Shown piece by piece: positions 1 to 64,000 of a stretch of 64,000 nucleotides of DNA. The stretch's first letter is position 1. Every line of letters starts with the position of its first letter. Source of the DNA: Propionibacteriaceae bacterium (GTDB lineage: Bacteria; Actinomycetota; Actinomycetes; Propionibacteriales; Propionibacteriaceae); contig WQZD01000009.1 in the NCBI GenBank assembly GCA_009780915.1, positions 1-64,000 on the forward strand, given 5' to 3'. The notes beneath the pieces are model-generated. The model was not told where the DNA came from and searched no databases. It saw nothing but the letters and a program-made list of their open reading frames with translations. A program made the translations under genes and the position numbers.

Positions 1-68
1 CCACCCGTACACCCCGCCAACACGACCGCGACCAGACCGGCCACCAGACCGTACAACACCCTTGTCAT
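1..68 (-). CDS. Lipoprotein, N-terminal fragment (continues off the left edge)
   Basis: Reading leftward from an ATG at 68, 22 codons are visible: a short basic start, a hydrophobic core rich in Val/Leu/Ala, then a lipobox L-A-G-C followed by T-G-G. A GGAGG ribosome-binding site lies about 6 bases upstream of the ATG. This is the classic start of a type II signal peptide, so the product should be an exported lipid-anchored protein. Its function cannot be judged because the mature part lies outside the window. Confidence 0.75.
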   Translation of the reverse strand, partial: MTRVLYGLVAGLVAVVLAGCTG

Positions 69-188
69 AGTTTCCTCCCTCACACGATGCGGACACACCC
101 TGACACACAGTCCACACCATCGACAAGGCCCACGGTCACTTATCCACAAGGTGAATGAACCGGAACACCCCAGCATCCACGCCGAGGG

Positions 189-1538
189 TCACCCCCGGTC
201 GTACCAATATCCCCCCGGAACGAACAGGGAATCCACGAGGTGGCTCAGCAGACCGACGTCCTGGAGCAGGTCCAGCACCGTGTAGCGGGTGCGGATGGTC
301 TGGGCTTGGTAGTACTTCCTTCTCAGCTGGGAAAGGGTCACCTCGATCTGCGACGGGTGATGGACGGCGCCGACCTCGGCGAGCATCTCTTCGACCACCC
401 GCGCCGGGAGGACCTGCGCCTGGATCCTGGTCCGCATGGCGCCCCAGCGCTCACGGATCAGGTCGAGGCGCGCCCGGGCCTGGTCACGGGGGACGTACTT
501 GTCACGGGATTGGGCGATGGCCGCCTCACGGATGACCGGGTCGGACTGGAGGGCACGCACGTGCGCCTCCACCTGACCCCACGTGGGCCACGCGGCCACC
601 CGGGCCTCGACGTCCAGGTGCGACAGATCGAGGTCGAGGACGCTCTCGTACAGGGCGCACATGGCCACGGCCCCCAGACCGACTTTGAAACCGTGGGACA
701 GGGGCGGGTCCCAGTCACGGCCGTACCCCTCCATCTCCCATTGATGGGAGAAGTAATGCCCCGCGCCCGACGCGGGTCGAGACGAGGAGCACATCTGCAT
801 GGCCAACCCGGACAGGATCAACTCCTCCGACAGCTTCTCGACAGCCGCCAGGTCTCCCTTCGCCAGGGCGGCGGGGTCGCCCAACGCCTCGCGCAACGGC
901 GGCTGGACCACGGCCCACGCCTGCTCGTCGATGGGTTCCAGGCCCAGTTCGTCGGCGATGATCCAGTCCGCCCCGGCTGGGACCTTCTCGATGAGGTCGC
1001 CGTACCCTGTCGCGGTCAGGCGGGCGGGCGCTTGGGCCATGACGTCCAGCGGGACGATCACCCCGCGCGGCGCCGGGCAGTGGACGGTCTGTTTGACCCC
1101 GTCCACGGTGATGGCCGCGCCGAAGGAGGTGTAGCCGTCCACCGACGCGGCCGTGCACACGTTGAGGTAGCTGCGACCCGTGATGTGCGAGGCCAGCTTG
1201 GTGACGTCGTTGAGGGAGCCCGACGCGATGGACAGCGGGACGGCGCTGGTGTCGCTCAAGGCGCCCACCAGGTCGGCCACCATGCGGTCGTCCGCGAAGA
1301 GGACGGGGACGCCGGGGTAGACGATAGGGGGATCGCAGGCCACACCGTGCGCGGCCATCGACGCCTGGACCTGGTCGCCGGCGACAGCCCAGGTGTTCTC
1401 GTCGGCCACGATGACGCCCGTCGAACCTGGGAACAGGTCGGCGAAGACGCCGCCCGACCGACTGAGGACGTTCGCCCCCATGACAACAGTCTTCGTGTCC
1501 AAGCCGTGAGCGAGGACGTGATCGATGAGCATGCTCAT
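189..1538 (-). CDS. sn-Glycerol-1-phosphate dehydrogenase family protein (EgsA/AraM type)
   Basis: 449 residues, related to the iron-alcohol-dehydrogenase/glycerol dehydrogenase fold. The family reduces DHAP to sn-glycerol-1-phosphate with NAD(P)H. Visible motifs: nucleotide-binding G-S-L-N-D (107-111), V-D-G-Y-T-S (133-138, metal Asp134), G-D-L-I-E-K (180-185), a His-rich S-G-A-G-H-Y-F-S-H stretch (257-265) and S-H-G-F-K-V-G (281-287, metal His282). It is longer than the usual 350-400 residues because of a C-terminal tail. The start is an ATG at 1538 preceded by TAGACT and 7 bases, so the mRNA is probably leaderless; a second ATG lies two codons in. It sits 25 bp downstream of purQ on the same strand, with no obvious purine link. 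In Bacillus the product feeds ether-lipid-like heptaprenylglyceryl phosphate; the role here is unknown. Confidence 0.8.
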   Translation of the reverse strand: MSMLIDHVLAHGLDTKTVVMGANVLSRSGGVFADLFPGSTGVIVADENTWAVAGDQVQASMAAHGVACDPPIVYPGVPVLFADDRMVADLVGALSDTSAVPLSIASGSLNDVTKLASHITGRSYLNVCTAASVDGYTSFGAAITVDGVKQTVHCPAPRGVIVPLDVMAQAPARLTATGYGDLIEKVPAGADWIIADELGLEPIDEQAWAVVQPPLREALGDPAALAKGDLAAVEKLSEELILSGLAMQMCSSSRPASGAGHYFSHQWEMEGYGRDWDPPLSHGFKVGLGAVAMCALYESVLDLDLSHLDVEARVAAWPTWGQVEAHVRALQSDPVIREAAIAQSRDKYVPRDQARARLDLIRERWGAMRTRIQAQVLPARVVEEMLAEVGAVHHPSQIEVTLSQLRRKYYQAQTIRTRYTVLDLLQDVGLLSHLVDSLFVPGGYWYDRG

Positions 1539-1551
1539 AGCGTCCAGTCTA
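1539..1551 (-). promoter_or_regulatory. Leaderless-type promoter of the G1P dehydrogenase-like gene
   Basis: On the minus strand TAGACT (1551-1546) is followed by 7 bases and then the ATG at 1538, with no Shine-Dalgarno. A -10 box at this distance would start transcription at or next to the start codon. Confidence 0.5.
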
Positions 1552-1563
1552 GGACGGGCACGG

Positions 1564-2232
1564 TCACACAGTGGCGAGGAAAGCCGACACCGACTCGAAG
1601 AAGCCTCTGCCGTCGAGGGTCGGGGCGATCTGGGGGTCCACGTTGTGCTCGGGATGGGGCATGAGCCCCACGACGTTGCCGCGCTCGTTGGCGATGCCGG
1701 CGATGTCGTGGATGGAACCGTTGGGGTTGCCCACGTACCGGACGACGACGCGGCCCTCGCCCTCCAAGCGGGCCACGGTGTCCGCGTCGGCCTGGTAGTT
1801 GCCCTCGCCGTTCTTGAGCGCGACGCAGATCTCCTGGCCGACCTCGTAGGCGTTGGTCCACGCGGTGTCGGTCGACTCCACACGCAGACGCTGGTCGCGG
1901 GCCGTGAAGACCCGCACCTCGTTGCGGATGAGAGCCCCCGGCAGCAGTCGAGCCTCGCACAGGATCTGGAAGCCGTTGCAGATCCCCAGCACGGGCATCC
2001 CCTGCCCGGCGCGGCGCACGACCTCGTCCATCACAGGCGAGAACCGCGCGATGGCGCCGCACCGCAGATAGTCTCCGTACGAGAACCCTCCGGGCAGGAT
2101 CACAGCATCGACCTCGCCGAGGTCGTCGCTGGCGTGCCACAACCCGACCGCTTCCGCGCCCATCAGAGTGATGGCACGCTTGGCGTCGTGGTCGTCGAGG
2201 GATCCGGGGAAGGTGACGACCCCGATCTTCAT
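1564..2232 (-). CDS. purQ: Phosphoribosylformylglycinamidine synthase, glutaminase subunit PurQ
   Basis: 222 residues, normal for the small glutaminase subunit. It hydrolyses glutamine and passes ammonia to PurL for the FGAR to FGAM step of purine synthesis. It is a class I amidotransferase with nucleophile Cys85 in G-I-C-N-G-F-Q and the His193/Glu195 pair in M-P-H-P-E-H. The ATG overlaps the purS stop by four bases (ATGA), so the two are translationally coupled and should form the PurS-PurQ-PurL complex. purL itself is not in the window. Confidence 0.95.
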
Positions 2233-2465
2233 GAGACGACCTCGAAATTCTCGATCACGGTGTTGGCCAGGAAGGACTCGGCGAACTGGCGAACCTCATC
2301 CAGCACCTCGTCGGTCACGTCCTTGTCCACCTCGATCTCGAATCTCTTGCCTTGGCGGACGGAGAAACCTGTATGGCCCATCCGTTTCAGGGCCCCGGTG
2401 ACCGCCTTGCCTTGCGGGTCGAGGATCTCGGGTTTGGGCATCACATTGACGACGACTCTAGCCAT
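2229..2465 (-). CDS. purS: Phosphoribosylformylglycinamidine synthase subunit PurS
   Basis: 78 residues beginning [11 protein letters not shown], followed by I-L-D-P-Q-G-K, the usual PurS opening (conserved D-P-Q-G near residue 18). It bridges PurQ and the small-type PurL in Gram-positive FGAM synthases. I chose the ATG at 2465 over upstream in-frame codons because homologues start there and because TAGGAT lies 7 bases upstream, giving a leaderless mRNA. It overlaps purQ by four bases. Confidence 0.93.
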
Positions 2466-2478
2466 GCCCTCCATCCTA
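2466..2478 (-). promoter_or_regulatory. Leaderless-type promoter of purS-purQ
   Basis: Minus strand TAGGAT (2478-2473), 7 bases, then the purS ATG. The purine-rich spacer GGAGGGC could also act as a ribosome-binding site, so the leaderless reading is likely but not unique here. Confidence 0.45.
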
Positions 2479-2561
2479 CTGCCCCGCATGGCCGACTCGC
2501 CCGACGAGGGGACGACGCAGGTGTCGCCGGGCCGGATGTCGGCTCGACGCCAGGCAGGGTC

Positions 2562-3446
2562 TCACTGGATGTCGGTGTTCCCGGTGAGACGGTGGTAGGC
2601 CTCGACGTACCGGGCCCTGGTCGCCTCCACGATCTCGGGCGGCAGCGCGGGAGGAGGGGTGGACCCGTTCTTGTCCCATCCGGAGTCCTCGGCCAGCCAG
2701 TCGCGGACGAACTGCTTGTCGAAGCTGGGAATCTGCGCGCCCGGGCGATAATGGGCCTCGTCCCAGAACCGAGAGGAGTCCGGGGTCAACACCTCGTCGG
2801 CCAGGACGATCGTGCCGTCCCAGCGCCGCCCGAACTCGAACTTGGTGTCGGCGAGGATGATGCCGTGTTCCTCGGCGATCGCCGACGCCTTGACGAAGAT
2901 GTTCAGGGTCAGGTCGCGCAGAGCGTCGGCCGTGTCGCGTCCCACCAGGTTCACCAACTCGGCGAAGGAGATGTTCTCGTCATGCTGGCCGATGTCGGCC
3001 TTGGTGGACGGGGTGAAGATCGGCTCGGGCAGACGGTCGGCATGGCGCAGCCCCGCCGGCAGGGGAATCCCCGTCACCGTCTGGGACTTCTGGTACTCCG
3101 CCCATCCGGAGCCGGTGATGTACCCGCGGGCGATGCACTCCACCGGGATCATCGGGAGTTTCTCCGCCACGATCGAGCGGCCCTCCCACTCGGCGGGGAT
3201 CTCGTACGGACCCGGCTGACCGCCGATCCGCGACCCCCACACCACGTGGTTCTCCGTGATGTCGGCGAGTTGGTCGAACCACCACAACGACATTTGCGTC
3301 AGGATGGTTCCTTTGTCGGGGATGGGAGTCGGCAAGACGAAGTCGAAAGCCGAGATGGCGTCCGTGGCGACCATGAGCAGTTGCGCGGGGTTCGGCACTT
3401 CGTACAAGCGACGCACCTTGCCCGCATGGAGCAGTGGAAAGTTCAC
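2562..3446 (-). CDS. purC: Phosphoribosylaminoimidazole-succinocarboxamide synthase (SAICAR synthase)
   Basis: 294 residues, the long (about 290-300) bacterial/eukaryotic form. It joins aspartate to CAIR with ATP in purine synthesis. The N-terminal H-A-G-K-V-R-R-L-Y-E matches the S-G-K-V-R-D-L-Y nucleotide-binding strand. Other family marks are A-R-G-Y-I-T-G-S-G-W (about 107-116), D-T-K-F-E-F-G and L-T-P-D-S-S-R-F-W. It starts with GTG; TAGGAT sits 6 bases upstream. It lies just upstream of purS on the same strand with a 96-bp gap that holds the purS promoter, so the purine genes are neighbours but perhaps separately started. Confidence 0.95.
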   Translation of the reverse strand: MNFPLLHAGKVRRLYEVPNPAQLLMVATDAISAFDFVLPTPIPDKGTILTQMSLWWFDQLADITENHVVWGSRIGGQPGPYEIPAEWEGRSIVAEKLPMIPVECIARGYITGSGWAEYQKSQTVTGIPLPAGLRHADRLPEPIFTPSTKADIGQHDENISFAELVNLVGRDTADALRDLTLNIFVKASAIAEEHGIILADTKFEFGRRWDGTIVLADEVLTPDSSRFWDEAHYRPGAQIPSFDKQFVRDWLAEDSGWDKNGSTPPPALPPEIVEATRARYVEAYHRLTGNTDIQ

Positions 3447-3458
3447 GAAGCCATCCTA
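3447..3458 (-). promoter_or_regulatory. Leaderless-type promoter of purC
   Basis: Minus strand TAGGAT (3458-3453), 6 bases, then GTG at 3446. The same TAGGATGG string occurs before purS, so the two purine genes share a core promoter sequence. Confidence 0.5.
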
Positions 3459-3505
3459 TCGGCGGCCCTCAAACCGTGCCACGAGCGGTGCCGCACGAGC
3501 CCGCC

Positions 3506-3566
3506 CAGTGGGAGTGTTCCCCCCGCCGTGTCCCACTGTGGTGAACGGGATCCGTCGAGGATCCCG
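3506..3566 (-). terminator. Two consecutive hairpins downstream of glnS
   Basis: Just past the glnS stop (3577) lies CGGGATCC-5 nt-GGATCCCG (3546-3553/3559-3566), then a second pair CAGTGGGA-17 nt-TCCCACTG (3506-3513/3531-3538). There is no long U tract. Position and stem quality suggest termination of the gltX-glnS transcript before purC. Confidence 0.5.
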
Positions 3567-3576
3567 ACCGCCGTCC

Positions 3577-5307
3577 TCAGCCGCGTTTGACGAGCGAGGC
3601 CCACTCGTCCTTCAAGCCGACGGTGCGGTGGAAGACCATGGGGTGGACCCGGTCGGCGGCGAAGTAGCCGATGCGCTCGAACTGGACGACCTGGCCCGGA
3701 CGGACCCCGCCCTCGACATCCGCCAGAGCGGGTTCGACCTTGGCGGCCACCCGCTCCATGGACGCGGGGTTGAGGTCGTCGATGGGGTCGCCCGTCGTCT
3801 CGCCCGGCGCCTCGGCGGAGAACAGCCTGTCGTAGAGACGGACCTCGGCGTCCAGGGCATGGGAGGCGGCGACCCAGTGCATGGTGGACTTCACCTTGCG
3901 CCCGTCGGGAGCGTTGCCTCCCCGGCTGGCCGGATCGTACGTGGCCCGCACCTCGACCACCTCGCCGGAGTCGTCGAGCACGACGTCGGTGGCCGTCACC
4001 AGATAGGCGCCGCGCAGGCGCACCTCGCGGCCCAGCGTCAGGCGGAAGTACTTCGGCGGCGGGTCGAGGGCGAAATCCTCCCGCTCGATCCACACCTGGC
4101 CGCTGAAGGGGACCGAGCGCGACCCGTCGTCCGGATTCTCCGGATTGTTGACGATGTCGAACCACTGGGTCTCTCCGACGCAGTCCTCGCCGGCCTCGCG
4201 GGCCTGGGCGATGGTATGGCCGTCCTGCGTGGGCCAGTTGTCGATGACCAGCTTGAGGGGCCGGACGACCGCCATGCGGCGCTGCGCCACACGGTTGAGC
4301 TCCTGGCGCACGAAGGACTCCAACTCCTCGATGGAGTGCCGAGAATTGGTCTTGTTGATCCCGATGTGGGTGCAGAAGGCACGGATCGCCGCGGCGGGGT
4401 ACCCGCGACGGCGGAGCCCCTGCAACGTGGGCATGCGGGGGTCGTCCCAGCCGTCCACCACGCCGTCCTCGATCAACTGGCGCAGCTTGCGCTTGCTGGT
4501 GACGGTGTGGGTGAGTTCCAAGCGGGCGAACTCGAGTTGCTGAGGCTTCTCGTAGGGCAGGTCGAGATGGTTCAGGTACCAGTCGTACAACGGCCGATGG
4601 GCGACGAACTCCAGGGTGCACATCGAATGGGTGACGCCCTCCAGGGCGTCGGACTGCCCGTGGGCCCAGTCATAGGTCGGGTAGATCACCCAGGCGTCGT
4701 GGGTGCGATGGTGGTGGCCCCGGCGGATCCGGTACATGACCGGGTCGCGCAAGGCCATGTTGTCCGACTGCATGTCGACCTTGGCCCGCAGCACCTTGGC
4801 GCCGTCCTCGAACTCCCCGGCCCTCATCCGGGTGAACAGGTCGAGGTTCTCGTCGGGAGTGCGGCTGCGGAAGGGAGACTCGACGCCCGGCTTGCCGTAC
4901 CCCCCGCGCTGGGCCGAGATCGTCTCCTGGTCCTGGTCGTCGACGTACGCCAAGCCGCGCTCGATCAGGGTCTGCGCCCAGGCGTAGAGAGCTTCGAAAT
5001 AGTCGGACGCATAGTAGACGTTGTCCGGGCGGAAGCCCAACCAGGCGATGTCGTCGATGATCGACTCGACGTACTCCACGTCCTCGGTGTCGGGGTTCGT
5101 GTCATCGAACCGCAGGTTGCACGTCCCGCCGAACTGCTCGGCGATGCCGAAGTCGGCGGTGATCGCCTTGGCGTGCCCGATGTGCAGGTAGCCGTTCGGT
5201 TCGGGAGGGAACCGGGTCTGGACCCTGGACGAATAGAGCCCTGAGGCGTTGTCGGCTCGCACCGTGTCGGCAATGAAATCCCCTGCAGAGGTCGTCGGTT
5301 CGCTCAT
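3577..5307 (-). CDS. glnS: Glutaminyl-tRNA synthetase
   Basis: 576 residues, class I tRNA synthetase charging tRNA-Gln directly. The N-terminal P-P-E-P-N-G-Y-L-H-I-G-H (34-45) is the GlnRS form of the HIGH motif; the Pro-Glu-Pro is typical of GlnRS rather than GluRS. The second motif reads V-T-S-K-R-K-L (269-275), with Thr where M-S-K is usual. R-F-D-D-T-N-P (66-72) and the C-terminal beta-barrel region are present. The gene follows gltX by only 12 bp, yet TAATCT ends 6 bases before its ATG, so it may also be transcribed separately. Many actinobacteria lack GlnRS and use Glu-tRNA amidotransferase instead, so transfer is possible. Confidence 0.95.
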   Translation of the reverse strand: MSEPTTSAGDFIADTVRADNASGLYSSRVQTRFPPEPNGYLHIGHAKAITADFGIAEQFGGTCNLRFDDTNPDTEDVEYVESIIDDIAWLGFRPDNVYYASDYFEALYAWAQTLIERGLAYVDDQDQETISAQRGGYGKPGVESPFRSRTPDENLDLFTRMRAGEFEDGAKVLRAKVDMQSDNMALRDPVMYRIRRGHHHRTHDAWVIYPTYDWAHGQSDALEGVTHSMCTLEFVAHRPLYDWYLNHLDLPYEKPQQLEFARLELTHTVTSKRKLRQLIEDGVVDGWDDPRMPTLQGLRRRGYPAAAIRAFCTHIGINKTNSRHSIEELESFVRQELNRVAQRRMAVVRPLKLVIDNWPTQDGHTIAQAREAGEDCVGETQWFDIVNNPENPDDGSRSVPFSGQVWIEREDFALDPPPKYFRLTLGREVRLRGAYLVTATDVVLDDSGEVVEVRATYDPASRGGNAPDGRKVKSTMHWVAASHALDAEVRLYDRLFSAEAPGETTGDPIDDLNPASMERVAAKVEPALADVEGGVRPGQVVQFERIGYFAADRVHPMVFHRTVGLKDEWASLVKRG

Positions 5308-5319
5308 TTGGCCAGATTA
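5308..5319 (-). promoter_or_regulatory. Internal leaderless-type promoter of glnS
   Basis: The 12-bp gltX-glnS gap reads TAATCT (5319-5314) plus 6 bases, then ATG; TGATAAT overlaps it one step further out. No ribosome-binding site is present. Confidence 0.45.
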
Positions 5320-6795
5320 TCACGCGACGAAAGCCCGCAACCGGGCCAGGCAGGACTCCCGTCCCAGGATCTCCATGGATTCGAACAGAGGCGGCGAGAC
5401 CAGCACCCCGGTGATCGCCACGCGGATCGGGGCGAAGGCCAGCTTCTTCTTGAGCCCCATCTCGTCCACCAGTCGAGTGGTGAGCGCGTCGTGCATCGCG
5501 TCGGTGGTGAACTCGTCCAACCCGGACAGGACCTCGATGGACGCCTGGATGACCGACTCGGCGTCCGTGGCCACCTTCGCACGGGCGTCGGCGTCCACGG
5601 GCAGCGCCTCGTCCTCGCACAACAGGAACCGCACCTTCCCCAGGGCCTCCTTGAGGACGGTCAGGCGCGGGGCGATCAGGGGGACGGCCTCACGGACCAC
5701 CTCGCGCGCACGGGGGGTCAGGCCGCCCGGGAGCTCGTCGGACTGGTAGGCGTCGATGTGGGCGCAGATCGCGTCGGCGAGCTCGTCGTCGCCCAAGGAC
5801 CGGATGTAATGCCCGTTGAGCCAGTCCAGTTTCTTCACGTCGAAGACGGGACCGACCGTGTTGACCTTGGCCCAGTCGAAATCGGCCACGAAGTCCTCGA
5901 AGGCGCACACCTCGGCGTCGTCCGCTTGAGGCGGGTAGCCCATCAGCTGCAAGAAGTTGCGCAGGGCCTGGGGAAGGTAGCCCTCCTCCTTGAACCAGAG
6001 CAGGCGGGCCGCGGGGTTCTTGCGCTTGGAGATCTTCGACTTGTCCTGGTTGCGCAGCAGGGGCATGTGGCACCACACGGGCGCCTCCCATCCCAGCCAC
6101 CGGTAGAGCAGGATATGTTTCGGCGTGGAGGAGATCCACTCCTCGCCGCGCACGACGTGGGTGATGCCCATGAGGTGGTCGTCGACGACGACCGCCAGGT
6201 GGTAGGTCGGGAAACCGTCCGCCTTGAGGATCACCTGGTCGTCGGGACGGGGCGCCGAGATGAGGCCCCGGATCTGGTCTGTGAAGCTGAGCTCCACGTC
6301 ATCGGGGATGAGCATCCGCACGACGGGGGTCTCGCTGAACCCTGGCAGCTCGGCCCGCTCCTCTCGGGTCTTGCCCCAGCACAGCCGGTCGTACCCGGTG
6401 GTGGGCTGCTTGGCCTCCTCCTGGGCCTTGCGCATCTGCGCCAGCCGGTCCGGGGAGCACCAACAGTAGTAGGCGTGCCCGGCCTCGATGAGCCGGTCGA
6501 CGATGGGCCGGTAGGTGTCCAGCCGCTCGGATTGACGGTACGGGGCGTACGGCCCGCCGATGTCGGGCCCTTCGTCCCAATCCAGACCCAGCCAGGACAG
6601 CGTGTCGTAGATCTGGGCCTCCGACCCGGCCACCAGTCGGGCCTGGTCGGTGTCTTCGATCCTCAAGACGAACTGGCCGCCGGTTTTACGGGCGTACGCG
6701 AGGTTGAACAAAGACATGTACGCCGTGCCGACGTGGGGGTCGCCTGTGGGCGAGGGCGCCACCCGAAGGCGTGCGGGAGCCGAGGAGTCTGTCAT
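5320..6795 (-). CDS. gltX: Glutamyl-tRNA synthetase
   Basis: 491 residues, normal for bacterial GluRS. Class I motifs: A-P-S-P-T-G-D-P-H-V-G-T (13-24, HIGH-type) and K-I-S-K-R-K (254-259, KMSKS-type). R-I-E-D-T-D (45-50) is the amino-acid-binding segment. C-W-C-S-P (111-115) lies where some GluRS bind zinc. Because a GlnRS gene follows, this enzyme may be a discriminating GluRS that charges only tRNA-Glu. TAGACT (6811-6806) lies 10 bases before the ATG. A hairpin just upstream separates it from the giant surface-protein gene. Confidence 0.95.
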   Translation of the reverse strand: MTDSSAPARLRVAPSPTGDPHVGTAYMSLFNLAYARKTGGQFVLRIEDTDQARLVAGSEAQIYDTLSWLGLDWDEGPDIGGPYAPYRQSERLDTYRPIVDRLIEAGHAYYCWCSPDRLAQMRKAQEEAKQPTTGYDRLCWGKTREERAELPGFSETPVVRMLIPDDVELSFTDQIRGLISAPRPDDQVILKADGFPTYHLAVVVDDHLMGITHVVRGEEWISSTPKHILLYRWLGWEAPVWCHMPLLRNQDKSKISKRKNPAARLLWFKEEGYLPQALRNFLQLMGYPPQADDAEVCAFEDFVADFDWAKVNTVGPVFDVKKLDWLNGHYIRSLGDDELADAICAHIDAYQSDELPGGLTPRAREVVREAVPLIAPRLTVLKEALGKVRFLLCEDEALPVDADARAKVATDAESVIQASIEVLSGLDEFTTDAMHDALTTRLVDEMGLKKKLAFAPIRVAITGVLVSPPLFESMEILGRESCLARLRAFVA

Positions 6796-6816
6796 AGTGC
6801 GATCCAGTCTACTGGC

Positions 6817-6851
6817 CCGGGGACCGCCTCCGGTGAGGAGACGGCCCCCGG
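6817..6851 (-). terminator. Terminator-like hairpin after the giant surface-protein gene
   Basis: A 15-position GC-rich stem with two mismatches (6817-6831 pairs with 6837-6851) around a 5-base loop. It lies 24 bp past the stop codon at 6875 and before the gltX -10 box. No U tract follows, so termination strength is uncertain. Confidence 0.5.
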
Positions 6852-6874
6852 CCCCGACCTGTCGACGCGAGACG

Positions 6875-9800
6875 TCACTCCGGCGTGGCCATGTGACGAG
6901 AGACCACGCCGGCGCCCACGCCGAGTGAGCCGAGGATCACCACGACCCATCCGGGGATGCGAGCCGAGTCGACCCGCCCGCCTGTGGGGACCTGGACCTC
7001 CATCTGGGGGGTGAGGATCTGTGCCCGGACGGGCGTGGAGTGGTTGCCCGCCTCGTCGGTGGCGGTGACCCAGATCTCGGTCCCTGGAGGCAGGGGGGTC
7101 CAGGGCCGACAGGCGAACTGGCCGTCCTGGTCGACCTCGACGGTCTCACACCCTGCGACAGGTGTTCCGTTCTCGTCGGTGACGGTCACCGAGGTCCCCG
7201 GTTCGCCCGTGCCGGTGATCTCGGAGCCGTTCGACGGATTCATCACCGGCGGATGAGGAGGAGTGACGTCCAACACAGCCTCGCCTGGTTGCGACTCATT
7301 GCCCGCAGGATCGGTCACCACCGCACTGATCCCACCATCCGTGGCATCCTCGGGAGTGGGGACCACCCACGACCCATCCTCATTCACCGATGTGGTGACT
7401 GTGCCACAAGACCCGTCCTCCTTCGGATAGGTCACGGTCACGGTGGCCCCTGGCTCGGCGGATCCGCCGATAGAGGTCATATTCGCCGTGGTGATCGTCG
7501 GAGGCTCCGGCGGAACGGTGTCCACCGTGACCAGGATCCCAGGCGAGGGCTGCGACACCGCACCATCCGGGGTGCGCTCCACAGCCGTCAAACGATGGTC
7601 GCCGTCGTCGAGGACCGCCGAGCATGACCATGTCAGGTCCTCGGCCACCGTCGCGACGCAGACCTGCTCGTCGCCGTCTCGCACGATCACCGTGGCGCCC
7701 GGGGAATCCCCGACACCAGTGACGACCAGGGGACGGGAGTTGGACACGTCCGAATCGTGGGGGGACTGGATCGTCGGGGCCGCCGGCTCGCATCCCTCGA
7801 CACAGACACTCGCGGCGGTGTAGACCGCGTCCACCGTGTTCGCGATGGGACGATGATCCAGGGCGGCGCTGATCGTGTGCGTGCCCTGCACGGTCGACAC
7901 GATGCTGATCGAGCACTCCCCCGCCTCATCGGAGGTGCACGCCGTGTGGGAGAAGTCGACCCCGGCGACGGGTGGGAACTGGGCCACCGCTCCAGCCACC
8001 GGGTTGTCGTGGGCGTCCCGCAGATGGGCCGTCACTGTGAAGGGACTGCCCACCTCTTGGGAGGTGGCAGGCGCGATCGACAAGGACGAATGGGACGGAT
8101 CGGCTGTGCCGGACCCGAAGGTCATCTGAATCGACCCGTCCGCCGTGGTCGTTCCGTCCATGCTCGTGGCTGTCGCCGGAACCATGGAGGCCACGGTGAC
8201 CCAGGCGGTGACCTGACCGGCCTTCGAGGAGCGGTACTCGATCATGGCCGTCCCGTCCGGACCGGTGCGAGGCAGTGGTGACACGACCTCGACCCCTGGG
8301 TGCGAGACATGGGAGGCCACTGTCGCCCCCGTCACGGGGTTGCCGAACCTGTCGAACGCGAAGACCTGTGCCAGGTTCGCCGCCGCCTTGTTGGCTTGCG
8401 CCCCATCGACGACGACCTGGACACGGGTGACGTCGCGGGAGTCCACGGGCGTGCAGTCGCTCACGCAGACCCCGCCGGAGAGGAAGGCGACCTCGGGCCT
8501 CCCCTGCAGAGCGACGCCGAGGACCTCGGCCGACACGGTGAACACCCCGGCCTGGTACGAGGTGGCCGAGAGCGTGTAGACGCCTGGTGCCGTCTCCTGG
8601 ACGTCCGTGACCGTCAGATCCGGCAGGCCGGACGCCTGCCCGACGACCCGGACCACGGATGGGTCCAGACCGGTGAGCACCGCGCCAAAGGTGTCACGCA
8701 CGCTCACCGTCACACGTACCGGGGCGCCCGCGGTTTGCGTCGGAGGCGAGACCTCCAGGGTCGATGCGGCCGCGTCCACGCCGCCAGATCGGAAACGCAA
8801 CTCGACCGGCGACCCCGGCGGGGCGAGGGACGAGATCGTCACATCCGCCTGGTGCGCGCCTGGCGTGGTCGAGGCGTACCACACCGACGAGGAACCGTCC
8901 GGGCCGGTGGGATCGATGTCGGGCTGGATCCCCAGACCCTGGGCTCTCGTGGTGGACGCCACCGGAGCGCCCTCGACGGGGTTGCCCCACGTGTCGAAGG
9001 CCCAGACCGTGACCTGGTCTGTCGCCCGACCATCGGCGTCCTGGTCGTTCACCGTCACGTCGACACGGGTCTTCCGCGACGGGTCGGTCGTCTCACAGCC
9101 GCTCACGCAGACCCGGGACGGGGTGAACCGAGCCTGGACGGTGGTGGGAATCGGTCCGTCGGCCACCTGGGCGTGGACGATGTAGTCGCCTGCCCGCGTG
9201 GAGGAGACCGAGACCTGGCAGTCGCCCTGCGCCCCGGAGGTGCACGTGGTCGAGGTGAACCGCAGGTGGTCGACCTCGGGGAAGGACGCCACCGCGCCGT
9301 CCACCGGGTTGCCGTGGGCGTCGCGCAGATGAGCGGTGACGGTGAAGGTCGATCCCACCTCCTGAGCGTGCTGGGGGTCGATGGACAATGTCGACGTCCC
9401 GGGGTCGGCGCTCCCCGACGCGAACGTCATCTGGACCGGGCTTCCGGGCAGAACCAGGGAGCCCACGCTCACCCAGGCCCGATGCGCTCCCGCGGAGGTC
9501 GAGGTGAAGGGGATGACGGACGACCCGTCGGCGCCCGTGGCCTCCACAGGCCCGGCCACCAGCGCTGGCGAGAAGGGCGTGACGACGGGGGTGAGCCCGG
9601 CCACGGGATTCCCGTACGCGTCGAAGGCGTGCACCGTGGCCTCATTGGCCTGGCGCCCGTCGGCCCGCGCCCCGTCCTTGGTCACCACCACACGGGTGAC
9701 ATGGCTGGGATCCACGGGGGAACATCCGTCCACGCACACCGGACCGGCGACGAACTCCACGCTTTGCGGACTGCCGCGTGAGACGTCCCCGTCCCCTGCC

Positions 9801-12800
9801 ACCTCGACAAGAGATCCTGCGCGGACGACACCAGCATGGACCGCCACGGAGGCGACCAGCGTCGAGGTGACGGACGTGGAGCAGGACCCGTCGGGACCCG
9901 TCACGCAGGACGGCGCGTCCAGACTCGCCGGGGACGAGGGATCGAGGCGGAACCAGGCGGTCTCGCCGGGGACGGGGTTGCCGAGCGTGTCACGCATGAC
10001 GACCGTCGCCGTGTACGACTGTGAGACCGGGATCGGCGACGCCGGGGCGATCGACAAGCCGGAGCGCGCGGGGTCTGCGCTGCCGTGGGTGAACCGGATC
10101 TGGTCCAGCACCCATGTGGGAGGCCGCAGCCCAGCGATGGTCCCTCCCGCCGTGAACGTGCCCGCCCTCGTGGAGGTCCACTCCAGCACAGCCGTGCCGT
10201 CGGCGCCGGTCGTCGTGGACAGTGTGTGGGGCGTGAGGACCGACGCCACGGCGCCGACGGTCTCGTCGACGACCTCCACCGCAGCGCCCGCCACAGGATT
10301 GCCGTACACGTCGTAGGCGTACGCGACAGCCGTGTCCCGGGAGACGCCGTCGGCCACCTGGTCGTTCCACCTCATCTCGAATCTCGTCTGGTGCGTGGCG
10401 TCGACCGGGGAACAGTCGGACACGCACACCCCGCCATGGCGGAATTCCACCTCGGGCTTCTGGATCAGGTCCACGCCCGTCACCCGGGCCGACACGGTGA
10501 AGACCCCCACGAGCGAGGACGTGGCGACGAAGGTGTACGTGCCGGGCGCGGTCTCCTGGAAGCCGCCGACCCTCAAGTCCGGGACCCCTGGCGAGACTCC
10601 GGCCACCTCCACGTCGGCCGCCGTCAATGCTGTCATGGGCCTGCCGGAGCCGTCTTGCGCCACCACCGTGACGGTCACCGGCTCGCCCACGGTCTGTGAG
10701 GTGGGCGACACGGAGAGATACGAGGATCCGATGTCGATGGAATCCTTGAAGAAGCTCACGGCGACCCCCTCGGCGGGATGGATGCCCCCGGCCGGGATGG
10801 ACGCTGTGACGTGCACGACCTCGGCCTGGTCGCTGGTCGCCGTCAAAGAACAGGAGCCGTGGTCATTGGTGACGCAGGTGTTCCCTTGCGGGAACTGCGC
10901 CGACCCGGTGGCGCCGAAGGTCACCGTGTGTCCGGGGAGGGGATGACCGAACCCGTCATGGACCACGGCGGTGGCGGTCGTGAAGTCCGAGGCGGGCAAC
11001 GAGACCGGGGAGACGGCGAACGAGGACGCCTTCAGATCGGGCGGGCCGGGCTGGAAGGTGATGTCGCTGAAGCCGATGGCTCCGGCCACCTGGTCCACGC
11101 TCGCCGAGACGGGGAAGGTCCCCGTCATGGTGGAGGCGAAGGTCACCACGGCCTGCCCTGTGTCGTCGGTGGTGGCGCTCACCCGGGACGTCGTCACGCC
11201 CATGGGCGCTGTGAACGTGACGCCGGCGCCGGGGATGGGATGCCCGACCGCGTCGCGTACTGTCACCGTGCCCGTGAAGGCGGACACGCCGTCCGCCAGG
11301 ACCGGGGTGTCAGGTGTCACCACCCAGGTGGATCGGTCCAGGCTCGCCGGCCCCACTCCGAAGACTGCGTCCACGGACCCGATGGGGGTCTTCTCGAAGA
11401 AGCCCGCGACGGCGTGGGTCCCGACCTGCGTGGACGCCACCGCGGCGGTGTAGACCCCTGTCGCGGACTCCGTGAACGGCGACACGGTGACCGCATCGCC
11501 GGCGGTCGTGGTCAGCGAGGAGGCCTGGTCGTGGATGGCGTTGCCCTGGGCGTCCTGGACGGTCGCCGTGATCACATGGGAGGCGACGCCGTCAGCCAGG
11601 ACGGGGTCCGCGGAGTCGATCTCGAAAGTGATGTCGGCGGGTGGGCCGGCCACGAAATGCGCGATGTCATTGTCCCGTACGCTCACAGGATCGCCGTCGG
11701 CCAGGACGACGACCTTCTTGCCGCCCGCCCTCGTGGAGGCGATCGTCGCCGTGTACGTCCCGGGTTGGTCCGTCTCCGTGAAACCGGTCAGAGTCGTTTC
11801 GGGATAGAACACAGCGGACCGCGCTTCGAGCAGGTGGGGCATCTGGGGGATGGGGCTGTCGTCGGTGGCACGCAAGCGGGCCGTGATGACGCCGACGTCC
11901 TTCCCGTCGGCGAGGATGGGGTCGGGCGACACCGAGAACGTGGAGCGTGCCGGGTCGACCTTCACCACGGTCACCGTGATGGGTTGGACGTCGTTGCCCA
12001 CGCTCGTGTCATGGCTGTACTGGGTCGCGATGGACCCTTCGAGGACGGCGCCAGGGGTGGTGGTGGGGGGCACCTGCACAGTGAACGCGATGTCTCTCGT
12101 CTCGCCCGGGGCCATCGCCCCGGTGTCACAGGTCGCCACCTTCTGATCCTTGCTGACCGTGCACGCCTCGTCCGCCTGGGTGATCAGGGTTCCCGGAGGA
12201 GGGGTGATCACCACAGCGGCCTGATCGATCCGAGATGGCCCCTCGCTGGTCACGGTCGTCGTGAAGGGAGCCTGAGACCCTGCCAGGACGACCCGCTTCA
12301 CCCCTGTGGGGTGCAGATCGGTGAACATGGCGATGCCGAGGCACTCTCCGAAGCGGGAGTGCGCCCCGTCCATCTCGTACCCCAGCACAGTCGACAAGGA
12401 CTGGTAACTGACGTTGGTCGCGTCATTCGTCTGCGCACGCGCGTTGGCGGGCACCGAGCACTCGGAGTTGCCCGTCACGGTGTCCACGTGTGCGACTTCC
12501 GCCCGGATCTGACAGCTCTCCCTCTTGTCGATGCTCGCTCCCACGATCTGGCTCTCGCCGGTCTGGATGTTGTATGACACCCCTCCTTGCAGCGTGATCG
12601 TGTCCAGGCGCTCCCCTGGTTTCGACGCGGACAGGGAGAGGACCGGGCCGGGCTTCACATGGGCCAGGATCTCCTTGTCCGTCACGTGAGCCAGATCCTG
12701 CGCCGTGATCTGCTTGTCGGCGAATCCGCAGTTGCTCTCCGCGTCCGGGCCTTCGACGATGGCGCCCGTGAAGTACAGGTTCGAGGGCAGGGTGTCCTTG

Positions 12801-14080
12801 AAGCCGACCCCGCTCATGTGGGTCTTGTCGGTTTCCAGAGTGAACACGGCTTCCGTGGTCCCCTCGAACGGCATGGGATTGGGGGTGAAGGACTTGTGCA
12901 CGTTCGCGGCCACGCTCCCACCGGTGTAGAAGACCGACCCCACTGTGAAGGCGTTGCGATGGGACAAGTCGCCCACAGAGTCGGCGTAATAGGAGTGGCC
13001 CGTGCAGGCGGTCGGGTCGGACAGGCTCGGGTTGACCGCGATGGGCCACACCACCAGGCGGTAGTACCCTGGGCCGTCCCCGGCGAAGTCCAACTCCCCG
13101 TTCGCCGACAGATCGATCAGCGTCGTCCCGAAGGCGGGTTGGGGTGTCGTGTACGCGGAACTCGTCGGCGTGATCGTCTTCTTCACCGGAGAGGGAGTCA
13201 ACAGGGCCGGCGTGCCGTCATTGCGGAGCCACTGGTAGTAGAACGACGTCGCCGACGTGCAGGCCCCCGCAGATTTCGCCGCGTCGTTGGAAGCCCAGGG
13301 AGAGACGAAGGTCACGAACATCTTGCCCTTCGGCACCACCGGATCGGCGTCGTTGATGACATACCCCCAGGGCGTCTGGGCGTTGGGCAGGCCCCACTGC
13401 CTATCCCACCCCACGATGGCGGAGACTTTCTTCTGGGAGTCGGGCGCGTACAGAGTCGACGTGTCGAAGACGGTGACCTTGTACTGATAGGAGAAGTACT
13501 GCCAGGAGTCCCCCACCTTGACGCCGGCTTGCATGGTCACGGGCAGGGAGTACGGCGCCGAGCCCGTCAGGGGGCTGGTCTGGTCGTACCGCCCGGAGAG
13601 GTCGCCCTGCATCGAGATGGTGACGCGGTCCACAGGTCCGAATTTGTCGATGCGGATGATCCGGTACTGCTGATCGATGTCCTGGTTGCGCAGGTTGGCG
13701 GTGGGGATCAAGCCGCCGGCGTCTATCCACCAGCCGCCTTGGTTCTGGCTTTGGGCCTCGATCCCCGGACCATACGTCCCCTTGAAGGTGCCGTCGTTGT
13801 CATACTTCAGACTCAGCCCTCTGCCGTCGGCCTTCACTGTGCCGGAGGGGACCTCCATGACGAAGTCCAAGCGGAACTCGGAGTCGGAATCGCCTCCGGA
13901 GGCGAAGAACTTGTCGAACTTCCCCAACACCTGCACCAACCGAACCTGCGATGGGGCCGCCTGCGCCACGCTGGTGATCGACGACCATCCCGCCAACACC
14001 CCGGAGACCATCATCGTCACCGCGATCAGTGAAGCGACCACACTCCTGGTCGTCCACCGACTCGCTATCGTCCTCGCCAC
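6875..14080 (-). CDS. Giant secreted, membrane-anchored surface protein with about 14 Ig-like (invasin/Big-type) modules
   Basis: 2401 residues from a GTG at 14080 that has AGGAAAGG about 8 bases upstream; a TTG six codons earlier has no such site. Signal peptide 1-41 (cleavage after A-Q-A). Residues about 42-600 are a unique extracellular head with several Cys. A DUF11-like domain follows (about 600-705). Then come roughly 100-residue beta modules of the bacterial Ig/invasin type to about 2085, recognised by repeated A-D-G, D-x-x-G-N-P-V and S-T-x-A-G signatures. Five C-V-x-x-C elements recur near 1222, 1452, 1658, 1873 and 2092. Three further Ig-like repeats (P-G-A-T-V-T-V type) precede one membrane helix (about 2377-2394) and a short basic tail. 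V-P-T-G-G before the helix is not a good LPXTG site. Likely an adhesin or surface-layer stalk; the ligand is unknown. Confidence 0.85.
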   Translation of the reverse strand: MARTIASRWTTRSVVASLIAVTMMVSGVLAGWSSITSVAQAAPSQVRLVQVLGKFDKFFASGGDSDSEFRLDFVMEVPSGTVKADGRGLSLKYDNDGTFKGTYGPGIEAQSQNQGGWWIDAGGLIPTANLRNQDIDQQYRIIRIDKFGPVDRVTISMQGDLSGRYDQTSPLTGSAPYSLPVTMQAGVKVGDSWQYFSYQYKVTVFDTSTLYAPDSQKKVSAIVGWDRQWGLPNAQTPWGYVINDADPVVPKGKMFVTFVSPWASNDAAKSAGACTSATSFYYQWLRNDGTPALLTPSPVKKTITPTSSAYTTPQPAFGTTLIDLSANGELDFAGDGPGYYRLVVWPIAVNPSLSDPTACTGHSYYADSVGDLSHRNAFTVGSVFYTGGSVAANVHKSFTPNPMPFEGTTEAVFTLETDKTHMSGVGFKDTLPSNLYFTGAIVEGPDAESNCGFADKQITAQDLAHVTDKEILAHVKPGPVLSLSASKPGERLDTITLQGGVSYNIQTGESQIVGASIDKRESCQIRAEVAHVDTVTGNSECSVPANARAQTNDATNVSYQSLSTVLGYEMDGAHSRFGECLGIAMFTDLHPTGVKRVVLAGSQAPFTTTVTSEGPSRIDQAAVVITPPPGTLITQADEACTVSKDQKVATCDTGAMAPGETRDIAFTVQVPPTTTPGAVLEGSIATQYSHDTSVGNDVQPITVTVVKVDPARSTFSVSPDPILADGKDVGVITARLRATDDSPIPQMPHLLEARSAVFYPETTLTGFTETDQPGTYTATIASTRAGGKKVVVLADGDPVSVRDNDIAHFVAGPPADITFEIDSADPVLADGVASHVITATVQDAQGNAIHDQASSLTTTAGDAVTVSPFTESATGVYTAAVASTQVGTHAVAGFFEKTPIGSVDAVFGVGPASLDRSTWVVTPDTPVLADGVSAFTGTVTVRDAVGHPIPGAGVTFTAPMGVTTSRVSATTDDTGQAVVTFASTMTGTFPVSASVDQVAGAIGFSDITFQPGPPDLKASSFAVSPVSLPASDFTTATAVVHDGFGHPLPGHTVTFGATGSAQFPQGNTCVTNDHGSCSLTATSDQAEVVHVTASIPAGGIHPAEGVAVSFFKDSIDIGSSYLSVSPTSQTVGEPVTVTVVAQDGSGRPMTALTAADVEVAGVSPGVPDLRVGGFQETAPGTYTFVATSSLVGVFTVSARVTGVDLIQKPEVEFRHGGVCVSDCSPVDATHQTRFEMRWNDQVADGVSRDTAVAYAYDVYGNPVAGAAVEVVDETVGAVASVLTPHTLSTTTGADGTAVLEWTSTRAGTFTAGGTIAGLRPPTWVLDQIRFTHGSADPARSGLSIAPASPIPVSQSYTATVVMRDTLGNPVPGETAWFRLDPSSPASLDAPSCVTGPDGSCSTSVTSTLVASVAVHAGVVRAGSLVEVAGDGDVSRGSPQSVEFVAGPVCVDGCSPVDPSHVTRVVVTKDGARADGRQANEATVHAFDAYGNPVAGLTPVVTPFSPALVAGPVEATGADGSSVIPFTSTSAGAHRAWVSVGSLVLPGSPVQMTFASGSADPGTSTLSIDPQHAQEVGSTFTVTAHLRDAHGNPVDGAVASFPEVDHLRFTSTTCTSGAQGDCQVSVSSTRAGDYIVHAQVADGPIPTTVQARFTPSRVCVSGCETTDPSRKTRVDVTVNDQDADGRATDQVTVWAFDTWGNPVEGAPVASTTRAQGLGIQPDIDPTGPDGSSSVWYASTTPGAHQADVTISSLAPPGSPVELRFRSGGVDAAASTLEVSPPTQTAGAPVRVTVSVRDTFGAVLTGLDPSVVRVVGQASGLPDLTVTDVQETAPGVYTLSATSYQAGVFTVSAEVLGVALQGRPEVAFLSGGVCVSDCTPVDSRDVTRVQVVVDGAQANKAAANLAQVFAFDRFGNPVTGATVASHVSHPGVEVVSPLPRTGPDGTAMIEYRSSKAGQVTAWVTVASMVPATATSMDGTTTADGSIQMTFGSGTADPSHSSLSIAPATSQEVGSPFTVTAHLRDAHDNPVAGAVAQFPPVAGVDFSHTACTSDEAGECSISIVSTVQGTHTISAALDHRPIANTVDAVYTAASVCVEGCEPAAPTIQSPHDSDVSNSRPLVVTGVGDSPGATVIVRDGDEQVCVATVAEDLTWSCSAVLDDGDHRLTAVERTPDGAVSQPSPGILVTVDTVPPEPPTITTANMTSIGGSAEPGATVTVTYPKEDGSCGTVTTSVNEDGSWVVPTPEDATDGGISAVVTDPAGNESQPGEAVLDVTPPHPPVMNPSNGSEITGTGEPGTSVTVTDENGTPVAGCETVEVDQDGQFACRPWTPLPPGTEIWVTATDEAGNHSTPVRAQILTPQMEVQVPTGGRVDSARIPGWVVVILGSLGVGAGVVSRHMATPE
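7790..10430 (-). repeat. Modular protein repeats: five Cys-x3-Cys linkers and paired Ig modules
   Basis: Inside the surface protein, a short element V-C-V-x-x-C-x-P-x-D recurs five times at 205-230 residue spacing. Each opens an A-type module (A-F-D-x-x-G-N-P-V), followed by either a B-type module (T-V-T-A-H-L-R-D-A-H type, with its own Cys pair) or a C-type module (G-L-P-D-L-T-V, Q-E-T-A-P-G). The order reads C-A-B-A-B-A-C-A-B. The copies differ at DNA level, so this is old duplication and shuffling. Confidence 0.75.
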
Positions 14081-14488
14081 ACTCGTCCCTTTCCTCAATA
14101 AAACTCATCAACTCGTGACATGACAGCACGGCATGACCTCGGCACATCCCATCGACGCCTACCGCATGGCTGTGATCACCACAAACTCTCCCAGTTTGAT
14201 TCAAATATATTTACGATCTTAACCGAGATGGATAGATCTGTCACCCCCTTAATAGTGCTTGACAACTGGTTATTTTCACCATATGGAGTCGCGGCTTCGG
14301 CAATGATTATAATGTTTGTAATAGTTTCAACTAGCGAAAGGACGCTAGGGCGCCATAGGGGGCACGCCGCCGCACGATGGATGGTCGCGGGCGCGATAGA
14401 TTCAGTTATTGCGAATCATTTCATGCGTCAAGCACCAAGGCGCGCCGGGTGTCCCCCGGGGACACGTGATGCGAGGAAGCCCGTGGAG
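14081..14488. promoter_or_regulatory. 408-bp AT-rich intergenic region upstream of the giant surface-protein gene
   Basis: No gene is supported. About 14190-14340 is far richer in A+T than anything else in the window. On the minus strand TATAAT (14311-14306) with a weak -35 (TAGTTG, 16 bp away) could start a leader of about 220 bases for the surface-protein gene. On the plus strand TTGACA (14259-14264), 17 bp and TATGGA (14282-14287) look like a promoter, but no plus-strand gene follows. A 127-codon plus-strand reading frame here looks random. Confidence 0.45.
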
Positions 14489-15769
14489 TCAGATCAGCGC
14501 TGAGGACCCCAGGGACGCGGGCGCGACCCAGCGGGCGTAGGCCTCATCCGTGAGCCCGCCGTGCGTGATCATGTCCTTGTACATCCACCCCGACTCTTTG
14601 ACCCGCCGCTCCTGGGTCTCATAGTCCAACCAGACCAGCCCGAACCGGGGCCGTTCCCCTTCGATCCACTCCCAGTTGTCGGTGAAGCACCAGTGGTAAT
14701 ACCTCTCCACCGGGGCGTGGGACCCCGTGAGGGCCCTCAGATGCTCGAAGAGGTATCGCGGACGGAAGGCGTCGGCGCCGTCGGCCGTCCCATTCTCCGT
14801 GATGTAGATCGGGCCGGGGTAGCGTCGCGCGACCATGCCCACCAGACGAGCCAGTCCGTCCGGGTAGATCTCCCACCCCAGGTCGTTGACATCGGCGCCA
14901 GGACGGGTCCCTTCCTGGGCCCCCGTCACCCAGGACCGGGTGTAGTAGTTGATGCCGCAGAAGTCGTAGTACCGCCCTGGTCTCACACTGGACGACCCCG
15001 TCAGCGGAAGACGGAAGCGTCCGTAGGACATGGCGTCCAGCATGGCCCCCTGGAAGAGGTGGGCCAAGGTCGCCGCCCCGACGCGGTCGACCGGGTTGCG
15101 CGGGTTCGCGGGGTCGAAGACCCGCAGATGGTTGGCCACCCCGACCCTGGCGGCGGGCTGGATCGCGTGGATCATCATGTAGGCGCGGATATGCGCCTGC
15201 GCGAGGTGGCTCATCACCGACATGGCCCGCCCCATCGATTTCTGTCCGGGAGGCCAGTCGCCGAAGACGTACGCCTGGGTCGCGTACACGTTGGGCTCGT
15301 TGATGGTGATCCACTCGGTGACGAGGTCGTCGAACTCGGTCACGACGCGCTTGACGTACCTCAGGAACGCGGGGATCGCCTCGGGACGCGTCCATGCGCC
15401 GCGCTCCTCGAGCCATCCGGGATTGTTGAAATGGTGCAGGGTGACCAGTGGGGTGATCCCGGCCCGCCTCAGAGCCTGCAGCTCGTGGCGGTAGTGGGCC
15501 AGGGCCGTGGAGTCGAAGACCCCCTCCTCCGGCTCGATCCGAGCCCATTCCAGGCCCATACGGTAATGGCGCACTCCCAGGTCGCTCAGCACGGCGATGT
15601 CCTCATCGACCCGGTTCCAGTGATCGGCCGCCCGGGCTGGACTCGACCCGTCCTTGACTCTCCCGGGCTGAGCGGCCCATCGGTGCCAGTTGGTGTCGGC
15701 GTCGCCGCCCTCGATCTGCGTGGCGGCCGTGGCCACGCCCAATTCCAGTGAACCCAGGTCCAGCTTCAT
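14489..15769 (-). CDS. Glycoside hydrolase family 1 beta-glucosidase-like enzyme
   Basis: 426 residues, slightly short for GH1 (usually 440-480). It hydrolyses beta-linked glycosides with retention. Acid/base Glu158 lies in T-I-N-E-P-N and nucleophile Glu325 in Y-I-T-E-N-G. His-Phe-Asn-Asn (112-116) and the C-terminal W-E-W-I-E-G-E-R-P-R-F-G match the sugar-binding aglycone/glycone residues; no phosphate-binding S-x-K-Y loop of 6-phospho enzymes is seen. There is no signal peptide, so it is cytosolic. It starts 26 bp from a divergent DUF885 gene. The exact sugar (glucose, galactose, fucose) cannot be fixed from sequence. Confidence 0.88.
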   Translation of the reverse strand: MKLDLGSLELGVATAATQIEGGDADTNWHRWAAQPGRVKDGSSPARAADHWNRVDEDIAVLSDLGVRHYRMGLEWARIEPEEGVFDSTALAHYRHELQALRRAGITPLVTLHHFNNPGWLEERGAWTRPEAIPAFLRYVKRVVTEFDDLVTEWITINEPNVYATQAYVFGDWPPGQKSMGRAMSVMSHLAQAHIRAYMMIHAIQPAARVGVANHLRVFDPANPRNPVDRVGAATLAHLFQGAMLDAMSYGRFRLPLTGSSSVRPGRYYDFCGINYYTRSWVTGAQEGTRPGADVNDLGWEIYPDGLARLVGMVARRYPGPIYITENGTADGADAFRPRYLFEHLRALTGSHAPVERYYHWCFTDNWEWIEGERPRFGLVWLDYETQERRVKESGWMYKDMITHGGLTDEAYARWVAPASLGSSALI

Positions 15770-15795
15770 GCCACCAGCGTACTATGCTTGCCTGC
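15770..15795. promoter_or_regulatory. Compact divergent promoter between the GH1 and DUF885 genes
   Basis: Only 26 bp separate two opposed ATGs. The self-complementary core GTACTA/TAGTAC gives each strand a -10 candidate: plus TATGCT (15783-15788, 7 bases from the ATG) or TACTAT (15780-15785); minus TAGTAC (15784-15779, 9 bases from the ATG). Neither side has a Shine-Dalgarno, so both messages are probably (nearly) leaderless and compete for polymerase. Confidence 0.45.
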
Positions 15796-17469
15796 ATGAC
15801 CCCACGTACCCCCACACCTGTCGACGCCATCGCTGACAAGCACTTCGACGAGGTCGTCGCCCTGAGCCCCCTCATGATGACCAGCCTGGGCTTGGACGAG
15901 CGCCAAGACGAGCTCGACGACTTCAGCCCCCGGGGCAGCGACGCCCATTGCCGCGCCGCCCGGACGGCCCTGCGCGCCCTGAGCGAGACGACGCCGATGG
16001 ACGACACGGACACGGTCACGGTCGCCGCCATGAGAGAACGGCTCGGACTGAGGCTGGAGACCCATGACGCCGCGGCGGATCTGATGGACGTGTCGAACAT
16101 CGCCTCCGGCTTGCACTCCATCCGTGAGATCTTCGACCTGATGCCCACCGCGACCGACCAGAACTGGGCCACCCTCGCCCGCCGCCTGCACGCGGTCCCG
16201 ACCGCCGTCGACGGCTGGCTGGAATCCCAGTCGGCGGGGATCGAGGCCGGACACCGTCCCGCGATCCGGCAGGTCAACGCCTTGGCCGACCAATGCGAAG
16301 GCTGGATCGCCCCGCGCGGTTTCTTCGACCGCCTGCTCGAGCGCGCCGACGCCTCCTGCGAGGACCTCTCCACGACCACTCGTGAGTCCTTGGCACAGGG
16401 GGTCGCCGTGGCGACGACGGCGTACGCCCATGCGATCACCCGCTTGCGCGACGCCATCGCTCCCCTGGCCGTCGATCAGGACGCCGTGGGCGTGTCCCGC
16501 TATCGACTCGCCTCGCGCCACTTCCTCGGGATGACCGTGGACCTGGAGGAGACCTACCGCTGGGGGCTCGACCAGGTCGCGCAGCTCAACGCCCGTCAAG
16601 AGGAACTGTGCTCTCGCCTGCGCCCCGGAATGACCGTGGCCGAGACGAAGAAGGCCCTCGACCAGGACCCCGCGTACCTGCTCCACGGCAGCGACGCGAT
16701 GAGGACCTGGATGCAGACCAAGGCCGACGAGGCCGTCGCCCACCTTCATGGCGCCCATTTCGACATTCCTCTGCCCGCCCAGCGCATCGAGTGCATGATC
16801 GCCCCCACCCATGACGGCGGCATCTATTACACCGAGCCGAGCGAGGACTTCGTCCGTCCCGGGCGGATGTGGTGGTCCGTGCCCGAGGAGCAGACCACCT
16901 TCTCCACCTGGCGTGAGCTGACGACGGTGTACCACGAGGGAGTCCCCGGGCACCACCTGCAGATCTCGGCGGCGATCAGCAACCGGGAGTCGCTGAACAC
17001 GTGGCGGCGATCCGGGATCTGGGTCTCCGGCCACGGCGAGGGCTGGGCCCTGTACGCCGAGCAGCTGATGGCCGACCTCGGCTACCTGGACGATCCCGCC
17101 ATGATGCTCGGCATGCTGGACGGGCAGGCGATGAGGGCCGTGCGTGTGGTGATCGACATCGGCATGCACTGCGGCTTCGCCGCCCCCACGGAAGTCGGCG
17201 GCGGAGAATGGACCTTCGAGAAGGCCTTGGCGTACTTCAACGCCAACGTGGCCATGGACCCGGCCGTCGCCCGCTTCGAGGTCATGCGCTACTTCGGGTG
17301 GCCCGGACAAGCCCCCGCGTACAAGATCGGCCAACGCGTGTGGACCGACATCCGCGACGCGAGGCGCCGACGCGACGGGTCCGCCTTCGACCTGAAGGCC
17401 TTCCACGCCCAAGCCCTCAACCTCGGCGCCCTCGGACTCGACACCCTACGCTCCGCCCTGGAGAGCTGA
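15796..17469 (+). CDS. DUF885 family protein, putative zinc metallopeptidase
   Basis: 557 residues, normal for DUF885. The C-terminal half holds H-E-G-V-P-G-H-H (380-387), an HExxH-like zinc motif as in thermolysin-fold peptidases, and G-E-G-W-A-L-Y-A-E (414-422), whose Glu could be the third ligand. No signal peptide is seen, so it is probably cytosolic and may act on peptides. The substrate is unknown. The ATG at 15796 is chosen because TATGCT ends 7 bases upstream; an ATG at 15784 is possible. The family's activity is largely inferred, so treat the peptidase label as tentative. Confidence 0.85.
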   Translation: MTPRTPTPVDAIADKHFDEVVALSPLMMTSLGLDERQDELDDFSPRGSDAHCRAARTALRALSETTPMDDTDTVTVAAMRERLGLRLETHDAAADLMDVSNIASGLHSIREIFDLMPTATDQNWATLARRLHAVPTAVDGWLESQSAGIEAGHRPAIRQVNALADQCEGWIAPRGFFDRLLERADASCEDLSTTTRESLAQGVAVATTAYAHAITRLRDAIAPLAVDQDAVGVSRYRLASRHFLGMTVDLEETYRWGLDQVAQLNARQEELCSRLRPGMTVAETKKALDQDPAYLLHGSDAMRTWMQTKADEAVAHLHGAHFDIPLPAQRIECMIAPTHDGGIYYTEPSEDFVRPGRMWWSVPEEQTTFSTWRELTTVYHEGVPGHHLQISAAISNRESLNTWRRSGIWVSGHGEGWALYAEQLMADLGYLDDPAMMLGMLDGQAMRAVRVVIDIGMHCGFAAPTEVGGGEWTFEKALAYFNANVAMDPAVARFEVMRYFGWPGQAPAYKIGQRVWTDIRDARRRRDGSAFDLKAFHAQALNLGALGLDTLRSALES

Positions 17470-17635
17470 GATCTATGGGAAGTGTGGCGTATGCCTGTGG
17501 GCTGTCGCTGCCGTCGTCATGCCCGCCTCAATGCTGAAGGTGACTGGCATGACACCAACGACCGAGCAAGAAGCCGCAGCTGGATCATCCGACCTGATAT
17601 CATGCCATCTTGCACGTAGGAGGCGCATTCGCTGG

Positions 17636-18004
17636 ATGTTTCGCCGGTGGTGGATAGTCCCCATCATTGGCGTCATGGCAGTGTTCTCTCTTGCCTCATG
17701 CGCTGAACCATCAATGGGACATATCGCTGGCGTCGTCACATGGCAGTCAGGTTCAGTCAGTCCCACACCACAACCAGTGACCACCACGGTGACCGCCATC
17801 CAATCAGGCGCCCATACAGGTCAGACCTGGTCAGTGGACACTGCCAGTGACGGCTCATTCACGCTCGATCTTCCACCCGGAAAGTACGAGGTGACCGCAA
17901 TCGTGCCCCATCAAGAGGGACCAGCCACTCAAAGCCAGCCGCAATCTGTCACGGTCAGAGCGGGCAGAACAACCCGTTCCGACATCAGCTTCTACTTTCC
18001 CTGA
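17636..18004 (+). CDS. Small lipoprotein with a carboxypeptidase-regulatory-like (Ig-type) domain
   Basis: 122 residues from the ATG at 17636. The first 25 form a lipoprotein signal: M-F-R-R-W-W, a hydrophobic core, then lipobox L-A-S-C. The mature part has H-I-A-G-V-V-T and a later D-G-S-F-T-L-D-L-P-P-G-K-Y-E-V-T segment, the hallmark of the carboxypeptidase regulatory-like beta sandwich. AGGAGG lies 12 bases upstream, a long spacing, so an upstream non-ATG start is possible. Its base composition is less GC-rich than its neighbours, which may mean recent arrival. It converges with the GH94 gene; no function can be given. Confidence 0.65.
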   Translation: MFRRWWIVPIIGVMAVFSLASCAEPSMGHIAGVVTWQSGSVSPTPQPVTTTVTAIQSGAHTGQTWSVDTASDGSFTLDLPPGKYEVTAIVPHQEGPATQSQPQSVTVRAGRTTRSDISFYFP

Positions 18005-18045
18005 TAGCCAGTTGCCCGATCCCATTCGCCCCGAATCCAGCAGGA

Positions 18046-20580
18046 TCAGCGGGCTCCCAAGGTGATGCGGACTCGGCAGGTGGCGCCGGCCTCCACCGGT
18101 GGGATCACCGCGTGGGGCCTGGTGCCTGTCGTGGGGTCGACAGCACGCCCGTCGACCTCGATCGAGGACACGCCGGAGCACACATGGTCGGGGTTGAGCA
18201 CCTCGATCTCGTAGGTGGCGCCCCTCCATCGGCGGGTGACGGTGAAGCTCGGCCAGTCCGCGGGCACGCAGGGGTCCACGCACAACCCCGCGCCCGTGGG
18301 ACGCACGCCGAGGATGTGCTTGGTCGCGGCGGTGTACATCCACCCGGCGGTGCCGGTCAGCCACGGGTTCTGAGCCTTGCCATAGAACTCATGGTCGCGT
18401 CCGTAGATGAACTGGGCGTACACGTACGGCTCCGCCCCACGCCGGTCGGCCTGGTCGTTGTCATTGCACGGCGCCATGGCGTCGTAGTACTCCATGGCCC
18501 TGTCTCCACGGCCCAGCATCGTCTCGGCGATGATCGGCCACGCGTTGGGATGGGAGAAGATCGCCCCGTTCTCCTTCACCCCGGGATAGACGCGGGTGAT
18601 GTATCCGATGGAGTCGTCGACCTGGGTGTACGACGGCCAGCACAGGTGAGCCCCGTGGGGGCTGGCGAGATGATCATGCACGGCGTCCATCGAGGAGCGT
18701 CCACGCGCGTCGTCGGCCACCTCGGAGATCACGGCCCACGGCATATGCTCCAAGAAGATCTTCCCCTGCTCGCAGTCCTGGGACCCGATCTTGACCCCGT
18801 TCCGGGTGTAGCCGCGGATGTACCACTGCCCGTCCCACAGCTCGCTGTTGGCCGCCTGCGTCGTCGTGGCGATCATCTGGTCCAGCCGTGTGATGAGAGC
18901 GGGGACGTCGCGCAGACGATCATCCGCGCCCACCGCAGCCGAACCGTCGTCGCCCACAGTGGCCAGCAGGTCCTTGAGGGCGCGGGCGGCCCACACGTGC
19001 AGGAAGGTCACCAGCGAGGTCTGTCCGCCGCCCAGGTTGAGGCAGTCGTTCCAGTCGGCCCGCAACCCCTGGGCGATCCCGTTGTCGCCCACGTGGGCGG
19101 CGGTGAACTCCAGCGCCCGCATCAGGTGGTCGAGCACGTCGGTCGGCTTCGGATCGTGGCCCTCGGCGTAGCCGGCGCCCATGACCGCCGTACGCTCAGC
19201 CATGCTCAGGTCTGAGTCGGCGAAGGGGACCTCGTGCCACAGCAGGGCCGTGTCGCCGGTCTCGACGATGTACTCCACGATGGACGGGATGAGCCACAGA
19301 TGATCGTCGGAGCAGGCGTCCGCCAGGCCGTGGACACGGTCCGTCGACGAGCCCGGCACGACGGTGGGCAGCTTCACGCCCTCGGGGATCTCGGGCCCGT
19401 CCCCGTCGGTCGAGGCCGGGTCGAACAGGTGCAGGCCGTACCCGGGCGACATCTGCCCGCGCAGGAGTTGTTCGATCCGGCTCCTCACCTTGGTGGGGTT
19501 CGTGTGGACGACGCTCATGATGTCCTGCGCCGTGTCGCGATAGCCCAGGCCTGTGCGTCCCCCCACCTCGACGAACGAGGCGAAACGGCTCCACACCACG
19601 CAGGTCTCGGCCTGATACAGGGTCCAGGAGTTGAGAAGGGTGTTCATCGCCTCCGACGGCGTCTCGCAGGAGAAGACCGCCTTCTTGTCAGCCCAGTACT
19701 GGGCCAGATCGGCGATGGCGCGGTCGACGGCGCCAGGCACGGAGAACGTCTCGCGCACGCGACGCCCGGCGTCGCGGTTCCCGTACCCGAGCATGTAGGT
19801 CACCCGCACGCTCTCCCCCGGCGCCAGGCTGACCTGGTGATGCAGGGCGCCGCAATGGTTCTGGGTGGTCGCGGACGAGTCCGAGCATCGGCCCTCGACG
19901 ACGGCGACGGGGTTGGATTCGCTGCGGTAGGCCCCGATGAAGCTGTCGCGCAGCGAGTCGAACCCCTGCGGATCGCGATCGGAGGTGAAGTAGTGGTAGG
20001 TCCACGGCTCGTAGTAGAAATCGGATTCGATGACGCCGTCCGCGTAGCTGGACCCCGACGCGTACAAGGACATCTGGAAGTTCTCATTGTCGATCTGGAT
20101 GCTGTGGAAGGAGAACTCCACGTACCCGAAGAGGCTGAGGCCGCGCGGGGTGTCGCCTGTGTTGGTCAGCGTCACATCCCACAGCTCCACGTCCTCACCC
20201 AGAGGGACGAAGATCCGCTGGCTGGTCGCGATGTCACGGTACGTGGACTCGAAGACCGAGTAGGACAGGCCGTGACGGGTGCGGTAGGCGGCCTGGTCCA
20301 GCGGCTTGCCCACGGGCTGCCAGGACGCCGACCAGTAGTCACCGTCCTCGTCGTCGCGCACGTAGAGGTAGTGTCCGGGCCTGTCGAGCGGAACACCGTT
20401 GGGGCGGAACCGGGTGACCCTGCCATGCTCGGGGGAACGGTAGAAGGCGTAGCCGCCCGCGTTCTGGTTCAGGACCGCGCACCACTTCTCAACACCGATG
20501 TAGTTGATCCACGACGCGGGGAGATCCACCCGGTCGATCACATACTCGTCCGTCTCCCGGTCGAAATAGCCGTACTTCAC
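18046..20580 (-). CDS. GH94 phosphorylase, probably N,N'-diacetylchitobiose phosphorylase
   Basis: 844 residues, full length for GH94. These enzymes split a beta-1,4 disaccharide with phosphate, giving the 1-phosphate of one sugar plus the free second sugar. From M-K-Y-G-Y-F-D to the end it matches the Vibrio chitobiose phosphorylase pattern as I recall it: N-A-G-G-Y (40-44), R-F-R-P-N (57-61), F-G-Y-V-E-F-S-F (151-158), Q-A-E-T-C-V-V-W (323-330), and G-L-R-A-D-W-N-D-C-L-N-L-G-G-G (505-519), which holds the catalytic Asp. Linked GlcNAc kinase, mutase and nagBA genes favour chitobiose over cellobiose. GTG start with AAGGAGA 5 bases upstream. It is the last gene of the operon. Confidence 0.88.
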   Translation of the reverse strand: MKYGYFDRETDEYVIDRVDLPASWINYIGVEKWCAVLNQNAGGYAFYRSPEHGRVTRFRPNGVPLDRPGHYLYVRDDEDGDYWSASWQPVGKPLDQAAYRTRHGLSYSVFESTYRDIATSQRIFVPLGEDVELWDVTLTNTGDTPRGLSLFGYVEFSFHSIQIDNENFQMSLYASGSSYADGVIESDFYYEPWTYHYFTSDRDPQGFDSLRDSFIGAYRSESNPVAVVEGRCSDSSATTQNHCGALHHQVSLAPGESVRVTYMLGYGNRDAGRRVRETFSVPGAVDRAIADLAQYWADKKAVFSCETPSEAMNTLLNSWTLYQAETCVVWSRFASFVEVGGRTGLGYRDTAQDIMSVVHTNPTKVRSRIEQLLRGQMSPGYGLHLFDPASTDGDGPEIPEGVKLPTVVPGSSTDRVHGLADACSDDHLWLIPSIVEYIVETGDTALLWHEVPFADSDLSMAERTAVMGAGYAEGHDPKPTDVLDHLMRALEFTAAHVGDNGIAQGLRADWNDCLNLGGGQTSLVTFLHVWAARALKDLLATVGDDGSAAVGADDRLRDVPALITRLDQMIATTTQAANSELWDGQWYIRGYTRNGVKIGSQDCEQGKIFLEHMPWAVISEVADDARGRSSMDAVHDHLASPHGAHLCWPSYTQVDDSIGYITRVYPGVKENGAIFSHPNAWPIIAETMLGRGDRAMEYYDAMAPCNDNDQADRRGAEPYVYAQFIYGRDHEFYGKAQNPWLTGTAGWMYTAATKHILGVRPTGAGLCVDPCVPADWPSFTVTRRWRGATYEIEVLNPDHVCSGVSSIEVDGRAVDPTTGTRPHAVIPPVEAGATCRVRITLGAR

Positions 20581-20647
20581 CTGTTCTCCTTGTCACAGTC
20601 GTGTCTGATTCGTGTCACGCGTTCGCGTGTGTGGGGGGACGTACGGG

Positions 20648-22813
20648 TCACGCGCCAGCGAAACCCTTCACCCAGGACACCAGCTCGTCGGCGCGCTCGT
20701 GCGTCGCCGCCTCGGCGACCATGCGCAGGACCGGTTCCGTCCCGGAGAAGCGCAGAAGCACCCAGGAGCCGTCGACCAGACGGATCTTGATCCCGTCACC
20801 GGTGTCGATACGGTCGACGTCGACTCCGGCGATCTGGGTCGGCGCGGCCGCCGTCATCCGCCGGGGCACCTCCACCTTCATGGCCGGGGTCGCGGGCACG
20901 CCGATCTCGATCTGGGTCGCGCGCCCGGTGATGGCGAAGACGTCGTCGAGCAATTGCGTCAGGCTCTTGCCGGTCGCGGCCAGCATCTCGCAGACGAGGG
21001 CGCAGGCGAAGATCCCGTCCTTGCCCAGGATCCATCCACGGATGGTGAGCCCGCCTGAGGACTCTCCTCCCAGGACGGCGTCGATCTTCTCCATGCCCGC
21101 GGTGACGTGCTTGAAGCCGACGGGCACTTCCAGGGACTCCTCCCCGAAATGGGCCGCCAGGTGGTCCAGCATGTGCGTCGTGGCGAGGTTGCGCACCACG
21201 CCGCCTCTCAGACCGCGCACCTCATGGAGATACCAGTAGATGAGCACCAGGAGTTCGTTGGTCGAGACGTACCGGCCGTTCTCGTCGAGGATGCCGATAC
21301 GGTCGGAGTCTCCGTCGGTGGCCATGCCCAAGTCGTAGCCCCCCGCCTTGACCATGGTCATCAGCGTCGACAAGGACTCGGGGTCGGGCGCCGGGGAGTG
21401 CCCGCCGAACAGGGGATTGTGCCGCTCGTGGATGAACTCGGCGCGCACCCGGGCGTCGGAGAGGACCATGCCCAAGGTCAGCTGGCTCGTGCCGTACATC
21501 GGATCGATCGCCACACGCAACGGCTTGGCCGCCCGCATGGCGGCGATGTCGACCATCTCTTCGAGCGCTTCCACGTAGGTGTTGGTCAGGTCGATTTCCA
21601 TGGCCATGGTGACCTGGATGGCGGTGGCATAGTCCAACGCCACCACATCAGCCTGGGTGAGGCGGTTGGCCTGGGTCTCGTAGCGCTTCGTCTCATCGTC
21701 CAAGGGCAGGGAACCGTCGGCCCGGAAGACCTTCAGCCCGTTCCACTGCGGCGGGTTGTGCGAGGCGGTGAAGACCAGCCCGTAGGCGCATCGCAACTGA
21801 GGGGCGGCGAAGGTCACCAGAGGGGTCGGCACGTCCCCCTCGAGGACGAACACGGGGATATTGTTCCCGGCGAAGACCTCGGTGGCGGCCTGGACGGACT
21901 CCGCCGACAAGAAGCGCCGGTCCCCACCGATGACCACGCCTTGGCGTTCCCGACCCGAGACGGTGACCTCGTTGGCGATGGCCTGGCACAGCCGGCGGAC
22001 GTTGTGGATGGTGAACCCCTCACCGATCTTGGCTCTCCACCCGCCCGTGCCGAAGGAGATCTCCGCGGTCTCGATCGCGTGGATCGGGGCGAAGAGACGC
22101 TTGAGGACGATGTCGGCGGCCAGGGCCAGCTCGGCGTCGCTGTTGATCCCCTGCACCTCGTCCACGTCGAGGATGGCGTACGAGGCGACCGTACGGCCCT
22201 GCGCGATCAGGCGTTCCGCCAACTCGGTGAGGCGGTGCTCGCCTGTGGCGGCCATCTCGTCCAACTGGGGGATGAGGATGGAGGAGTCGATGATGTACGC
22301 GCCGACGTTGACCTCCTTGATCGCCGAGGACTCGTTCGACAAGTCGCTCGCCTCCTGGATCTCGGTGATCCGGCCCTCCTCGTCACGCAGGATCCGGCCC
22401 ATGTCCCCGGCGTCGGGAACGATGGCGGTGAGCAGGGAGAAGTCCGCGCCCTTGAGCTCGTGCTTCCATCGCAGTCCCCGCAGGGAGGAGGCCCGCAACA
22501 TCGGCGTGTCCGCGTACGCCACCAGGACGTCGCCGTCGAAACCCTCCAACTCGAAGCGGGCGCACCGCACGGCGTCGCCTGTCCCAGCCTGGACGGTCTG
22601 GACGACGTAGGTCCACGAGTCGCCCAGCAGGTCGCGCACCTGGTCGTCGTGCTCGTCGACCACGATGATCACGTCAGACGCGGGGACGACGGCCGTGACG
22701 TTCGCCAAGCACTGCTCGACGACCGTCGAGGCAGCCAGGCGGCTCAACAGCAGATCCCGGGTCGCCTGGTCGTGACCGGCGGCGAGCAGGACTGCTTTGC
22801 AGGGGCGTGTCAT
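20648..22813 (-). CDS. Fusion of a GlmU-like nucleotidyltransferase domain and a phosphohexomutase (putative phospho-N-acetylglucosamine mutase)
   Basis: 721 residues from the ATG at 22813, which overlaps the kinase stop by four bases. Residues 1 to about 240 resemble the UDP-GlcNAc pyrophosphorylase half of GlmU: Q-A-G-T-G-D-A (75-81), A-D-T-P (101-104), G-R-I-L-R-D (139-144) and E-V-N-V-G (167-171). The signature nucleotide loop is broken, however: L-A-A-G is followed by H-D-Q-A-T-R-D, not G-x-G-T-R-M-x-P-K. Residues about 250-721 are a full alpha-D-phosphohexomutase: T-A-S-H-N-P (349-354, phosphoserine), D-G-D-S-D-R (500-505, metal), G-G-E-S-S-G-G (582-588, sugar) and R-F-S-G-T-E-P (688-694, phosphate). 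In this operon the mutase would convert GlcNAc-1-P from the GH94 enzyme to GlcNAc-6-P. The N-domain may bind substrate, regulate, or divert GlcNAc-1-P to UDP-GlcNAc. Confidence 0.85.
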   Translation of the reverse strand: MTRPCKAVLLAAGHDQATRDLLLSRLAASTVVEQCLANVTAVVPASDVIIVVDEHDDQVRDLLGDSWTYVVQTVQAGTGDAVRCARFELEGFDGDVLVAYADTPMLRASSLRGLRWKHELKGADFSLLTAIVPDAGDMGRILRDEEGRITEIQEASDLSNESSAIKEVNVGAYIIDSSILIPQLDEMAATGEHRLTELAERLIAQGRTVASYAILDVDEVQGINSDAELALAADIVLKRLFAPIHAIETAEISFGTGGWRAKIGEGFTIHNVRRLCQAIANEVTVSGRERQGVVIGGDRRFLSAESVQAATEVFAGNNIPVFVLEGDVPTPLVTFAAPQLRCAYGLVFTASHNPPQWNGLKVFRADGSLPLDDETKRYETQANRLTQADVVALDYATAIQVTMAMEIDLTNTYVEALEEMVDIAAMRAAKPLRVAIDPMYGTSQLTLGMVLSDARVRAEFIHERHNPLFGGHSPAPDPESLSTLMTMVKAGGYDLGMATDGDSDRIGILDENGRYVSTNELLVLIYWYLHEVRGLRGGVVRNLATTHMLDHLAAHFGEESLEVPVGFKHVTAGMEKIDAVLGGESSGGLTIRGWILGKDGIFACALVCEMLAATGKSLTQLLDDVFAITGRATQIEIGVPATPAMKVEVPRRMTAAAPTQIAGVDVDRIDTGDGIKIRLVDGSWVLLRFSGTEPVLRMVAEAATHERADELVSWVKGFAGA

Positions 22814-23712
22814 AGCTTGTAACCTTCCGTCCAACCCTGCCCGATCAACGCGGCGCCGATGGCGGGCGCCTGGATGTCGTCAGGCAAGGTGATGATCTGA
22901 TCGGCGATGCTCGCATAGTCGGGGAATGCCACCCTCTCCCCGCGTTCGACCAGGGTCGCCTTCACCGCGGGGATGAGCCACGGCGCAGCCTGGACGACTC
23001 CCCCGCCCAGGACGATGTGGTCGGACGCGTAGGCCACCGCCACGAGGGCGACGACACGAGCCATCACCCGCACACTCTGCTCGAGAGCCGCACGACCGAC
23101 CGGAGTGGTCGTGAGGTCCAATCGCGTCCAGTCCAAGTCGAGCATGTCCATGCGAGGGGCGAGATACGCGCCGCCCAGGATGGTCTCGATGCAGCCTCGT
23201 TGCCCACAGCGGCACGGATCCCCGCTCGGGTCGAGGACGATATGGCCGATCTCGCCGGCCACATTGTCCCTGCCGCGGATGAGACGGCCAGCCAAGGTGG
23301 CCGAGGCCACGCCAGTGCCGAAGTTGACGTAGGTCACAGACAAGGATTTCAGCAGCATCCCGGCTGCCACCACCGTGGCCTTGACGTCGTTGTCGACTCG
23401 GATCGGGACCGAGAACTCGTCGGCGATCAGCTGGCGAAGCGGCATGTGCTCGATGTCGAGATTGACGGCCGACGCGATCTCGCCCTTCGCACGGTCGACC
23501 ACCCCGGGGATCCCGATCCCCACACCGTCGAAGTCCCTCAGACCCACGCCGAGTTTGTCCGCCACGGACGAGGCGATCCCCATGAGCACCGACCGTACCC
23601 CCTCGGAGCCTCGGCGCGTGAAGGCCGCCGCTTCGGCCACGATCTGGTTGTTCTCGTCGAGGGCGACCCCATGGGCCTTGGTCGCTCCGATGTCGATTCC
23701 CAAACTCAGCAT
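22810..23712 (-). CDS. ROK family sugar kinase, probably N-acetylglucosamine kinase
   Basis: 300 residues. The ROK fold is shown by D-I-G-A-T-K (7-12, ATP site), V-D-N-D (106-109, catalytic Asp109), E-I-G-H (154-157) and the zinc motif C-x-C-G-x-x-G-C-x-E (167-175). There is no DNA-binding N-terminus, so it is a kinase rather than a repressor. It would phosphorylate the free GlcNAc released by chitobiose phosphorolysis to GlcNAc-6-P, the NagA substrate. It lies 29 bp after a permease gene and overlaps the mutase start (ATGA). A glucokinase role cannot be excluded from sequence. Confidence 0.85.
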   Translation of the reverse strand: MLSLGIDIGATKAHGVALDENNQIVAEAAAFTRRGSEGVRSVLMGIASSVADKLGVGLRDFDGVGIGIPGVVDRAKGEIASAVNLDIEHMPLRQLIADEFSVPIRVDNDVKATVVAAGMLLKSLSVTYVNFGTGVASATLAGRLIRGRDNVAGEIGHIVLDPSGDPCRCGQRGCIETILGGAYLAPRMDMLDLDWTRLDLTTTPVGRAALEQSVRVMARVVALVAVAYASDHIVLGGGVVQAAPWLIPAVKATLVERGERVAFPDYASIADQIITLPDDIQAPAIGAALIGQGWTEGYKL

Positions 23713-23741
23713 GGACGTTCCCTTTCTTGTGGTCGGACTGC

Positions 23742-24611
23742 TCAGCCTTTGACTGCTCCTGCCACCAGACCTGAGGTGAGGCGGCCTTGGACGATGAGGA
23801 AGAAGATGATCACGGGGACGGCGACCAAGGTGGACGCAGCCATCACCTGGCCCCAGTCGGTCTCACGCGCCTGGCTGGCTTGGATGAAGCCACGCAGCCA
23901 CAGGGGCAGGGTACGCATGTCCTCTTTCGGCAGGATCACCAAAGCGATGGTGAACTCGTTCCACGCTTGGAGGAAGGCGTACACGCCGGAGGCGACCAGG
24001 CCGGGCGCGAGGAGGGGGAACGTGATGCGGAAGAACGCCGACACCGAGGAGCAGCCGTCCACTTTGGCGGACTCCTCCAGTTCGGCGGGGATGCCCGCCA
24101 CGAATCCTCGCAGCATCCAGATGGTGAACGGGATGACGGCGGCGATATAGAGCACCGAGATGCCGATGACGGTATTGAGCATGCCCACCGTGCTCACCAT
24201 CTTGTACTGCGCGATGAACAGGCCTTCGGCGGGGAGCATCTGGATGAAGAGGATGGCCAAGACGAAGGAACGGCGTCCGCGGAACTTGAAGCGGGAGATC
24301 GCCAGAGCCGCGAGGAAGGCGAAGATGATCGCGCAGACGACCGCGATCAGGGTGACCTGCAGGGAGATCCCCAACGCTCGCAGGAATCCCGACGACATGA
24401 CGCCCTCGTAATTGTCCAGGCTGCCGCCGAAGGGGAAGAAGCGAGGCTTGGTGGAGGTCAGGACGACGTTGGGCAGCAGCGAGCTGGAGACCATCCAGTA
24501 CACGGGGAAAACCCAGACGAGGGCCACGACGATGGCGACGATCGAGAGCAGCACCCGGGAGATCCGGATGCGTCGACGCGGGGACCGTGTCGGCACGGCG
24601 AGGGTGGTCAT
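23742..24611 (-). CDS. ABC sugar transporter permease, MalG type
   Basis: 289 residues with six hydrophobic segments, an N-terminal basic stretch and the cytoplasmic EAA loop (E-E-S-A-K-V-D-G-C, about 184-192, then F-P-L-L-A-P) that contacts the ATPase. It belongs to the CUT1 oligosaccharide importer family. Its ATG overlaps the stop of the preceding permease gene by four bases, so the pair should be made in equal amounts. No ATPase gene is found in the operon. Probable substrate: chitobiose or GlcNAc, by context. Confidence 0.88.
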   Translation of the reverse strand: MTTLAVPTRSPRRRIRISRVLLSIVAIVVALVWVFPVYWMVSSSLLPNVVLTSTKPRFFPFGGSLDNYEGVMSSGFLRALGISLQVTLIAVVCAIIFAFLAALAISRFKFRGRRSFVLAILFIQMLPAEGLFIAQYKMVSTVGMLNTVIGISVLYIAAVIPFTIWMLRGFVAGIPAELEESAKVDGCSSVSAFFRITFPLLAPGLVASGVYAFLQAWNEFTIALVILPKEDMRTLPLWLRGFIQASQARETDWGQVMAASTLVAVPVIIFFLIVQGRLTSGLVAGAVKG

Positions 24612-25540
24612 GAGTCCTCCTTGATCAGTTGGAGCACATACGCGATGGAGAAGATGATCGTGATGATCAGGACGAAGATGGACAAGGCGGAGGCCATGGC
24701 GAAGTCGCCGGAGCCCACGCCGAGGCGATAGATGTACGTGCCCAACAAGTCAGAGTTGAGCGGCATCTGCGCGTCTTGGAGCATCTTGATCTGGGTGAAC
24801 ACCCGCAGGTCCCAGATGATCTGGAGCAGGCCGACGATCATCAGGACCGGGCGGATCATGGGGACGATGATGGAGACGAACCGCCTCGTGGCGCTGGCGC
24901 CGTCGAGGCTGGCGGCCTCCATGACCTCCTCGGAGACCTGGGTCAGGCCAGCGAAGACGGAGAAGGCGACGAAGGGCACCGACATCCACACCACGATCAC
25001 GGTGGCGACGAAGTACAGGCCCATGGACGTGCCGAGCCAGTTGAAGCTGGAGAAGTTGAGCCCGAGGTGGGTCAGGATGTAGTTGATGACGCCGCGACGC
25101 CAGTCGAAGAGCCAGATCCACACGGTGACGACGGCCACGACGGGCATGGCCCAGGCCAGCAACAGGCAGATCTGGAGGATGAGGCGGACGGCTTTGCTGA
25201 CGGCGTTCATCAGCAGGGCCAAGGCGATGCCGACCACGAGGGTCAGGGCGGCGTTGGCGACGCAGAAGATGAGGGAGCGGGCGACGACTCCCCAGGTCGT
25301 CTTGTTCGTGAAGACAGAGATGTAGTTTTCCAGGCCGACGAAATCGGGCGGCGCCCCGAACTGCTGTCGCAGTCCGAACTTCATGAACGACGCCCAGATC
25401 TGCCAACCGAGGGGGTACCCCATGGCGACGAGGAGCATGATCGACGCGGGAAGAATCAGGATGTACGGCGTCACGTGCGTCTTCCGTTTGACGCCCTTCG
25501 TTGTGTCGCTCTTGGGGGTTGTGGCATCCGTGGATGTCAT
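24608..25540 (-). CDS. ABC sugar transporter permease, MalF type
   Basis: 310 residues, CUT1 family, with about six membrane segments starting near residue 25 (Y-I-L-I-L-P-A-S-I-M-L). The EAA loop reads E-A-A-S-L-D-G-A-S-A-T-R. I chose the ATG at 25540, which has AAGGAGGAG 5 bases upstream; the longer in-frame extension is Arg/Pro-rich non-coding sequence. A strong hairpin lies between this gene and the upstream binding-protein gene, probably to hold permease expression below that of the binding protein. Confidence 0.88.
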   Translation of the reverse strand: MTSTDATTPKSDTTKGVKRKTHVTPYILILPASIMLLVAMGYPLGWQIWASFMKFGLRQQFGAPPDFVGLENYISVFTNKTTWGVVARSLIFCVANAALTLVVGIALALLMNAVSKAVRLILQICLLLAWAMPVVAVVTVWIWLFDWRRGVINYILTHLGLNFSSFNWLGTSMGLYFVATVIVVWMSVPFVAFSVFAGLTQVSEEVMEAASLDGASATRRFVSIIVPMIRPVLMIVGLLQIIWDLRVFTQIKMLQDAQMPLNSDLLGTYIYRLGVGSGDFAMASALSIFVLIITIIFSIAYVLQLIKEDS

Positions 25541-25669
25541 ACGACTCCTCCTTTCATGGGGGATGAGGGTCTCAGGGCCATACTGCCCCTGACACGGGGC
25601 CTGGCGACCAGAGACGGGACGGGCGGGTGTCGCGGCCCGAGGCGCACGACTGGGACTGTGCGGGTGTCC

Positions 25670-25704
25670 CCGGTGGGAGGAACCTGGACGGCTCCTCCCA
25701 CCGG
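25670..25704 (-). terminator. Intercistronic 12-bp perfect hairpin between binding protein and permease genes
   Basis: CCGGTGGGAGGA (25670-25681) pairs perfectly with TCCTCCCACCGG (25693-25704) across an 11-base loop, beginning 6 bp after the binding-protein stop. There is no U tract. In sugar ABC operons such stems stabilise the upstream message or cause partial termination. Confidence 0.65.
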
Positions 25705-25710
25705 ACGACA

Positions 25711-27063
25711 TCACTTCTGGTTCAGCATCGGCGTGATGATATCATCGTATTCCTTCGCCAGGGACACGATGTCACCGCCGTCGGCGACCTTCTGGAAGAA
25801 CTCCTCGAGCTTGCCGGAGGCTTCGACGCCCGCCCAGCCGGGGGCTGCGGGGGTCAGCTTGGAGTTGGAGGCGGAGTCGATGAGAGCCTTGGCGAACTCG
25901 TCGCTGCCCAACGAGGAGACGTAGTCGCTGTTGGCCGGGCCGAGGCCGTTCTGGCCGAGCATCGTCTGGTATTCGGCTGAGAAGATGATCTCCATCAGCT
26001 GGCGGGCGCCGGCCTGGTTGGAGGACTTCGCGGAGATGCCGATGTTCGAGCCGCCGGCGAAGACCGGGGCGGGCTTGCCGTCGTTGCCGGGCAGCGGGAA
26101 GACACCGAAGGTGTCATCGTTCCAGGTGCGCACGTCCTTGCCGGTCGTGGCGTCCTTGGTCAGGTCGCCGATGGACCAGTGGGCCCAACCCGGGGCCATG
26201 ATCGTGGCGGCGGCCAGCGACGTGGAATCCGTGACGTTGCCGTTGGCGTCGGTGACGGAGTCGGAGTCATTGATGTACAGCCACGGGCTCTGGTCCTTGG
26301 CCGTCGAGGGGGCCTTGGAGGCCTTCATCTGGATGTCCTGGAGCTGGGTCAGACCCGCGATGGAGTTGGGGTCGGAGAAGGTCGAGGTCCATGTGCCGTC
26401 GGCGCCCTGCTTGGCGAGGTCACCACCGTTGGCGAAGATCCACGAGATGCCGTTGCGCCAATCCTGGCCGCCGAGGAAGAAGCCCGAGAAATCGTTGATC
26501 GCGTCGGGGTTGTTCTCCGTGATGGTCACGACGTCCTTGTTGAAGTCGGCCAGAGTCGCCGGAGGAGCGGTCACGCCAGCGGCGGCCCACACGTCCTTGC
26601 GGTAGAACATGTAGCGCGAGCCGAAGTAGTAGGGAAGGGTGTAGTTCTTCCCGTCCACCTTGCCGACGTCGACGAAGGACTGGAGGAGCTTGTCCCCGCC
26701 CAGCGTGGAGTACATGTCCGAGATGTCGGCGAAGGCCCCGACGTTGGTGAAGGTCGGCGACTGCGTGTTGCCGATCTCCGTCACGTCAGGAGTGTTGGCC
26801 GCATCGGGCAGCATCGTGGTGAGCTTGGTGATGATGTCACCCCAGGTCTGCTCCTCGATGGTCAAGGTGCCCCCGTTGACCTTCTTGTACTCGTCCACCA
26901 GGTAATCACGCAAGGGCTGCGGCGTGTCATTGCCGATCAGCCAGAAGGTGATGTTCTGGGCTCCGGTGGTGGTGGTCGAAGGGGTGGGCGTACCCGCGGC
27001 ACAACCAGTCAGGGTCAGCGCTGCTGCCAACCCCAGCGCCACGGCTGCGATCTTTCCTTTCAT
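25711..27063 (-). CDS. Sugar-binding lipoprotein of an ABC importer (probable chitobiose/GlcNAc binding)
   Basis: 450 residues with a lipoprotein signal peptide and lipobox L-T-G-C (Cys21), then a Thr/Pro/Ser-rich tether. The mature part is a family 1 extracellular solute-binding protein: I-T-F-W-L near 38, then L-P-Y-Y-F-G-S-R-Y-M-F-Y and G-G-S-N-I-G-I. It would capture sugar outside the membrane and deliver it to the two permeases. AAAGGA lies 6 bases upstream of the ATG. It starts 39 bp after the repressor gene with no clear promoter between, so it is probably co-transcribed with it. The substrate is inferred from context only. Confidence 0.87.
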   Translation of the reverse strand: MKGKIAAVALGLAAALTLTGCAAGTPTPSTTTTGAQNITFWLIGNDTPQPLRDYLVDEYKKVNGGTLTIEEQTWGDIITKLTTMLPDAANTPDVTEIGNTQSPTFTNVGAFADISDMYSTLGGDKLLQSFVDVGKVDGKNYTLPYYFGSRYMFYRKDVWAAAGVTAPPATLADFNKDVVTITENNPDAINDFSGFFLGGQDWRNGISWIFANGGDLAKQGADGTWTSTFSDPNSIAGLTQLQDIQMKASKAPSTAKDQSPWLYINDSDSVTDANGNVTDSTSLAAATIMAPGWAHWSIGDLTKDATTGKDVRTWNDDTFGVFPLPGNDGKPAPVFAGGSNIGISAKSSNQAGARQLMEIIFSAEYQTMLGQNGLGPANSDYVSSLGSDEFAKALIDSASNSKLTPAAPGWAGVEASGKLEEFFQKVADGGDIVSLAKEYDDIITPMLNQK

Positions 27064-27102
27064 CTTTTTCCTTTTCTTTGTGTTGTGGAGGATGGGTGGC
27101 CC

Positions 27103-28239
27103 CTATGACACACCCAAGGTTGTTCTCATGACAAGCGACACAGCGCCCAAAAGGACCGCTTCGCCGCCGAGTGATGACTGTCTCATCGTGAACTCCTGGC
27201 GGAACTGGGAGCGTGTGCGCTCCACGATGAGGTCCTGACAGGCACGGATGAAGACGGAGTCGATCAAATCTTCGGGACCGCCCACGACGACCTCGGTCAG
27301 GTCGAGGGCGGCGACGATGGGGGCCAACGCCATCCCCAGGCGTCGTCCGGCTTCGGCGAGCACATCCTCGCGTCGGGCCGACTCATGGCTCAGACGTCGC
27401 TGCAGCGCGGGAGCGGAGATCCATGTCTCCACGCAGCCCCGTTTGCCGCACGAGCACATCGCGCCCTGATGCTCGATGACCACGTGTCCGATCTCTCCGG
27501 CGGCGGCCGCCGTGCCCAGGACCAAGGACCCCGACAGCAGGATGCCGGCTCCGACCCCGCGAGAGATCTGGACCCTCACCAGGGTGGGGCCGGCTTCGCT
27601 GAAAGCCGTCTCCGCGATCACGGCCGCGTTAGCGTCGTTCTGGATCACGGTGGTCACCTGGAGACGTTCCGCGAGGATGTCCTGGAGGTCGACCCCGTAC
27701 CAGTCGAAGTTGGGGGCCGCGATGACGGTCCCTTGCGTGTCGACCGTCCCCGGGGTCCCCACACCCACGCCGAGAATCGGTCGCGTGGCCAAGCTCGCGC
27801 ACCGCTCGGCCAACTCCAGCACGGCGTCGACGGCCTCCGGCCCGGTGCGCCCGTCGAGGTCGAGGCTGACACGAGCACGGTTCTCGCCTCGCATCGAGTA
27901 GATCCCCGCCCGGAGGACGTCGGGGGCGGACAGGTCGAGGGCCATGATGTCGCAGGTGTCGTCGCGCACGGCCAGGGTCGCGGCAGGTTTGCCGGGACGG
28001 GCGCCCGACGTCATGCCCGTCTCGGCGACCAGTCCTTCGTCGATCAGTTCGGCGACCAGATCCGAGATGGTGACTTTGGTCAGCCCCGTCAGACGGGCCA
28101 GATCGGCCCGTGTCAGTTGGGGATCGTCGTAGAGGGATTGCAGCACGAGGGAAAGGTTCGACCGTCGCCCGTCATGGGGGCGCAAGGTCCGGGACCCGTT
28201 CTGATCCTCGTAGAAGCCGAGAGGCCGCGCTGCCGTCAT
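27103..28239 (-). CDS. ROK family transcriptional repressor (NagC/XylR-like)
   Basis: 378 residues. Residues about 25-75 form a winged helix-turn-helix (R-A-D-L-A-R-L-T-G-L-T-K-V-T-I-S-D-L-V), followed by a ROK sugar-binding domain with the zinc motif C-S-C-G-K-R-G-C-V-E (about 265-274). The kinase-type ATP site is altered. It most likely represses the chitobiose operon and responds to a GlcNAc-derived ligand. Its ATG lies only 5 bases from a TTAGTAA-acc-TTACGAA element, so it should repress itself. It heads the operon and faces nagBA across 324 bp, so it could control both. Confidence 0.87.
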   Translation of the reverse strand: MTAARPLGFYEDQNGSRTLRPHDGRRSNLSLVLQSLYDDPQLTRADLARLTGLTKVTISDLVAELIDEGLVAETGMTSGARPGKPAATLAVRDDTCDIMALDLSAPDVLRAGIYSMRGENRARVSLDLDGRTGPEAVDAVLELAERCASLATRPILGVGVGTPGTVDTQGTVIAAPNFDWYGVDLQDILAERLQVTTVIQNDANAAVIAETAFSEAGPTLVRVQISRGVGAGILLSGSLVLGTAAAAGEIGHVVIEHQGAMCSCGKRGCVETWISAPALQRRLSHESARREDVLAEAGRRLGMALAPIVAALDLTEVVVGGPEDLIDSVFIRACQDLIVERTRSQFRQEFTMRQSSLGGEAVLLGAVSLVMRTTLGVS

Positions 28240-28563
28240 AGAAGTTAGTAAACCTTACGAACTAGTAAAAGTCAAGTGGAATCCCGGATCGACGCGCCCC
28301 TCCCGCTGTGCATCGAAAATGTGAAATTGCTTGCGGATCTACGTTTCGTCCTGAGTGTGAGCCGAGAGGGCATGAGTGATGATTCATATCAGTGCCAGTG
28401 AGTCTGGGGACGCCCCCCCTGTCGACCTCAGTACGCGACGCGCGCCCGTGCCGCCCCGCCCACCACCGCGGGAGGGGATCGACTCCTCCGGCGTGTCGTC
28501 CCCAATCCTGGGTAGAGTGAATCGTGTCAATCCCAGTGCGGACCATTCCCCGGAAGGACGGCC
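28240..28563. promoter_or_regulatory. 324-bp divergent control region between the ROK repressor operon and nagBA
   Basis: No gene is supported here. The repressor side is AT-rich and holds the repeat element described separately, with TTTACT (28252-28247, minus) 7 bases before the repressor ATG. On the nagB side TAGAGT (28513-28518) is a -10 candidate with no good -35, giving a leader of about 40 bases that contains GGAAGGA just before the nagB ATG. Confidence 0.5.
28245..28270. promoter_or_regulatory. Candidate ROK operator
   Basis: TTAGTAA-acc-TTACGAA (28245-28261) is an inverted repeat with one mismatch per 7-base arm. A second half-site CTAGTAA (28262-28268) repeats the motif 17 bp from the first. 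The element covers the repressor's own -10 region, as expected for an autoregulated ROK repressor. Confidence 0.5.
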
Positions 28564-29355
28564 ATGGAAGTCATCATCTGCCCCACCCCCGCGCGAGTCG
28601 GCGAGATCGGCGCGGCCAAGATCGCCCAGATCGCCGCCGGACTTCGCTCCGACCTCGTCTTGGGCGTCGCCACAGGCTCGTCCCCCCTGGCGACCTACGC
28701 CGAACTGGCTCGGTTGGTCGACGCCGGCGCCCTGGATGTCAGCAACGCCTCGGCCTTCGCCCTGGACGAGTACGTCGGCATCCCGGTCGACCACCCGCTC
28801 AGCTACCATGACACGATCCGACGCACCGTCGCCGAGCCCCTGCACATGGATCTTGCCCGCGTCCACGTGCCCGACGGCAGCGTGGAGCACCTGTCGACAG
28901 CCGGACAACGCTATGAAGACGCGATCCGCGCCGCGGGCGGGGTGGACATCCAGATCCTCGGCATCGGCACGAATGGGCATGTCGGATTCAATGAGCCGAC
29001 GAGTTCCCTGGCCTCGCGTACCCGGATGAAGACCCTGGCCCCCAGCACCCGCGCGGACAACGCCCGCTTCTTCTCCAGCATCGACGAGGTGCCCCACCAC
29101 TGCATCACTCAGGGGTTGGGAACCATCATGGACGCCCGTTCCGTGGTCCTCGTGGCGACCGGCGCCTCCAAGGCCCAGGCCATCGCCGCCGTGGTCGAGG
29201 GCCCCGTGACGGCCATGTGGCCCGGGTCGATCCTGCAGATGCATCCGCACGCGACCATCGTCGTCGACGAGGACGCCGCCTCGGCGCTGTCCCTCAAGGA
29301 CTACTACAAGAAGGTGTACGCGGACCTTCCCGATTGGCAGAGATTGGACGTGTGA
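28564..29355 (+). CDS. nagB: Glucosamine-6-phosphate deaminase
   Basis: 263 residues, normal for NagB. It converts glucosamine-6-P to fructose-6-P plus ammonia. Visible motifs: G-V-A-T-G-S-S-P (34-41, phosphate loop), L-D-E-Y (67-70, Asp68 catalytic), and G-I-G-T-N-G-H-V-G-F-N-E-P (133-145) with His139 and Glu144; the Asn in place of the E. coli Asp is usual in Gram-positive NagB. GGAAGGA lies 6 bases upstream of the ATG. The stop overlaps the nagA start by one base (TGATG), so the pair is coupled. Confidence 0.95.
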   Translation: MEVIICPTPARVGEIGAAKIAQIAAGLRSDLVLGVATGSSPLATYAELARLVDAGALDVSNASAFALDEYVGIPVDHPLSYHDTIRRTVAEPLHMDLARVHVPDGSVEHLSTAGQRYEDAIRAAGGVDIQILGIGTNGHVGFNEPTSSLASRTRMKTLAPSTRADNARFFSSIDEVPHHCITQGLGTIMDARSVVLVATGASKAQAIAAVVEGPVTAMWPGSILQMHPHATIVVDEDAASALSLKDYYKKVYADLPDWQRLDV

Positions 29356-30497
29356 TGACCCTCATCTTCGCCGAGCGCCTGCTCAGCCCACGCGGGCTGG
29401 TCGGCCCTGGCTGGGTCACAGTGGAGGGCGCGTCGATCGCGGCGTGGGGCGAGGGATCGGCATGGGGCGACGCCTGTCCTCAGTCGGCGCCCGATGTGAC
29501 GGTGGACGGCATCCTCTCCCCTGGTTTCGTGGACGTGCACTCTCATGGAGGGGGCGGAGCGAACTTCGGCGCCGACCCCGCCCAGGCAGCCACCGTCCTG
29601 GACACCCATGCCGCCCACGGCACGACCACCATGGTGGCGTCTCTGGTGACCGGCGCCGTGGACGACCTGGAGGCGCAGGCACGCCTGCTGTCGACCTTCG
29701 TCGCCGAGGGCCGTCTGGCGGGCATCCACCTGGAAGGCCCGTGGCTGGCGCCATCGCACAAAGGCGCCCACCCCGAAGACAAGCTGATCGATCCCAAGAT
29801 CGAGGACATCGCCCGCCTGCTCGACGCCAGCGGGGACACGGTACGGATGGTCACCATGGCGCCGGAGCTGCCGGGGGCCGCCGAGGCCATCCGCTTCCTG
29901 TGCGGCCGTGGAGTCACCGTGGCCGTCGGCCACACCGGCGCCGACTTCGCCACCGCGGCCCGCGCGATCGACGACGGGGCCCGGGGCGCGACCCACCTGT
30001 TCAACGCCATGCCCGAGATCCTGCACCGCGACCCCGGGCCCGCCCTGGCCCTGTGGCGCGACTCCCGCGTCTGGTTGGAACTCATCTGCGACGGGGTCCA
30101 TGTCGACCCCCACCTCATCCGCCACGTGATGACCACCACCCCCCATCGTGTGGTCCTGGTGAGCGACGCGATGGCCGCCGCCGGCGTCGCCGACGGGGAC
30201 TACACGCTGGGCGAACTCGCCGTGGAGGTACGACAAGGAGTGGCCCATGTCGCGGGCACCTCCACCATCGCCGGATCGACCCTCACCCTCGACCGGGCCC
30301 TGCGCACGGCCGTCGCCGCGGGCGTGGACCTCACCACCGCCTTGCGCGCGGTGACCTCGCACCCCGCAGCGTACATGGGACTGGAATCGGTGGGATCCAT
30401 CGAGCCGGGCCACGACGCCGACCTGGTCTGCCTCACCGACGACCTCCACGTGTCCCGAGTCATGCGCCGGGGACAGTGGCTGTCGACGAGCGCGTGA
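29355..30497 (+). CDS. nagA: N-acetylglucosamine-6-phosphate deacetylase
   Basis: 380 residues from the ATG at 29355 that overlaps the nagB stop. It removes acetate from GlcNAc-6-P, giving GlcN-6-P for NagB. Amidohydrolase fold with H-S-H (62-64), Glu127 in H-L-E-G-P-W, His193 in V-G-H-T-G, His214 in T-H-L-F-N-A-M and catalytic Asp271 in V-S-D-A-M. All sites needed for a zinc deacetylase are present. The released acetate could be handled by the ackA-pta pair further along the window. Confidence 0.95.
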   Translation: MTLIFAERLLSPRGLVGPGWVTVEGASIAAWGEGSAWGDACPQSAPDVTVDGILSPGFVDVHSHGGGGANFGADPAQAATVLDTHAAHGTTTMVASLVTGAVDDLEAQARLLSTFVAEGRLAGIHLEGPWLAPSHKGAHPEDKLIDPKIEDIARLLDASGDTVRMVTMAPELPGAAEAIRFLCGRGVTVAVGHTGADFATAARAIDDGARGATHLFNAMPEILHRDPGPALALWRDSRVWLELICDGVHVDPHLIRHVMTTTPHRVVLVSDAMAAAGVADGDYTLGELAVEVRQGVAHVAGTSTIAGSTLTLDRALRTAVAAGVDLTTALRAVTSHPAAYMGLESVGSIEPGHDADLVCLTDDLHVSRVMRRGQWLSTSA

Positions 30498-30512
30498 CCC
30501 GTCGAGGCGCCC

Positions 30513-31544
30513 TCAGGCGAGGGTCACCATCACGATCCCCACGATGAGAGGCGCCGCGCTCAGGACGAGGCAGACCACCGTGAAGGTGAGGGAGTCGCGC
30601 AGGATGGCCACGAACTCCCGGATCGTGGCCGCAGGCCAGTAATACCCGGCCGTCCGGGACCCCAGAGCGTACCCCGGGATGTTCTCGCGCCGCAGCAACA
30701 AAGCCGCTCGGAAGGCGTGGAAGTTGTTGGTGACGGCGACGACTCGGGCGTCGATCCCCTCCCGGGCCAGCATGGCCTTGGTGTTGACCACATTCTCGGC
30801 CGTGGTGCGCGAGAGGTCTTCCATCAGGATGCTCGCGGAAGGCACCCCCTTGTCGACGAGGTATTCCGCCATCGCCGACGCTTCGGAGCGAGCCTCATCC
30901 GAACCCTGACCCCCCGACACGACGAACATCGGCTCGGCGGACGGGGCGTCCTTGCCCCGCGCGAGGGCGCGCGACGCGACAGCCAGGCCCTTGTCGAGAC
31001 GGCTGGCCAGCAAGGGGGTGACCTTGCCGTCGATCAGCCCCGACCCGAGGACCATCACCACGCCGGCGGGCTTGGACCAGCGCACCAGGACGTGCAGGTA
31101 GAGGAAGGAGTACAGCAGGTAGGCGGAGAAGGCGAAGCCCAGATAGGCCAGCGGGACGCCCCCGAAGAGGATGAGCGCGAAGATCTGCGGATTCTCGGTG
31201 ACGATCGCGCCGACCGACACGCCCATGTACCCCAGCATGACCAGCCCCAGGAAGAGCCCCAACAGATTGGCCAGGCTGCGGCCCTCCCGACGCACCATGG
31301 TGAAGGCGTTCAGGACGAGGACCACCCCCAACACGACGATGACGAGGGCCACCACGAGCACGAAGCCCACCGCGAGGTACCCGCCGATGTAGTGGGCAGG
31401 GTCCATCAGGAACAGCACCTCCAGCCCCGCCCAGGCCAGGCACAGGATCGCGGCCAGCAGGAAGACCCCGCACCGGAACCGCCGAGGTTCCCTGACCACC
31501 GAGATCACGAAGCACACCGTGAAGAAGCAGCCGAGAATCCACAT
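30513..31544 (-). CDS. YdcF/ElyC-family (DUF218) integral membrane protein
   Basis: 343 residues: five or so hydrophobic segments in the first 155, then a DUF218 domain (about 165-300) beginning V-V-M-V-L-G-S-G-L and containing V-S-G-G-Q-G-S-D-E-A-R-S-E-A and L-E-D-L-S-R-T-T-A-E-N, and a last membrane helix at the C-terminus. The fold binds nucleotides; relatives affect envelope synthesis, but the reaction is not known. TAGGCT ends 6 bases before the ATG. It follows the flavin-reductase gene by 9 bp and converges on nagA. Confidence 0.85.
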   Translation of the reverse strand: MWILGCFFTVCFVISVVREPRRFRCGVFLLAAILCLAWAGLEVLFLMDPAHYIGGYLAVGFVLVVALVIVVLGVVLVLNAFTMVRREGRSLANLLGLFLGLVMLGYMGVSVGAIVTENPQIFALILFGGVPLAYLGFAFSAYLLYSFLYLHVLVRWSKPAGVVMVLGSGLIDGKVTPLLASRLDKGLAVASRALARGKDAPSAEPMFVVSGGQGSDEARSEASAMAEYLVDKGVPSASILMEDLSRTTAENVVNTKAMLAREGIDARVVAVTNNFHAFRAALLLRRENIPGYALGSRTAGYYWPAATIREFVAILRDSLTFTVVCLVLSAAPLIVGIVMVTLA

Positions 31545-31556
31545 GTGACCAGCCTA
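31545..31556 (-). promoter_or_regulatory. Leaderless-type promoter of the YdcF-like gene
   Basis: TAGGCT (31556-31551), 6 bases, then ATG at 31544. The first three bases of the box are the TAG stop of the upstream gene, so promoter and stop codon overlap. Confidence 0.4.
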
Positions 31557-32306
31557 GGGGGTCTCGGTCTCGGCGATCCAGTACGTCTGGACGTGCTGGG
31601 CCTGTCGGGGGATGGCGAAGTCGTGGCGGGCGAACTCTCGGACCGTCTTCGCCAGACGGCGCTCGCCAGCGGCCCAGAGGAAACACGCCGTCGGGTCGAT
31701 GCCCGTGGTCGCGTCGCGCAGGTCGTGCGGCGTGACCTCGTCGACCCAGGCGATGCGGACGCCTGGCCGGGTCGGCAGGGTGATCAGGTCCCGATCCGGG
31801 TGAGCGTCCTGGAGGATCACCGTCATGGCCATGGCGGGCTCACACCCCTCGATCAGCGACGCCACAGCGGGCACGGCGGAGGTGTCCGCGATCAGGACGG
31901 CGTGGGGGACGTCCGGGACGGTCAGGGCGTACGGGGCCTCGCTGACGCTCACCCTCGTGCCGGGGACGGCCCGGGCGGCCCATGCGCTCCCCGGGCCCTC
32001 GGGGGCGTGCAGGACCACGTCGAGACAGAATCCGTCGGAGCTGACGCTGTGGAGGGAGTAGGCCCGCTGGACGACGCGGTCGTCGTCCAGGCCGGGGACG
32101 TTCAGCAGGAGGTACGCCCCCGGGGCGGGGTGGAAACTCTCGAAGAGCCCGCAGGCGTCGACAGTCACACGGCGGTACCACGGCGTCAGGTCGCACACAT
32201 CGACGACCTCGACCTCATGGTCTTTGACCCGTGCGCGAGGGGCCTGTGCGGAGGTCTCGGCATGATCGACGCTGGGATGAGAGGAGGGTTCGCTGGAGAC
32301 AGTCAT
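31554..32306 (-). CDS. Siderophore-interacting protein (SIP-type flavin ferric reductase)
   Basis: 250 residues. The N-terminal FAD-binding beta barrel carries R-A-Y-S-L (81-85), the family's R-x-Y-S/T flavin motif, and G-P-G-S-A-W-A about 20 residues later. The C-terminal SIP domain has F-L-W-A-A-G-E-R (NAD(P)H contact). Such enzymes reduce ferric iron in imported siderophores in the cytosol. No siderophore transporter is nearby. A poorly conserved, acidic/Ser-rich stretch of about 25 residues precedes the domain. Confidence 0.85.
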   Translation of the reverse strand: MTVSSEPSSHPSVDHAETSAQAPRARVKDHEVEVVDVCDLTPWYRRVTVDACGLFESFHPAPGAYLLLNVPGLDDDRVVQRAYSLHSVSSDGFCLDVVLHAPEGPGSAWAARAVPGTRVSVSEAPYALTVPDVPHAVLIADTSAVPAVASLIEGCEPAMAMTVILQDAHPDRDLITLPTRPGVRIAWVDEVTPHDLRDATTGIDPTACFLWAAGERRLAKTVREFARHDFAIPRQAQHVQTYWIAETETP

Positions 32307-32383
32307 GCCCCCATGTTCTCATGCCGACGGGTCAGGAGACACCGGTCGAACCACGGCCGAGCGAAAATGTCGGAGGGGCCTGT

Positions 32384-32396
32384 TACTGTGTCTGGC
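32384..32396 (+). promoter_or_regulatory. Leaderless-type promoter of radA
   Basis: TACTGT (32384-32389), 7 bases, then the ATG at 32397, with no ribosome-binding site. Confidence 0.45.
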
Positions 32397-33797
32397 ATGA
32401 CGAAGACAGCCATCAAAGCGACGAAATCCTCGTACCGGTGCTCCGAGTGCGGGTGGACATCCGTGCGCTGGGTCGGTCGATGCGGCCAGTGCCAGCAGTG
32501 GGGATCGATCGAGGATGTGGCCGGTGTCCAGCAACCGAGCGTGGGCAGTGTCATCCCGCTGACGCGGGCCGTCCCCATCACCGAGGTCGACCCCTCCCTG
32601 ACCACGCGATGCTCCAGCGGGGTCGGGGAGCTCGACCGGGTCTTGGGAGGAGGGCTCGTGCCCGGGGCGGTGGTGCTCTTGGCCGGTGAGCCCGGGGTGG
32701 GCAAATCCACTCTCCTGCTGGAGGTGGCCGCCCGGTGGGCCGCGACCCAGGGCACGACTCTGTACGTGTCCGGGGAAGAGTCCGCGGGACAGGTGAGGAT
32801 GCGTGCCCTGCGCACGGGCGCCGACTCCGAGAACCTCTATCTGGCGGCGGAGACCGACCTGTCGGTCGTCTTGGGGCACATCGACCAGGTGGAGCCCACG
32901 CTGGTGGTGGTCGACTCCGTCCAGACGATCGCGTCCCCGTCCGTGGAGGGAACCCCCGGCGGCGTGGCCCAGGTCAAAGAGGTGGCCAGTTCCTTGATCC
33001 GCGTGGCCAAGCAACAGGGAATCCCCGTCATCCTCGTGGGCCATGTCACCAAAGACGGCGCCATCGCCGGGCCCCGGACGCTGGAACACCTCGTCGATGT
33101 CGTCGTCAGCTTCGAAGGTGATCGCCATTCCGGGTTCCGCATGGTCAGGGCGACGAAGAACCGCTTCGGCCCCGCTGATGAGATCGGGTGTTTCGAGTTG
33201 AACGACAAGGGGATCGAGGAGGTGCCCGACCCGTCGGGGGTCTTCACCAGTTCCCATGCCGAGTCGGTGTCGGGGACGGCGGTGACGGTCTGCTTGGAGG
33301 GACGCCGCCCCTTGGTGACAGAGGTCCAGGCGTTGGTGGTGCCCACGAGCCTGCAGACGCCTCGGCGGGTGAGCAACGGTGTGGATTTCGCCCGACTGGC
33401 CATGGTCTTGGCCGTCCTGCAGCGGCGTGCGGCGGTGAAGTGCCACCTGCTCGACGTGTACGCGTCCACGGTGGGTGGCGCCCGGATCACGGATCCCGGC
33501 GCCGACCTGGCCCTCGCGTGCGCTCTGGCGTCGGCCATCCAGGATCGGCCCCTGCCGGAGCACACCATCGCCATCGGTGAGATTGGGTTGGCCGGCGAGA
33601 TCCGCCGCGTCCCCGATGTGGACAGACGCTTGGCGGAGGCTGCCCGGTTGGGCGTGACCACGGCCGTCATCCCCCAAGGGCTGGATCTGGGTCGCTCCGC
33701 CCGGTTCTCCGCCCACCTGTCCATCATCGAGGCGCCGAGCGTGGCCTATGCGCTCAGCGTGCTCGACCTGCGAAAGAAGAAAGGAGGGGATTCATGA
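32397..33797 (+). CDS. radA: DNA repair protein RadA
   Basis: 466 residues, normal for RadA/Sms, a RecA-like helicase that drives branch migration in recombinational repair. Domain order: zinc finger C15-x2-C18 and C29-x2-C32; Walker A G-E-P-G-V-G-K-S-T (97-105); Walker B L-V-V-V-D-S (169-174); the RadA-specific K-N-R-F-G (254-258); then a Lon-protease-like C-terminal domain. The true start is the ATG at 32397; the open frame continues upstream for over 1.6 kb but that is a shadow of minus-strand genes. Confidence 0.96.
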   Translation: MTKTAIKATKSSYRCSECGWTSVRWVGRCGQCQQWGSIEDVAGVQQPSVGSVIPLTRAVPITEVDPSLTTRCSSGVGELDRVLGGGLVPGAVVLLAGEPGVGKSTLLLEVAARWAATQGTTLYVSGEESAGQVRMRALRTGADSENLYLAAETDLSVVLGHIDQVEPTLVVVDSVQTIASPSVEGTPGGVAQVKEVASSLIRVAKQQGIPVILVGHVTKDGAIAGPRTLEHLVDVVVSFEGDRHSGFRMVRATKNRFGPADEIGCFELNDKGIEEVPDPSGVFTSSHAESVSGTAVTVCLEGRRPLVTEVQALVVPTSLQTPRRVSNGVDFARLAMVLAVLQRRAAVKCHLLDVYASTVGGARITDPGADLALACALASAIQDRPLPEHTIAIGEIGLAGEIRRVPDVDRRLAEAARLGVTTAVIPQGLDLGRSARFSAHLSIIEAPSVAYALSVLDLRKKKGGDS

Positions 33798-33829
33798 CTC
33801 GATGAACAACTGAACACTGCTCGACGAGG

Positions 33830-34465
33830 CTAGATGCGCACGAGTCCTGATGTGGTGCGGAAGGTGGCCGACACCACGCCGGGGTAGCCGCTGGGCGAGT
33901 CGAAGGTGATCGTCACGTGGTCGAAGACGTCGGGCACGTCACTGCCCAGCCATTCGGCGACGCGCTCACGGGAGCCGGCGATTTGGATCTCGTCCAGGGC
34001 GATGGATGCTGGCAGAGCTGACGGTAGGACCGACGGCTCCGATATCCAGCGGATGAAGAACGGCAGCTGGGGATCTGCGATGAGGCCTTTGACTCCGAGT
34101 TGTTGCCACTCCAGGAGACGGCCGTCGGGGAAGTGACGCACCCCCTGGACGGCGGTGCGATCCAGGCGTGCCTCATACTCGCTGAGGTCGTCCATGGAGA
34201 TGACCCATCCGAGCCAGCCTCCCCCCATGGAACTGCGCGTGCGGACTGCTTGCCCATACGGCACCTTCTCGGCGGCCGGATGGTCCAAGACTTCGACGAT
34301 CTCGATGTGACGGCTGTCGACCAGAGGAATCAACCTGATACGTGTGCCGAAACTGGGATGAATTCCCCCGTCCACAGACTTCACCTGTAGCAGGGATTCC
34401 AGACGGGCAGCTTCGGCCTCCAGCCCAAGGGGACCCACCGCATAGATGAGATGATCAAGATGCAT
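33830..34465 (-). CDS. Glyoxalase-like domain (VOC-fold) protein
   Basis: 211 residues from the ATG at 34465. It opens M-H-L-D-H-L-I-Y-A-V, the typical first strand of VOC/glyoxalase-like proteins, and later has I-R-L-I-P-L and H-I-E-I-V-E-V-L, with W-L-G-W-V-I in the middle. The pattern fits the Glyoxalase_3/glyoxalase-like family of unknown substrates rather than lactoylglutathione lyase. No operon partner is seen; it converges with radA across 32 bp. A longer start upstream at 34603 is unlikely. Confidence 0.75.
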   Translation of the reverse strand: MHLDHLIYAVGPLGLEAEAARLESLLQVKSVDGGIHPSFGTRIRLIPLVDSRHIEIVEVLDHPAAEKVPYGQAVRTRSSMGGGWLGWVISMDDLSEYEARLDRTAVQGVRHFPDGRLLEWQQLGVKGLIADPQLPFFIRWISEPSVLPSALPASIALDEIQIAGSRERVAEWLGSDVPDVFDHVTITFDSPSGYPGVVSATFRTTSGLVRI

Positions 34466-34722
34466 ACCCCCTATTCTGCCCGTGTTTCGCCTCAGTCTGG
34501 AAATCGAGTCGATATCATACGATTTTGTGAGACAGTTCACACCTGACCTTGTTCGGCGCCCGGTGATCGGACGGGGCTGGCACTGGCGCGCCGTGTCCGT
34601 CATTCTCGCGCCGCACCTCGTCGTCCTGCGGGCCAGCCCGAGAAGAGATAGGCTTCACCTAACAGGCGTCCAGGAGGACCGGGGGTCTGCTCGAGACGAT
34701 CTACGAAAGGCACATACTGACC
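34466..34722. promoter_or_regulatory. Divergent intergenic region before proline dehydrogenase
   Basis: 257 bp between the divergent glyoxalase-like and proline dehydrogenase genes. TAGGCT near 34650 could be a plus-strand -10. The ribosome-binding site of the downstream gene is poor (GAAAGG about 12 bases before the ATG). No RNA gene is seen. Confidence 0.3.
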
Positions 34723-35649
34723 ATGTATCGCGCATTCTTTCTCACTCTGGCTCGCACCGAAGCCTTCCGGAAGCTGCTCGTCACCGTCCCTGGAACGCGA
34801 CAGGCGGTCTCCCGCTTCGTCGCCGGCGACTCCTGGGAGACCGCCCGTGACCAGGTGGCCGACCTCGTCGACAAGGGCCTCAAAGCGTCCGTGGACTTCT
34901 TGAGCCGCGATGTCACATCCACGGAGAACGCCCAGACCATCGTCGAGACCTACACCCACATCCTGGACATGATCCACGAGCAGGGCTGGGCCCATGACGT
35001 GGACGTCTCGATCAGACTGATCAGCCTGGGCCTGCTCCTCCACGACGGCGAGCGTCTCGCGGCGTCCAATGTACGCGTCCTGGCCGACAAGGCCCGTGAG
35101 GTCGGCACCCGCATCACCCTCGACATGGAAGGCCTGGCCACCACCGCGAAGACGCTGCGCGTGGTCCAAGCCCTGCGGGAGCAGTACCCCGAGGTGGGCT
35201 TCGTCCTTCAGGCCAATCTGAAGCGCACGGAGTCCGATTGCCGCGCCTTGGACGCCCCGACGTCCCGCGTCCGCCTCTGCAAGGGCTCCTACACGGCGCC
35301 GTCCCAGGTGGCGTTCTCCGACAAGCACGACGTCGACCTCAGCTACGTCCGTTGCTTGAAAGTCCTCATGGAGGGCGAAGGGACCCCGCTGGTCGCCACC
35401 CACGACCCCGTCATGATCGAGATCGCGCAGGAACTCGCCGCCCACTCCAACCGCGGCCTGAAGGATTTCGAGTTCCAGATGCTGTATGGGGTACGCCCGG
35501 TCGAGCAGGAACGCCTCGTCGACCTGGGGCACGTCGTGCGGGTCTATGTGCCTTTCGGAGAGCAGTGGTACGGGTACATCACCCGACGACTGGCTGAATC
35601 TCCCGCGAACCTCTTCTCCTTCCTGCGGGCCCTGGCGGGGCTGCGCTGA
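34723..35649 (+). CDS. Proline dehydrogenase (monofunctional)
   Basis: 308 residues, the short Gram-positive form. It oxidises proline to pyrroline-5-carboxylate with FAD and passes electrons to the membrane quinone pool. The (beta/alpha)8 barrel marks are present: D-M-E-G (134-137), Q-A-N-L-K-R-T (163-169), R-L-C-K-G-S-Y (184-190) and the C-terminal Y-V-P-F-G-E-Q-W-Y (275-283) with R-R (288-289) that bind proline. No P5C dehydrogenase gene is in the window. The next gene starts 9 bp later, so they are probably co-transcribed. Confidence 0.93.
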   Translation: MYRAFFLTLARTEAFRKLLVTVPGTRQAVSRFVAGDSWETARDQVADLVDKGLKASVDFLSRDVTSTENAQTIVETYTHILDMIHEQGWAHDVDVSIRLISLGLLLHDGERLAASNVRVLADKAREVGTRITLDMEGLATTAKTLRVVQALREQYPEVGFVLQANLKRTESDCRALDAPTSRVRLCKGSYTAPSQVAFSDKHDVDLSYVRCLKVLMEGEGTPLVATHDPVMIEIAQELAAHSNRGLKDFEFQMLYGVRPVEQERLVDLGHVVRVYVPFGEQWYGYITRRLAESPANLFSFLRALAGLR

Positions 35650-35657
35650 CCCCGCCC

Positions 35658-36482
35658 ATGGCGACGGATCCGTACGACAAGGTCGCGGACACCCTCCACG
35701 ACACCCTCGACGACACCGTCGGCGGCCTGACTCGGCGCAGCCGTACCCTCATCGTCTGGGAAGTCGTCATCGTCCTGGGGATCTCCTTCGGCCGTTCGGC
35801 GCTCTACTCCATCTTGTCGATCATCGACAAGCTCACCCAGCCCACCGCGCTGTCCCAGCAGACCACGTCCCTGAACACCTCGGTCACGCCTGACCGCCCC
35901 TGGCTGGACCTGGCCTATCAGCTCTACTACTTCGTCTTGCCCATAGCCGAGACTCTGCTCGTGTTGTACCTGCTCACCCTCGCGTACGGCCACGCCCGCC
36001 GCCTGATCGGCTTCGACCTGCGCCGCCCGCTGTCCGACCTGGCCAAGGGTGTGGGCATCTGCGCCGCGGTGGGCATCCCCGGCATCGGGTTCTACCTGCT
36101 GGCCCGCGAGATGGGGATCAACACGACTGTGGCCCCCGCCAACCTGACGAGCGTGTGGTGGACGATTCCCGTGCTCCTCGGCTCGGCGGCGATGTCGGGC
36201 ATCAGCGAAGAGGTCGTCATGCTCGGCTACCTACTGGCACGCCTGCGCGCCCTGGGGCTGAACCCCGCCTGGGCCATCGTGATCTCCAGCGTCATCCGCG
36301 GCAGCTATCACCTCTATCAGGGCTTCGGCGGGTTCCTCGGCAATCTCGTCATGGGCGTGGTCTTCGCCCTGCTCTACCTGCGGTGGAAGCGCGTGATGCC
36401 ACTCGTGATCGCTCACACGTTGATCGACGCCTTCGCGTTCGTCGGGTATTCCCTCCTCGCGCCGCACATCCCCTGGCTGTGA
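35658..36482 (+). CDS. CPBP-family intramembrane protein (CAAX protease-like)
   Basis: 274 residues with about seven hydrophobic segments. The Abi/CPBP motifs line up: S-E-E (183-185), His218 in S-Y-H-L-Y, and H-T-L-I-D (253-257), which together form the intramembrane metal-type active site. Relatives process peptides in the membrane or give bacteriocin self-protection; the substrate here is unknown. It follows proline dehydrogenase by 8 bp and converges with metG across 7 bp. Confidence 0.85.
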   Translation: MATDPYDKVADTLHDTLDDTVGGLTRRSRTLIVWEVVIVLGISFGRSALYSILSIIDKLTQPTALSQQTTSLNTSVTPDRPWLDLAYQLYYFVLPIAETLLVLYLLTLAYGHARRLIGFDLRRPLSDLAKGVGICAAVGIPGIGFYLLAREMGINTTVAPANLTSVWWTIPVLLGSAAMSGISEEVVMLGYLLARLRALGLNPAWAIVISSVIRGSYHLYQGFGGFLGNLVMGVVFALLYLRWKRVMPLVIAHTLIDAFAFVGYSLLAPHIPWL

Positions 36483-36489
36483 GGCGTCC

Positions 36490-38271
36490 TCAGCTCAGGG
36501 TGGCCCACTCGGGGCCCGTCTGGCCCAGGGAGTCGTCGAGCTTGGTGAACAAGGGCTCAGGCTTGGCCAGAGGACGCCCGACCTCGATCGGGGAGAACTG
36601 CCACGTCCCGATCTGCGCGGTGTAGTCCCCGGTCAGGATGGGATAATCCTCGTTGCCCTCTTCGCTGACCGTCTCCATGACGGGCTGAGCGGCCCAGACC
36701 CCCGTGCCACCCAGGGCCTCGAAGACCTTCTGGCTCGCATGGGGAAGGAAGGGCGTGAGCATGGTGTTCGCGTCCGCGACCACTTGGAGGACGGTGTGCA
36801 GGACGGTGTCGCGACGGGCGGGGTCGTCCTTCATCTTCCACGGCTCGCAGTCGGACAGGTACTTGTTGGCCGCCGACACCACGCGCATGGCCTCGGAGAT
36901 GGCGAGCTTGAACTTCGCCTTGTCCAAGAGGGAGCCCACGGTGGTGAAGGCTTCGCGCGAGGTCGCCAGCACAGCGGCGTCGATCTCATGCAAGGTGCCC
37001 GGAGTGGGGATGCAGCCATTGTTCTTGAAGGCCATGGACACCGAGCGATTGACCAGGTTGCCCCACTCGTTGGCCAGTTCGGAGTTGGTGCGCCGCACGA
37101 ACTCGTCCCAGGTGAAGTCGGTGTCCTGGTTCTCGGGCCCGGCCACGGAGATGAAGTACCGCAGGGCGTCAGGCCCGAAGTCGCGCAGGAAGTCGCGCAC
37201 GTAGATCACCTTCGAGCGGGACGTGGAGAACTTCGACCCGCTCATGGTCAGGAACTCCGAGGAGACGATCTCGGTGGGCAGGTCGAGGACGCCCATCCCG
37301 CTGGGGATCCCGCCCTTGTCGCCCTGTCCGTTGGCCCCGAGGAGGATCCCCGGCCAGATGACGGAGTGGAAGGTGATGTTGTCCTTGCCCATGAAGTAGT
37401 AGGACCGGGCGTCCGGGTTCTGCCACCATTGCCGCCACGCGTCGGGCTCCCCACGCCGCCGGGCCCATTCGACCGACGCCGAGAGGTAGCCGATCACGGC
37501 GTCGAACCAGACGTAGATGGACTTCATGTGGTTCTCGCGCCACCCGTCGAGCGGGATCGGGATCCCCCAGTCGAGGTCGCGGGTGATGGGCCGGGGCTTG
37601 AGGTCCTTCAACAGTTGCAGGGAGAAGTTCATGACATTGGGCCGCCAGTCCTGGCGGGTCCCCAGCCAGGAACCCAACGACTCGGCCAGCGACGGCAGGT
37701 CGAGGAAGAAGTGCTCGGTCTCGATGAACTTCGGGACCTCACCATCCAGCCGCGAATGGGAGTTGATCAGGTCGATCGGGTCGAGTTGGTTGCCGCAGGC
37801 GTCGCACTGGTCCCCGCGGGCCTGGTCGTAGCCGCAGATCGGGCAGGTGCCCTCGATATAGCGGTCGGCCAAGGTGCGCCCCGTGCTCGGCGAGATGGCC
37901 CCCAGCTGGGTCTTGGGCACGACGTACCCATTGGCGTGCAAGGAGCGGAACAGCTCCTGGACGACCGCCGTGTGGTTCCGGGTCGTGGTCCGGGTGTACA
38001 GGTCGTACGCCAACCCCAGCCCCTGCAGGTCCTCGGCGATGACGCGGTGGTACTTGTCGGCCGTCTGCTGGGGGGTCAGCCCCTCCTTGTCGGCTTGGAC
38101 CTGGATCGCAGTGCCGTGCTCGTCCGTGCCGGACACCATGAGCACGTCGTTGCCCGCCATACGTTGGTACCGGGAGAAGACGTCCGACGGCACCCCGAAC
38201 CCGGACACATGGCCGATATGGCGAGGACCGTTGGCGTACGGCCACGCGACAGCCGCGAGAATTTTCGACAT
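36490..38271 (-). CDS. metG: Methionyl-tRNA synthetase
   Basis: 593 residues. Class I synthetase with [11 protein letters not shown] (11-21), a zinc knuckle C143-x2-C146 and C156-x2-C159, and K-F-S-T-S-R-S (347-353), the KFSSS-type version of KMSKS. It charges both initiator and elongator tRNA-Met. There is no C-terminal tRNA-binding EMAP domain, consistent with its length. TAGACT ends 7 bases before the ATG. Confidence 0.96.
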
Positions 38272-38284
38272 GAGCGTAAGTCTA
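38272..38284 (-). promoter_or_regulatory. Leaderless-type promoter of metG
   Basis: Minus strand TAGACT (38284-38279), TACGCTC, then ATG at 38271. The box and spacing are the same as before the G1P dehydrogenase-like gene. Confidence 0.5.
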
Positions 38285-38333
38285 CTGGGTCGTCACAGTC
38301 GAATCAGCGACCCTCATGGGCCTTGTCGCCCGG

Positions 38334-40109
38334 TCACATGGACTCGTACCAGGCCCGCATGGCGTCGAAGGCGAGTTTGCGATGGGTCTTGTCGGCGGAG
38401 AGCAGTCCCTTGCGGTTGTAGTACCCCTGGAGGTGGTGGGTGCGCCTCGGGCAGCGGAAGTCGTACAGGATCCACGGCGACACGCCCTGGATGTACGTGA
38501 TGTCCCTCAACACCTCGATCTGGCGGGCGTAGATCGACAGTTGGTGGTCCTCGGTGAACATCTCGTCCGCGTCGCCGCGCAACCCCGCTACCGCGTCGGC
38601 GCCGAACTCGCAGATGATCACGGGCTTGTCCAGATGGGAGTTGGAGAACAACAGAGGAAGTTTCGAGAAGTCCGGCTCGTACCACCCGTAGTACTCGTTG
38701 ACGCCGATGATGTCGAGGTGCGCGGCCAGCCTGTCCGCGATGGCCGGAACCGTGGGGTCGACCAGACACGCGGCGGAGACCGGACGGGTCGAGTCGAGGA
38801 CCCGGCAGGTGTCCACCAGACGCGACATGAAGCTCAGCCGCGCGTCGGAATCGGCGTTCTCGTTGCCCACCGACCAGATGATGACCGACGCCCGGTTGCG
38901 GTCGCGCAGGATCAGTTCTCGCAGTTGGTTCTCGGCGTCGGCGAAGACGCTCTCGTCGTCGAAGAGGATCGCCCAGTACACGGGCACCTCCTCCCACAGC
39001 AGGATGCCCACCTCGTCGGCCACCCGCGCGGCGAGGCCATTGTGGGGATAGTGCGCCAGACGCATATACACGCACCCCATCTGCTTGGCGATCGAGAAAT
39101 TCTCCCGGATCTCCGCCTCCGACAGAGTACGTCCATGCGCGACCGACTCCTCGTGCTGGCTCACGCCGGCGAGGAAGACGGGCGCGCCGTTGAGGAGGAT
39201 CGTGGACCCCTCCACGCGGATCTCACGGAAACCGATCCTGTCATGCCACTCGTCCTCCCCGTATCGGATCCAGACGTCGTAGAGGCGGGGATTCTCAGGG
39301 CTCCACAACGACGGCGACGCGTCGACCTCGACCGTGCCCACGCCGCCGACCACGTCGAAGGCCTGCTCGCATCCGAGGTCGGGGATCGACAGGTGGGCGG
39401 ACCCGTCCAGGTCCATGCCGTCGACCTCCACAGTCACGGCGATGGTGGAGAACGTGCGATCAGGAACCAGCGCCACGCTCGCCGTCCGGATGAAACAGCT
39501 CGGAACCCTCATCAGCGACACGCTGCGGTGCAAGCCGCCGTAGTTGAACCAGTCCGTGTTGTCCGTGGGCACCCGATCGGGGCGCCGAGAGTTGTTCACC
39601 ACGACGAGCAGCCTGTTCTTCTCGCACAGTCTGCCCGTCACCTCGATCTGGAAGGGTGTCGACGCGCCCTGGTGCCATCCGAGGTACTCCCCGTTGAGGA
39701 ACACGTACGCGGCGTAGGAGGCTGCGCCGAAGAGCAGGAACACACGCTCGCCGGGCGCCCCCGGCGCGACATCCACGTCCCGGACATAGACGGCCGACCC
39801 CTCGTACCAATACCACTGCGGATCCTGCAGGTTCCAGCAGGACGGCACCGGGATGGTCCCCCACTCATCGAAGCTGAAATCGACGGGATACGCCCGCCCG
39901 TCCTCGTCGCAGTAGTTCTCCTCGAACCAGCGCGCCCGCAGGCAGGCGTCGTACGGGTCGATGGCGAAGCGCCAGTCCCCGTCGAGGGACTCGCATACCC
40001 GTGCCCCCGGATCGATGAACGATGTGGCGTCGACGCACGGCTCGGCGTACGGGGCGAGATAATCCACACGGTGGATGTTGGCGGAGAAATTGGCAGGTTC
40101 GGCGTTCAT
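38334..40109 (-). CDS. GH2 beta-glucuronidase
   Basis: 591 residues, typical GusA length. It hydrolyses beta-D-glucuronides; with no signal peptide it acts in the cytosol. Jelly-roll sugar-binding domain (about 1-200), Ig-like domain (about 200-300), then the TIM barrel. Acid/base Glu417 is in V-G-N-E-N and nucleophile Glu501 in I-I-C-E-F-G-A-D; N-E-Y-Y-G-W-Y (471-477) is also present. N-R-K (565-567) matches the N-x-K pair that binds the carboxylate of glucuronic acid, so glucuronidase is favoured over galactosidase. I chose the ATG at 40109 (GAGGA 7 bases upstream) over a GTG two codons earlier. No uptake gene is adjacent. Confidence 0.9.
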   Translation of the reverse strand: MNAEPANFSANIHRVDYLAPYAEPCVDATSFIDPGARVCESLDGDWRFAIDPYDACLRARWFEENYCDEDGRAYPVDFSFDEWGTIPVPSCWNLQDPQWYWYEGSAVYVRDVDVAPGAPGERVFLLFGAASYAAYVFLNGEYLGWHQGASTPFQIEVTGRLCEKNRLLVVVNNSRRPDRVPTDNTDWFNYGGLHRSVSLMRVPSCFIRTASVALVPDRTFSTIAVTVEVDGMDLDGSAHLSIPDLGCEQAFDVVGGVGTVEVDASPSLWSPENPRLYDVWIRYGEDEWHDRIGFREIRVEGSTILLNGAPVFLAGVSQHEESVAHGRTLSEAEIRENFSIAKQMGCVYMRLAHYPHNGLAARVADEVGILLWEEVPVYWAILFDDESVFADAENQLRELILRDRNRASVIIWSVGNENADSDARLSFMSRLVDTCRVLDSTRPVSAACLVDPTVPAIADRLAAHLDIIGVNEYYGWYEPDFSKLPLLFSNSHLDKPVIICEFGADAVAGLRGDADEMFTEDHQLSIYARQIEVLRDITYIQGVSPWILYDFRCPRRTHHLQGYYNRKGLLSADKTHRKLAFDAMRAWYESM

Positions 40110-40295
40110 GGGCACATCCTCGAAGCTCAGCGTCAGGCCTTGACGCCGCGCGGCGCACGGCCCTTCGATGCCATTCTAGGCGAGCCCGTCTCGGGACAGC
40201 CGTCCCCTCCCATGTCTTGCCATACTCCCCCAGCCGCCCCTCCACGGACACATCCCATGAAAAACTTCCACCTGACGCCCGCCATGGACAACTGC

Positions 40296-40307
40296 TAGAT
40301 TTTCTCC
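40296..40307 (+). promoter_or_regulatory. Leaderless-type promoter of pta
   Basis: TAGATT (40296-40301), TTCTCC, then ATG at 40308; no ribosome-binding site. The 185 bp upstream hold no gene. Confidence 0.5.
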
Positions 40308-41960
40308 ATGACAAAGAGCGTCTATGTTTTGGCCCCTGAGGCCTTGGTGGGAAAATCCGCTGTCGCGTTGGGGGCTGTCGCGGCGTTCCGCGACGCCGGC
40401 AGACGTGTGGGGGTCTTCCGACCCATCATCCGCACAGAGGGCCTCGACTCGGCCCTGGAGTCCCTCCTGGAGAGCGCCGACTCAGGCCAGACGTATGAGC
40501 AGGGGTACGGCGCCACCTACGCCGAGGTCCGCGAGGACACCGAGTCGGCGGTCACGACAATCATCGATCGCTACCAAAGCCTGCAGGCGCGCTTCGACGC
40601 CGTGGTGATCCTCGGCTCCGACTACTCCGATGTGATCTCCGCCACCGAGTACTCTCTCAACGCCGAGATCGCCGCCCATCTGAACACCCCGGCTCTGCTG
40701 GTGGTCTCCGCGCGCGGCGCATCGGCCTCCGACCTGCTGCACGCCGTCGAGTTCGCCCGACGCCAACTGACACACTCCTGCACCCCGTGCCTAGGAGTCG
40801 TCGCCATGGGCCTGGACTCGGCGAGCATCGAGGAGTACGACCAGGCCCTGGCACAGGTCGACCTTCCCGTGCTGCTCACGGTGCCCGGCCACATCGTGGC
40901 CGAGGTGGCCCTCCCCGCCACGTTCGCCCAGACCGTGTCGCAGATCCACTGCGACGTGCGCACGCCCCTGGCTTTCCAGTACGAGTTGATGTGCAAGGCC
41001 CGAGCCGACAAGCGGACCATCGTGCTGCCCGAGAGCGAGGACGACCGCATCCTGAGATCGGCCAGCATCCTTCTCCACCGCGACATCGCCAACCTGATCC
41101 TCCTCGGAGACGCGGACACCATCCATGCCCGTGCCGCCGAACTGGGCGTGGACCTCAGCAAGGCCAAGATCCAGAGCATGGACGACCCCGCCCTGACGGC
41201 GGACTTCGCCGAGGAGTACGCGCGACTGCGCGCTCACAAGGGGGTCACCATCGACCAGGCTCGCGAGACCCTGCGCGACGTGTCCTATTTCGGGACGATG
41301 ATGATCCACCAGGGGCTCGCGGACGGCATGGTCTCCGGCGCCATCCACACCACCGCCCACACGATCCGTCCATCCTTGGAGTTCATCAAGACCATGCCCG
41401 GAATCACCATGGTCTCCGGGTATTTCCTCATGTGTCTGGCCGACCGCGTCCTGGTGTTCGCGGACTGCGCCGTCACCCCCAACCCCACGCCGGAGAACCT
41501 GGCGGAGATCGCCATCGCCTCGGCCGCGACGGCAGCCTCCTTCGGGATCGAGCCCCGTGTGGCTCTGCTGTCCTACTCGACCGGCACCTCCGGCACCGGG
41601 CCCGACGTGGACATGGTCGCCGAGGCGACCCGCATCCTGCGCGAGCGCGCTCCGCAGTTGCCCACGGAGGGTCCGATCCAGTTCGACGCGGCCGTGGACG
41701 AGGTCGTCGCCAAGACGAAGCTCCCCGGCTCCACGGTGGCCGGGCACGCGACCGTCTTCATCTTCCCCGACTTGAACACGGGCAACACGACGTACAAAGC
41801 TGTCCAGCGGACCGCCAACGCCCTGGCCATCGGTCCCGTCCTCCAAGGATTGCGCAAGCCGGTCAACGACCTCTCGCGCGGCGCCTTGGTCGACGACATC
41901 GTCAACACGGTGGCCATCACGGCCATCCAGGCGCAGGCCGATCCAGCCGTGCCGTTCTGA
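40308..41960 (+). CDS. pta: Phosphate acetyltransferase (no DRTGG domain)
   Basis: 550 residues, against about 700 in E. coli. It interconverts acetyl-CoA and acetyl-phosphate. Residues 1 to about 210 are the BioD-like P-loop domain (A-P-E-A-L-V-G-K-S-A, 9-18). The catalytic PTA domain follows directly from about 222 (P-L-A-F-Q-Y-E-L, R-T-I-V-L-P-E) through S-Y-S-T-G-T-S-G and F-I-F-P-D-L-N-T-G-N to R-K-P-V-N-D-L-S-R-G. The DRTGG domain that normally sits between them is missing, as in some other actinobacterial Pta. It acts with ackA, 139 bp downstream. Confidence 0.95.
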   Translation: MTKSVYVLAPEALVGKSAVALGAVAAFRDAGRRVGVFRPIIRTEGLDSALESLLESADSGQTYEQGYGATYAEVREDTESAVTTIIDRYQSLQARFDAVVILGSDYSDVISATEYSLNAEIAAHLNTPALLVVSARGASASDLLHAVEFARRQLTHSCTPCLGVVAMGLDSASIEEYDQALAQVDLPVLLTVPGHIVAEVALPATFAQTVSQIHCDVRTPLAFQYELMCKARADKRTIVLPESEDDRILRSASILLHRDIANLILLGDADTIHARAAELGVDLSKAKIQSMDDPALTADFAEEYARLRAHKGVTIDQARETLRDVSYFGTMMIHQGLADGMVSGAIHTTAHTIRPSLEFIKTMPGITMVSGYFLMCLADRVLVFADCAVTPNPTPENLAEIAIASAATAASFGIEPRVALLSYSTGTSGTGPDVDMVAEATRILRERAPQLPTEGPIQFDAAVDEVVAKTKLPGSTVAGHATVFIFPDLNTGNTTYKAVQRTANALAIGPVLQGLRKPVNDLSRGALVDDIVNTVAITAIQAQADPAVPF

Positions 41961-42042
41961 TCCGACGGCGCGGGGACGACGCGACGAGCGACACCAAGGA
42001 AAGCACCATCGCGTCGCGTCACTCCTCATGAGCAAAGCACAC

Positions 42043-42048
42043 TAGAAT
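42043..42048 (+). promoter_or_regulatory. Candidate -10 box of ackA
   Basis: TAGAAT lies in an AT-rich stretch of the pta-ackA gap, 51 bp before the ackA ATG. No good -35 is visible. It would give a leader of about 45 bases containing the hairpin at 42061-42077. Confidence 0.4.
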
Positions 42049-42060
42049 CAACCACAAACC

Positions 42061-42077
42061 ACGGGCCCCGGGCCCGT
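42061..42077 (+). promoter_or_regulatory. Hairpin in the ackA leader
   Basis: ACGGGCC-CCG-GGCCCGT is a perfect 7-bp GC stem with a 3-base loop, ending 22 bases before the ackA start and just before its GGAAGGAG ribosome-binding site. It could end pta transcripts or protect the 5' end of the ackA message. Confidence 0.45.
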
Positions 42078-42099
42078 ACGACCTGGAAGGAGACAGAAG

Positions 42100-43287
42100 A
42101 TGTCCATCCCCATTCTCGTTCTGAACTGCGGTTCATCGTCAGTGAAGTACCAAATGATCGACGTCGAGTCTGAAGAGGTGCTGGCCTCCGGATTGGTCGA
42201 GAAGATCGGTCTGGCCGACGGGAACCTCACCCATAAGACCGGCGGCGACGAGCACCGCATCGACCAGACCATCACCGACCACACCGCGGCGCTGCAGCTG
42301 GTCAGCCAGGCCTTCGACACCTGGGGCCCCGCCCTGCACTCGGTCGTGGCCGTCGGACACCGCACCGTCCATGGCGGCGACACCTTCCGCGACACGACCC
42401 TCATCACCGATGCGGTCATCGACGGCCTGATCCGGTTGTCCCCGCTGGCCCCCCTGCACAACCCGCCCGCCATCGCCGGCATCCGCGCCGCCCAGTCGAT
42501 GCTGCCCGACGTCCCCCACGTGGCCGTGTTCGACACGGCGTTCTTCTCGACCTTGCCGGCCGAGGCGTACACCTACGCCATCAATCGCGAGGTGGCCGAG
42601 AAGTACGGGATCCGCAAGTACGGCTTCCATGGCACTTCGCACAGCTTCGTGTCCAAGGCCGCGGCCGCGTTCATGGGCGCCGACCTGGCCGAGGTCAACC
42701 AGATCGTGTGCCACCTGGGCAATGGCGCGTCCATCTCGGCCGTGGCTGGCGGGATCGCCATCGAGGCGTCCATGGGGCTCACCCCTCTGGCCGGCCTGGT
42801 GATGGGCACCCGTTCCGGCGACGTCGACCCGGGCGTCTTCGCCTACCTCGAGCGCGAGGCCGGGATGACCTCCCAGCAGATCGACGACCTGCTGAACAAG
42901 AAGTCCGGCATGGCTGGGCTGGCGGACGGATCCTCGGACTTCCGTGACCTGTGGGCGAAGATGGACGCCGGCGACGAGCACGCCCAACTCGCCCACGACG
43001 TGTACGTCCACCGCCTGATCAGCTACATCGGCGCGTACATGGCCATCCTCGGCCGCACCGAGTACCTGGTCTTCACCGCCGGAGTCGGCGAGAACGCCAA
43101 CAGGACCAGAGCCATCGTCATCGACCGTCTGGCCGGCTTCGGCATCCGCCTGGACGCTGAGGCGAACAACTCCCGGATCAAGAGCCCCACGATCATCTCG
43201 ACTCCCGATTCAGCGGTCACCGTGCTCGTCGTGCCCACGAACGAGGAACTGGCCATGGCCCGCGAGACCTATCGGGTGACCCGCTGA
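42100..43287 (+). CDS. ackA: Acetate kinase
   Basis: 395 residues, normal length. It makes ATP and acetate from acetyl-phosphate, the last step of acetate fermentation. The ASKHA fold begins V-L-N-C-G-S-S-S-V-K-Y (7-17); later F-H-G-T-S-H and the adenosine loop near the C-terminus (F-T-A-G-V-G-E-N) are intact. A strong ribosome-binding site GGAAGGAGA precedes the ATG. The stop lies 1 base before the SDR gene, so the ether-lipid-like genes may be co-transcribed with it. Confidence 0.97.
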   Translation: MSIPILVLNCGSSSVKYQMIDVESEEVLASGLVEKIGLADGNLTHKTGGDEHRIDQTITDHTAALQLVSQAFDTWGPALHSVVAVGHRTVHGGDTFRDTTLITDAVIDGLIRLSPLAPLHNPPAIAGIRAAQSMLPDVPHVAVFDTAFFSTLPAEAYTYAINREVAEKYGIRKYGFHGTSHSFVSKAAAAFMGADLAEVNQIVCHLGNGASISAVAGGIAIEASMGLTPLAGLVMGTRSGDVDPGVFAYLEREAGMTSQQIDDLLNKKSGMAGLADGSSDFRDLWAKMDAGDEHAQLAHDVYVHRLISYIGAYMAILGRTEYLVFTAGVGENANRTRAIVIDRLAGFGIRLDAEANNSRIKSPTIISTPDSAVTVLVVPTNEELAMARETYRVTR

Positions 43288-43288
43288 C

Positions 43289-44059
43289 ATGTCCACTGCA
43301 CTCATCACGGGGGGTACTGTCGGCATCGGCCACGCCTTTGCCCAGGAGTTGGCCAAACAGGGGTGGGATTTGGTCTTGGCCTCCCGCGACGAGGCGGGCT
43401 TGCTCGCCGTCGCCCGGGATTTCCGTCGAACGTACGGGATCACGGTGGAGGTCATCCGTACCGATCTGTCGGTGAGGTCCGAGGTCCTCGCCCTCGCCGA
43501 CCGGTTGGAGGACCAGACACGTCCCATCGATCTGCTGGTCAACAACGCGGGGTTCGCCGTCCATGACTCCGTGGTGACCGGGGACATCGACCAGCACCAG
43601 CGAGCCATGGACGTGATGTGCATGGCCGTGCTGATCCTGTCGGGGGCGGCGGCCCGCGCCATGAAGGTCCGCGGCTTCGGCGCGATCCTGAATGTGACCA
43701 GTTCCTCCTCCGTCATCACCACCGGCCACTACTCGGCCATCAAGGCGTGGGCGACGGTCTACACCGAGGGCCTGGCCAATGAGTTGCGTGGGACCGGGGT
43801 CCGGGCCATGGCCGTCCTGCCCGGATGGGTCAAGACCGAATTCCACTCTCGCGGCGGCGTCAAGGCGCACAACCTGCCCGGAATCGTGTGGATCGACGCC
43901 GGACGCCTGGCGCGGGAAGCCCTCGACGACCTCGCCGCTGGTAAGGTGTTGTCTGTGCCGACCAAACGTTGGGCTTTCGCCGTCTGGGTCGGGCACGTCC
44001 TGCCCCGCACGGCGACACGCTGGTTGTCGCGCACCCTGACGAAGTCGAGAGAGACATGA
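43289..44059 (+). CDS. Short-chain dehydrogenase/reductase, candidate acyl/alkyl-DHAP reductase
   Basis: 256 residues, classical SDR. Cofactor loop T-G-G-T-V-G-I-G (7-14), N-N-A-G (85-88), Ser near 139 and the catalytic Tyr148/Lys152 in Y-S-A-I-K. Asn-type residues usual for the tetrad are in place, so it should be active with NAD(P)H. It starts 1 base after ackA and overlaps the PlsC start by four bases. Next to an acyltransferase and an alkyl-DHAP synthase homologue, a role in reducing acyl- or alkyl-DHAP is plausible (the mammalian PexRAP enzyme for this step is also an SDR), but this is inference. Confidence 0.85.
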   Translation: MSTALITGGTVGIGHAFAQELAKQGWDLVLASRDEAGLLAVARDFRRTYGITVEVIRTDLSVRSEVLALADRLEDQTRPIDLLVNNAGFAVHDSVVTGDIDQHQRAMDVMCMAVLILSGAAARAMKVRGFGAILNVTSSSSVITTGHYSAIKAWATVYTEGLANELRGTGVRAMAVLPGWVKTEFHSRGGVKAHNLPGIVWIDAGRLAREALDDLAAGKVLSVPTKRWAFAVWVGHVLPRTATRWLSRTLTKSRET

Positions 44060-45033
44060 CGAAGACTCCGGCGACCGACAACCCCGCCTCCTACCGTTCC
44101 GCGGTGAAGTCAGGGGTGCGTTTCGTCGCCCAAGATGTGGCGCTGAAATCCTTCGTGTGGTCGGCCTGCCGTGTGCAGGTCCATGGACGCGAGCTCTTGG
44201 CCAATGTCGAAGAGCCGTTCATCGTCATCGCCAATCACTCGTCGCATTTCGACGCCTCGCTCATCCTCGGCTCCCTCCCCCATCGTCTGAGCAAGCATGT
44301 CGCCACCGGCGCGGCCGCCGACTACTTCTTCGACAAGAAGCTCAAAGCCTTGACGACATCCTTGTTCTTCAACGCCTACCCCGTCGAACGCAAGGGTTCA
44401 CGCACCCATAAGGGGCTGACCGGGCGTCTATTGGAAGCGGGGATCCCGTTGATGATCTTCCCCGAAGGCACGCGCAGCCGCACAGGGGCCCTGGGGCAGT
44501 TCAAACCCGGCGTGGCGGCCCTGTCCATCTCCCGCGGTGTCCCCTGCATCCCCATGGCCCTCGTCGGCGCCTACGCCGCCTGGCCGTACAACCGTCCCGT
44601 GCCCAGGCCGAACCGTCCGCACATCCACGTGGTCATCGGGCATCCTCTCACGGCCGTCGCCGGGGAGACGGCCGACCAGTTCGCGGAGCGCATGCAGCGC
44701 AACGTCGCGGAGTTGTACAACACCACGGCGAAGGCGTACTCGATGCCCACCCTCGACGATTACGCCCGTACCGTGGCCGTGAAGAAGGCCGAGGACGACG
44801 CGCGTGCCTGGGAGACCGAGCAGGCCGAAGAGGCCAGGCTGGCCGAGCAATCCCCCACCGGCTCGCCGGAGGGCCAGGCCCTGGACGCTGTGGAAGGTTC
44901 CGTCGACTCCCCCTCGGACCGCGACGCCACGTCTCACACCCCCGACTCGGACCTGGGCGACGATCTCGCCTCGGGCCAGAAGAAGCCCCTCCACCGCCGG
45001 ATCTTCGCACGCAGATCAGCGAAAGACGCCTGA
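44056..45033 (+). CDS. 1-acyl-sn-glycerol-3-phosphate acyltransferase (PlsC family)
   Basis: 325 residues; the ATG at 44056 overlaps the SDR stop (ATGA). Membrane-associated acyltransferase with N-H-S-S-H-F-D (60-66, HX4D catalytic motif with His61 and Asp66) and F-P-E-G-T-R-S (135-141, phosphate binding). It would add an acyl chain at sn-2 of lysophosphatidate or its alkyl analogue. The C-terminal about 85 residues after the catalytic domain are acidic, low-complexity and end in a basic stretch, not part of the enzyme core. Part of the SDR-PlsC-AGPS set. Confidence 0.9.
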   Translation: MTKTPATDNPASYRSAVKSGVRFVAQDVALKSFVWSACRVQVHGRELLANVEEPFIVIANHSSHFDASLILGSLPHRLSKHVATGAAADYFFDKKLKALTTSLFFNAYPVERKGSRTHKGLTGRLLEAGIPLMIFPEGTRSRTGALGQFKPGVAALSISRGVPCIPMALVGAYAAWPYNRPVPRPNRPHIHVVIGHPLTAVAGETADQFAERMQRNVAELYNTTAKAYSMPTLDDYARTVAVKKAEDDARAWETEQAEEARLAEQSPTGSPEGQALDAVEGSVDSPSDRDATSHTPDSDLGDDLASGQKKPLHRRIFARRSAKDA

Positions 45034-45162
45034 CCGGCACAGGCGAATTTTCGGACAGAGGCCATTTCGGTTGCGTGCCCTGGAAAGATGGGACACGACA
45101 CGACCATCCACCACCCGCACCACGGCGGACCTGGAGGACATGTCAGAAAAGGGAAGTCACTC

Positions 45163-46818
45163 ATGGAGACAGTCAAGCATCAGAAATGGTGGGGTTGGGG
45201 CGAAGAGGGCCTCGAATTCACCTACGAGGACAAGCCGAAGTTCGCGGGTTTCCTCCTCGACAACGTCGGCGTGGACGTCCATGACTCCGCCAGCGCCACC
45301 CCCGACTTCGACGCTCTGCCCGTTCCCGAGCCAGTCCTGAAGCCCGCGCTGAAGAAGGCCTTGGCGGCCATCGTGGGCGAGGAGAACCTGTCCACGGACA
45401 CGGAGTGCCGCCTGGTCCACTCCTTCGGCCGTGGCGTGGTGGATCTCATCCGTCTACGCCAGCCCGACCTGGGCCGCATGTGCGACGTGGTGTGCTACCC
45501 CGGATCGGAAGACGAGGTCGTCGCGCTGATGCGAGCCGCCGTCAAATCACGCTCGGTGCTCATCCCCTATGGCGGTGGCTCCAACATCGTCGGCGCCCTG
45601 AGCGCTCCGAGGGGCGAGACCCGTACGGTCATCAGCGTCGACATGGGCCGGATGAACACCGTCCTGTCCATCGACGCCGCGTCCGGCCTGGCCCTGATCC
45701 AAGCGGGCGTCCTCGGCCCCGACATGGAAGAGCAGTTGAACGCGCAGGGCTGGACCATGGGCCACTTCCCCGATTCCTTCACCTGGTCCACCCTCGGCGG
45801 CTGGATCGCCACCCGCAGCTCCGGCATGCAGTCGGACAAGTACGGCGACATCGCCGACATGACACGTGGTCTGCGGATGGTCACCCCCGACGGGATCCTC
45901 GAGCTCCACCCTCTGCCCTCGACGGCCAGCGGCCCCAGCGTGCGCGAGATGGTGCTCGGGTCGGAGGGCCGGCTCGGGATCATCACGAGCGCGTGGATGC
46001 AGGTCCACCGCGTCCCCGCCAAGCGGACCATCCAGGGGTACTTCTTCCCCACCTACGAAGCGGGACTGAAGGCCATGGAGGAGATCGCCGCGTCCGACGC
46101 GGCCCCCAGCATCACCCGCGTCATGGACAAGTACGAGACCGCGTTCTCCATCGCCAACGGCAAGCAGTCCTCGCCGATGGACCACTTCCTCAACCAGGCC
46201 GTCCAGAAGCTGATGTCCATGAAGGGTTGGAACCTCGACGACGCCTGCCTGTCGCTGATCGGCTTCGAGGGGTCGAGTCGGCATGTCAGGTACGAGAAGG
46301 GGCTGGTCGACGCGATCATCTCCCGCAACGGCGGCATGGGGGTCGGCACGGGACCAGGAACCCTGTACGACCAGAAGAAGTACGACGTGCCGTACATCCG
46401 CGACTTCCTCCTCGACCGTGGCATCCCCGCCGACGTGTCGGAGACCGCCACCCCGTGGAGGTACATGGCGCAGATGCACGACGAGACCATCGCGGCGGCC
46501 CATCGCGCCATGGAGCGGGCCGGGGTCCAGGGGTACGTCATGTGCCACCTGTCCCACAGCTACCATGCGGGCGCCTGCCAGTACTTCACCTTCGCGGTGA
46601 ACGACTCGTCGAACTCGATGCTGGACACCTACTACACGGTCAAGAAGGCCATCCAGCAGTCCTTCATGGACAACCACGGCACAGTGTCCCACCACCACGG
46701 CGTCGGCGTCGAGCACGCCGCCTGGCTCCCCCAGGACATCTCCACGACGGGCATCCGCTTCCAAGGGCTCCTCTTCGACGGCGTCGACCCCGACCACAAC
46801 CTCTGCCCCAGGCCCTGA
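45163..46818 (+). CDS. FAD-linked oxidase of the alkyl-dihydroxyacetonephosphate synthase (AGPS) family
   Basis: 551 residues. AGPS swaps the acyl chain of acyl-DHAP for a long-chain alcohol, forming the ether bond. FAD loop P-Y-G-G-G-S-N-I-V-G (135-144); G-H-F-P-D-S-F-T-W-S-T-L-G-G-W (200-214) and R-S-S-G-M-Q-S-D-K-Y-G (218-228) closely follow the AGPS pattern; H-S-Y-H-A-G-A-C (near 467) carries the expected catalytic Tyr, and S-H-H-H-G-V-G (509-515) is the AGPS His loop. These go beyond a generic D-lactate/glycolate oxidase. The start at 45163 has AAAAGGGA about 9 bases upstream. The gene lies 129 bp after plsC and ends at a strong terminator. Confidence 0.85.
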   Translation: METVKHQKWWGWGEEGLEFTYEDKPKFAGFLLDNVGVDVHDSASATPDFDALPVPEPVLKPALKKALAAIVGEENLSTDTECRLVHSFGRGVVDLIRLRQPDLGRMCDVVCYPGSEDEVVALMRAAVKSRSVLIPYGGGSNIVGALSAPRGETRTVISVDMGRMNTVLSIDAASGLALIQAGVLGPDMEEQLNAQGWTMGHFPDSFTWSTLGGWIATRSSGMQSDKYGDIADMTRGLRMVTPDGILELHPLPSTASGPSVREMVLGSEGRLGIITSAWMQVHRVPAKRTIQGYFFPTYEAGLKAMEEIAASDAAPSITRVMDKYETAFSIANGKQSSPMDHFLNQAVQKLMSMKGWNLDDACLSLIGFEGSSRHVRYEKGLVDAIISRNGGMGVGTGPGTLYDQKKYDVPYIRDFLLDRGIPADVSETATPWRYMAQMHDETIAAAHRAMERAGVQGYVMCHLSHSYHAGACQYFTFAVNDSSNSMLDTYYTVKKAIQQSFMDNHGTVSHHHGVGVEHAAWLPQDISTTGIRFQGLLFDGVDPDHNLCPRP

Positions 46819-46854
46819 GCCTGGGCCGCCCGCCGACGACCGGGCCACAAACAC

Positions 46855-46886
46855 ATGAGTCCCCTGCGTGATCGCAGGGGACTCAT
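46855..46886. terminator. Perfect bidirectional terminator hairpin
   Basis: A 14-bp perfect stem (46855-46868 with 46873-46886) around the loop TGAT, containing GAGTCCCCTGCG and its complement. It sits between the stop codons of the AGPS-like gene (plus) and secY (minus), so it should end both transcripts. Confidence 0.85.
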
Positions 46887-46907
46887 TGACGTGTGTTCAG
46901 CGGAGAC

Positions 46908-48224
46908 CTACTTGAGGAATCCTTCGTAGGAGCGCTGCTCCAACTGGGACTGGATCTGCTTGACCGTGTCCAAGCCGACGCCGACGACGATGAGGATCGA
47001 GGTGCCGCCGAAGGGGAACTGCTGGGACGCGCCCACCAGCACGAAGGCCAGGGTGGGGATCAGGGCGATCAACCCCAGGTACAGAGACCCAGGCGCCGTC
47101 AGACGCGAGAGGACGTACTGCAAGTACCTCGCGGTCGGGGCGCCGGCGCGGATGCCGGGGATGAACCCGCCGTACTTCTTCATGTTGTCGGAGATCTCGA
47201 CCGGGTTGAACGTGATGTTCACGTAGAAGTAGCAGAACGCGATGATCAAGATGAAGAAGACCACGTTGTACAGCCAGTGATCGCCCTTGACGAAGTAGGT
47301 CCCGATCCATGCAGAGGCCGGCGAGCTCGGCCACAATTGGGCGTACAAGGCCGGCAAGTACAGGATCGACGAGGCGAAGATGACCGGGATGACGCCAGAC
47401 TGGTTGACCTTGAGCGGGATGTACGTCTTGGATCCGCCGTACATCTTGCGACCCACCATGCGTTTGGCGTACTGCACCGGGATACGGCGCTGCCCTTGCT
47501 CCATGAAGATGATGCCGAGCATGACCAACAATCCGATGGCGATGACCAACAGGAAGAGGAACCAGCCCTTGTCAGGAGAGCTCGAGTGAGCCATCTTGAT
47601 CGACCACAGGGACGTGGGGAAGCGGGCGGCGATCTGGGTGAACATCAGCACCGACATGCCACGGCCCACGCCGTGGTCGGTGATGAGCTCACCGAGCCAC
47701 ATCACGATCCCCGTTCCGGCGGTCATGGTCAAGATCATGACGACGATGGCGAAGATGCCCTTGTCGTACACGATGTCGGAGGTGCAGCCCTGGAAGATCT
47801 TGCCGTTGACGGCCATGGACACGTACGCCGTGCCATTGAGCACCGCCAGGATGAGCGTCAGATACCGCGTGTACTGCGTGATCTTCGCCGTCCCGGAGGC
47901 GCCTTCCTTCTTCAGCGTCTCCAAGCGCGGCACCACCACGGTCATCAACTGCAAGATGATGCTCGCGGTGATGTACGGCATGATGCCCAAGGCGAACACC
48001 GACATCTGGAGCATGGCGCCACCAGAGAACAGGTTGATCATGGAGAACAAGCCCGCCTGGTCGCCGCTCTCGGCGTCCAGACGGCACTGGTTCAGGTTGA
48101 CCATGTTGACGTTCGGCACGGGCAGTGTGGACCCGATACGGAAGATCACAAGGATACCGAGGGTGAACCCGATCTTCTTGCGAAGGTCCGAGGACCTCAG
48201 CACATTCATCAAGCCGGTCAGCAT
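46908..48224 (-). CDS. secY: Preprotein translocase subunit SecY
   Basis: 438 residues with ten hydrophobic segments, the channel of the Sec export system. R-K-K-I-G-F-T (15-21) opens helix 1, and the cytoplasmic loops rich in Arg/Lys (Q-G-Q-R-R-I-P-V-Q-Y-A) match SecY. The ribosome-binding site GAGGAG is present. It is the last gene of the ribosomal operon here; the adk/map/infA genes that usually follow are absent and the terminator comes 22 bp after the stop. Confidence 0.96.
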   Translation of the reverse strand: MLTGLMNVLRSSDLRKKIGFTLGILVIFRIGSTLPVPNVNMVNLNQCRLDAESGDQAGLFSMINLFSGGAMLQMSVFALGIMPYITASIILQLMTVVVPRLETLKKEGASGTAKITQYTRYLTLILAVLNGTAYVSMAVNGKIFQGCTSDIVYDKGIFAIVVMILTMTAGTGIVMWLGELITDHGVGRGMSVLMFTQIAARFPTSLWSIKMAHSSSPDKGWFLFLLVIAIGLLVMLGIIFMEQGQRRIPVQYAKRMVGRKMYGGSKTYIPLKVNQSGVIPVIFASSILYLPALYAQLWPSSPASAWIGTYFVKGDHWLYNVVFFILIIAFCYFYVNITFNPVEISDNMKKYGGFIPGIRAGAPTARYLQYVLSRLTAPGSLYLGLIALIPTLAFVLVGASQQFPFGGTSILIVVGVGLDTVKQIQSQLEQRSYEGFLK

Positions 48225-48282
48225 GTCTTTCTCCTCACCTGCTTAGGCTACCATGTCCGTTTGTCGAACGTCGAAACGTCCG

Positions 48283-48723
48283 TCACAGTTCGGTGATCGA
48301 ACCGCCTGCTTGCTCGATCTTAGCCTTGGCTGAGGCAGAGAACGCATGCGCAGCGACATCAACCTTAACAGAGATCTCTCCGTCGCCGAGCACCTTGACC
48401 AACTGCGAGTCACGCACAGCGCCCTTGGCGACCAGATCGGCGATGCTGACTGTCCCGCCTTCGGGGAACAACTGGGCGAGACGAGCGACGTTCACGACCT
48501 GGAACTCGACCTTGAACGGGTTGGTGAACCCCTTCAACTTCGGGATCCTGCGATGCAACGGCATCTGGCCGCCCTCGAAGTTCGCGGGGACGTTCTTACG
48601 AGCGCCGGTGCCTTTGGTGCCGCGGCCTGCGGTCTTGCCCTTCGACGCCTCGCCACGGCCGACACGGGTCTTCTCCGTGCGGGCCCCGGGAGCGGGACGA
48701 AGGTGATGAATCTGTAGGGCCAT
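48283..48723 (-). CDS. rplO: 50S ribosomal protein L15
   Basis: 146 residues. The glycine- and lysine-rich N-terminal extension ([17 protein letters not shown]) reaches into the large subunit RNA, and the C-terminal half folds as the globular domain. The ATG overlaps the rpmD stop by one base (TAATG). The 58-bp gap to secY carries the secY ribosome-binding site. Confidence 0.95.
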
Positions 48724-48920
48724 TACTTTGCCTCCTCCACGGTGATCATGTGGGCCACGGTGCGAACCATGCCCTGCGTGATCACGTCGTTGTCGCGCAC
48801 GACGGTGTCGCCGATCTTCTTCAGACCGAGCGAGCGAAGCGTCTCACGATGGTTTTGCTTGGAACCGATCCCGGACTTGATCCTGGTGATCTGAATCTTA
48901 GTGACGGGTGTTGTCGTCAT
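48723..48920 (-). CDS. rpmD: 50S ribosomal protein L30
   Basis: 65 residues. It contains [11 protein letters not shown] and [12 protein letters not shown], the L30 core. The ATG at 48920 shares a base with the rpsE stop (TGATG), which fixes the start; longer in-frame extensions are rpsE shadow. The spc order is standard. Confidence 0.95.
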
Positions 48921-49525
48921 CAGTGTGCTCCTTCCGTGCGAGCCCGCAGCAACGCGGCCGGGGTCACGTCCTCGACGGACATCCCACGACGCATGGCGAC
49001 ATGCTCCGGCTCTTCGAGATCCTTCAGCGCACGGACAGTGGCGTGCACCACGTTGACCGCGTTGGAGGATCCCAGGGACTTGGCCAGGACGTCGTGGATG
49101 CCGGCGCACTCCAAGACGGCGCGGGCGGCGCCACCGGCGATGACGCCAGTACCGGGAGCCGCGGGACGCAGCATGACCACGCCAGCGGCCTCCTCACCCT
49201 GGACCGGGTGCGGAATCGTGCTCTGGATGCGCGGGACGCGGAAGAAGTGCTTCTTGGCGTCCTCCACACCCTTGGCGATCGCGGCGGGGACTTCCTTCGC
49301 CTTGCCGTAGCCGACGCCGACGGTTCCGTCGCCGTCACCGACGACCACGAGGGCCGTGAAGGAGAAACGACGCCCGCCCTGGACGACCTTCGCCACACGG
49401 TTGATCGCGACGACGCGCTCCAGGTAGTTGCTCTTGGGCGCCTCTTCCGTCTCGCGGTTGCGACGGTCATCGCGGCGACGACCCTCGCTGGGCTCGCCTT
49501 CGTTACGGCGGTTATTCGCTGCCAT
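48920..49525 (-). CDS. rpsE: 30S ribosomal protein S5
   Basis: 201 residues. A charged N-terminal tail (about 30 residues, Arg/Glu-rich) precedes the double-stranded RNA-binding domain ([19 protein letters not shown]) and the C-terminal domain with G-V-G-Y-G-K-A. It takes part in decoding accuracy. It is 15 bp downstream of rplR. Confidence 0.96.
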
Positions 49526-49540
49526 CTTTCTTTCCTTCCG

Positions 49541-49924
49541 TCAGAACCCGAGTCCGGCTTCACGCGCGCCATCAGCCAAGGCGGCGACACGTCCGTGATA
49601 CTGATGCCCAGCGCGGTCGAAGACGACCTGCTCGACACCGGCGTCTTTAGCACGTTTGGCGACCATGGCGCCCACCTGCTTGGCCTTCTCAGACTTGTCA
49701 GCCTGCAAGGCACGCATGCTGGCCTCCATGGTGGACGCCGACGCCAAGGTGTGACCCTTGGTGTCGTCGATCACCTGCGCCACGATGTGACGCGCGGAGC
49801 GGGTGACCACCAGGCGCGGACGCTCGGGAGTTCCCGTGATGGCCTTGCGTCCACGATTCTGGCGCTTGGCCAAAGCCGCAGCCTTGGGGGACAGGGTCTT
49901 CTTGATTGTCAATGAAATGGCCAT
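49541..49924 (-). CDS. rplR: 50S ribosomal protein L18
   Basis: 127 residues. It binds 5S rRNA. The core [12 protein letters not shown] and the C-terminal [21 protein letters not shown] are typical. The start overlaps the rplF stop (TAATG). Confidence 0.96.
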
Positions 49925-50463
49925 TACTTTCCAGCCTTTCCGACCTTGCGGCGAACTTGCTCGCCCGCGTACCGCACACCCTTGCCCTTGTACGGCTCAG
50001 GCTTACGAATCTTACGAATGTTGGCGGCCACCTCACCGACGGCCTGCTTGTCGATCCCGATGACGGTGAAGTGCGTCGGGTTCTCGACCGCGAAGGTGAT
50101 GCCCTCGGGGGCGTCGACGATCACCGGGTGAGAGAAACCCAGGGCGAATTCGAGCTGCGTGGGGCTCTTCAGCATGACGCGGTAGCCGACGCCGACGATC
50201 TCCAACTTCTTCTCGTACCCTGCCGTCACTCCGACGACCATGTTGTTGACCAGCGTGCGGGTCAGGCCATGCAAGGACTTGCTCACCCGCTCGTCATTCG
50301 GACGGGTGACGTCGATCTGGCCGTCCGTCGCCTCCACCTGGATGGGCGAGACGACGGTGTGGGACAGCGTCCCCTTGGGACCCTTGACCGTGACCAGTGA
50401 GTCTTCGATGGTGACATCGACCCCAGCGGGGATCGCGATAGGCATTCTTCCAATACGTGACAT
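49924..50463 (-). CDS. rplF: 50S ribosomal protein L6
   Basis: 179 residues. Start at M-S-R-I-G-R-M-P-I, with GAGGAG 7 bases upstream; six extra in-frame codons upstream are not needed. It sits near the factor-binding centre. C-terminal [11 protein letters not shown] is intact. Confidence 0.96.
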
Positions 50464-50474
50464 GTGTCGACTCC

Positions 50475-50882
50475 TCACCAAACGTAGGCGAGGACTTCCC
50501 CGCCGACAGAGTTACGGTTAGCTTCCTTGTCGGTGAGCAAACCTTGGCTGGTGGAGATGATCGCGATGCCCAGTCCGCCGAGAACCCTCGGCAGGGCCGT
50601 GGACTTCGCGTACACACGAAGACCAGGCTTGGAGATGCGCTTCAACCCTTGGATGGCACGAACGCGGGAGTTGCCGTACTTCAACGTGACGGTCAAAGTC
50701 TTCCCCACGCACCCCTCGGCAGGCTCGGTCACCTTGTAGTCGGTGATGTAGCCCTCCTGCTTGAGGATCTTGGCGATACCCACCTTGATCTTCGAATGAG
50801 GCATCGAGGTCGTCTCGTGGTAGGCCTGGTTGGCGTTACGCAGACGTGTCAGCATGTCTGCGATTGGATCTGTCATTGTCAT
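50475..50882 (-). CDS. rpsH: 30S ribosomal protein S8
   Basis: 135 residues beginning [17 protein letters not shown]. It binds the centre of 16S rRNA and in many bacteria represses spc translation. The C-terminal S-T-S-Q-G-L-L-T-D and G-G-E-V-L-A-Y-V-W are standard. An ATG two codons in is an alternative start. It is 82 bp downstream of rpsN. Confidence 0.96.
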
Positions 50883-50964
50883 CGGCTTGTGGCCTCTTTC
50901 TCACAGCGGTTTCCCCCAACGAGGACCTGCTGTGTCGTTACGGTTAGTTGAACAATCATGAAAA

Positions 50965-51150
50965 TCACCAGGAGGACTTCGTCACGCCGGGCAGCTCGCC
51001 GCGGTGGGCCATGGTCCTCAGGCAGATACGGCACAGGCCGAACTTACGGTACACAGACTTGGGCCGACCGCACTTCTGGCAGCGGGTGTACGCCCGTACC
51101 CCGAACTTCGGTTTGCGGGACTGCTTGACCTTGATAGCTGTTGTTGCCAT
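50965..51150 (-). CDS. rpsN: 30S ribosomal protein S14, zinc-binding (type Z)
   Basis: 61 residues, the short zinc form. Cys pairs C-Q-K-C (24-27) and C-R-I-C (40-43) hold zinc. A zinc-independent paralogue, common in actinobacteria for zinc starvation, is not in the window. It follows rplE by 8 bp. Confidence 0.96.
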
Positions 51151-51158
51151 GTCTTAGC

Positions 51159-51797
51159 TCACCTCTTTTTCCCGACGGGACGCTTGACCCGCTTCTTCTT
51201 GTTTGCAGCCTTGTTCGCCTCGGCGACCTCCCGAGTCTGGAAGGGGAAGCCCAGGTGTGTGAGCAGGGCGCGGCCCTCCTCGTCGTTCTCGGCGGTGGTG
51301 ACCACGGTGATGTCCATGCCACGGAGCCGGTCGATGCGGTCCTGGTCGATCTCATGGAACATGACCTGCTCGGTCAGGCCGAAGGTGTAGTTGCCCTTGC
51401 CGTCGAACTGGAGCGGGGAGAGCCCGCGGAAGTCACGGATACGGGGAAGGGCGAGGCTCAGCAGGCGGTCCGCGAACTCCCACATACGATCGCCGCGCAG
51501 AGTCACGTGGCAACCGATGGGCATGCCCTCGCGCAGTTTGAACTGGGCGATGGACTTGCGGGCCTTGGTGACCTGCGGCTTCTGGCCGGTGATCTGGGTC
51601 AGGTCGCGCACGGCCATGTCGATGACTTTGGAGTCACGCGCCGCGTCGCCCACGCCCATGTTCACCACGATCTTGACCAGACCGGGGATCTGCATCACAT
51701 TGGCGTACTTGAACTCCTCGTGCATGGCAGGCGCGATGACCTCGCGGTACTGCTTCTTCAGGCGGGGCAGTTCTTTCTTGTCAGCTGCGTCAGCCAT
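51159..51797 (-). CDS. rplE: 50S ribosomal protein L5
   Basis: 212 residues, about 25-30 longer than usual, because of a short N-terminal addition and a Lys/Arg-rich tail after the normal end (A-N-K-K-K-R-V-K-R). It binds 5S rRNA and contacts the P-site tRNA. The start overlaps the rplX stop (TGATG). Confidence 0.95.
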
Positions 51798-52168
51798 CAG
51801 ATCTCCTTCCCAGTCTTCTTGGCGATCCTCACGGACCGGGTGACGGTGTACTCGGTGCCGTCGGGGCGCTTACGGGTGGACTCGACGCGCTTGAATCCCA
51901 CGCGCGTGACCACCTCTTTGGTCCCTTGACGGACGACGAGCGCCACGTTGGAGGCATGGATCGGAGCTTCGGAGCTCATGATCCCGCCCTTGATGACCTG
52001 GCGGCCGGTTCCGTCGGAGCGGTCCTTGCGGTGCCGCTTGACGATGTTCACACCGGCGACCGTCACGGTCTCTTCGGCGGGGTTCACGCCGATGATGTCA
52101 CCGACGACTCCCTTGTCCTTGCCTGCGATCACGCGCACGCGATCGCCCTTCTTCACATGCATTGCCAT
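51797..52168 (-). CDS. rplX: 50S ribosomal protein L24
   Basis: 123 residues, an early assembly protein. The KOW motif is visible in [16 protein letters not shown]. It starts 1 base after the rplN stop. Confidence 0.95.
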
Positions 52169-52169
52169 C

Positions 52170-52538
52170 TCAGATCACCTCTGGAGCGAGAGAGACGATA
52201 CGCATGAAGCGCTTCTCGCGCAGCTCACGGGCGACCGGGCCGAAGATACGGGTGCCCCGGGGTTCGCCGTCGGTGCGCAGAATGACTGCAGCGTTCTCGT
52301 CGAATTTGATGTACGAGCCGTCCGCGCGGCGGTGGCTCTTGACCGTACGTACTACGACGGCCTTGACCACCTCGCCCTTCTTGACTCCACCGCCAGGGAT
52401 TGCGTCCTTGACGGTTGCGACGATCGTGTCGCCGAGGTAGGCATAGCGGCGCTTGGAACCGCCGAGCACCCGGATGCACAACAATTCCTTGGCACCCGTG
52501 TTGTCGGCGACCTTCAGCCGCGACTCCTGTTGGATCAT
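52170..52538 (-). CDS. rplN: 50S ribosomal protein L14
   Basis: 122 residues, invariant family length. [17 protein letters not shown] is the textbook L14 start, and [12 protein letters not shown] the end. It forms an inter-subunit bridge. A 47-bp gap to rpsQ is the largest gap in this half of the operon and marks the S10/spc junction. Confidence 0.97.
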
Positions 52539-52585
52539 TTTTTCTCCTTGAGTTCCCTGGTTCCCTCATCGGGCCTGGTGAAACG

Positions 52586-52846
52586 TTACCTAGCCTTTTC
52601 GACGACCTCAGTCAGTCGCCATCTCTTCGTCGCTGACAGCGGACGGGTCTCCATCACCCGGACGCGGTCCCCGACACCTGCGATATTGCCTTCGTCATGG
52701 ACCTTCAGCCGCTGGGTGCGGGTCATGACCTTACCGTAGAGAGGATGCTTGATGCGATCCTCGATCTGGACGACGATCGTCTTGTCCATTTTGTCGGACA
52801 CGACCATCCCTTCGCGGACCTTCCTACCAGCCCTTGCTTCAGTCAT
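52586..52846 (-). CDS. rpsQ: 30S ribosomal protein S17
   Basis: 86 residues. [14 protein letters not shown] and H-P-L-Y-G-K are the S17 marks. It helps fold the 5' domain of 16S rRNA. The start overlaps the rpmC stop by one base; it is the last gene of the classical S10 set. Confidence 0.96.
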
Positions 52847-53073
52847 CAGTTCTCCTCATCGGGATCAGGCACAATGCCCAGATTGCGTTCTTGCAGAACG
52901 GTGTAGATACGAGCGATGTCCTTGCGGGCCTCACGAAGACGTCCGTGCGATTCCAGCTGGCCTGTGGCCGCTGCGAAGCGCAAGCTGAACAGCTCTTCCT
53001 TCAGTTCCGTGACGCGGGCGTTCAGGTCCGCGCGGCTCATCGCACGCAGTTCTGCTGCTGTTGTTGTCGCCAT
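52846..53073 (-). CDS. rpmC: 50S ribosomal protein L29
   Basis: 75 residues, all helical. [14 protein letters not shown] and R-K-D-I-A-R-I are the family core. It borders the exit tunnel near the trigger factor and SRP site. Its start overlaps the rplP stop by one base. Confidence 0.95.
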
Positions 53074-53489
53074 CAGTTCTCACCGTCCCTCTTGATGAAA
53101 CGTGCCTTGAATGGCAGCTTATGAATAGCGAGTCGCATGGCTTCGCGAGCCACGTCCTCGGCCACACCGGACAGTTCGAACAGAACGCGTCCGGGCTTGA
53201 CATTGACGACCCACCACTCCGGGGTGCCCTTGCCGGAGCCCATGCGGGATTCGGCTGGGTGCTTGGTCATCGGGCGGTCGGGGAAGACGTTGATCCACAC
53301 CTTTCCACCACGACGGATGTGACGGGTCATGGCGATACGAGCCGCCTCGATCTGACGGTTCGTGAGGTACGAGGGCTCCAGAGCCTGGATCCCGTACTCC
53401 CCGAAGGCCAGGGTCGTCCCGCCCTTGGCAGCACCGGTCCGCTTGGGGTGGTGCTGCTTGCGGAACTTCACACGACGAGGAATCAGCAT
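53073..53489 (-). CDS. rplP: 50S ribosomal protein L16
   Basis: 138 residues. [13 protein letters not shown] at the start and G-S-G-K-G-T-P-E (near 81-88) are conserved. It lies close to the peptidyl-transferase centre and the A-site tRNA. It is 3 bp after rpsC. Confidence 0.97.
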
Positions 53490-53492
53490 GAG

Positions 53493-54293
53493 TTACTCAC
53501 CTGCGCTCTCTGTTTGCGGCTCGACGGCGGCCTCGACGACCGGCGTCTCCTGATCTCTGCGCCCACGTCCACGATCCGCGCGCTCACCGCGGCCAGGACG
53601 CCTCGTGGGACGCTGGCGGGTCAGAGCGGACTGGCGGTTGGCGCGCTGAGCTGTGCGTTCGGCGCGGGTGCCGGTGAGGTCTCCCTTGTAGATCCACACC
53701 TTGACGCCGATGCGTCCGAAGGTCGTACGGGCCTCGTAGAAGCCGTAGTCGATGTCGGCACGCAGGGTGTGCAGGGGAACACGGCCTTCACGGTAGAACT
53801 CCGCGCGGCTCATTTCCGCTCCACCCAGACGTCCCGAGCACTGGATCCTGATGCCCAGGGCTCCACCGCGCATGGCGGACTGCTGAGCCTTGCGCATCGC
53901 ACGACGGAAGGCCACGCGGGCGCCGAGCTGCTCGGCCACGCCCTGGGCGACCAACTGCGCGTCGATCTCGGGGTTCTTCACTTCGAGGATGTTGAGCTGG
54001 ACCTGCTTGCCAGTCAGCTTCTCCACATCGGCACGGACCTTCTCAGCCTCGGCGCCGTTGCGACCGATGATGATGCCAGGACGTGCGGCGTGCAAGAAGA
54101 TCGTGACGCGCTCGGAGCGACGCTCGATCTCGATCGAGGAGACTCCGGCTCGCTCCAGACGCTTGGTCAGGAACTCACGGATCTTGATGTCCTCGCCGAT
54201 GTACTGCGAGTACTGCTTGTCGGAGTACCAGCGGGACACGTGATCGGTCGAGATGCCCAGGCGGAACCCCATGGGGTTGATCTTTTGGCCCAT
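53493..54293 (-). CDS. rpsC: 30S ribosomal protein S3
   Basis: 266 residues. [13 protein letters not shown] start, KH domain ([11 protein letters not shown]) and C-terminal core, followed by an Arg-rich and acidic tail of about 50 residues as in other actinobacteria. It lines the mRNA entry channel. The gap to rplV is 2 bp. Confidence 0.97.
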
Positions 54294-54295
54294 GC

Positions 54296-54811
54296 TCAGG
54301 CCTCCTTCTCAGTCTCGGACGCGGTTTCGGTCACCTTGGTCGCCGCCTTAGCAGCCTTCTTCTCGATGACCCTGTCCAGGCGCATGGTCACGACCTGCTT
54401 GGACGGGGGGATCGGACCGCGGTTGACCGTCGGCTCCACCACAGCGGTGATGTGGCTGGCGCGCTTGAGGATCCGAGACGCCGAGCCCTTGGCCCGGGCG
54501 CGGATCCGGCGCATGGTCACACCCTCGTCGACGAAGATCTGCGAGACGTACAGGTCGGCTCCGCGCAGGTTCTCGCCGCTCTCGGCGTTGGCCACTGCCG
54601 ACGCGATCACCTTGAAAACCGGCTCTGAAGCGGCCTGGGGCGCGAAGCGCAAGGTGTCCAGGGCCTGGGTCACGGTCATACCGCGCACGATGTCGACCAC
54701 GCGACGGACCTTCTGGGGCGACATGTGGACGTGACGCGCGATGGCGTACGCTCCCTCACGATCACCCAAGAGTGCGTCCCGACGGGTCGGGCGCTGCCAA
54801 TTCTTACTCAT
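54296..54811 (-). CDS. rplV: 50S ribosomal protein L22
   Basis: 171 residues, against about 110-130 in most bacteria. The conserved part runs from about residue 24 ([14 protein letters not shown]) to 133; a 20-residue N-terminal addition and a Lys/Ala/Glu-rich C-terminal tail account for the rest. Its loop lines the peptide exit tunnel (macrolide contact region). Confidence 0.95.
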
Positions 54812-54826
54812 TGATAACTACCCTTC

Positions 54827-55108
54827 TCAGCGCTTCCGAGACTTCTTGTCGTCCTTCACGTGACCACGGAAGGTGCGAGTGGGCGCGAATTCGCCCAGCT
54901 TGTGACCGATCATGGCGTCGGTGATGAAGACCGGAACGTGCTTGCGACCGTCGTGGACGGCGATGGTATGTCCGATCATGTCAGGCACGATCATGGATCG
55001 ACGCGACCATGTCTTGATGACGGTCTTCGATCCCTTGGTGTTGAGGTCCTCAACCTTCTTGGCCAGATGGCCGTCGATGAAGGGACCCTTCTTCAAACTG
55101 CGTGGCAT
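54827..55108 (-). CDS. rpsS: 30S ribosomal protein S19
   Basis: 93 residues, standard length. [12 protein letters not shown] start and [16 protein letters not shown]. It sits in the head of the small subunit. The gap to rplB is 18 bp. Confidence 0.97.
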
Positions 55109-55126
55109 CTCTTACGTCCCTCCTGC

Positions 55127-55963
55127 TCAGCGCTTCTTGCCGGACTTGCGCCGACGGATGATCAAACGGCTTGACGCCTTGTTCTTGTCGCGGGTACGGC
55201 CTTCAGGCTTGCCCCACGGGGACACAGGATGGCGACCACCGGAGGTACGGCCTTCGCCACCACCATGCGGGTGGTCGATCGGGTTCATGACCACACCACG
55301 CACGGTTGGGCGGACGCCCTTCCAGCGCATACGGCCGGCCTTGCCCCAGTTGATGTTGGACTGCTCGGCGTTGCCGACGGAGCCCACGGTCGCGCGGCAG
55401 CGGATGTCCACCATGCGCATTTCACCGGAGGGCATACGCAGTGTCGCGTACTTGCCTTCGCGGGCCACGACCTGGATCGAGGCGCCGGCGGAGCGGCCCA
55501 TCTTGGCGCCGCCACCGGGACGCATCTCCACGGCGTGCACGAGCGTGCCGACGGGGATGTTGCGCAGGGGGAGGTTGTTGCCAGGCTTGATGTCGGCTTC
55601 CGGACCGGACTCGACGCGATCGCCTTGGGACAGGTCCTTGGGGGCGATGATGTAACGCTTCTCGCCGTCCAAGTAGTGCAGCAGGGCGATACGAGCGGTG
55701 CGGTTGGGATCGTACTCGATGTGTGCGACCTTGGCGGGGATCCCGTCCTTGTCGTACCGCTTGAAGTCGATCAGCCGGTAGCTCTGCTTGTGGCCGCCGC
55801 CGATGTGGCGGGTCGTGATGCGTCCCTGGTTGTTGCGCCCGCCGGTCTTCGGCTTCGGCGCTGTCAGGGACTTCTCCGGGGTCGACCTCGTCACTTCGGC
55901 GAAGTCAGCCACGGAGGCGCCGCGACGGCCCGGCGTAGTGGGCTTGAACTTACGGATTCCCAT
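55127..55963 (-). CDS. rplB: 50S ribosomal protein L2
   Basis: 278 residues. It is needed for subunit joining and peptidyl transfer. [10 protein letters not shown], the [17 protein letters not shown] loop with the key His, and a basic C-terminus are intact. Confidence 0.98.
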
Positions 55964-55966
55964 GAG

Positions 55967-56281
55967 TTATCTCACTTCCGTTCCCGAGCCGAACAGATCG
56001 ATGGACTGGCCGTCGGCCAGGGTCACGATGGCTCGCTTGGTGTCGGGGCGGCGACCGAACCCGTTGCGGGTGCGGCGCTTCTTGCCCAGACGGTTGACGG
56101 TGTTGACCTGAAGCACCTGAACGTTGAAGACCTTCTCGACCGCGATCTTGATCTGGGTCTTGTTGGCGTCAGGGGCCACCAGGAACGTGTACTTATTCTC
56201 ATCGATGCGGGTGTACGACTTCTCGGACACCACCGGCGCCAGGAGAATGTCGCGCGGATCGGTGATTCTCACGTCGTTCAC
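55967..56281 (-). CDS. rplW: 50S ribosomal protein L23
   Basis: 104 residues. P-V-V-S-E-K-S-Y and [13 protein letters not shown] are the family core. It docks trigger factor and SRP at the tunnel exit. The start overlaps the rplD stop by four bases. Confidence 0.96.
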
Positions 56282-57258
56282 TTCTTGCCCTCCATCACAT
56301 CAGTGAAGCCAGCCTTCTGGGCCGCTTCGGCGGAGTTGAACCAGACATCGGCGATCGTGCGCTTGTACCACGCGGATGCCGGGGTGTGGAAGTGCATGGA
56401 GCCTTCCTTGCCCTTGATGTCGTAACCTTCGGGAGGGTTGGCCCCCCGGTAGGAGCCTTCGCCGTATTCCTTGTCAGCCTCGCCGGCGGTGGCCTCGGCG
56501 GCCTCGTCGGACACAGCCTGGTCGGCGGGGGCCTCAGACTCCTCGACCTCCAACGGAGTGGCGGCCTTGACGGTCTTGGGCTTCTTGGCGGCCTTCACGG
56601 GAGCGGCTTCCTCGACCAGTTCGGTGATCCCGAAACGGGCGAGGAACTCTTCGAGGGCCTGCTTGGTGAAGACGATGACCTGGTTCGCGATCACGTCGTA
56701 GACGTTGATCTGGTCCACCGCGATGGCGTGGACGTTGACCACGTTGCGCAGGGACAGCCAGGCCAGATCCTCGTCACGGTGGAGGACCACCACGGCCGAG
56801 GTGTACTCGCCGATCGAGGACAGGGTCTCAAGAGCCTTGCGCGTCGACGGGACGTCGGTGACGATGGACTCCATCACGAAGAACTTGTTGTCCGCCACGC
56901 GTTCCGACAGTGCGGAGCGCAAAGCAGCGGCGATCATCTTCTTGGGAGTGCGCTGGGCGTACGAGCGCGGCTGCGGCCCATGGACCGTACCGCCGCCTGC
57001 CCACTGCGGAGCGCGACGGGAGCCCTGACGAGCGCGGCCGGTGCCCTTCTGGCGCCACGGCTTCGCGCCACCGCCGGAGACCTCGCCACGAGTCTTCGTG
57101 GAGTGGGTTCCCTGACGGGCCGCAGCCAGCTGGGCGACCACGACCTGGTGGATGAGCGGGACGTTGACGTCGCACCCGAAGACGGAAGCCGGCAGGCTCA
57201 CCTTCGTGGCAGACTCACTCGCGAGGATGTCGACTGTGATATCAGACATGTCGGTCAC
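56278..57258 (-). CDS. rplD: 50S ribosomal protein L4 with a long C-terminal extension carrying an extra small domain
   Basis: 326 residues, against 200-220 normally. Residues 1-213 are L4: the tunnel loop [19 protein letters not shown] (62-80) and S-A-L-S-E-R. Residues 214-265 are a Lys/Ala then Glu/Ala-rich linker. Residues 266-320 form a compact unit with [21 protein letters not shown] and [16 protein letters not shown], resembling a small 'sunset'-type domain found at the ends of assorted actinobacterial proteins. The GTG at 57258 overlaps the rplC stop (GTGA); an ATG three codons in is an alternative start. Confidence 0.94.
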
Positions 57259-57908
57259 GCACCCTTCTTCACAGCACTGCGGACAACCACGAGAGCGTTC
57301 TTCGGCCCGGGGACGGCGCCCTTGACGAGGATGAGCCCTCGCTCGGCGTCCACACGGGCGATGGTCAGATTCTCCACCGTCTTACGCTCGACACCCATGT
57401 GTCCAGCCATCCGCATTCCCTTGAAGATGCGCGACGGGGTCGAGCACTCGCCGATGGAACCGGGAGAACGGTGCTTGCGGTGGACGCCGTGGCCGGCGCC
57501 GAGGCCCGAGAAGCCGTGGCGCTTCATGACGCCGGCGGTTCCCTTGCCCTTCGTCACACCGATCACGTCGACGACCTCCTGGTCGGCGAAGATCTCGGCG
57601 GTGACGTCCTTGCCCAATTCGTACTCGCTGGCGTCAGCCGTGCGAATCTCCATCAGGTGGCGACGGGGGGTCACATCCGCGGCGTCGAAGTGGCCCTTGG
57701 CCGGCTTCGTCACCGATTTGGCTTTGATCGCGCCGAAGCCGAGCTGGATGGCCGAGTAGCCGTCACGCTCCGGGGTACGCACCTGGGTCACCACGCACGG
57801 ACCGGCTTCGATCACAGTCACGGGGATGACTTTGTTGTTCTCATCCCACATCTGGGTCATCCCGAGCTTGCGGCCGAGGATTCCTTTTACATTACGTTCA
57901 TTATTCAT
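57255..57908 (-). CDS. rplC: 50S ribosomal protein L3
   Basis: 217 residues. [13 protein letters not shown] start and the central extension ([23 protein letters not shown]) that reaches the peptidyl-transferase centre. GAGG lies 7 bases before the ATG; 8 bp after rpsJ. Confidence 0.97.
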
Positions 57909-57916
57909 TATTGACC

Positions 57917-58228
57917 TCAGGGAAGCTTGATCTCGATGTCAACACCTGCGGGAAGGTCGAGGCGCATGAGGGAGTCCACAGTCTTGGGCGTCGGATCGAG
58001 GATGTCGATCAGGCGCTTGTGGGTCCTCATCTCGAAGTGTTCCCGAGAATCCTTGTACTTATGGGGAGAACGGATCACGCAGAACACGTTCTTCTCCGTC
58101 GGCAATGGCACAGGACCGGCGACCTGTGCACCAGTACGGGTCACCGTGTCGACGATTTTGCGCGCCGACGAATCGATGACCTCATGGTCATAGGCCCGAA
58201 GCCTGATGCGGATTTTTTGTCCCGCCAC
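57917..58228 (-). CDS. rpsJ: 30S ribosomal protein S10
   Basis: 103 residues from a GTG with GAGGA 7 bases upstream. [11 protein letters not shown] and the loop [19 protein letters not shown] are invariant S10 marks. It heads the 21-gene ribosomal operon that ends with secY. Confidence 0.97.
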
Positions 58229-58595
58229 GGCAGTTCCTCACCTCTCTTGCTTGACCGGGGAAGCCCCCCGGCTTTCGCTTGACACCGCTCACGTTGAGTG
58301 ATGCCGCTCTCCGGCCCACGCGGTCGGGCGTGTCGCGCGTTTTGTCCGCACGCATCCCCTCTTTCCTTGTGGGTGGATTCCGGTCTGGGACCGGGACCGT
58401 TAAGTGTACCTTAAGACCGCTGTTGGGCACGCGATCGGTAACTTCATTCGGAGTAGCCTGACGATTCTGTCACAGATGGGGACCGCGGCGCAAATCCTTG
58501 GGCGACCCCCGGGAAAGGCACGATGACACTATATGCGCTTATGGATGGCAAGAGACAGGCCACTGCCCTTGCTTCACCCCGTGTCTGTGAGCCCC
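58229..58595 (-). promoter_or_regulatory. S10 operon leader and promoter region (367 bp, no gene)
   Basis: On the minus strand TACACT (58408-58403) with GTGCCC 16 bp upstream (58430-58425) is the best promoter, giving a leader of about 170 bases with a small GC hairpin (AAGCC-GGGG-GGCTT). A second -10-like box TATAGT lies at 58533-58528 without a clear -35. The region right after the exporter gene (58596) has no strong terminator. Ribosomal autoregulation in the leader is possible but no S10-type L4 site is recognisable. Confidence 0.5.
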
Positions 58596-60443
58596 TCATC
58601 GCGGCGATCCGTACCCCCGGGGAGGCGCGATCTTCTGCTTGGCCACAGGGGCCTGCTCACGTGCGCCCAGGAGGCCTGAGAGCCCTCCTGCGCCTGGCCC
58701 GGAGCCGCCGGTCTTGCCCTGCTCCTTCTGCATCTGCTGTTGGGCGGCCTGCATCTCCTCCATCGAGTACTGCCCGGACAGGGCGAAGGCCACGATGACG
58801 GCGATGACCGTCGGTATCCACAGGTTCCAGCCCAACAAGATCGGGCCCGTGATGAGGACCACCATGTCGATGCCCCGGATCATATTGAAGATCAGCCCCG
58901 GGGGCAGGGCGCCGAATCCCGTCTGCATCATGGGCGCGGAGTAGTTGGCCGATTTCGCGGACACCCAGCGGATCGCGCCGAGCAGTCCGGCGACGGCCGT
59001 GAGCAGGGCGCGCGCGAAGGCGCCGGTCACCGTGGTGAAATGCTCGGAGGCGCTGATCCCCCAGAAGGCGGCGGTGGTCGCGAGGGCCCACACGACGGCG
59101 AACATGGCCGGCACGACCGCCATGGCCTGGCGAATCTTCGGATTGGACAGGGGAAGGGTACGCGCGAGCCCTTTGGTCCGGGTCATCACGCGCATCGACC
59201 CCAGCATGGGGACGAAGCCGATGAGCAGGATGAGGGCTGCGATGAAGGAGTTGAAGGCATGGAAGCCGAGCGCGGCCACCGCGTACGGGACGACGATGCT
59301 GGCCACCACGAGGAGGATCCTCTTCGGGTACCTCCAGAGGCGTTGGATCTCCCTCCACACCAGGGCGCCCATGCCGACTCCCCTGCCGCGGCGGGGACGC
59401 ACATGTCCCAGCCTCATGGAGTCTCGTTCGACGAGGATGTCGCGCATGAGGGCGAAGTCCATGGCGAACGCCGCGCCCTGCATACCGGCCACCAGGGAGC
59501 CGCCCGAGACCAATCGAGCGCGGTGGATCATGCCGAGACGGCTGACGGCGATGACGAGTCCCACGATCAGGAGCACAGCCCCGCCCACGGAGACCCAGAC
59601 CACGGAGGACGTGTCGGGGATGCGGAGGATCTCGAATCCGAACCAATCGGCGGCCACGGACACGATCACCATGAGAACAGCCACGGCGATGAGCCCGAGG
59701 AGCCATTGGACCAAGGAGATCAGCCAGGTGCGTCCCCAGGTCTGTTCGGCGGCGGCCAGCGCGGTCAACCCGGCGGCGCCCACGGCCATCGCGATCGCCC
59801 AGCGCCAGATGTCGTCGAGCCCGTACCCGGTGAGAGCGGCCAGGAGTCCTCCCAAGAGGGCGGCGACCACGCCCACGGCGATCACCACGCCCACGAGACG
59901 CTTCCACAGGAGGCGTCCGCGCCGGATGGGGGCGTCCATGAGCCAGAAACCTTCAGCGGCGGAGGCCACCACGGGTCCGAAGATGCGTGACGCCATGGCG
60001 GTCAGCGCGAAGGCGGCGCTCATCACCACCCAGGGGAGCAGGGTACGCCCCACCGTGCACACGTTCGAGTCGCATTGCGCGGCCGAGGCCTGAGCCTGCC
60101 ACACGGCGCCGGAGAGCATGGCGATGATCATGGCGGCGGCGAAGACGGCGAAGTACCCGTCGGCGAGGACCTGGCGCAGGGTGGTCGTGGCCCGGCCACG
60201 TCGCCAGTCCCGGATCAGGTTCGTCAGATCCCGCTCGGCGACGGGTTCGGGGACGACGTCGATCAGGGAGTGCTCCCACACCGGCATCGGAAGGACTTCT
60301 GGCTCGGGGGCGGGCTGCTCGGCCTCGACAGGTCCCGCCTGATCCGCCACCGGGTCGGGCAGGGGCGTGGAGTCCGGCGCCGGTTCCGGCGCAGGCGTCG
60401 GTTTGGCTTTGTACCCCTGGGGGGCGCGTCGCTTCTTACTCAT
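58596..60443 (-). CDS. ABC transporter membrane protein, substrate unknown
   Basis: 615 residues from the ATG at 60443, which overlaps the ATPase stop by eight bases. The first 90 residues are a Pro/Glu/Ala-rich cytoplasmic stretch. About twelve hydrophobic segments follow between 95 and 570, arranged as two halves with a basic cytoplasmic loop near 375-395. The C-terminus is Gln-, Gly- and Pro-rich (M-Q-A-A-Q-Q-Q-M-Q-K). No family motif gives the substrate; paired with a lone ATPase it is most likely an exporter. Confidence 0.7.
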   Translation of the reverse strand: MSKKRRAPQGYKAKPTPAPEPAPDSTPLPDPVADQAGPVEAEQPAPEPEVLPMPVWEHSLIDVVPEPVAERDLTNLIRDWRRGRATTTLRQVLADGYFAVFAAAMIIAMLSGAVWQAQASAAQCDSNVCTVGRTLLPWVVMSAAFALTAMASRIFGPVVASAAEGFWLMDAPIRRGRLLWKRLVGVVIAVGVVAALLGGLLAALTGYGLDDIWRWAIAMAVGAAGLTALAAAEQTWGRTWLISLVQWLLGLIAVAVLMVIVSVAADWFGFEILRIPDTSSVVWVSVGGAVLLIVGLVIAVSRLGMIHRARLVSGGSLVAGMQGAAFAMDFALMRDILVERDSMRLGHVRPRRGRGVGMGALVWREIQRLWRYPKRILLVVASIVVPYAVAALGFHAFNSFIAALILLIGFVPMLGSMRVMTRTKGLARTLPLSNPKIRQAMAVVPAMFAVVWALATTAAFWGISASEHFTTVTGAFARALLTAVAGLLGAIRWVSAKSANYSAPMMQTGFGALPPGLIFNMIRGIDMVVLITGPILLGWNLWIPTVIAVIVAFALSGQYSMEEMQAAQQQMQKEQGKTGGSGPGAGGLSGLLGAREQAPVAKQKIAPPRGYGSPR

Positions 60444-61086
60444 CGCGCGCACCGCCCACATGGATGGTCTTGGTCGCCACGGTCTCGACCAGAGTGGGCT
60501 CATGGGACGCCATGATGATCGCGAGGCCCTGCTCGCGCTCCTCCTTCAGCCGCGTGGCCAGCCACTGCACACCCTCGACGTCCAGGCGCTGCTCCGGCTC
60601 GTCGAGCACGAGGACCTTGCGTGGGCGCACGAACGCCGTCGCCAGAGCCAGGCGTCGGCGCTGGCCGGAGGACAAGGTGCCGGGTAACTGGCCCGACTGG
60701 GGCACGAGCAGCACCTCGGCCAGGATCGAGTCGACGGCCGTCTCAGGATCGGGCAGGCCGTACGCGCGGGCCAGGAGGTCCAGGTGCTCGACCACGGACA
60801 GGTCGGGGAAGAAGTCCAGATCGTCGATGACGGTCGCCATGGCGGCGCGCACCTTGGGGTCGGACTCGCGCAAGGGCTGTCCGTCGATGTCGATGGTGCC
60901 CTCGTCGGCTTTCTCCGCGCCCACCAGACAGCGCAGGATGGTGGACTTGCCCGCACCGTTCCTTCCTGTCAGCGCGATGGCTTCCCCGGGCCAGACGTCG
61001 AGGGAGAAGTCGGAGACGATGACATGGTCGCCATAGGCTTTCTTCAGATGGGCGACCTTGAGGATGGGTGTGCGTGCTTTTGCCAT
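60436..61086 (-). CDS. ABC transporter ATP-binding protein
   Basis: 216 residues. Walker A G-R-N-G-A-G-K-S-T (41-49), signature L-S-S-G-Q (138-142), Walker B K-V-L-V-L-D-E-P (157-164) and switch His in M-A-S-H-E. The Q-loop region reads V-I-D-D-L-D. The pattern is of export/ABC-2-type ATPases. CACAAT lies 7 bases before the ATG, so this message may also be leaderless. It drives the membrane protein encoded just downstream. Confidence 0.9.
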   Translation of the reverse strand: MAKARTPILKVAHLKKAYGDHVIVSDFSLDVWPGEAIALTGRNGAGKSTILRCLVGAEKADEGTIDIDGQPLRESDPKVRAAMATVIDDLDFFPDLSVVEHLDLLARAYGLPDPETAVDSILAEVLLVPQSGQLPGTLSSGQRRRLALATAFVRPRKVLVLDEPEQRLDVEGVQWLATRLKEEREQGLAIIMASHEPTLVETVATKTIHVGGARDE

Positions 61087-61219
61087 AAGGTCAATTGTGT
61101 CTCATCGAGGGAAGGAATGCCCACACGACCGCCTCGGTGACGGCGTTTGCTCCGCCGGAGGCCGTGACACGCCACGTACTGTGGACCTCGGATCCAGCCA
61201 GCCATATGACCCTCTGAGG

Positions 61220-61225
61220 TAGACT
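61220..61225 (+). promoter_or_regulatory. Candidate -10 box of ectB
   Basis: TAGACT, the same hexamer as in front of metG and the G1P dehydrogenase-like gene, but here 60 bp before the start, so the ectB message has a true leader with GAAAGGA as ribosome-binding site. Confidence 0.4.
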
Positions 61226-61285
61226 CTTTCATTGGCCGCTTGAGCCCGACCCGTGTCACGGGGACGTTTCGACGAAAGGATGTTC

Positions 61286-62542
61286 ATGGATCAGGGGATT
61301 TTCACGACCTATGAATCCGAGGTACGGTCGTACTGCCGTACCTTTCCCACTGTCTTCACCAAGGCCAAAGGATCACTCCTGACCGATCAAGACGGTCGGA
61401 CCTACATCGACTTCTTCAACGGGGCTGGGGCTCTGAACTATGGGCACAACCCCGAGTACATCAAGCGCGCGCTGATCGACTACCTCGAGTCGGACAACAT
61501 CATCCACGCCCTCGACATGTACACCGTGGCCAAGGGAGAGTTCATCGAGGCGTTCGAGAACCGCATCCTGAAGCCGCGCGGGTACTCGTACAAGATCCAA
61601 TTCCCCGGGCCCACAGGCACGAACGCGGTCGAAGCCGCGCTCAAACTGGCCCGCAAGGTGACCAAGCGCACCGGCGTGTTCGCCCTGATGGGCTGCTTCC
61701 ACGGGATGACGCTCGGCTCGCTGGCTTTGACCTCCGACCTCGGCTCCCGTGCGGGCGCCGGGGTGCCCCTGGGCAATGTGACCCACATGCCCGCGCCCTA
61801 CATGTTCGGCGACGAGTTCGCCTTGAACTATGTGCGCACCGTGCTGGAGGACGACCACTCCGGCATCGACAAGCCGGCCGCCATCGTCATCGAGACGGTC
61901 CAGGCCGAGGGCGGCGTCTACGCTTTCTCCAATGAGTACCTGCGCGGGATCGAGAAGATCGCCCGCGACAACGGCATCCTGCTCATCGTCGACGACATCC
62001 AGGTCGGCGCCTCCCGTACCGGCACCTTCTTCTCCTTCGACCGCGCGGGAATCACCCCTGACATGGTCGTGTTGTCCAAGTCCATCGGGGGGTACGGCAT
62101 GCCCTTCGCGCTGACTCTCTTCAAGCCGGACCTGGACATCTGGACCCCCGGCGAGCACAACGGCACCTTCCGTGGCAACCAGTTGTCCATGGTGGCCGCC
62201 AAGTGCGGCATCGACCTGACCATCGACCAGCAGGTCGAGGCGGGCACTGTGCGACGCGGCCAGATCGTGTCTGATTTCCTCACCCGTGAGGTCGCCCCCC
62301 TGGACGACTCGATCCAGGTGCGTGGCCTGGGCCTCATCTGGGGCATCGACGTGGCCGAAGAAGAACTGGCGCAGAAGATCAGCCGTGCGTGCTTCGACAA
62401 GGGTGTCATCCTCGAACGCGCCGGCCGCAAGAACGCCGTGGTCAAACTGATGCCGTCCCTGGTGATCCCGGACGAGGTCCTCGTGGAGGGCCTTGGCGTG
62501 ATCCGCGACGCCGTGGCCGAGGTCTTCGCCGCACGGGGTTAG
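61286..62542 (+). CDS. ectB: Diaminobutyrate--2-oxoglutarate aminotransferase (EctB type)
   Basis: 418 residues, class III PLP aminotransferase that makes L-2,4-diaminobutyrate from aspartate semialdehyde. G-P-T-G-T-N-A-V-E-A-A-L-K-L-A-R-K (108-124) is the EctB-type phosphate loop; the PLP Asp is in V-D-D-I-Q-V-G (235-241) and the Schiff-base Lys265 in L-S-K-S-I-G-G-Y-G. The ATG at 61286 has GAAAGGA 5 bases upstream. ectA, ectC and ask_ect are not linked: the next gene is on the other strand. It may supply diaminobutyrate for something other than ectoine. Confidence 0.88.
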   Translation: MDQGIFTTYESEVRSYCRTFPTVFTKAKGSLLTDQDGRTYIDFFNGAGALNYGHNPEYIKRALIDYLESDNIIHALDMYTVAKGEFIEAFENRILKPRGYSYKIQFPGPTGTNAVEAALKLARKVTKRTGVFALMGCFHGMTLGSLALTSDLGSRAGAGVPLGNVTHMPAPYMFGDEFALNYVRTVLEDDHSGIDKPAAIVIETVQAEGGVYAFSNEYLRGIEKIARDNGILLIVDDIQVGASRTGTFFSFDRAGITPDMVVLSKSIGGYGMPFALTLFKPDLDIWTPGEHNGTFRGNQLSMVAAKCGIDLTIDQQVEAGTVRRGQIVSDFLTREVAPLDDSIQVRGLGLIWGIDVAEEELAQKISRACFDKGVILERAGRKNAVVKLMPSLVIPDEVLVEGLGVIRDAVAEVFAARG

Positions 62543-63132
62543 AGGGTCCGGTCGTCGGAAATCAGGTCGTCATCCGCGTACGCCTGACGACGATTCCGAC
62601 AGCGATGACGAGCGCGGGCGTCCTCAGCCCGCTGAGCTTTGATGGCGTCACGCAGTGTCGACGCGCTCGTTTGATAGATGTCGGCGTCCGTGAGAGTGCG
62701 TGTGGTCGTGCCGTACGCTTCTCGGGTGGCTTGTCTGACAGTATCCCCGACAAGGACGAAGACGCCATTTCGTCCGTCATTGACATATCGACCGCCGGTC
62801 GGCAACTGCTGCATCATGTCCCCGTTCCACCAATCGTCTCCTGCCATGCACACCAAGGTCCCCTCACTATTGTGACCGACAGTCAGCGTCCCCACGACGA
62901 CACCGTCAGCCAGAACGGGAGCACTCCAGGAGAAAGGGGCGGCCAACTGTGACGCCGATGGCCTCCCACTGTCGAGGAAGAGGTCGCCAACCTGGTAGAC
63001 AGGGACGATGGGTCCCAGGTGTGCGCCAGAGGGAAACGAGAGATTTCCGTCGTCGGCATGGGAGATGGATGTCCCACTCGTGACGGCCACGAGAGCAAGT
63101 AACGCCGAGATGAGTACTCTTGCTGTTCTCAT
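62539..63132 (-). CDS. Secreted protein of unknown function
   Basis: 197 residues with a clear type I signal peptide (basic start M-R-T-A-R, hydrophobic core, cleavage near S-H-A). The mature part has two short Cys-containing loops, W-S-A-P-V-L-A-D-G-V-V-V-G-T-L-T-V-G and G-D-D-W-W-N-G-D-M-M-Q, suggesting a small beta domain, and an Arg/Ala-rich, acidic C-terminus. GAGGG lies 7 bases before the ATG. It overlaps the 3' end of ectB by four bases on the opposite strand. I recognise no family. Confidence 0.65.
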   Translation of the reverse strand: MRTARVLISALLALVAVTSGTSISHADDGNLSFPSGAHLGPIVPVYQVGDLFLDSGRPSASQLAAPFSWSAPVLADGVVVGTLTVGHNSEGTLVCMAGDDWWNGDMMQQLPTGGRYVNDGRNGVFVLVGDTVRQATREAYGTTTRTLTDADIYQTSASTLRDAIKAQRAEDARARHRCRNRRQAYADDDLISDDRTL

Positions 63133-63647
63133 TCCGCACCCTCACAATCTGGAACGTCAGACAATAACTCGTTTACGCGTCACCCGTACCCATGGCCCAC
63201 CGGGCGGAACCAAGCATCTGTCCAACGGGCCCATCTGCCGAGATGCTGGTTCAGGCTGCTGTGCCAGCACCTGAACTCGCGCCCAGACCTGGTTTCCTGG
63301 GGTACCCAGGATGCACCGAACCAACTTCTCAGCATCCTTTCCTCAAGGGTAGGATCCGTTTCCATGCATGTCAATAGCCGTGTCTCGTTCTCTTTGGAGT
63401 GGCCCATGGCATACAGACAAGTGCCCAGACACATCCGACTCAGCCAGGCTATGCCGCCCACACACGGAACTGGCCCTGGAAAGAGGGAGAGGATCCAGGG
63501 CCAGCACCTTGAGCTTTGACAGAAAGAGAAACATTCCCCAGACGACCACCTCCTCACGACGATCTTTCGATATTCAGGGTCGTCGCCTGGATCACAGACA
63601 TCTCTAAGAATCGCCAGATGTCGGAATCCTGAGAGGATCGGGAGCGG
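63133..63647. other. 515-bp gene-poor stretch
   Basis: I see no supported gene. A 125-codon minus-strand frame (63180-63557, GTG start) has an odd Cys/Trp/Arg-rich composition and no domain; two frames together resemble a decayed coding region but nothing recognisable. A 10-bp inverted repeat lies at 63471-63503. Confidence 0.4.
63471..63503. repeat. 10-bp perfect inverted repeat
   Basis: TGGCCCTGGA (63471-63480) and TCCAGGGCCA (63494-63503) around a 13-base purine-rich loop, in the gene-poor stretch between two minus-strand genes. It may be a terminator for the YbjN-domain gene, though it lies about 145 bp past its stop and has no U tract. Confidence 0.4.
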
Positions 63648-64000
63648 TCACGCCTCGTTTTCGACGTAGTCGGGGTACTGGGTGTCCATCCACGACAGGG
63701 CTGACACGATCGTGTCGATGGCGTACTTGATGTGCAGGTCGAGTTGCTCGTCGGTGAGGCCGAAGCTGTAATCCATCGAGAAATCGGCGAGGACGGCGAG
63801 GACTCCCTCACGCTCGCGCACGCTCAGCATGGGCCACAGGTGGTCGGAGTTCCACTCGTTGACGTGCAGGACGGCCTGGGTGAACTCCGACGCCGGCACT
63901 CCCCTGTTCCACACCGCGTGAGCGAAGAGGATCTCCTGGCTCTTGCCACGGAAGGAGAAGACGAACCAATAGCCGTCCCACCAGCCGCCGATGTCCCCCT
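63648..64000 (-). CDS. YbjN-domain protein, C-terminal part (5' end beyond the right edge)
   Basis: At least 116 residues are visible; the frame is open through the window edge, so the start lies outside. It reads G-D-I-G-G-W-W-D-G-Y-W-F-V-F, then A-V-W-N-R-G-V-P, N-E-W-N-S-D-H-L-W-P and a helical end with F-G-L-T-D-E-Q-L. This is the YbjN/type III chaperone-like fold common in actinobacteria; its function is unknown. A GTG at 63914 inside the frame is not the real start. Confidence 0.75.
   Translation of the reverse strand, partial: GDIGGWWDGYWFVFSFRGKSQEILFAHAVWNRGVPASEFTQAVLHVNEWNSDHLWPMLSVREREGVLAVLADFSMDYSFGLTDEQLDLHIKYAIDTIVSALSWMDTQYPDYVENEA

What the first reader, a model, noticed from the sequence alone, without database searches (positions are those of the whole stretch)
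18046..30497. Complete phosphorolytic chitobiose pathway in one divergent locus
The sequence shows a GH94 phosphorylase of chitobiose type, a ROK kinase, a phosphohexomutase, sugar importer genes, a ROK repressor and divergent nagB-nagA. Together these cover every cytosolic step from N,N'-diacetylchitobiose to fructose-6-phosphate, saving one ATP per disaccharide. Four-base overlaps (ATGA) tie permease to permease and kinase to mutase. GH94 chitobiose phosphorylases are best known from Vibrio, so a full actinobacterial pathway with its own regulator would be worth describing.
Basis: partly seen in the sequence, partly recalled or inferred. Interest (0 to 1): 0.7.

Follow-up and report, generated by a model that had tools for sequence, protein, structure and literature searches.

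The report
Chitobiose phosphorolysis operon with pseudo-GlmU mutase
A bacterium of the propionibacterium family carries one gene cluster that takes up the chitin disaccharide chitobiose and splits it with phosphate instead of water; the cluster's sugar-phosphate mutase is unexpectedly fused to a dead copy of a cell-wall precursor enzyme that probably still binds, and may sense, the same sugar phosphate.

Summary
In nine genes the locus encodes nagB-nagA on one strand and, divergently, a ROK repressor, a three-gene ABC importer (no ATPase of its own), a ROK kinase, a phosphohexomutase and a GH94 enzyme. The GH94 protein is of chitobiose type: 971 bits to Vibrio chitobiose phosphorylase against 478 to cellobiose phosphorylase, chitobiose-type residues at the diagnostic positions, and the matching place in a tree. 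The stated refutation criterion is not met. The same gene order recurs in related Propionibacteriaceae. A palindrome overlapping the putative promoter of the ROK-led operon, single-copy in the genome, is the likely operator.

The 'phosphohexomutase' is a fusion: residues 11-250 are a GlmU uridyltransferase fold, residues 255-728 the mutase. In all 31 fusions compared (Actinobacteria, Chloroflexi, one Alphaproteobacterium) the catalytic loop of GlmU is destroyed (K25 lost 31/31, R18 lost 30/31), yet the uridine, GlcNAc and metal residues remain and one position became an invariant arginine. Nearly all sit next to chitobiose phosphorylase. I propose a non-catalytic ligand-binding domain at the branch point GlcNAc-1-P to UDP-GlcNAc or GlcNAc-6-P. 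No function was measured.

The parts
28564..29355 (+). nagB, glucosamine-6-phosphate deaminase
   Evidence: NCBIfam NF001684 374 bits (cut-off 326) and TIGR00502 252 bits (cut-off 237)
29355..30497 (+). nagA, N-acetylglucosamine-6-phosphate deacetylase; TGATG overlap with nagB
   Evidence: TIGR00221 224.7 bits (cut-off 225.65); sequence
28243..28263 (-). putative operator AGTTCGTAAGGTTTACTAACT (consensus AGTTNGTAARGTTTACTAACT, a perfect 10+10 palindrome in locus L117), 3 bp upstream of the ROK start
   Evidence: conserved upstream of ROK homologues in relatives; only place in the 2.78-Mb genome within 3 mismatches of the pattern
28247..28275 (-). putative promoter TTGACT-17 bp-TTTACT whose -10 lies inside the operator; the start would fall at about the ROK ATG (leaderless mRNA)
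   Evidence: sequence; inference only, the strict promoter scan does not list it
27103..28239 (-). ROK-family repressor (winged HTH + ROK domain), first gene of the operon
   Evidence: Pfam ROK 144 bits, MarR_2/HTH_24 at residues 31-72
25711..27063 (-). extracellular solute-binding protein (lipoprotein-like start) of a sugar ABC importer
   Evidence: Pfam SBP_bac_8/SBP_bac_1; closest solved relatives unspecific
24608..25714 (-). ABC permease 1 (true start probably ATG 25540)
   Evidence: BPD_transp_1
23742..24611 (-). ABC permease 2, ATGA overlap with permease 1
   Evidence: BPD_transp_1
22810..23712 (-). ROK-family sugar kinase, inferred N-acetylglucosamine kinase
   Evidence: Pfam ROK 138 bits; zinc motif CxCGxxGCxE
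22085..22804 (-). N-terminal part of the fusion: pseudo-uridyltransferase (GlmU-like) domain, residues 11-250
20648..22813 (-). whole fusion gene; residues 255-728 are an alpha-D-phosphohexomutase with intact motifs TASHNPP, DGDSDR, GESSGG, RFSGTEP (mechanical ORF start TTG 22834; residue numbers count from there)
18046..20580 (-). GH94 N,N'-diacetylchitobiose phosphorylase
   Evidence: Pfam GH94 domains 484 + 257 bits; 971 bits to 1v7v; residues and tree

Best explanation
The locus is an inducible import-and-phosphorolysis pathway for N,N'-diacetylchitobiose. The ABC importer (with a shared ATPase encoded elsewhere) brings in the disaccharide. GH94 cleaves it with phosphate to GlcNAc and alpha-GlcNAc-1-phosphate. 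The ROK kinase makes GlcNAc-6-P from GlcNAc, the mutase half of the fusion converts GlcNAc-1-P to GlcNAc-6-P, and NagA and NagB lead to fructose-6-P, at one ATP less per disaccharide than hydrolysis. The ROK protein represses its own operon at a palindrome that overlaps the putative promoter. The GlmU-like half of the mutase no longer makes UDP-GlcNAc; it most likely serves as a non-catalytic binding site for GlcNAc-1-P or UDP-GlcNAc that tunes the mutase where GlcNAc-1-P can go either to cell wall (through the separate GlmU) or to catabolism. Shown by sequence: gene content, chitobiose type of GH94, the fusion, loss of the catalytic loop with retention of ligand residues, conserved operator. 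Inferred: transported substrate, kinase substrate, repression, and any sensing. The confidence given is for the pathway plus a non-catalytic GlmU-like domain; the sensing role alone I put at about 0.4.
For: GH94: 971 bits to V. proteolyticus ChBP vs 478 to CBP; R333, R343, R349, D350, W490, D492, V631, E637, H644, Q690, T709, G710 (Vp numbering) all kept, with V631 Tyr and R343 Gly in CBP in this alignment; window groups with VpChBP against CBP. Gene order conserved in relatives. In 197 family genomes, chitobiose-type GH94 is in 24 and the fusion in 24 (26 with fragments); 22 have both. The fusion also adjoins GH94 in Sanguibacter, Cellulosimicrobium, Cellulomonas, Chloroflexi and an alphaproteobacterial MAG, while Lachnospiraceae, Vibrio and others have a single-domain mutase there. 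Pseudo-GlmU: K25 lost 31/31, R18 30/31, G16, T17, M19 and S21 lost; Q76, G81, T82, D105, G140, N169, N227 kept 31/31, E154 29/31; Y197 to Arg 31/31. The predicted model matches GlmU at Z 31, rmsd 1.9 over 239 residues, and phosphomannomutase 1tuo at Z 31.7. The genome has its own normal GlmU (548 bits) and GlmM (562 bits). Operator. Precedent: GMPPA, a non-catalytic paralogue that binds GDP-mannose and regulates GMPPB (abstract of PMC11228364).
Against: No activity, binding or expression data. Kinase and binding protein are not assigned to GlcNAc by sequence. The coupling of fusion and GH94 is not absolute: G494 (a complete genome) and G471 have the fusion without a detected chitobiose-type GH94, and G571 and G572 have GH94 without a detected fusion. 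The GlmU-like half diverges faster than the mutase half at long range (39-44% vs 57-60%), so its constraint is weaker there. The genome has no GH18 chitinase, so chitobiose would have to come from other organisms.
Confidence: 0.7

Rival explanations
1. The GlmU-like domain is only a structural or oligomerisation module inherited from a fused GlmU, without ligand binding.
For: Catalytic loop destroyed; faster divergence of this half at long range; close single-domain mutases do without it beside GH94.
Against: Residues for uridine, GlcNAc and metal are invariant in 31 sequences across three phyla, including N169, D105, N227, Q76 and G81. A mere scaffold would not need them.
Confidence: 0.22
2. 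The domain is still a nucleotidyltransferase with rearranged catalytic residues (the new invariant Arg201 replacing R18/K25), so the fusion is bifunctional and sends GlcNAc-1-P to UDP-GlcNAc or GlcNAc-6-P by itself.
For: Metal ligands D105/N227 and the nucleotide pocket residues kept; a new invariant Arg at the GlmU Y197 position.
Against: The NTP loop GxGTRMxSxxPK is gone in all 31, with a 3-residue deletion in the actinobacterial ones; K25 is replaced by Leu, Ile or Met. A normal GlmU exists elsewhere in the genome.
Confidence: 0.1
3. The locus handles another beta-1,4-linked GlcNAc disaccharide (peptidoglycan- or glycoprotein-derived) rather than chitin-derived chitobiose.
For: No GH18 chitinase in the genome; one GH20; binding protein specificity unknown.
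Against: The GH94 protein has all checked ligand residues of ChBP; nothing for MurNAc breakdown was seen among the genes of the locus.
Confidence: 0.1
4. The GH94 protein is a cellobiose phosphorylase and the locus a cellobiose utilisation operon.
For: Same GH family; relatives carry a second, cellobiose-type GH94.
Against: Bit scores, diagnostic residues and tree; a nagBA neighbourhood would be pointless.
Confidence: 0.02

Closest known systems
Vibrio chitobiose phosphorylase (V. furnissii ChbP, V. proteolyticus VpChBP, PDB 1V7V-1V7X)
   Same: GH94 enzyme with the same ligand residues; a mutase of the same superfamily next to it in Vibrio loci
   Different: Vibrio has a single-domain mutase; no GlmU-like domain
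Ignavibacterium album chitobiose phosphorylase IALB_1006 (characterised, listed in PMC8950772)
   Same: same GH94 subfamily; an Ignavibacteriales relative falls in the chitobiose clade
   Different: no mutase homologue beside the related Ignavibacteriales GH94 within the stretch held
Streptomyces DasABC-DasD (PMC12370203)
   Same: actinobacterial ABC import of chitobiose; no ATPase gene in the operon (the ATPase point from own knowledge)
   Different: DasD hydrolyses chitobiose to two GlcNAc, and the regulator is DasR; here GH94 phosphorolysis and a ROK regulator
GlmU N-terminal uridyltransferase domain
   Same: fold (Z 31), uridine, GlcNAc and metal residues
   Different: NTP loop and catalytic Lys/Arg lost; fused to a mutase instead of an acetyltransferase
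GMPPA, non-catalytic paralogue of GDP-mannose pyrophosphorylase (PMC11228364)
   Same: dead sugar-nucleotide pyrophosphorylase domain as a ligand-binding regulator (analogy of working)
   Different: separate subunit regulating a pyrophosphorylase, not fused to a mutase; membership is not claimed

Membership tests
GH94 chitobiose phosphorylase | GH94 catalytic and supersandwich domains, full length | tested here: met
   484 and 257 bits, both over cut-off
GH94 chitobiose phosphorylase | catalytic acid Asp492 and subsite -1 residues | tested here: met
   D512, R348, D349, W510, E670 in the window
GH94 chitobiose phosphorylase | groups with characterised ChBP, not CBP; Val631 instead of the CBP Tyr | tested here: met
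   tree, V664 in window, 971 vs 478 bits
GH94 chitobiose phosphorylase | phosphorolysis of (GlcNAc)2 | not testable with these tools
   needs assay
GlmU uridyltransferase | GxGTRMxSxxPK nucleotide loop with Arg18 and Lys25 | tested here: not met
   lost in all fusions compared; an R aligns at R18 in only 1 of 31 rows, K25 in none
GlmU uridyltransferase | fold and sugar/uridine/metal residues | tested here: met
   Z 31 over 239 residues
alpha-D-phosphohexomutase | active-site Ser loop, DGDxDR metal loop, sugar loop GE-SGG, phosphate loop SGTEP | tested here: met
   all four present in the window; conserved in nearly all fusions
alpha-D-phosphohexomutase | preference for GlcNAc-1-P | not testable with these tools
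   substrate inferred from the GH94 neighbourhood
ROK repressor | winged HTH plus ROK domain | tested here: met
   a palindrome lies at its own promoter region, binding itself untested
N-acetylglucosamine kinase (NagK, ROK) | passes a GlcNAc-kinase-specific model | tested here: not met
   46 bits against cut-off 380; it is a ROK kinase of unassigned sugar, GlcNAc by context
Carbohydrate ABC importer | binding protein and two permeases; ATPase | tested here: met
   a MalK-type ATPase lies elsewhere in the genome, its pairing is inferred

The most novel reading that the evidence does not exclude
The fusion is a new kind of metabolic valve: a catalytically dead GlmU domain, fused to the mutase that competes with real GlmU for GlcNAc-1-P, senses UDP-GlcNAc (or GlcNAc-1-P) and sets how much of the sugar released from chitobiose goes to the cell wall and how much to energy.
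Probability: 0.38. Interest if true: 0.72.

Novelty: new variant of a known kind. Interest (0 to 1): 0.55.

Why it matters
Chitobiose phosphorolysis makes GlcNAc-1-P, which hydrolytic chitobiose catabolism does not make and which is the direct substrate of UDP-GlcNAc synthesis. A dead GlmU domain, kept in three phyla with its ligand residues and almost always beside chitobiose phosphorylase, suggests that cells need to manage this branch point, and gives a concrete, testable case of a pyrophosphorylase pseudoenzyme acting in catabolism. Automatic annotation as a mutase or as GlmU-like would hide both the pathway and the fusion.

Tried and rejected
Cellobiose phosphorylase identity: rejected on score, residues and tree. 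PDB 8BOU, titled N,N'-diacetylchitobiose phosphorylase, is no counter-example: it is the Blautia beta-glucan enzyme BpGH94MLG. Gene calls around GH94 in Cellulosimicrobium and Chloroflexi by length gave ORFs without Pfam matches and were dropped. The sigma-70 scan found nothing in 17400-30800; the promoter was read by eye next to the conserved operator. Ligand specificity of the binding protein could not be inferred from solved relatives. Literature searches for the fusion found no description among the held open-access papers; subscription papers are not covered.
Full report
What is there. The window lies in a 2.78-Mb draft genome (G000, 99.4% complete). Matching contigs of congeneric and confamilial species are titled Propionibacteriaceae (the G491 contig and the record of L025 agree in length, 107022). 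The operon on the minus strand runs ROK repressor, binding protein, permease, permease, ROK kinase, mutase, GH94; nagB and nagA run the other way. The ATGA overlaps are real.

Is it more than chance? The order nagB-nagA / ROK-SBP-permease-permease-kinase-fusion-GH94 recurs in L106 and L117, in L108 and L107 as far as their contigs reach, and with kinase or nag genes moved in L119 and L120. GH94 plus importer without kinase and mutase occurs in G571, so importer and phosphorylase can travel as a unit without the fusion.

GH94 type. Best solved match is V. proteolyticus chitobiose phosphorylase at 971 bits over the whole length; cellobiose phosphorylases reach 478. As a control, a cellobiose-type GH94 from the same class scores 1592 bits to 2cqs and 473 to 1v7v. 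All checked ligand residues of VpChBP are kept, including Val631 and Arg343, which are Tyr and Gly in the cellobiose enzymes in this alignment. In a tree of 93 sequences the window sits in a propionibacterial clade inside the chitobiose group, with the cellobiose enzymes as outgroup. It is the only GH94 in this genome, and it is rare around it: of 395 genomes of the class only the window's own has the chitobiose type, against 24 of 197 in the family.

The fusion. NCBIfam and Pfam see two proteins in the mutase gene: a GlmU uridyltransferase (residues 9-250) and a phosphohexomutase (260-722). AlphaFold2 with 17 aligned fusions gives a confident model (pLDDT 83.6); residues 11-250 superpose on GlmU (Z 31, rmsd 1.9, 239 residues) and 255-728 on phosphomannomutase 1tuo (Z 31.7). 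The residues that contact uridine (Ala13, Gly14, Gln76, Gly81 in E. coli numbering; the Mtb equivalents Ala14, Gly15, Gln83, Gly88 are named in PMC9105790), GlcNAc (Gly140, Glu154, Asn169) and metal (Asp105, Asn227) stay; the roles of the GlcNAc and metal residues are from own knowledge of GlmU. Tyr197 has become an invariant Arg. The Chloroflexi and alphaproteobacterial copies keep the loop length but still lack Lys25, so the loss is not a side effect of the actinobacterial deletion. The mutase half keeps all four catalytic motifs.

Distribution. The fusion adjoins GH94 in Propionibacteriaceae, Sanguibacter, Cellulosimicrobium, Cellulomonas, three Chloroflexi MAGs and one alphaproteobacterial MAG; Lachnospiraceae, Vibrio and related loci have a single-domain mutase of about 480 residues instead. 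A search with the GlmU-like half alone in 396 actinobacterial genomes found no other copy; the next best matches were 119 bits against 508 for itself and, where inspected, nearly all carried the normal GlmU signature. In the family sample 22 genomes have both genes, two have only the fusion (plus two with fragments) and two only GH94. The organism has separate, normal GlmU and GlmM, so the fusion is not needed for cell-wall precursors.

Regulation. Directly upstream of the ROK gene lies a 21-bp palindrome, perfect in L117 and conserved in the relatives that have this ROK gene, weakest in L119. In the whole genome it is the only place within three mismatches. A TTGACT-17-TTTACT promoter would put the -10 inside the palindrome and the transcription start at the ATG; this is reading by eye and was not found by the strict scan. 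No second copy lies near nagB.

Mechanism proposed. Import, phosphorolysis, phosphorylation of GlcNAc, conversion of GlcNAc-1-P to GlcNAc-6-P, then NagA and NagB. The ATP saving follows from stoichiometry. The pseudo-GlmU half is proposed as a ligand-binding regulatory domain at the GlcNAc-1-P branch point; GMPPA is the nearest working analogy (PMC11228364). This part is inference. The genome lacks GH18 chitinases but has one GH20, so the organism probably lives on chitobiose released by others; the record names of the relatives resemble gut metagenome bins, but the habitat was not checked.

Known and new. Chitobiose phosphorylases are characterised from Vibrio and Ignavibacterium (PMC8950772); the studied actinobacterial route, Streptomyces DasABC-DasD, hydrolyses chitobiose (PMC12370203). 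A complete phosphorolytic locus in Propionibacteriaceae is a new member of a known kind; the pseudo-GlmU/mutase fusion makes it a new variant. I found no description of the fusion in the papers held.

Noticed in passing
window 22232-22234 (Arg201 of the 728-residue fusion): Position of GlmU Tyr197 is an invariant arginine in all 31 fusions; it may bind a phosphate and hints at a changed ligand.
   Followed up: partly
L115/L149 (G494:C160): A fusion gene in a 100% complete genome without GH94 detected; it follows a phosphofructokinase gene instead.
   Followed up: partly
L148 (G571:C3:2486-8472): SBP-permease-permease-GH94 without kinase or mutase beside it, GH94 71% identical to the window's.
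   Followed up: partly
window 6875-14098 (-): 2407-residue ORF with signal-like start and many repeated Ig-like stretches, probably a surface adhesin of invasin type.
   Followed up: no
window 14489-15769 (-): 426-residue ORF that reads like a GH1 family glycosidase (GINYYTRSW, ITENG), close to GH94.
   Followed up: no
window 15748-17469 (+): 573-residue ORF with HEGVPGHHLQ, like DUF885 peptidase-type proteins.
   Followed up: no
L046: A Cellulomonadaceae MAG has a diverged chitobiose-type GH94 (53%) without a mutase nearby but with NagA.
   Followed up: no
G435, G413, G514, G519, G528 and others: Relatives carry a second GH94 of about 36-39% identity, probably cellobiose type; the window's genome does not.
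   Followed up: no
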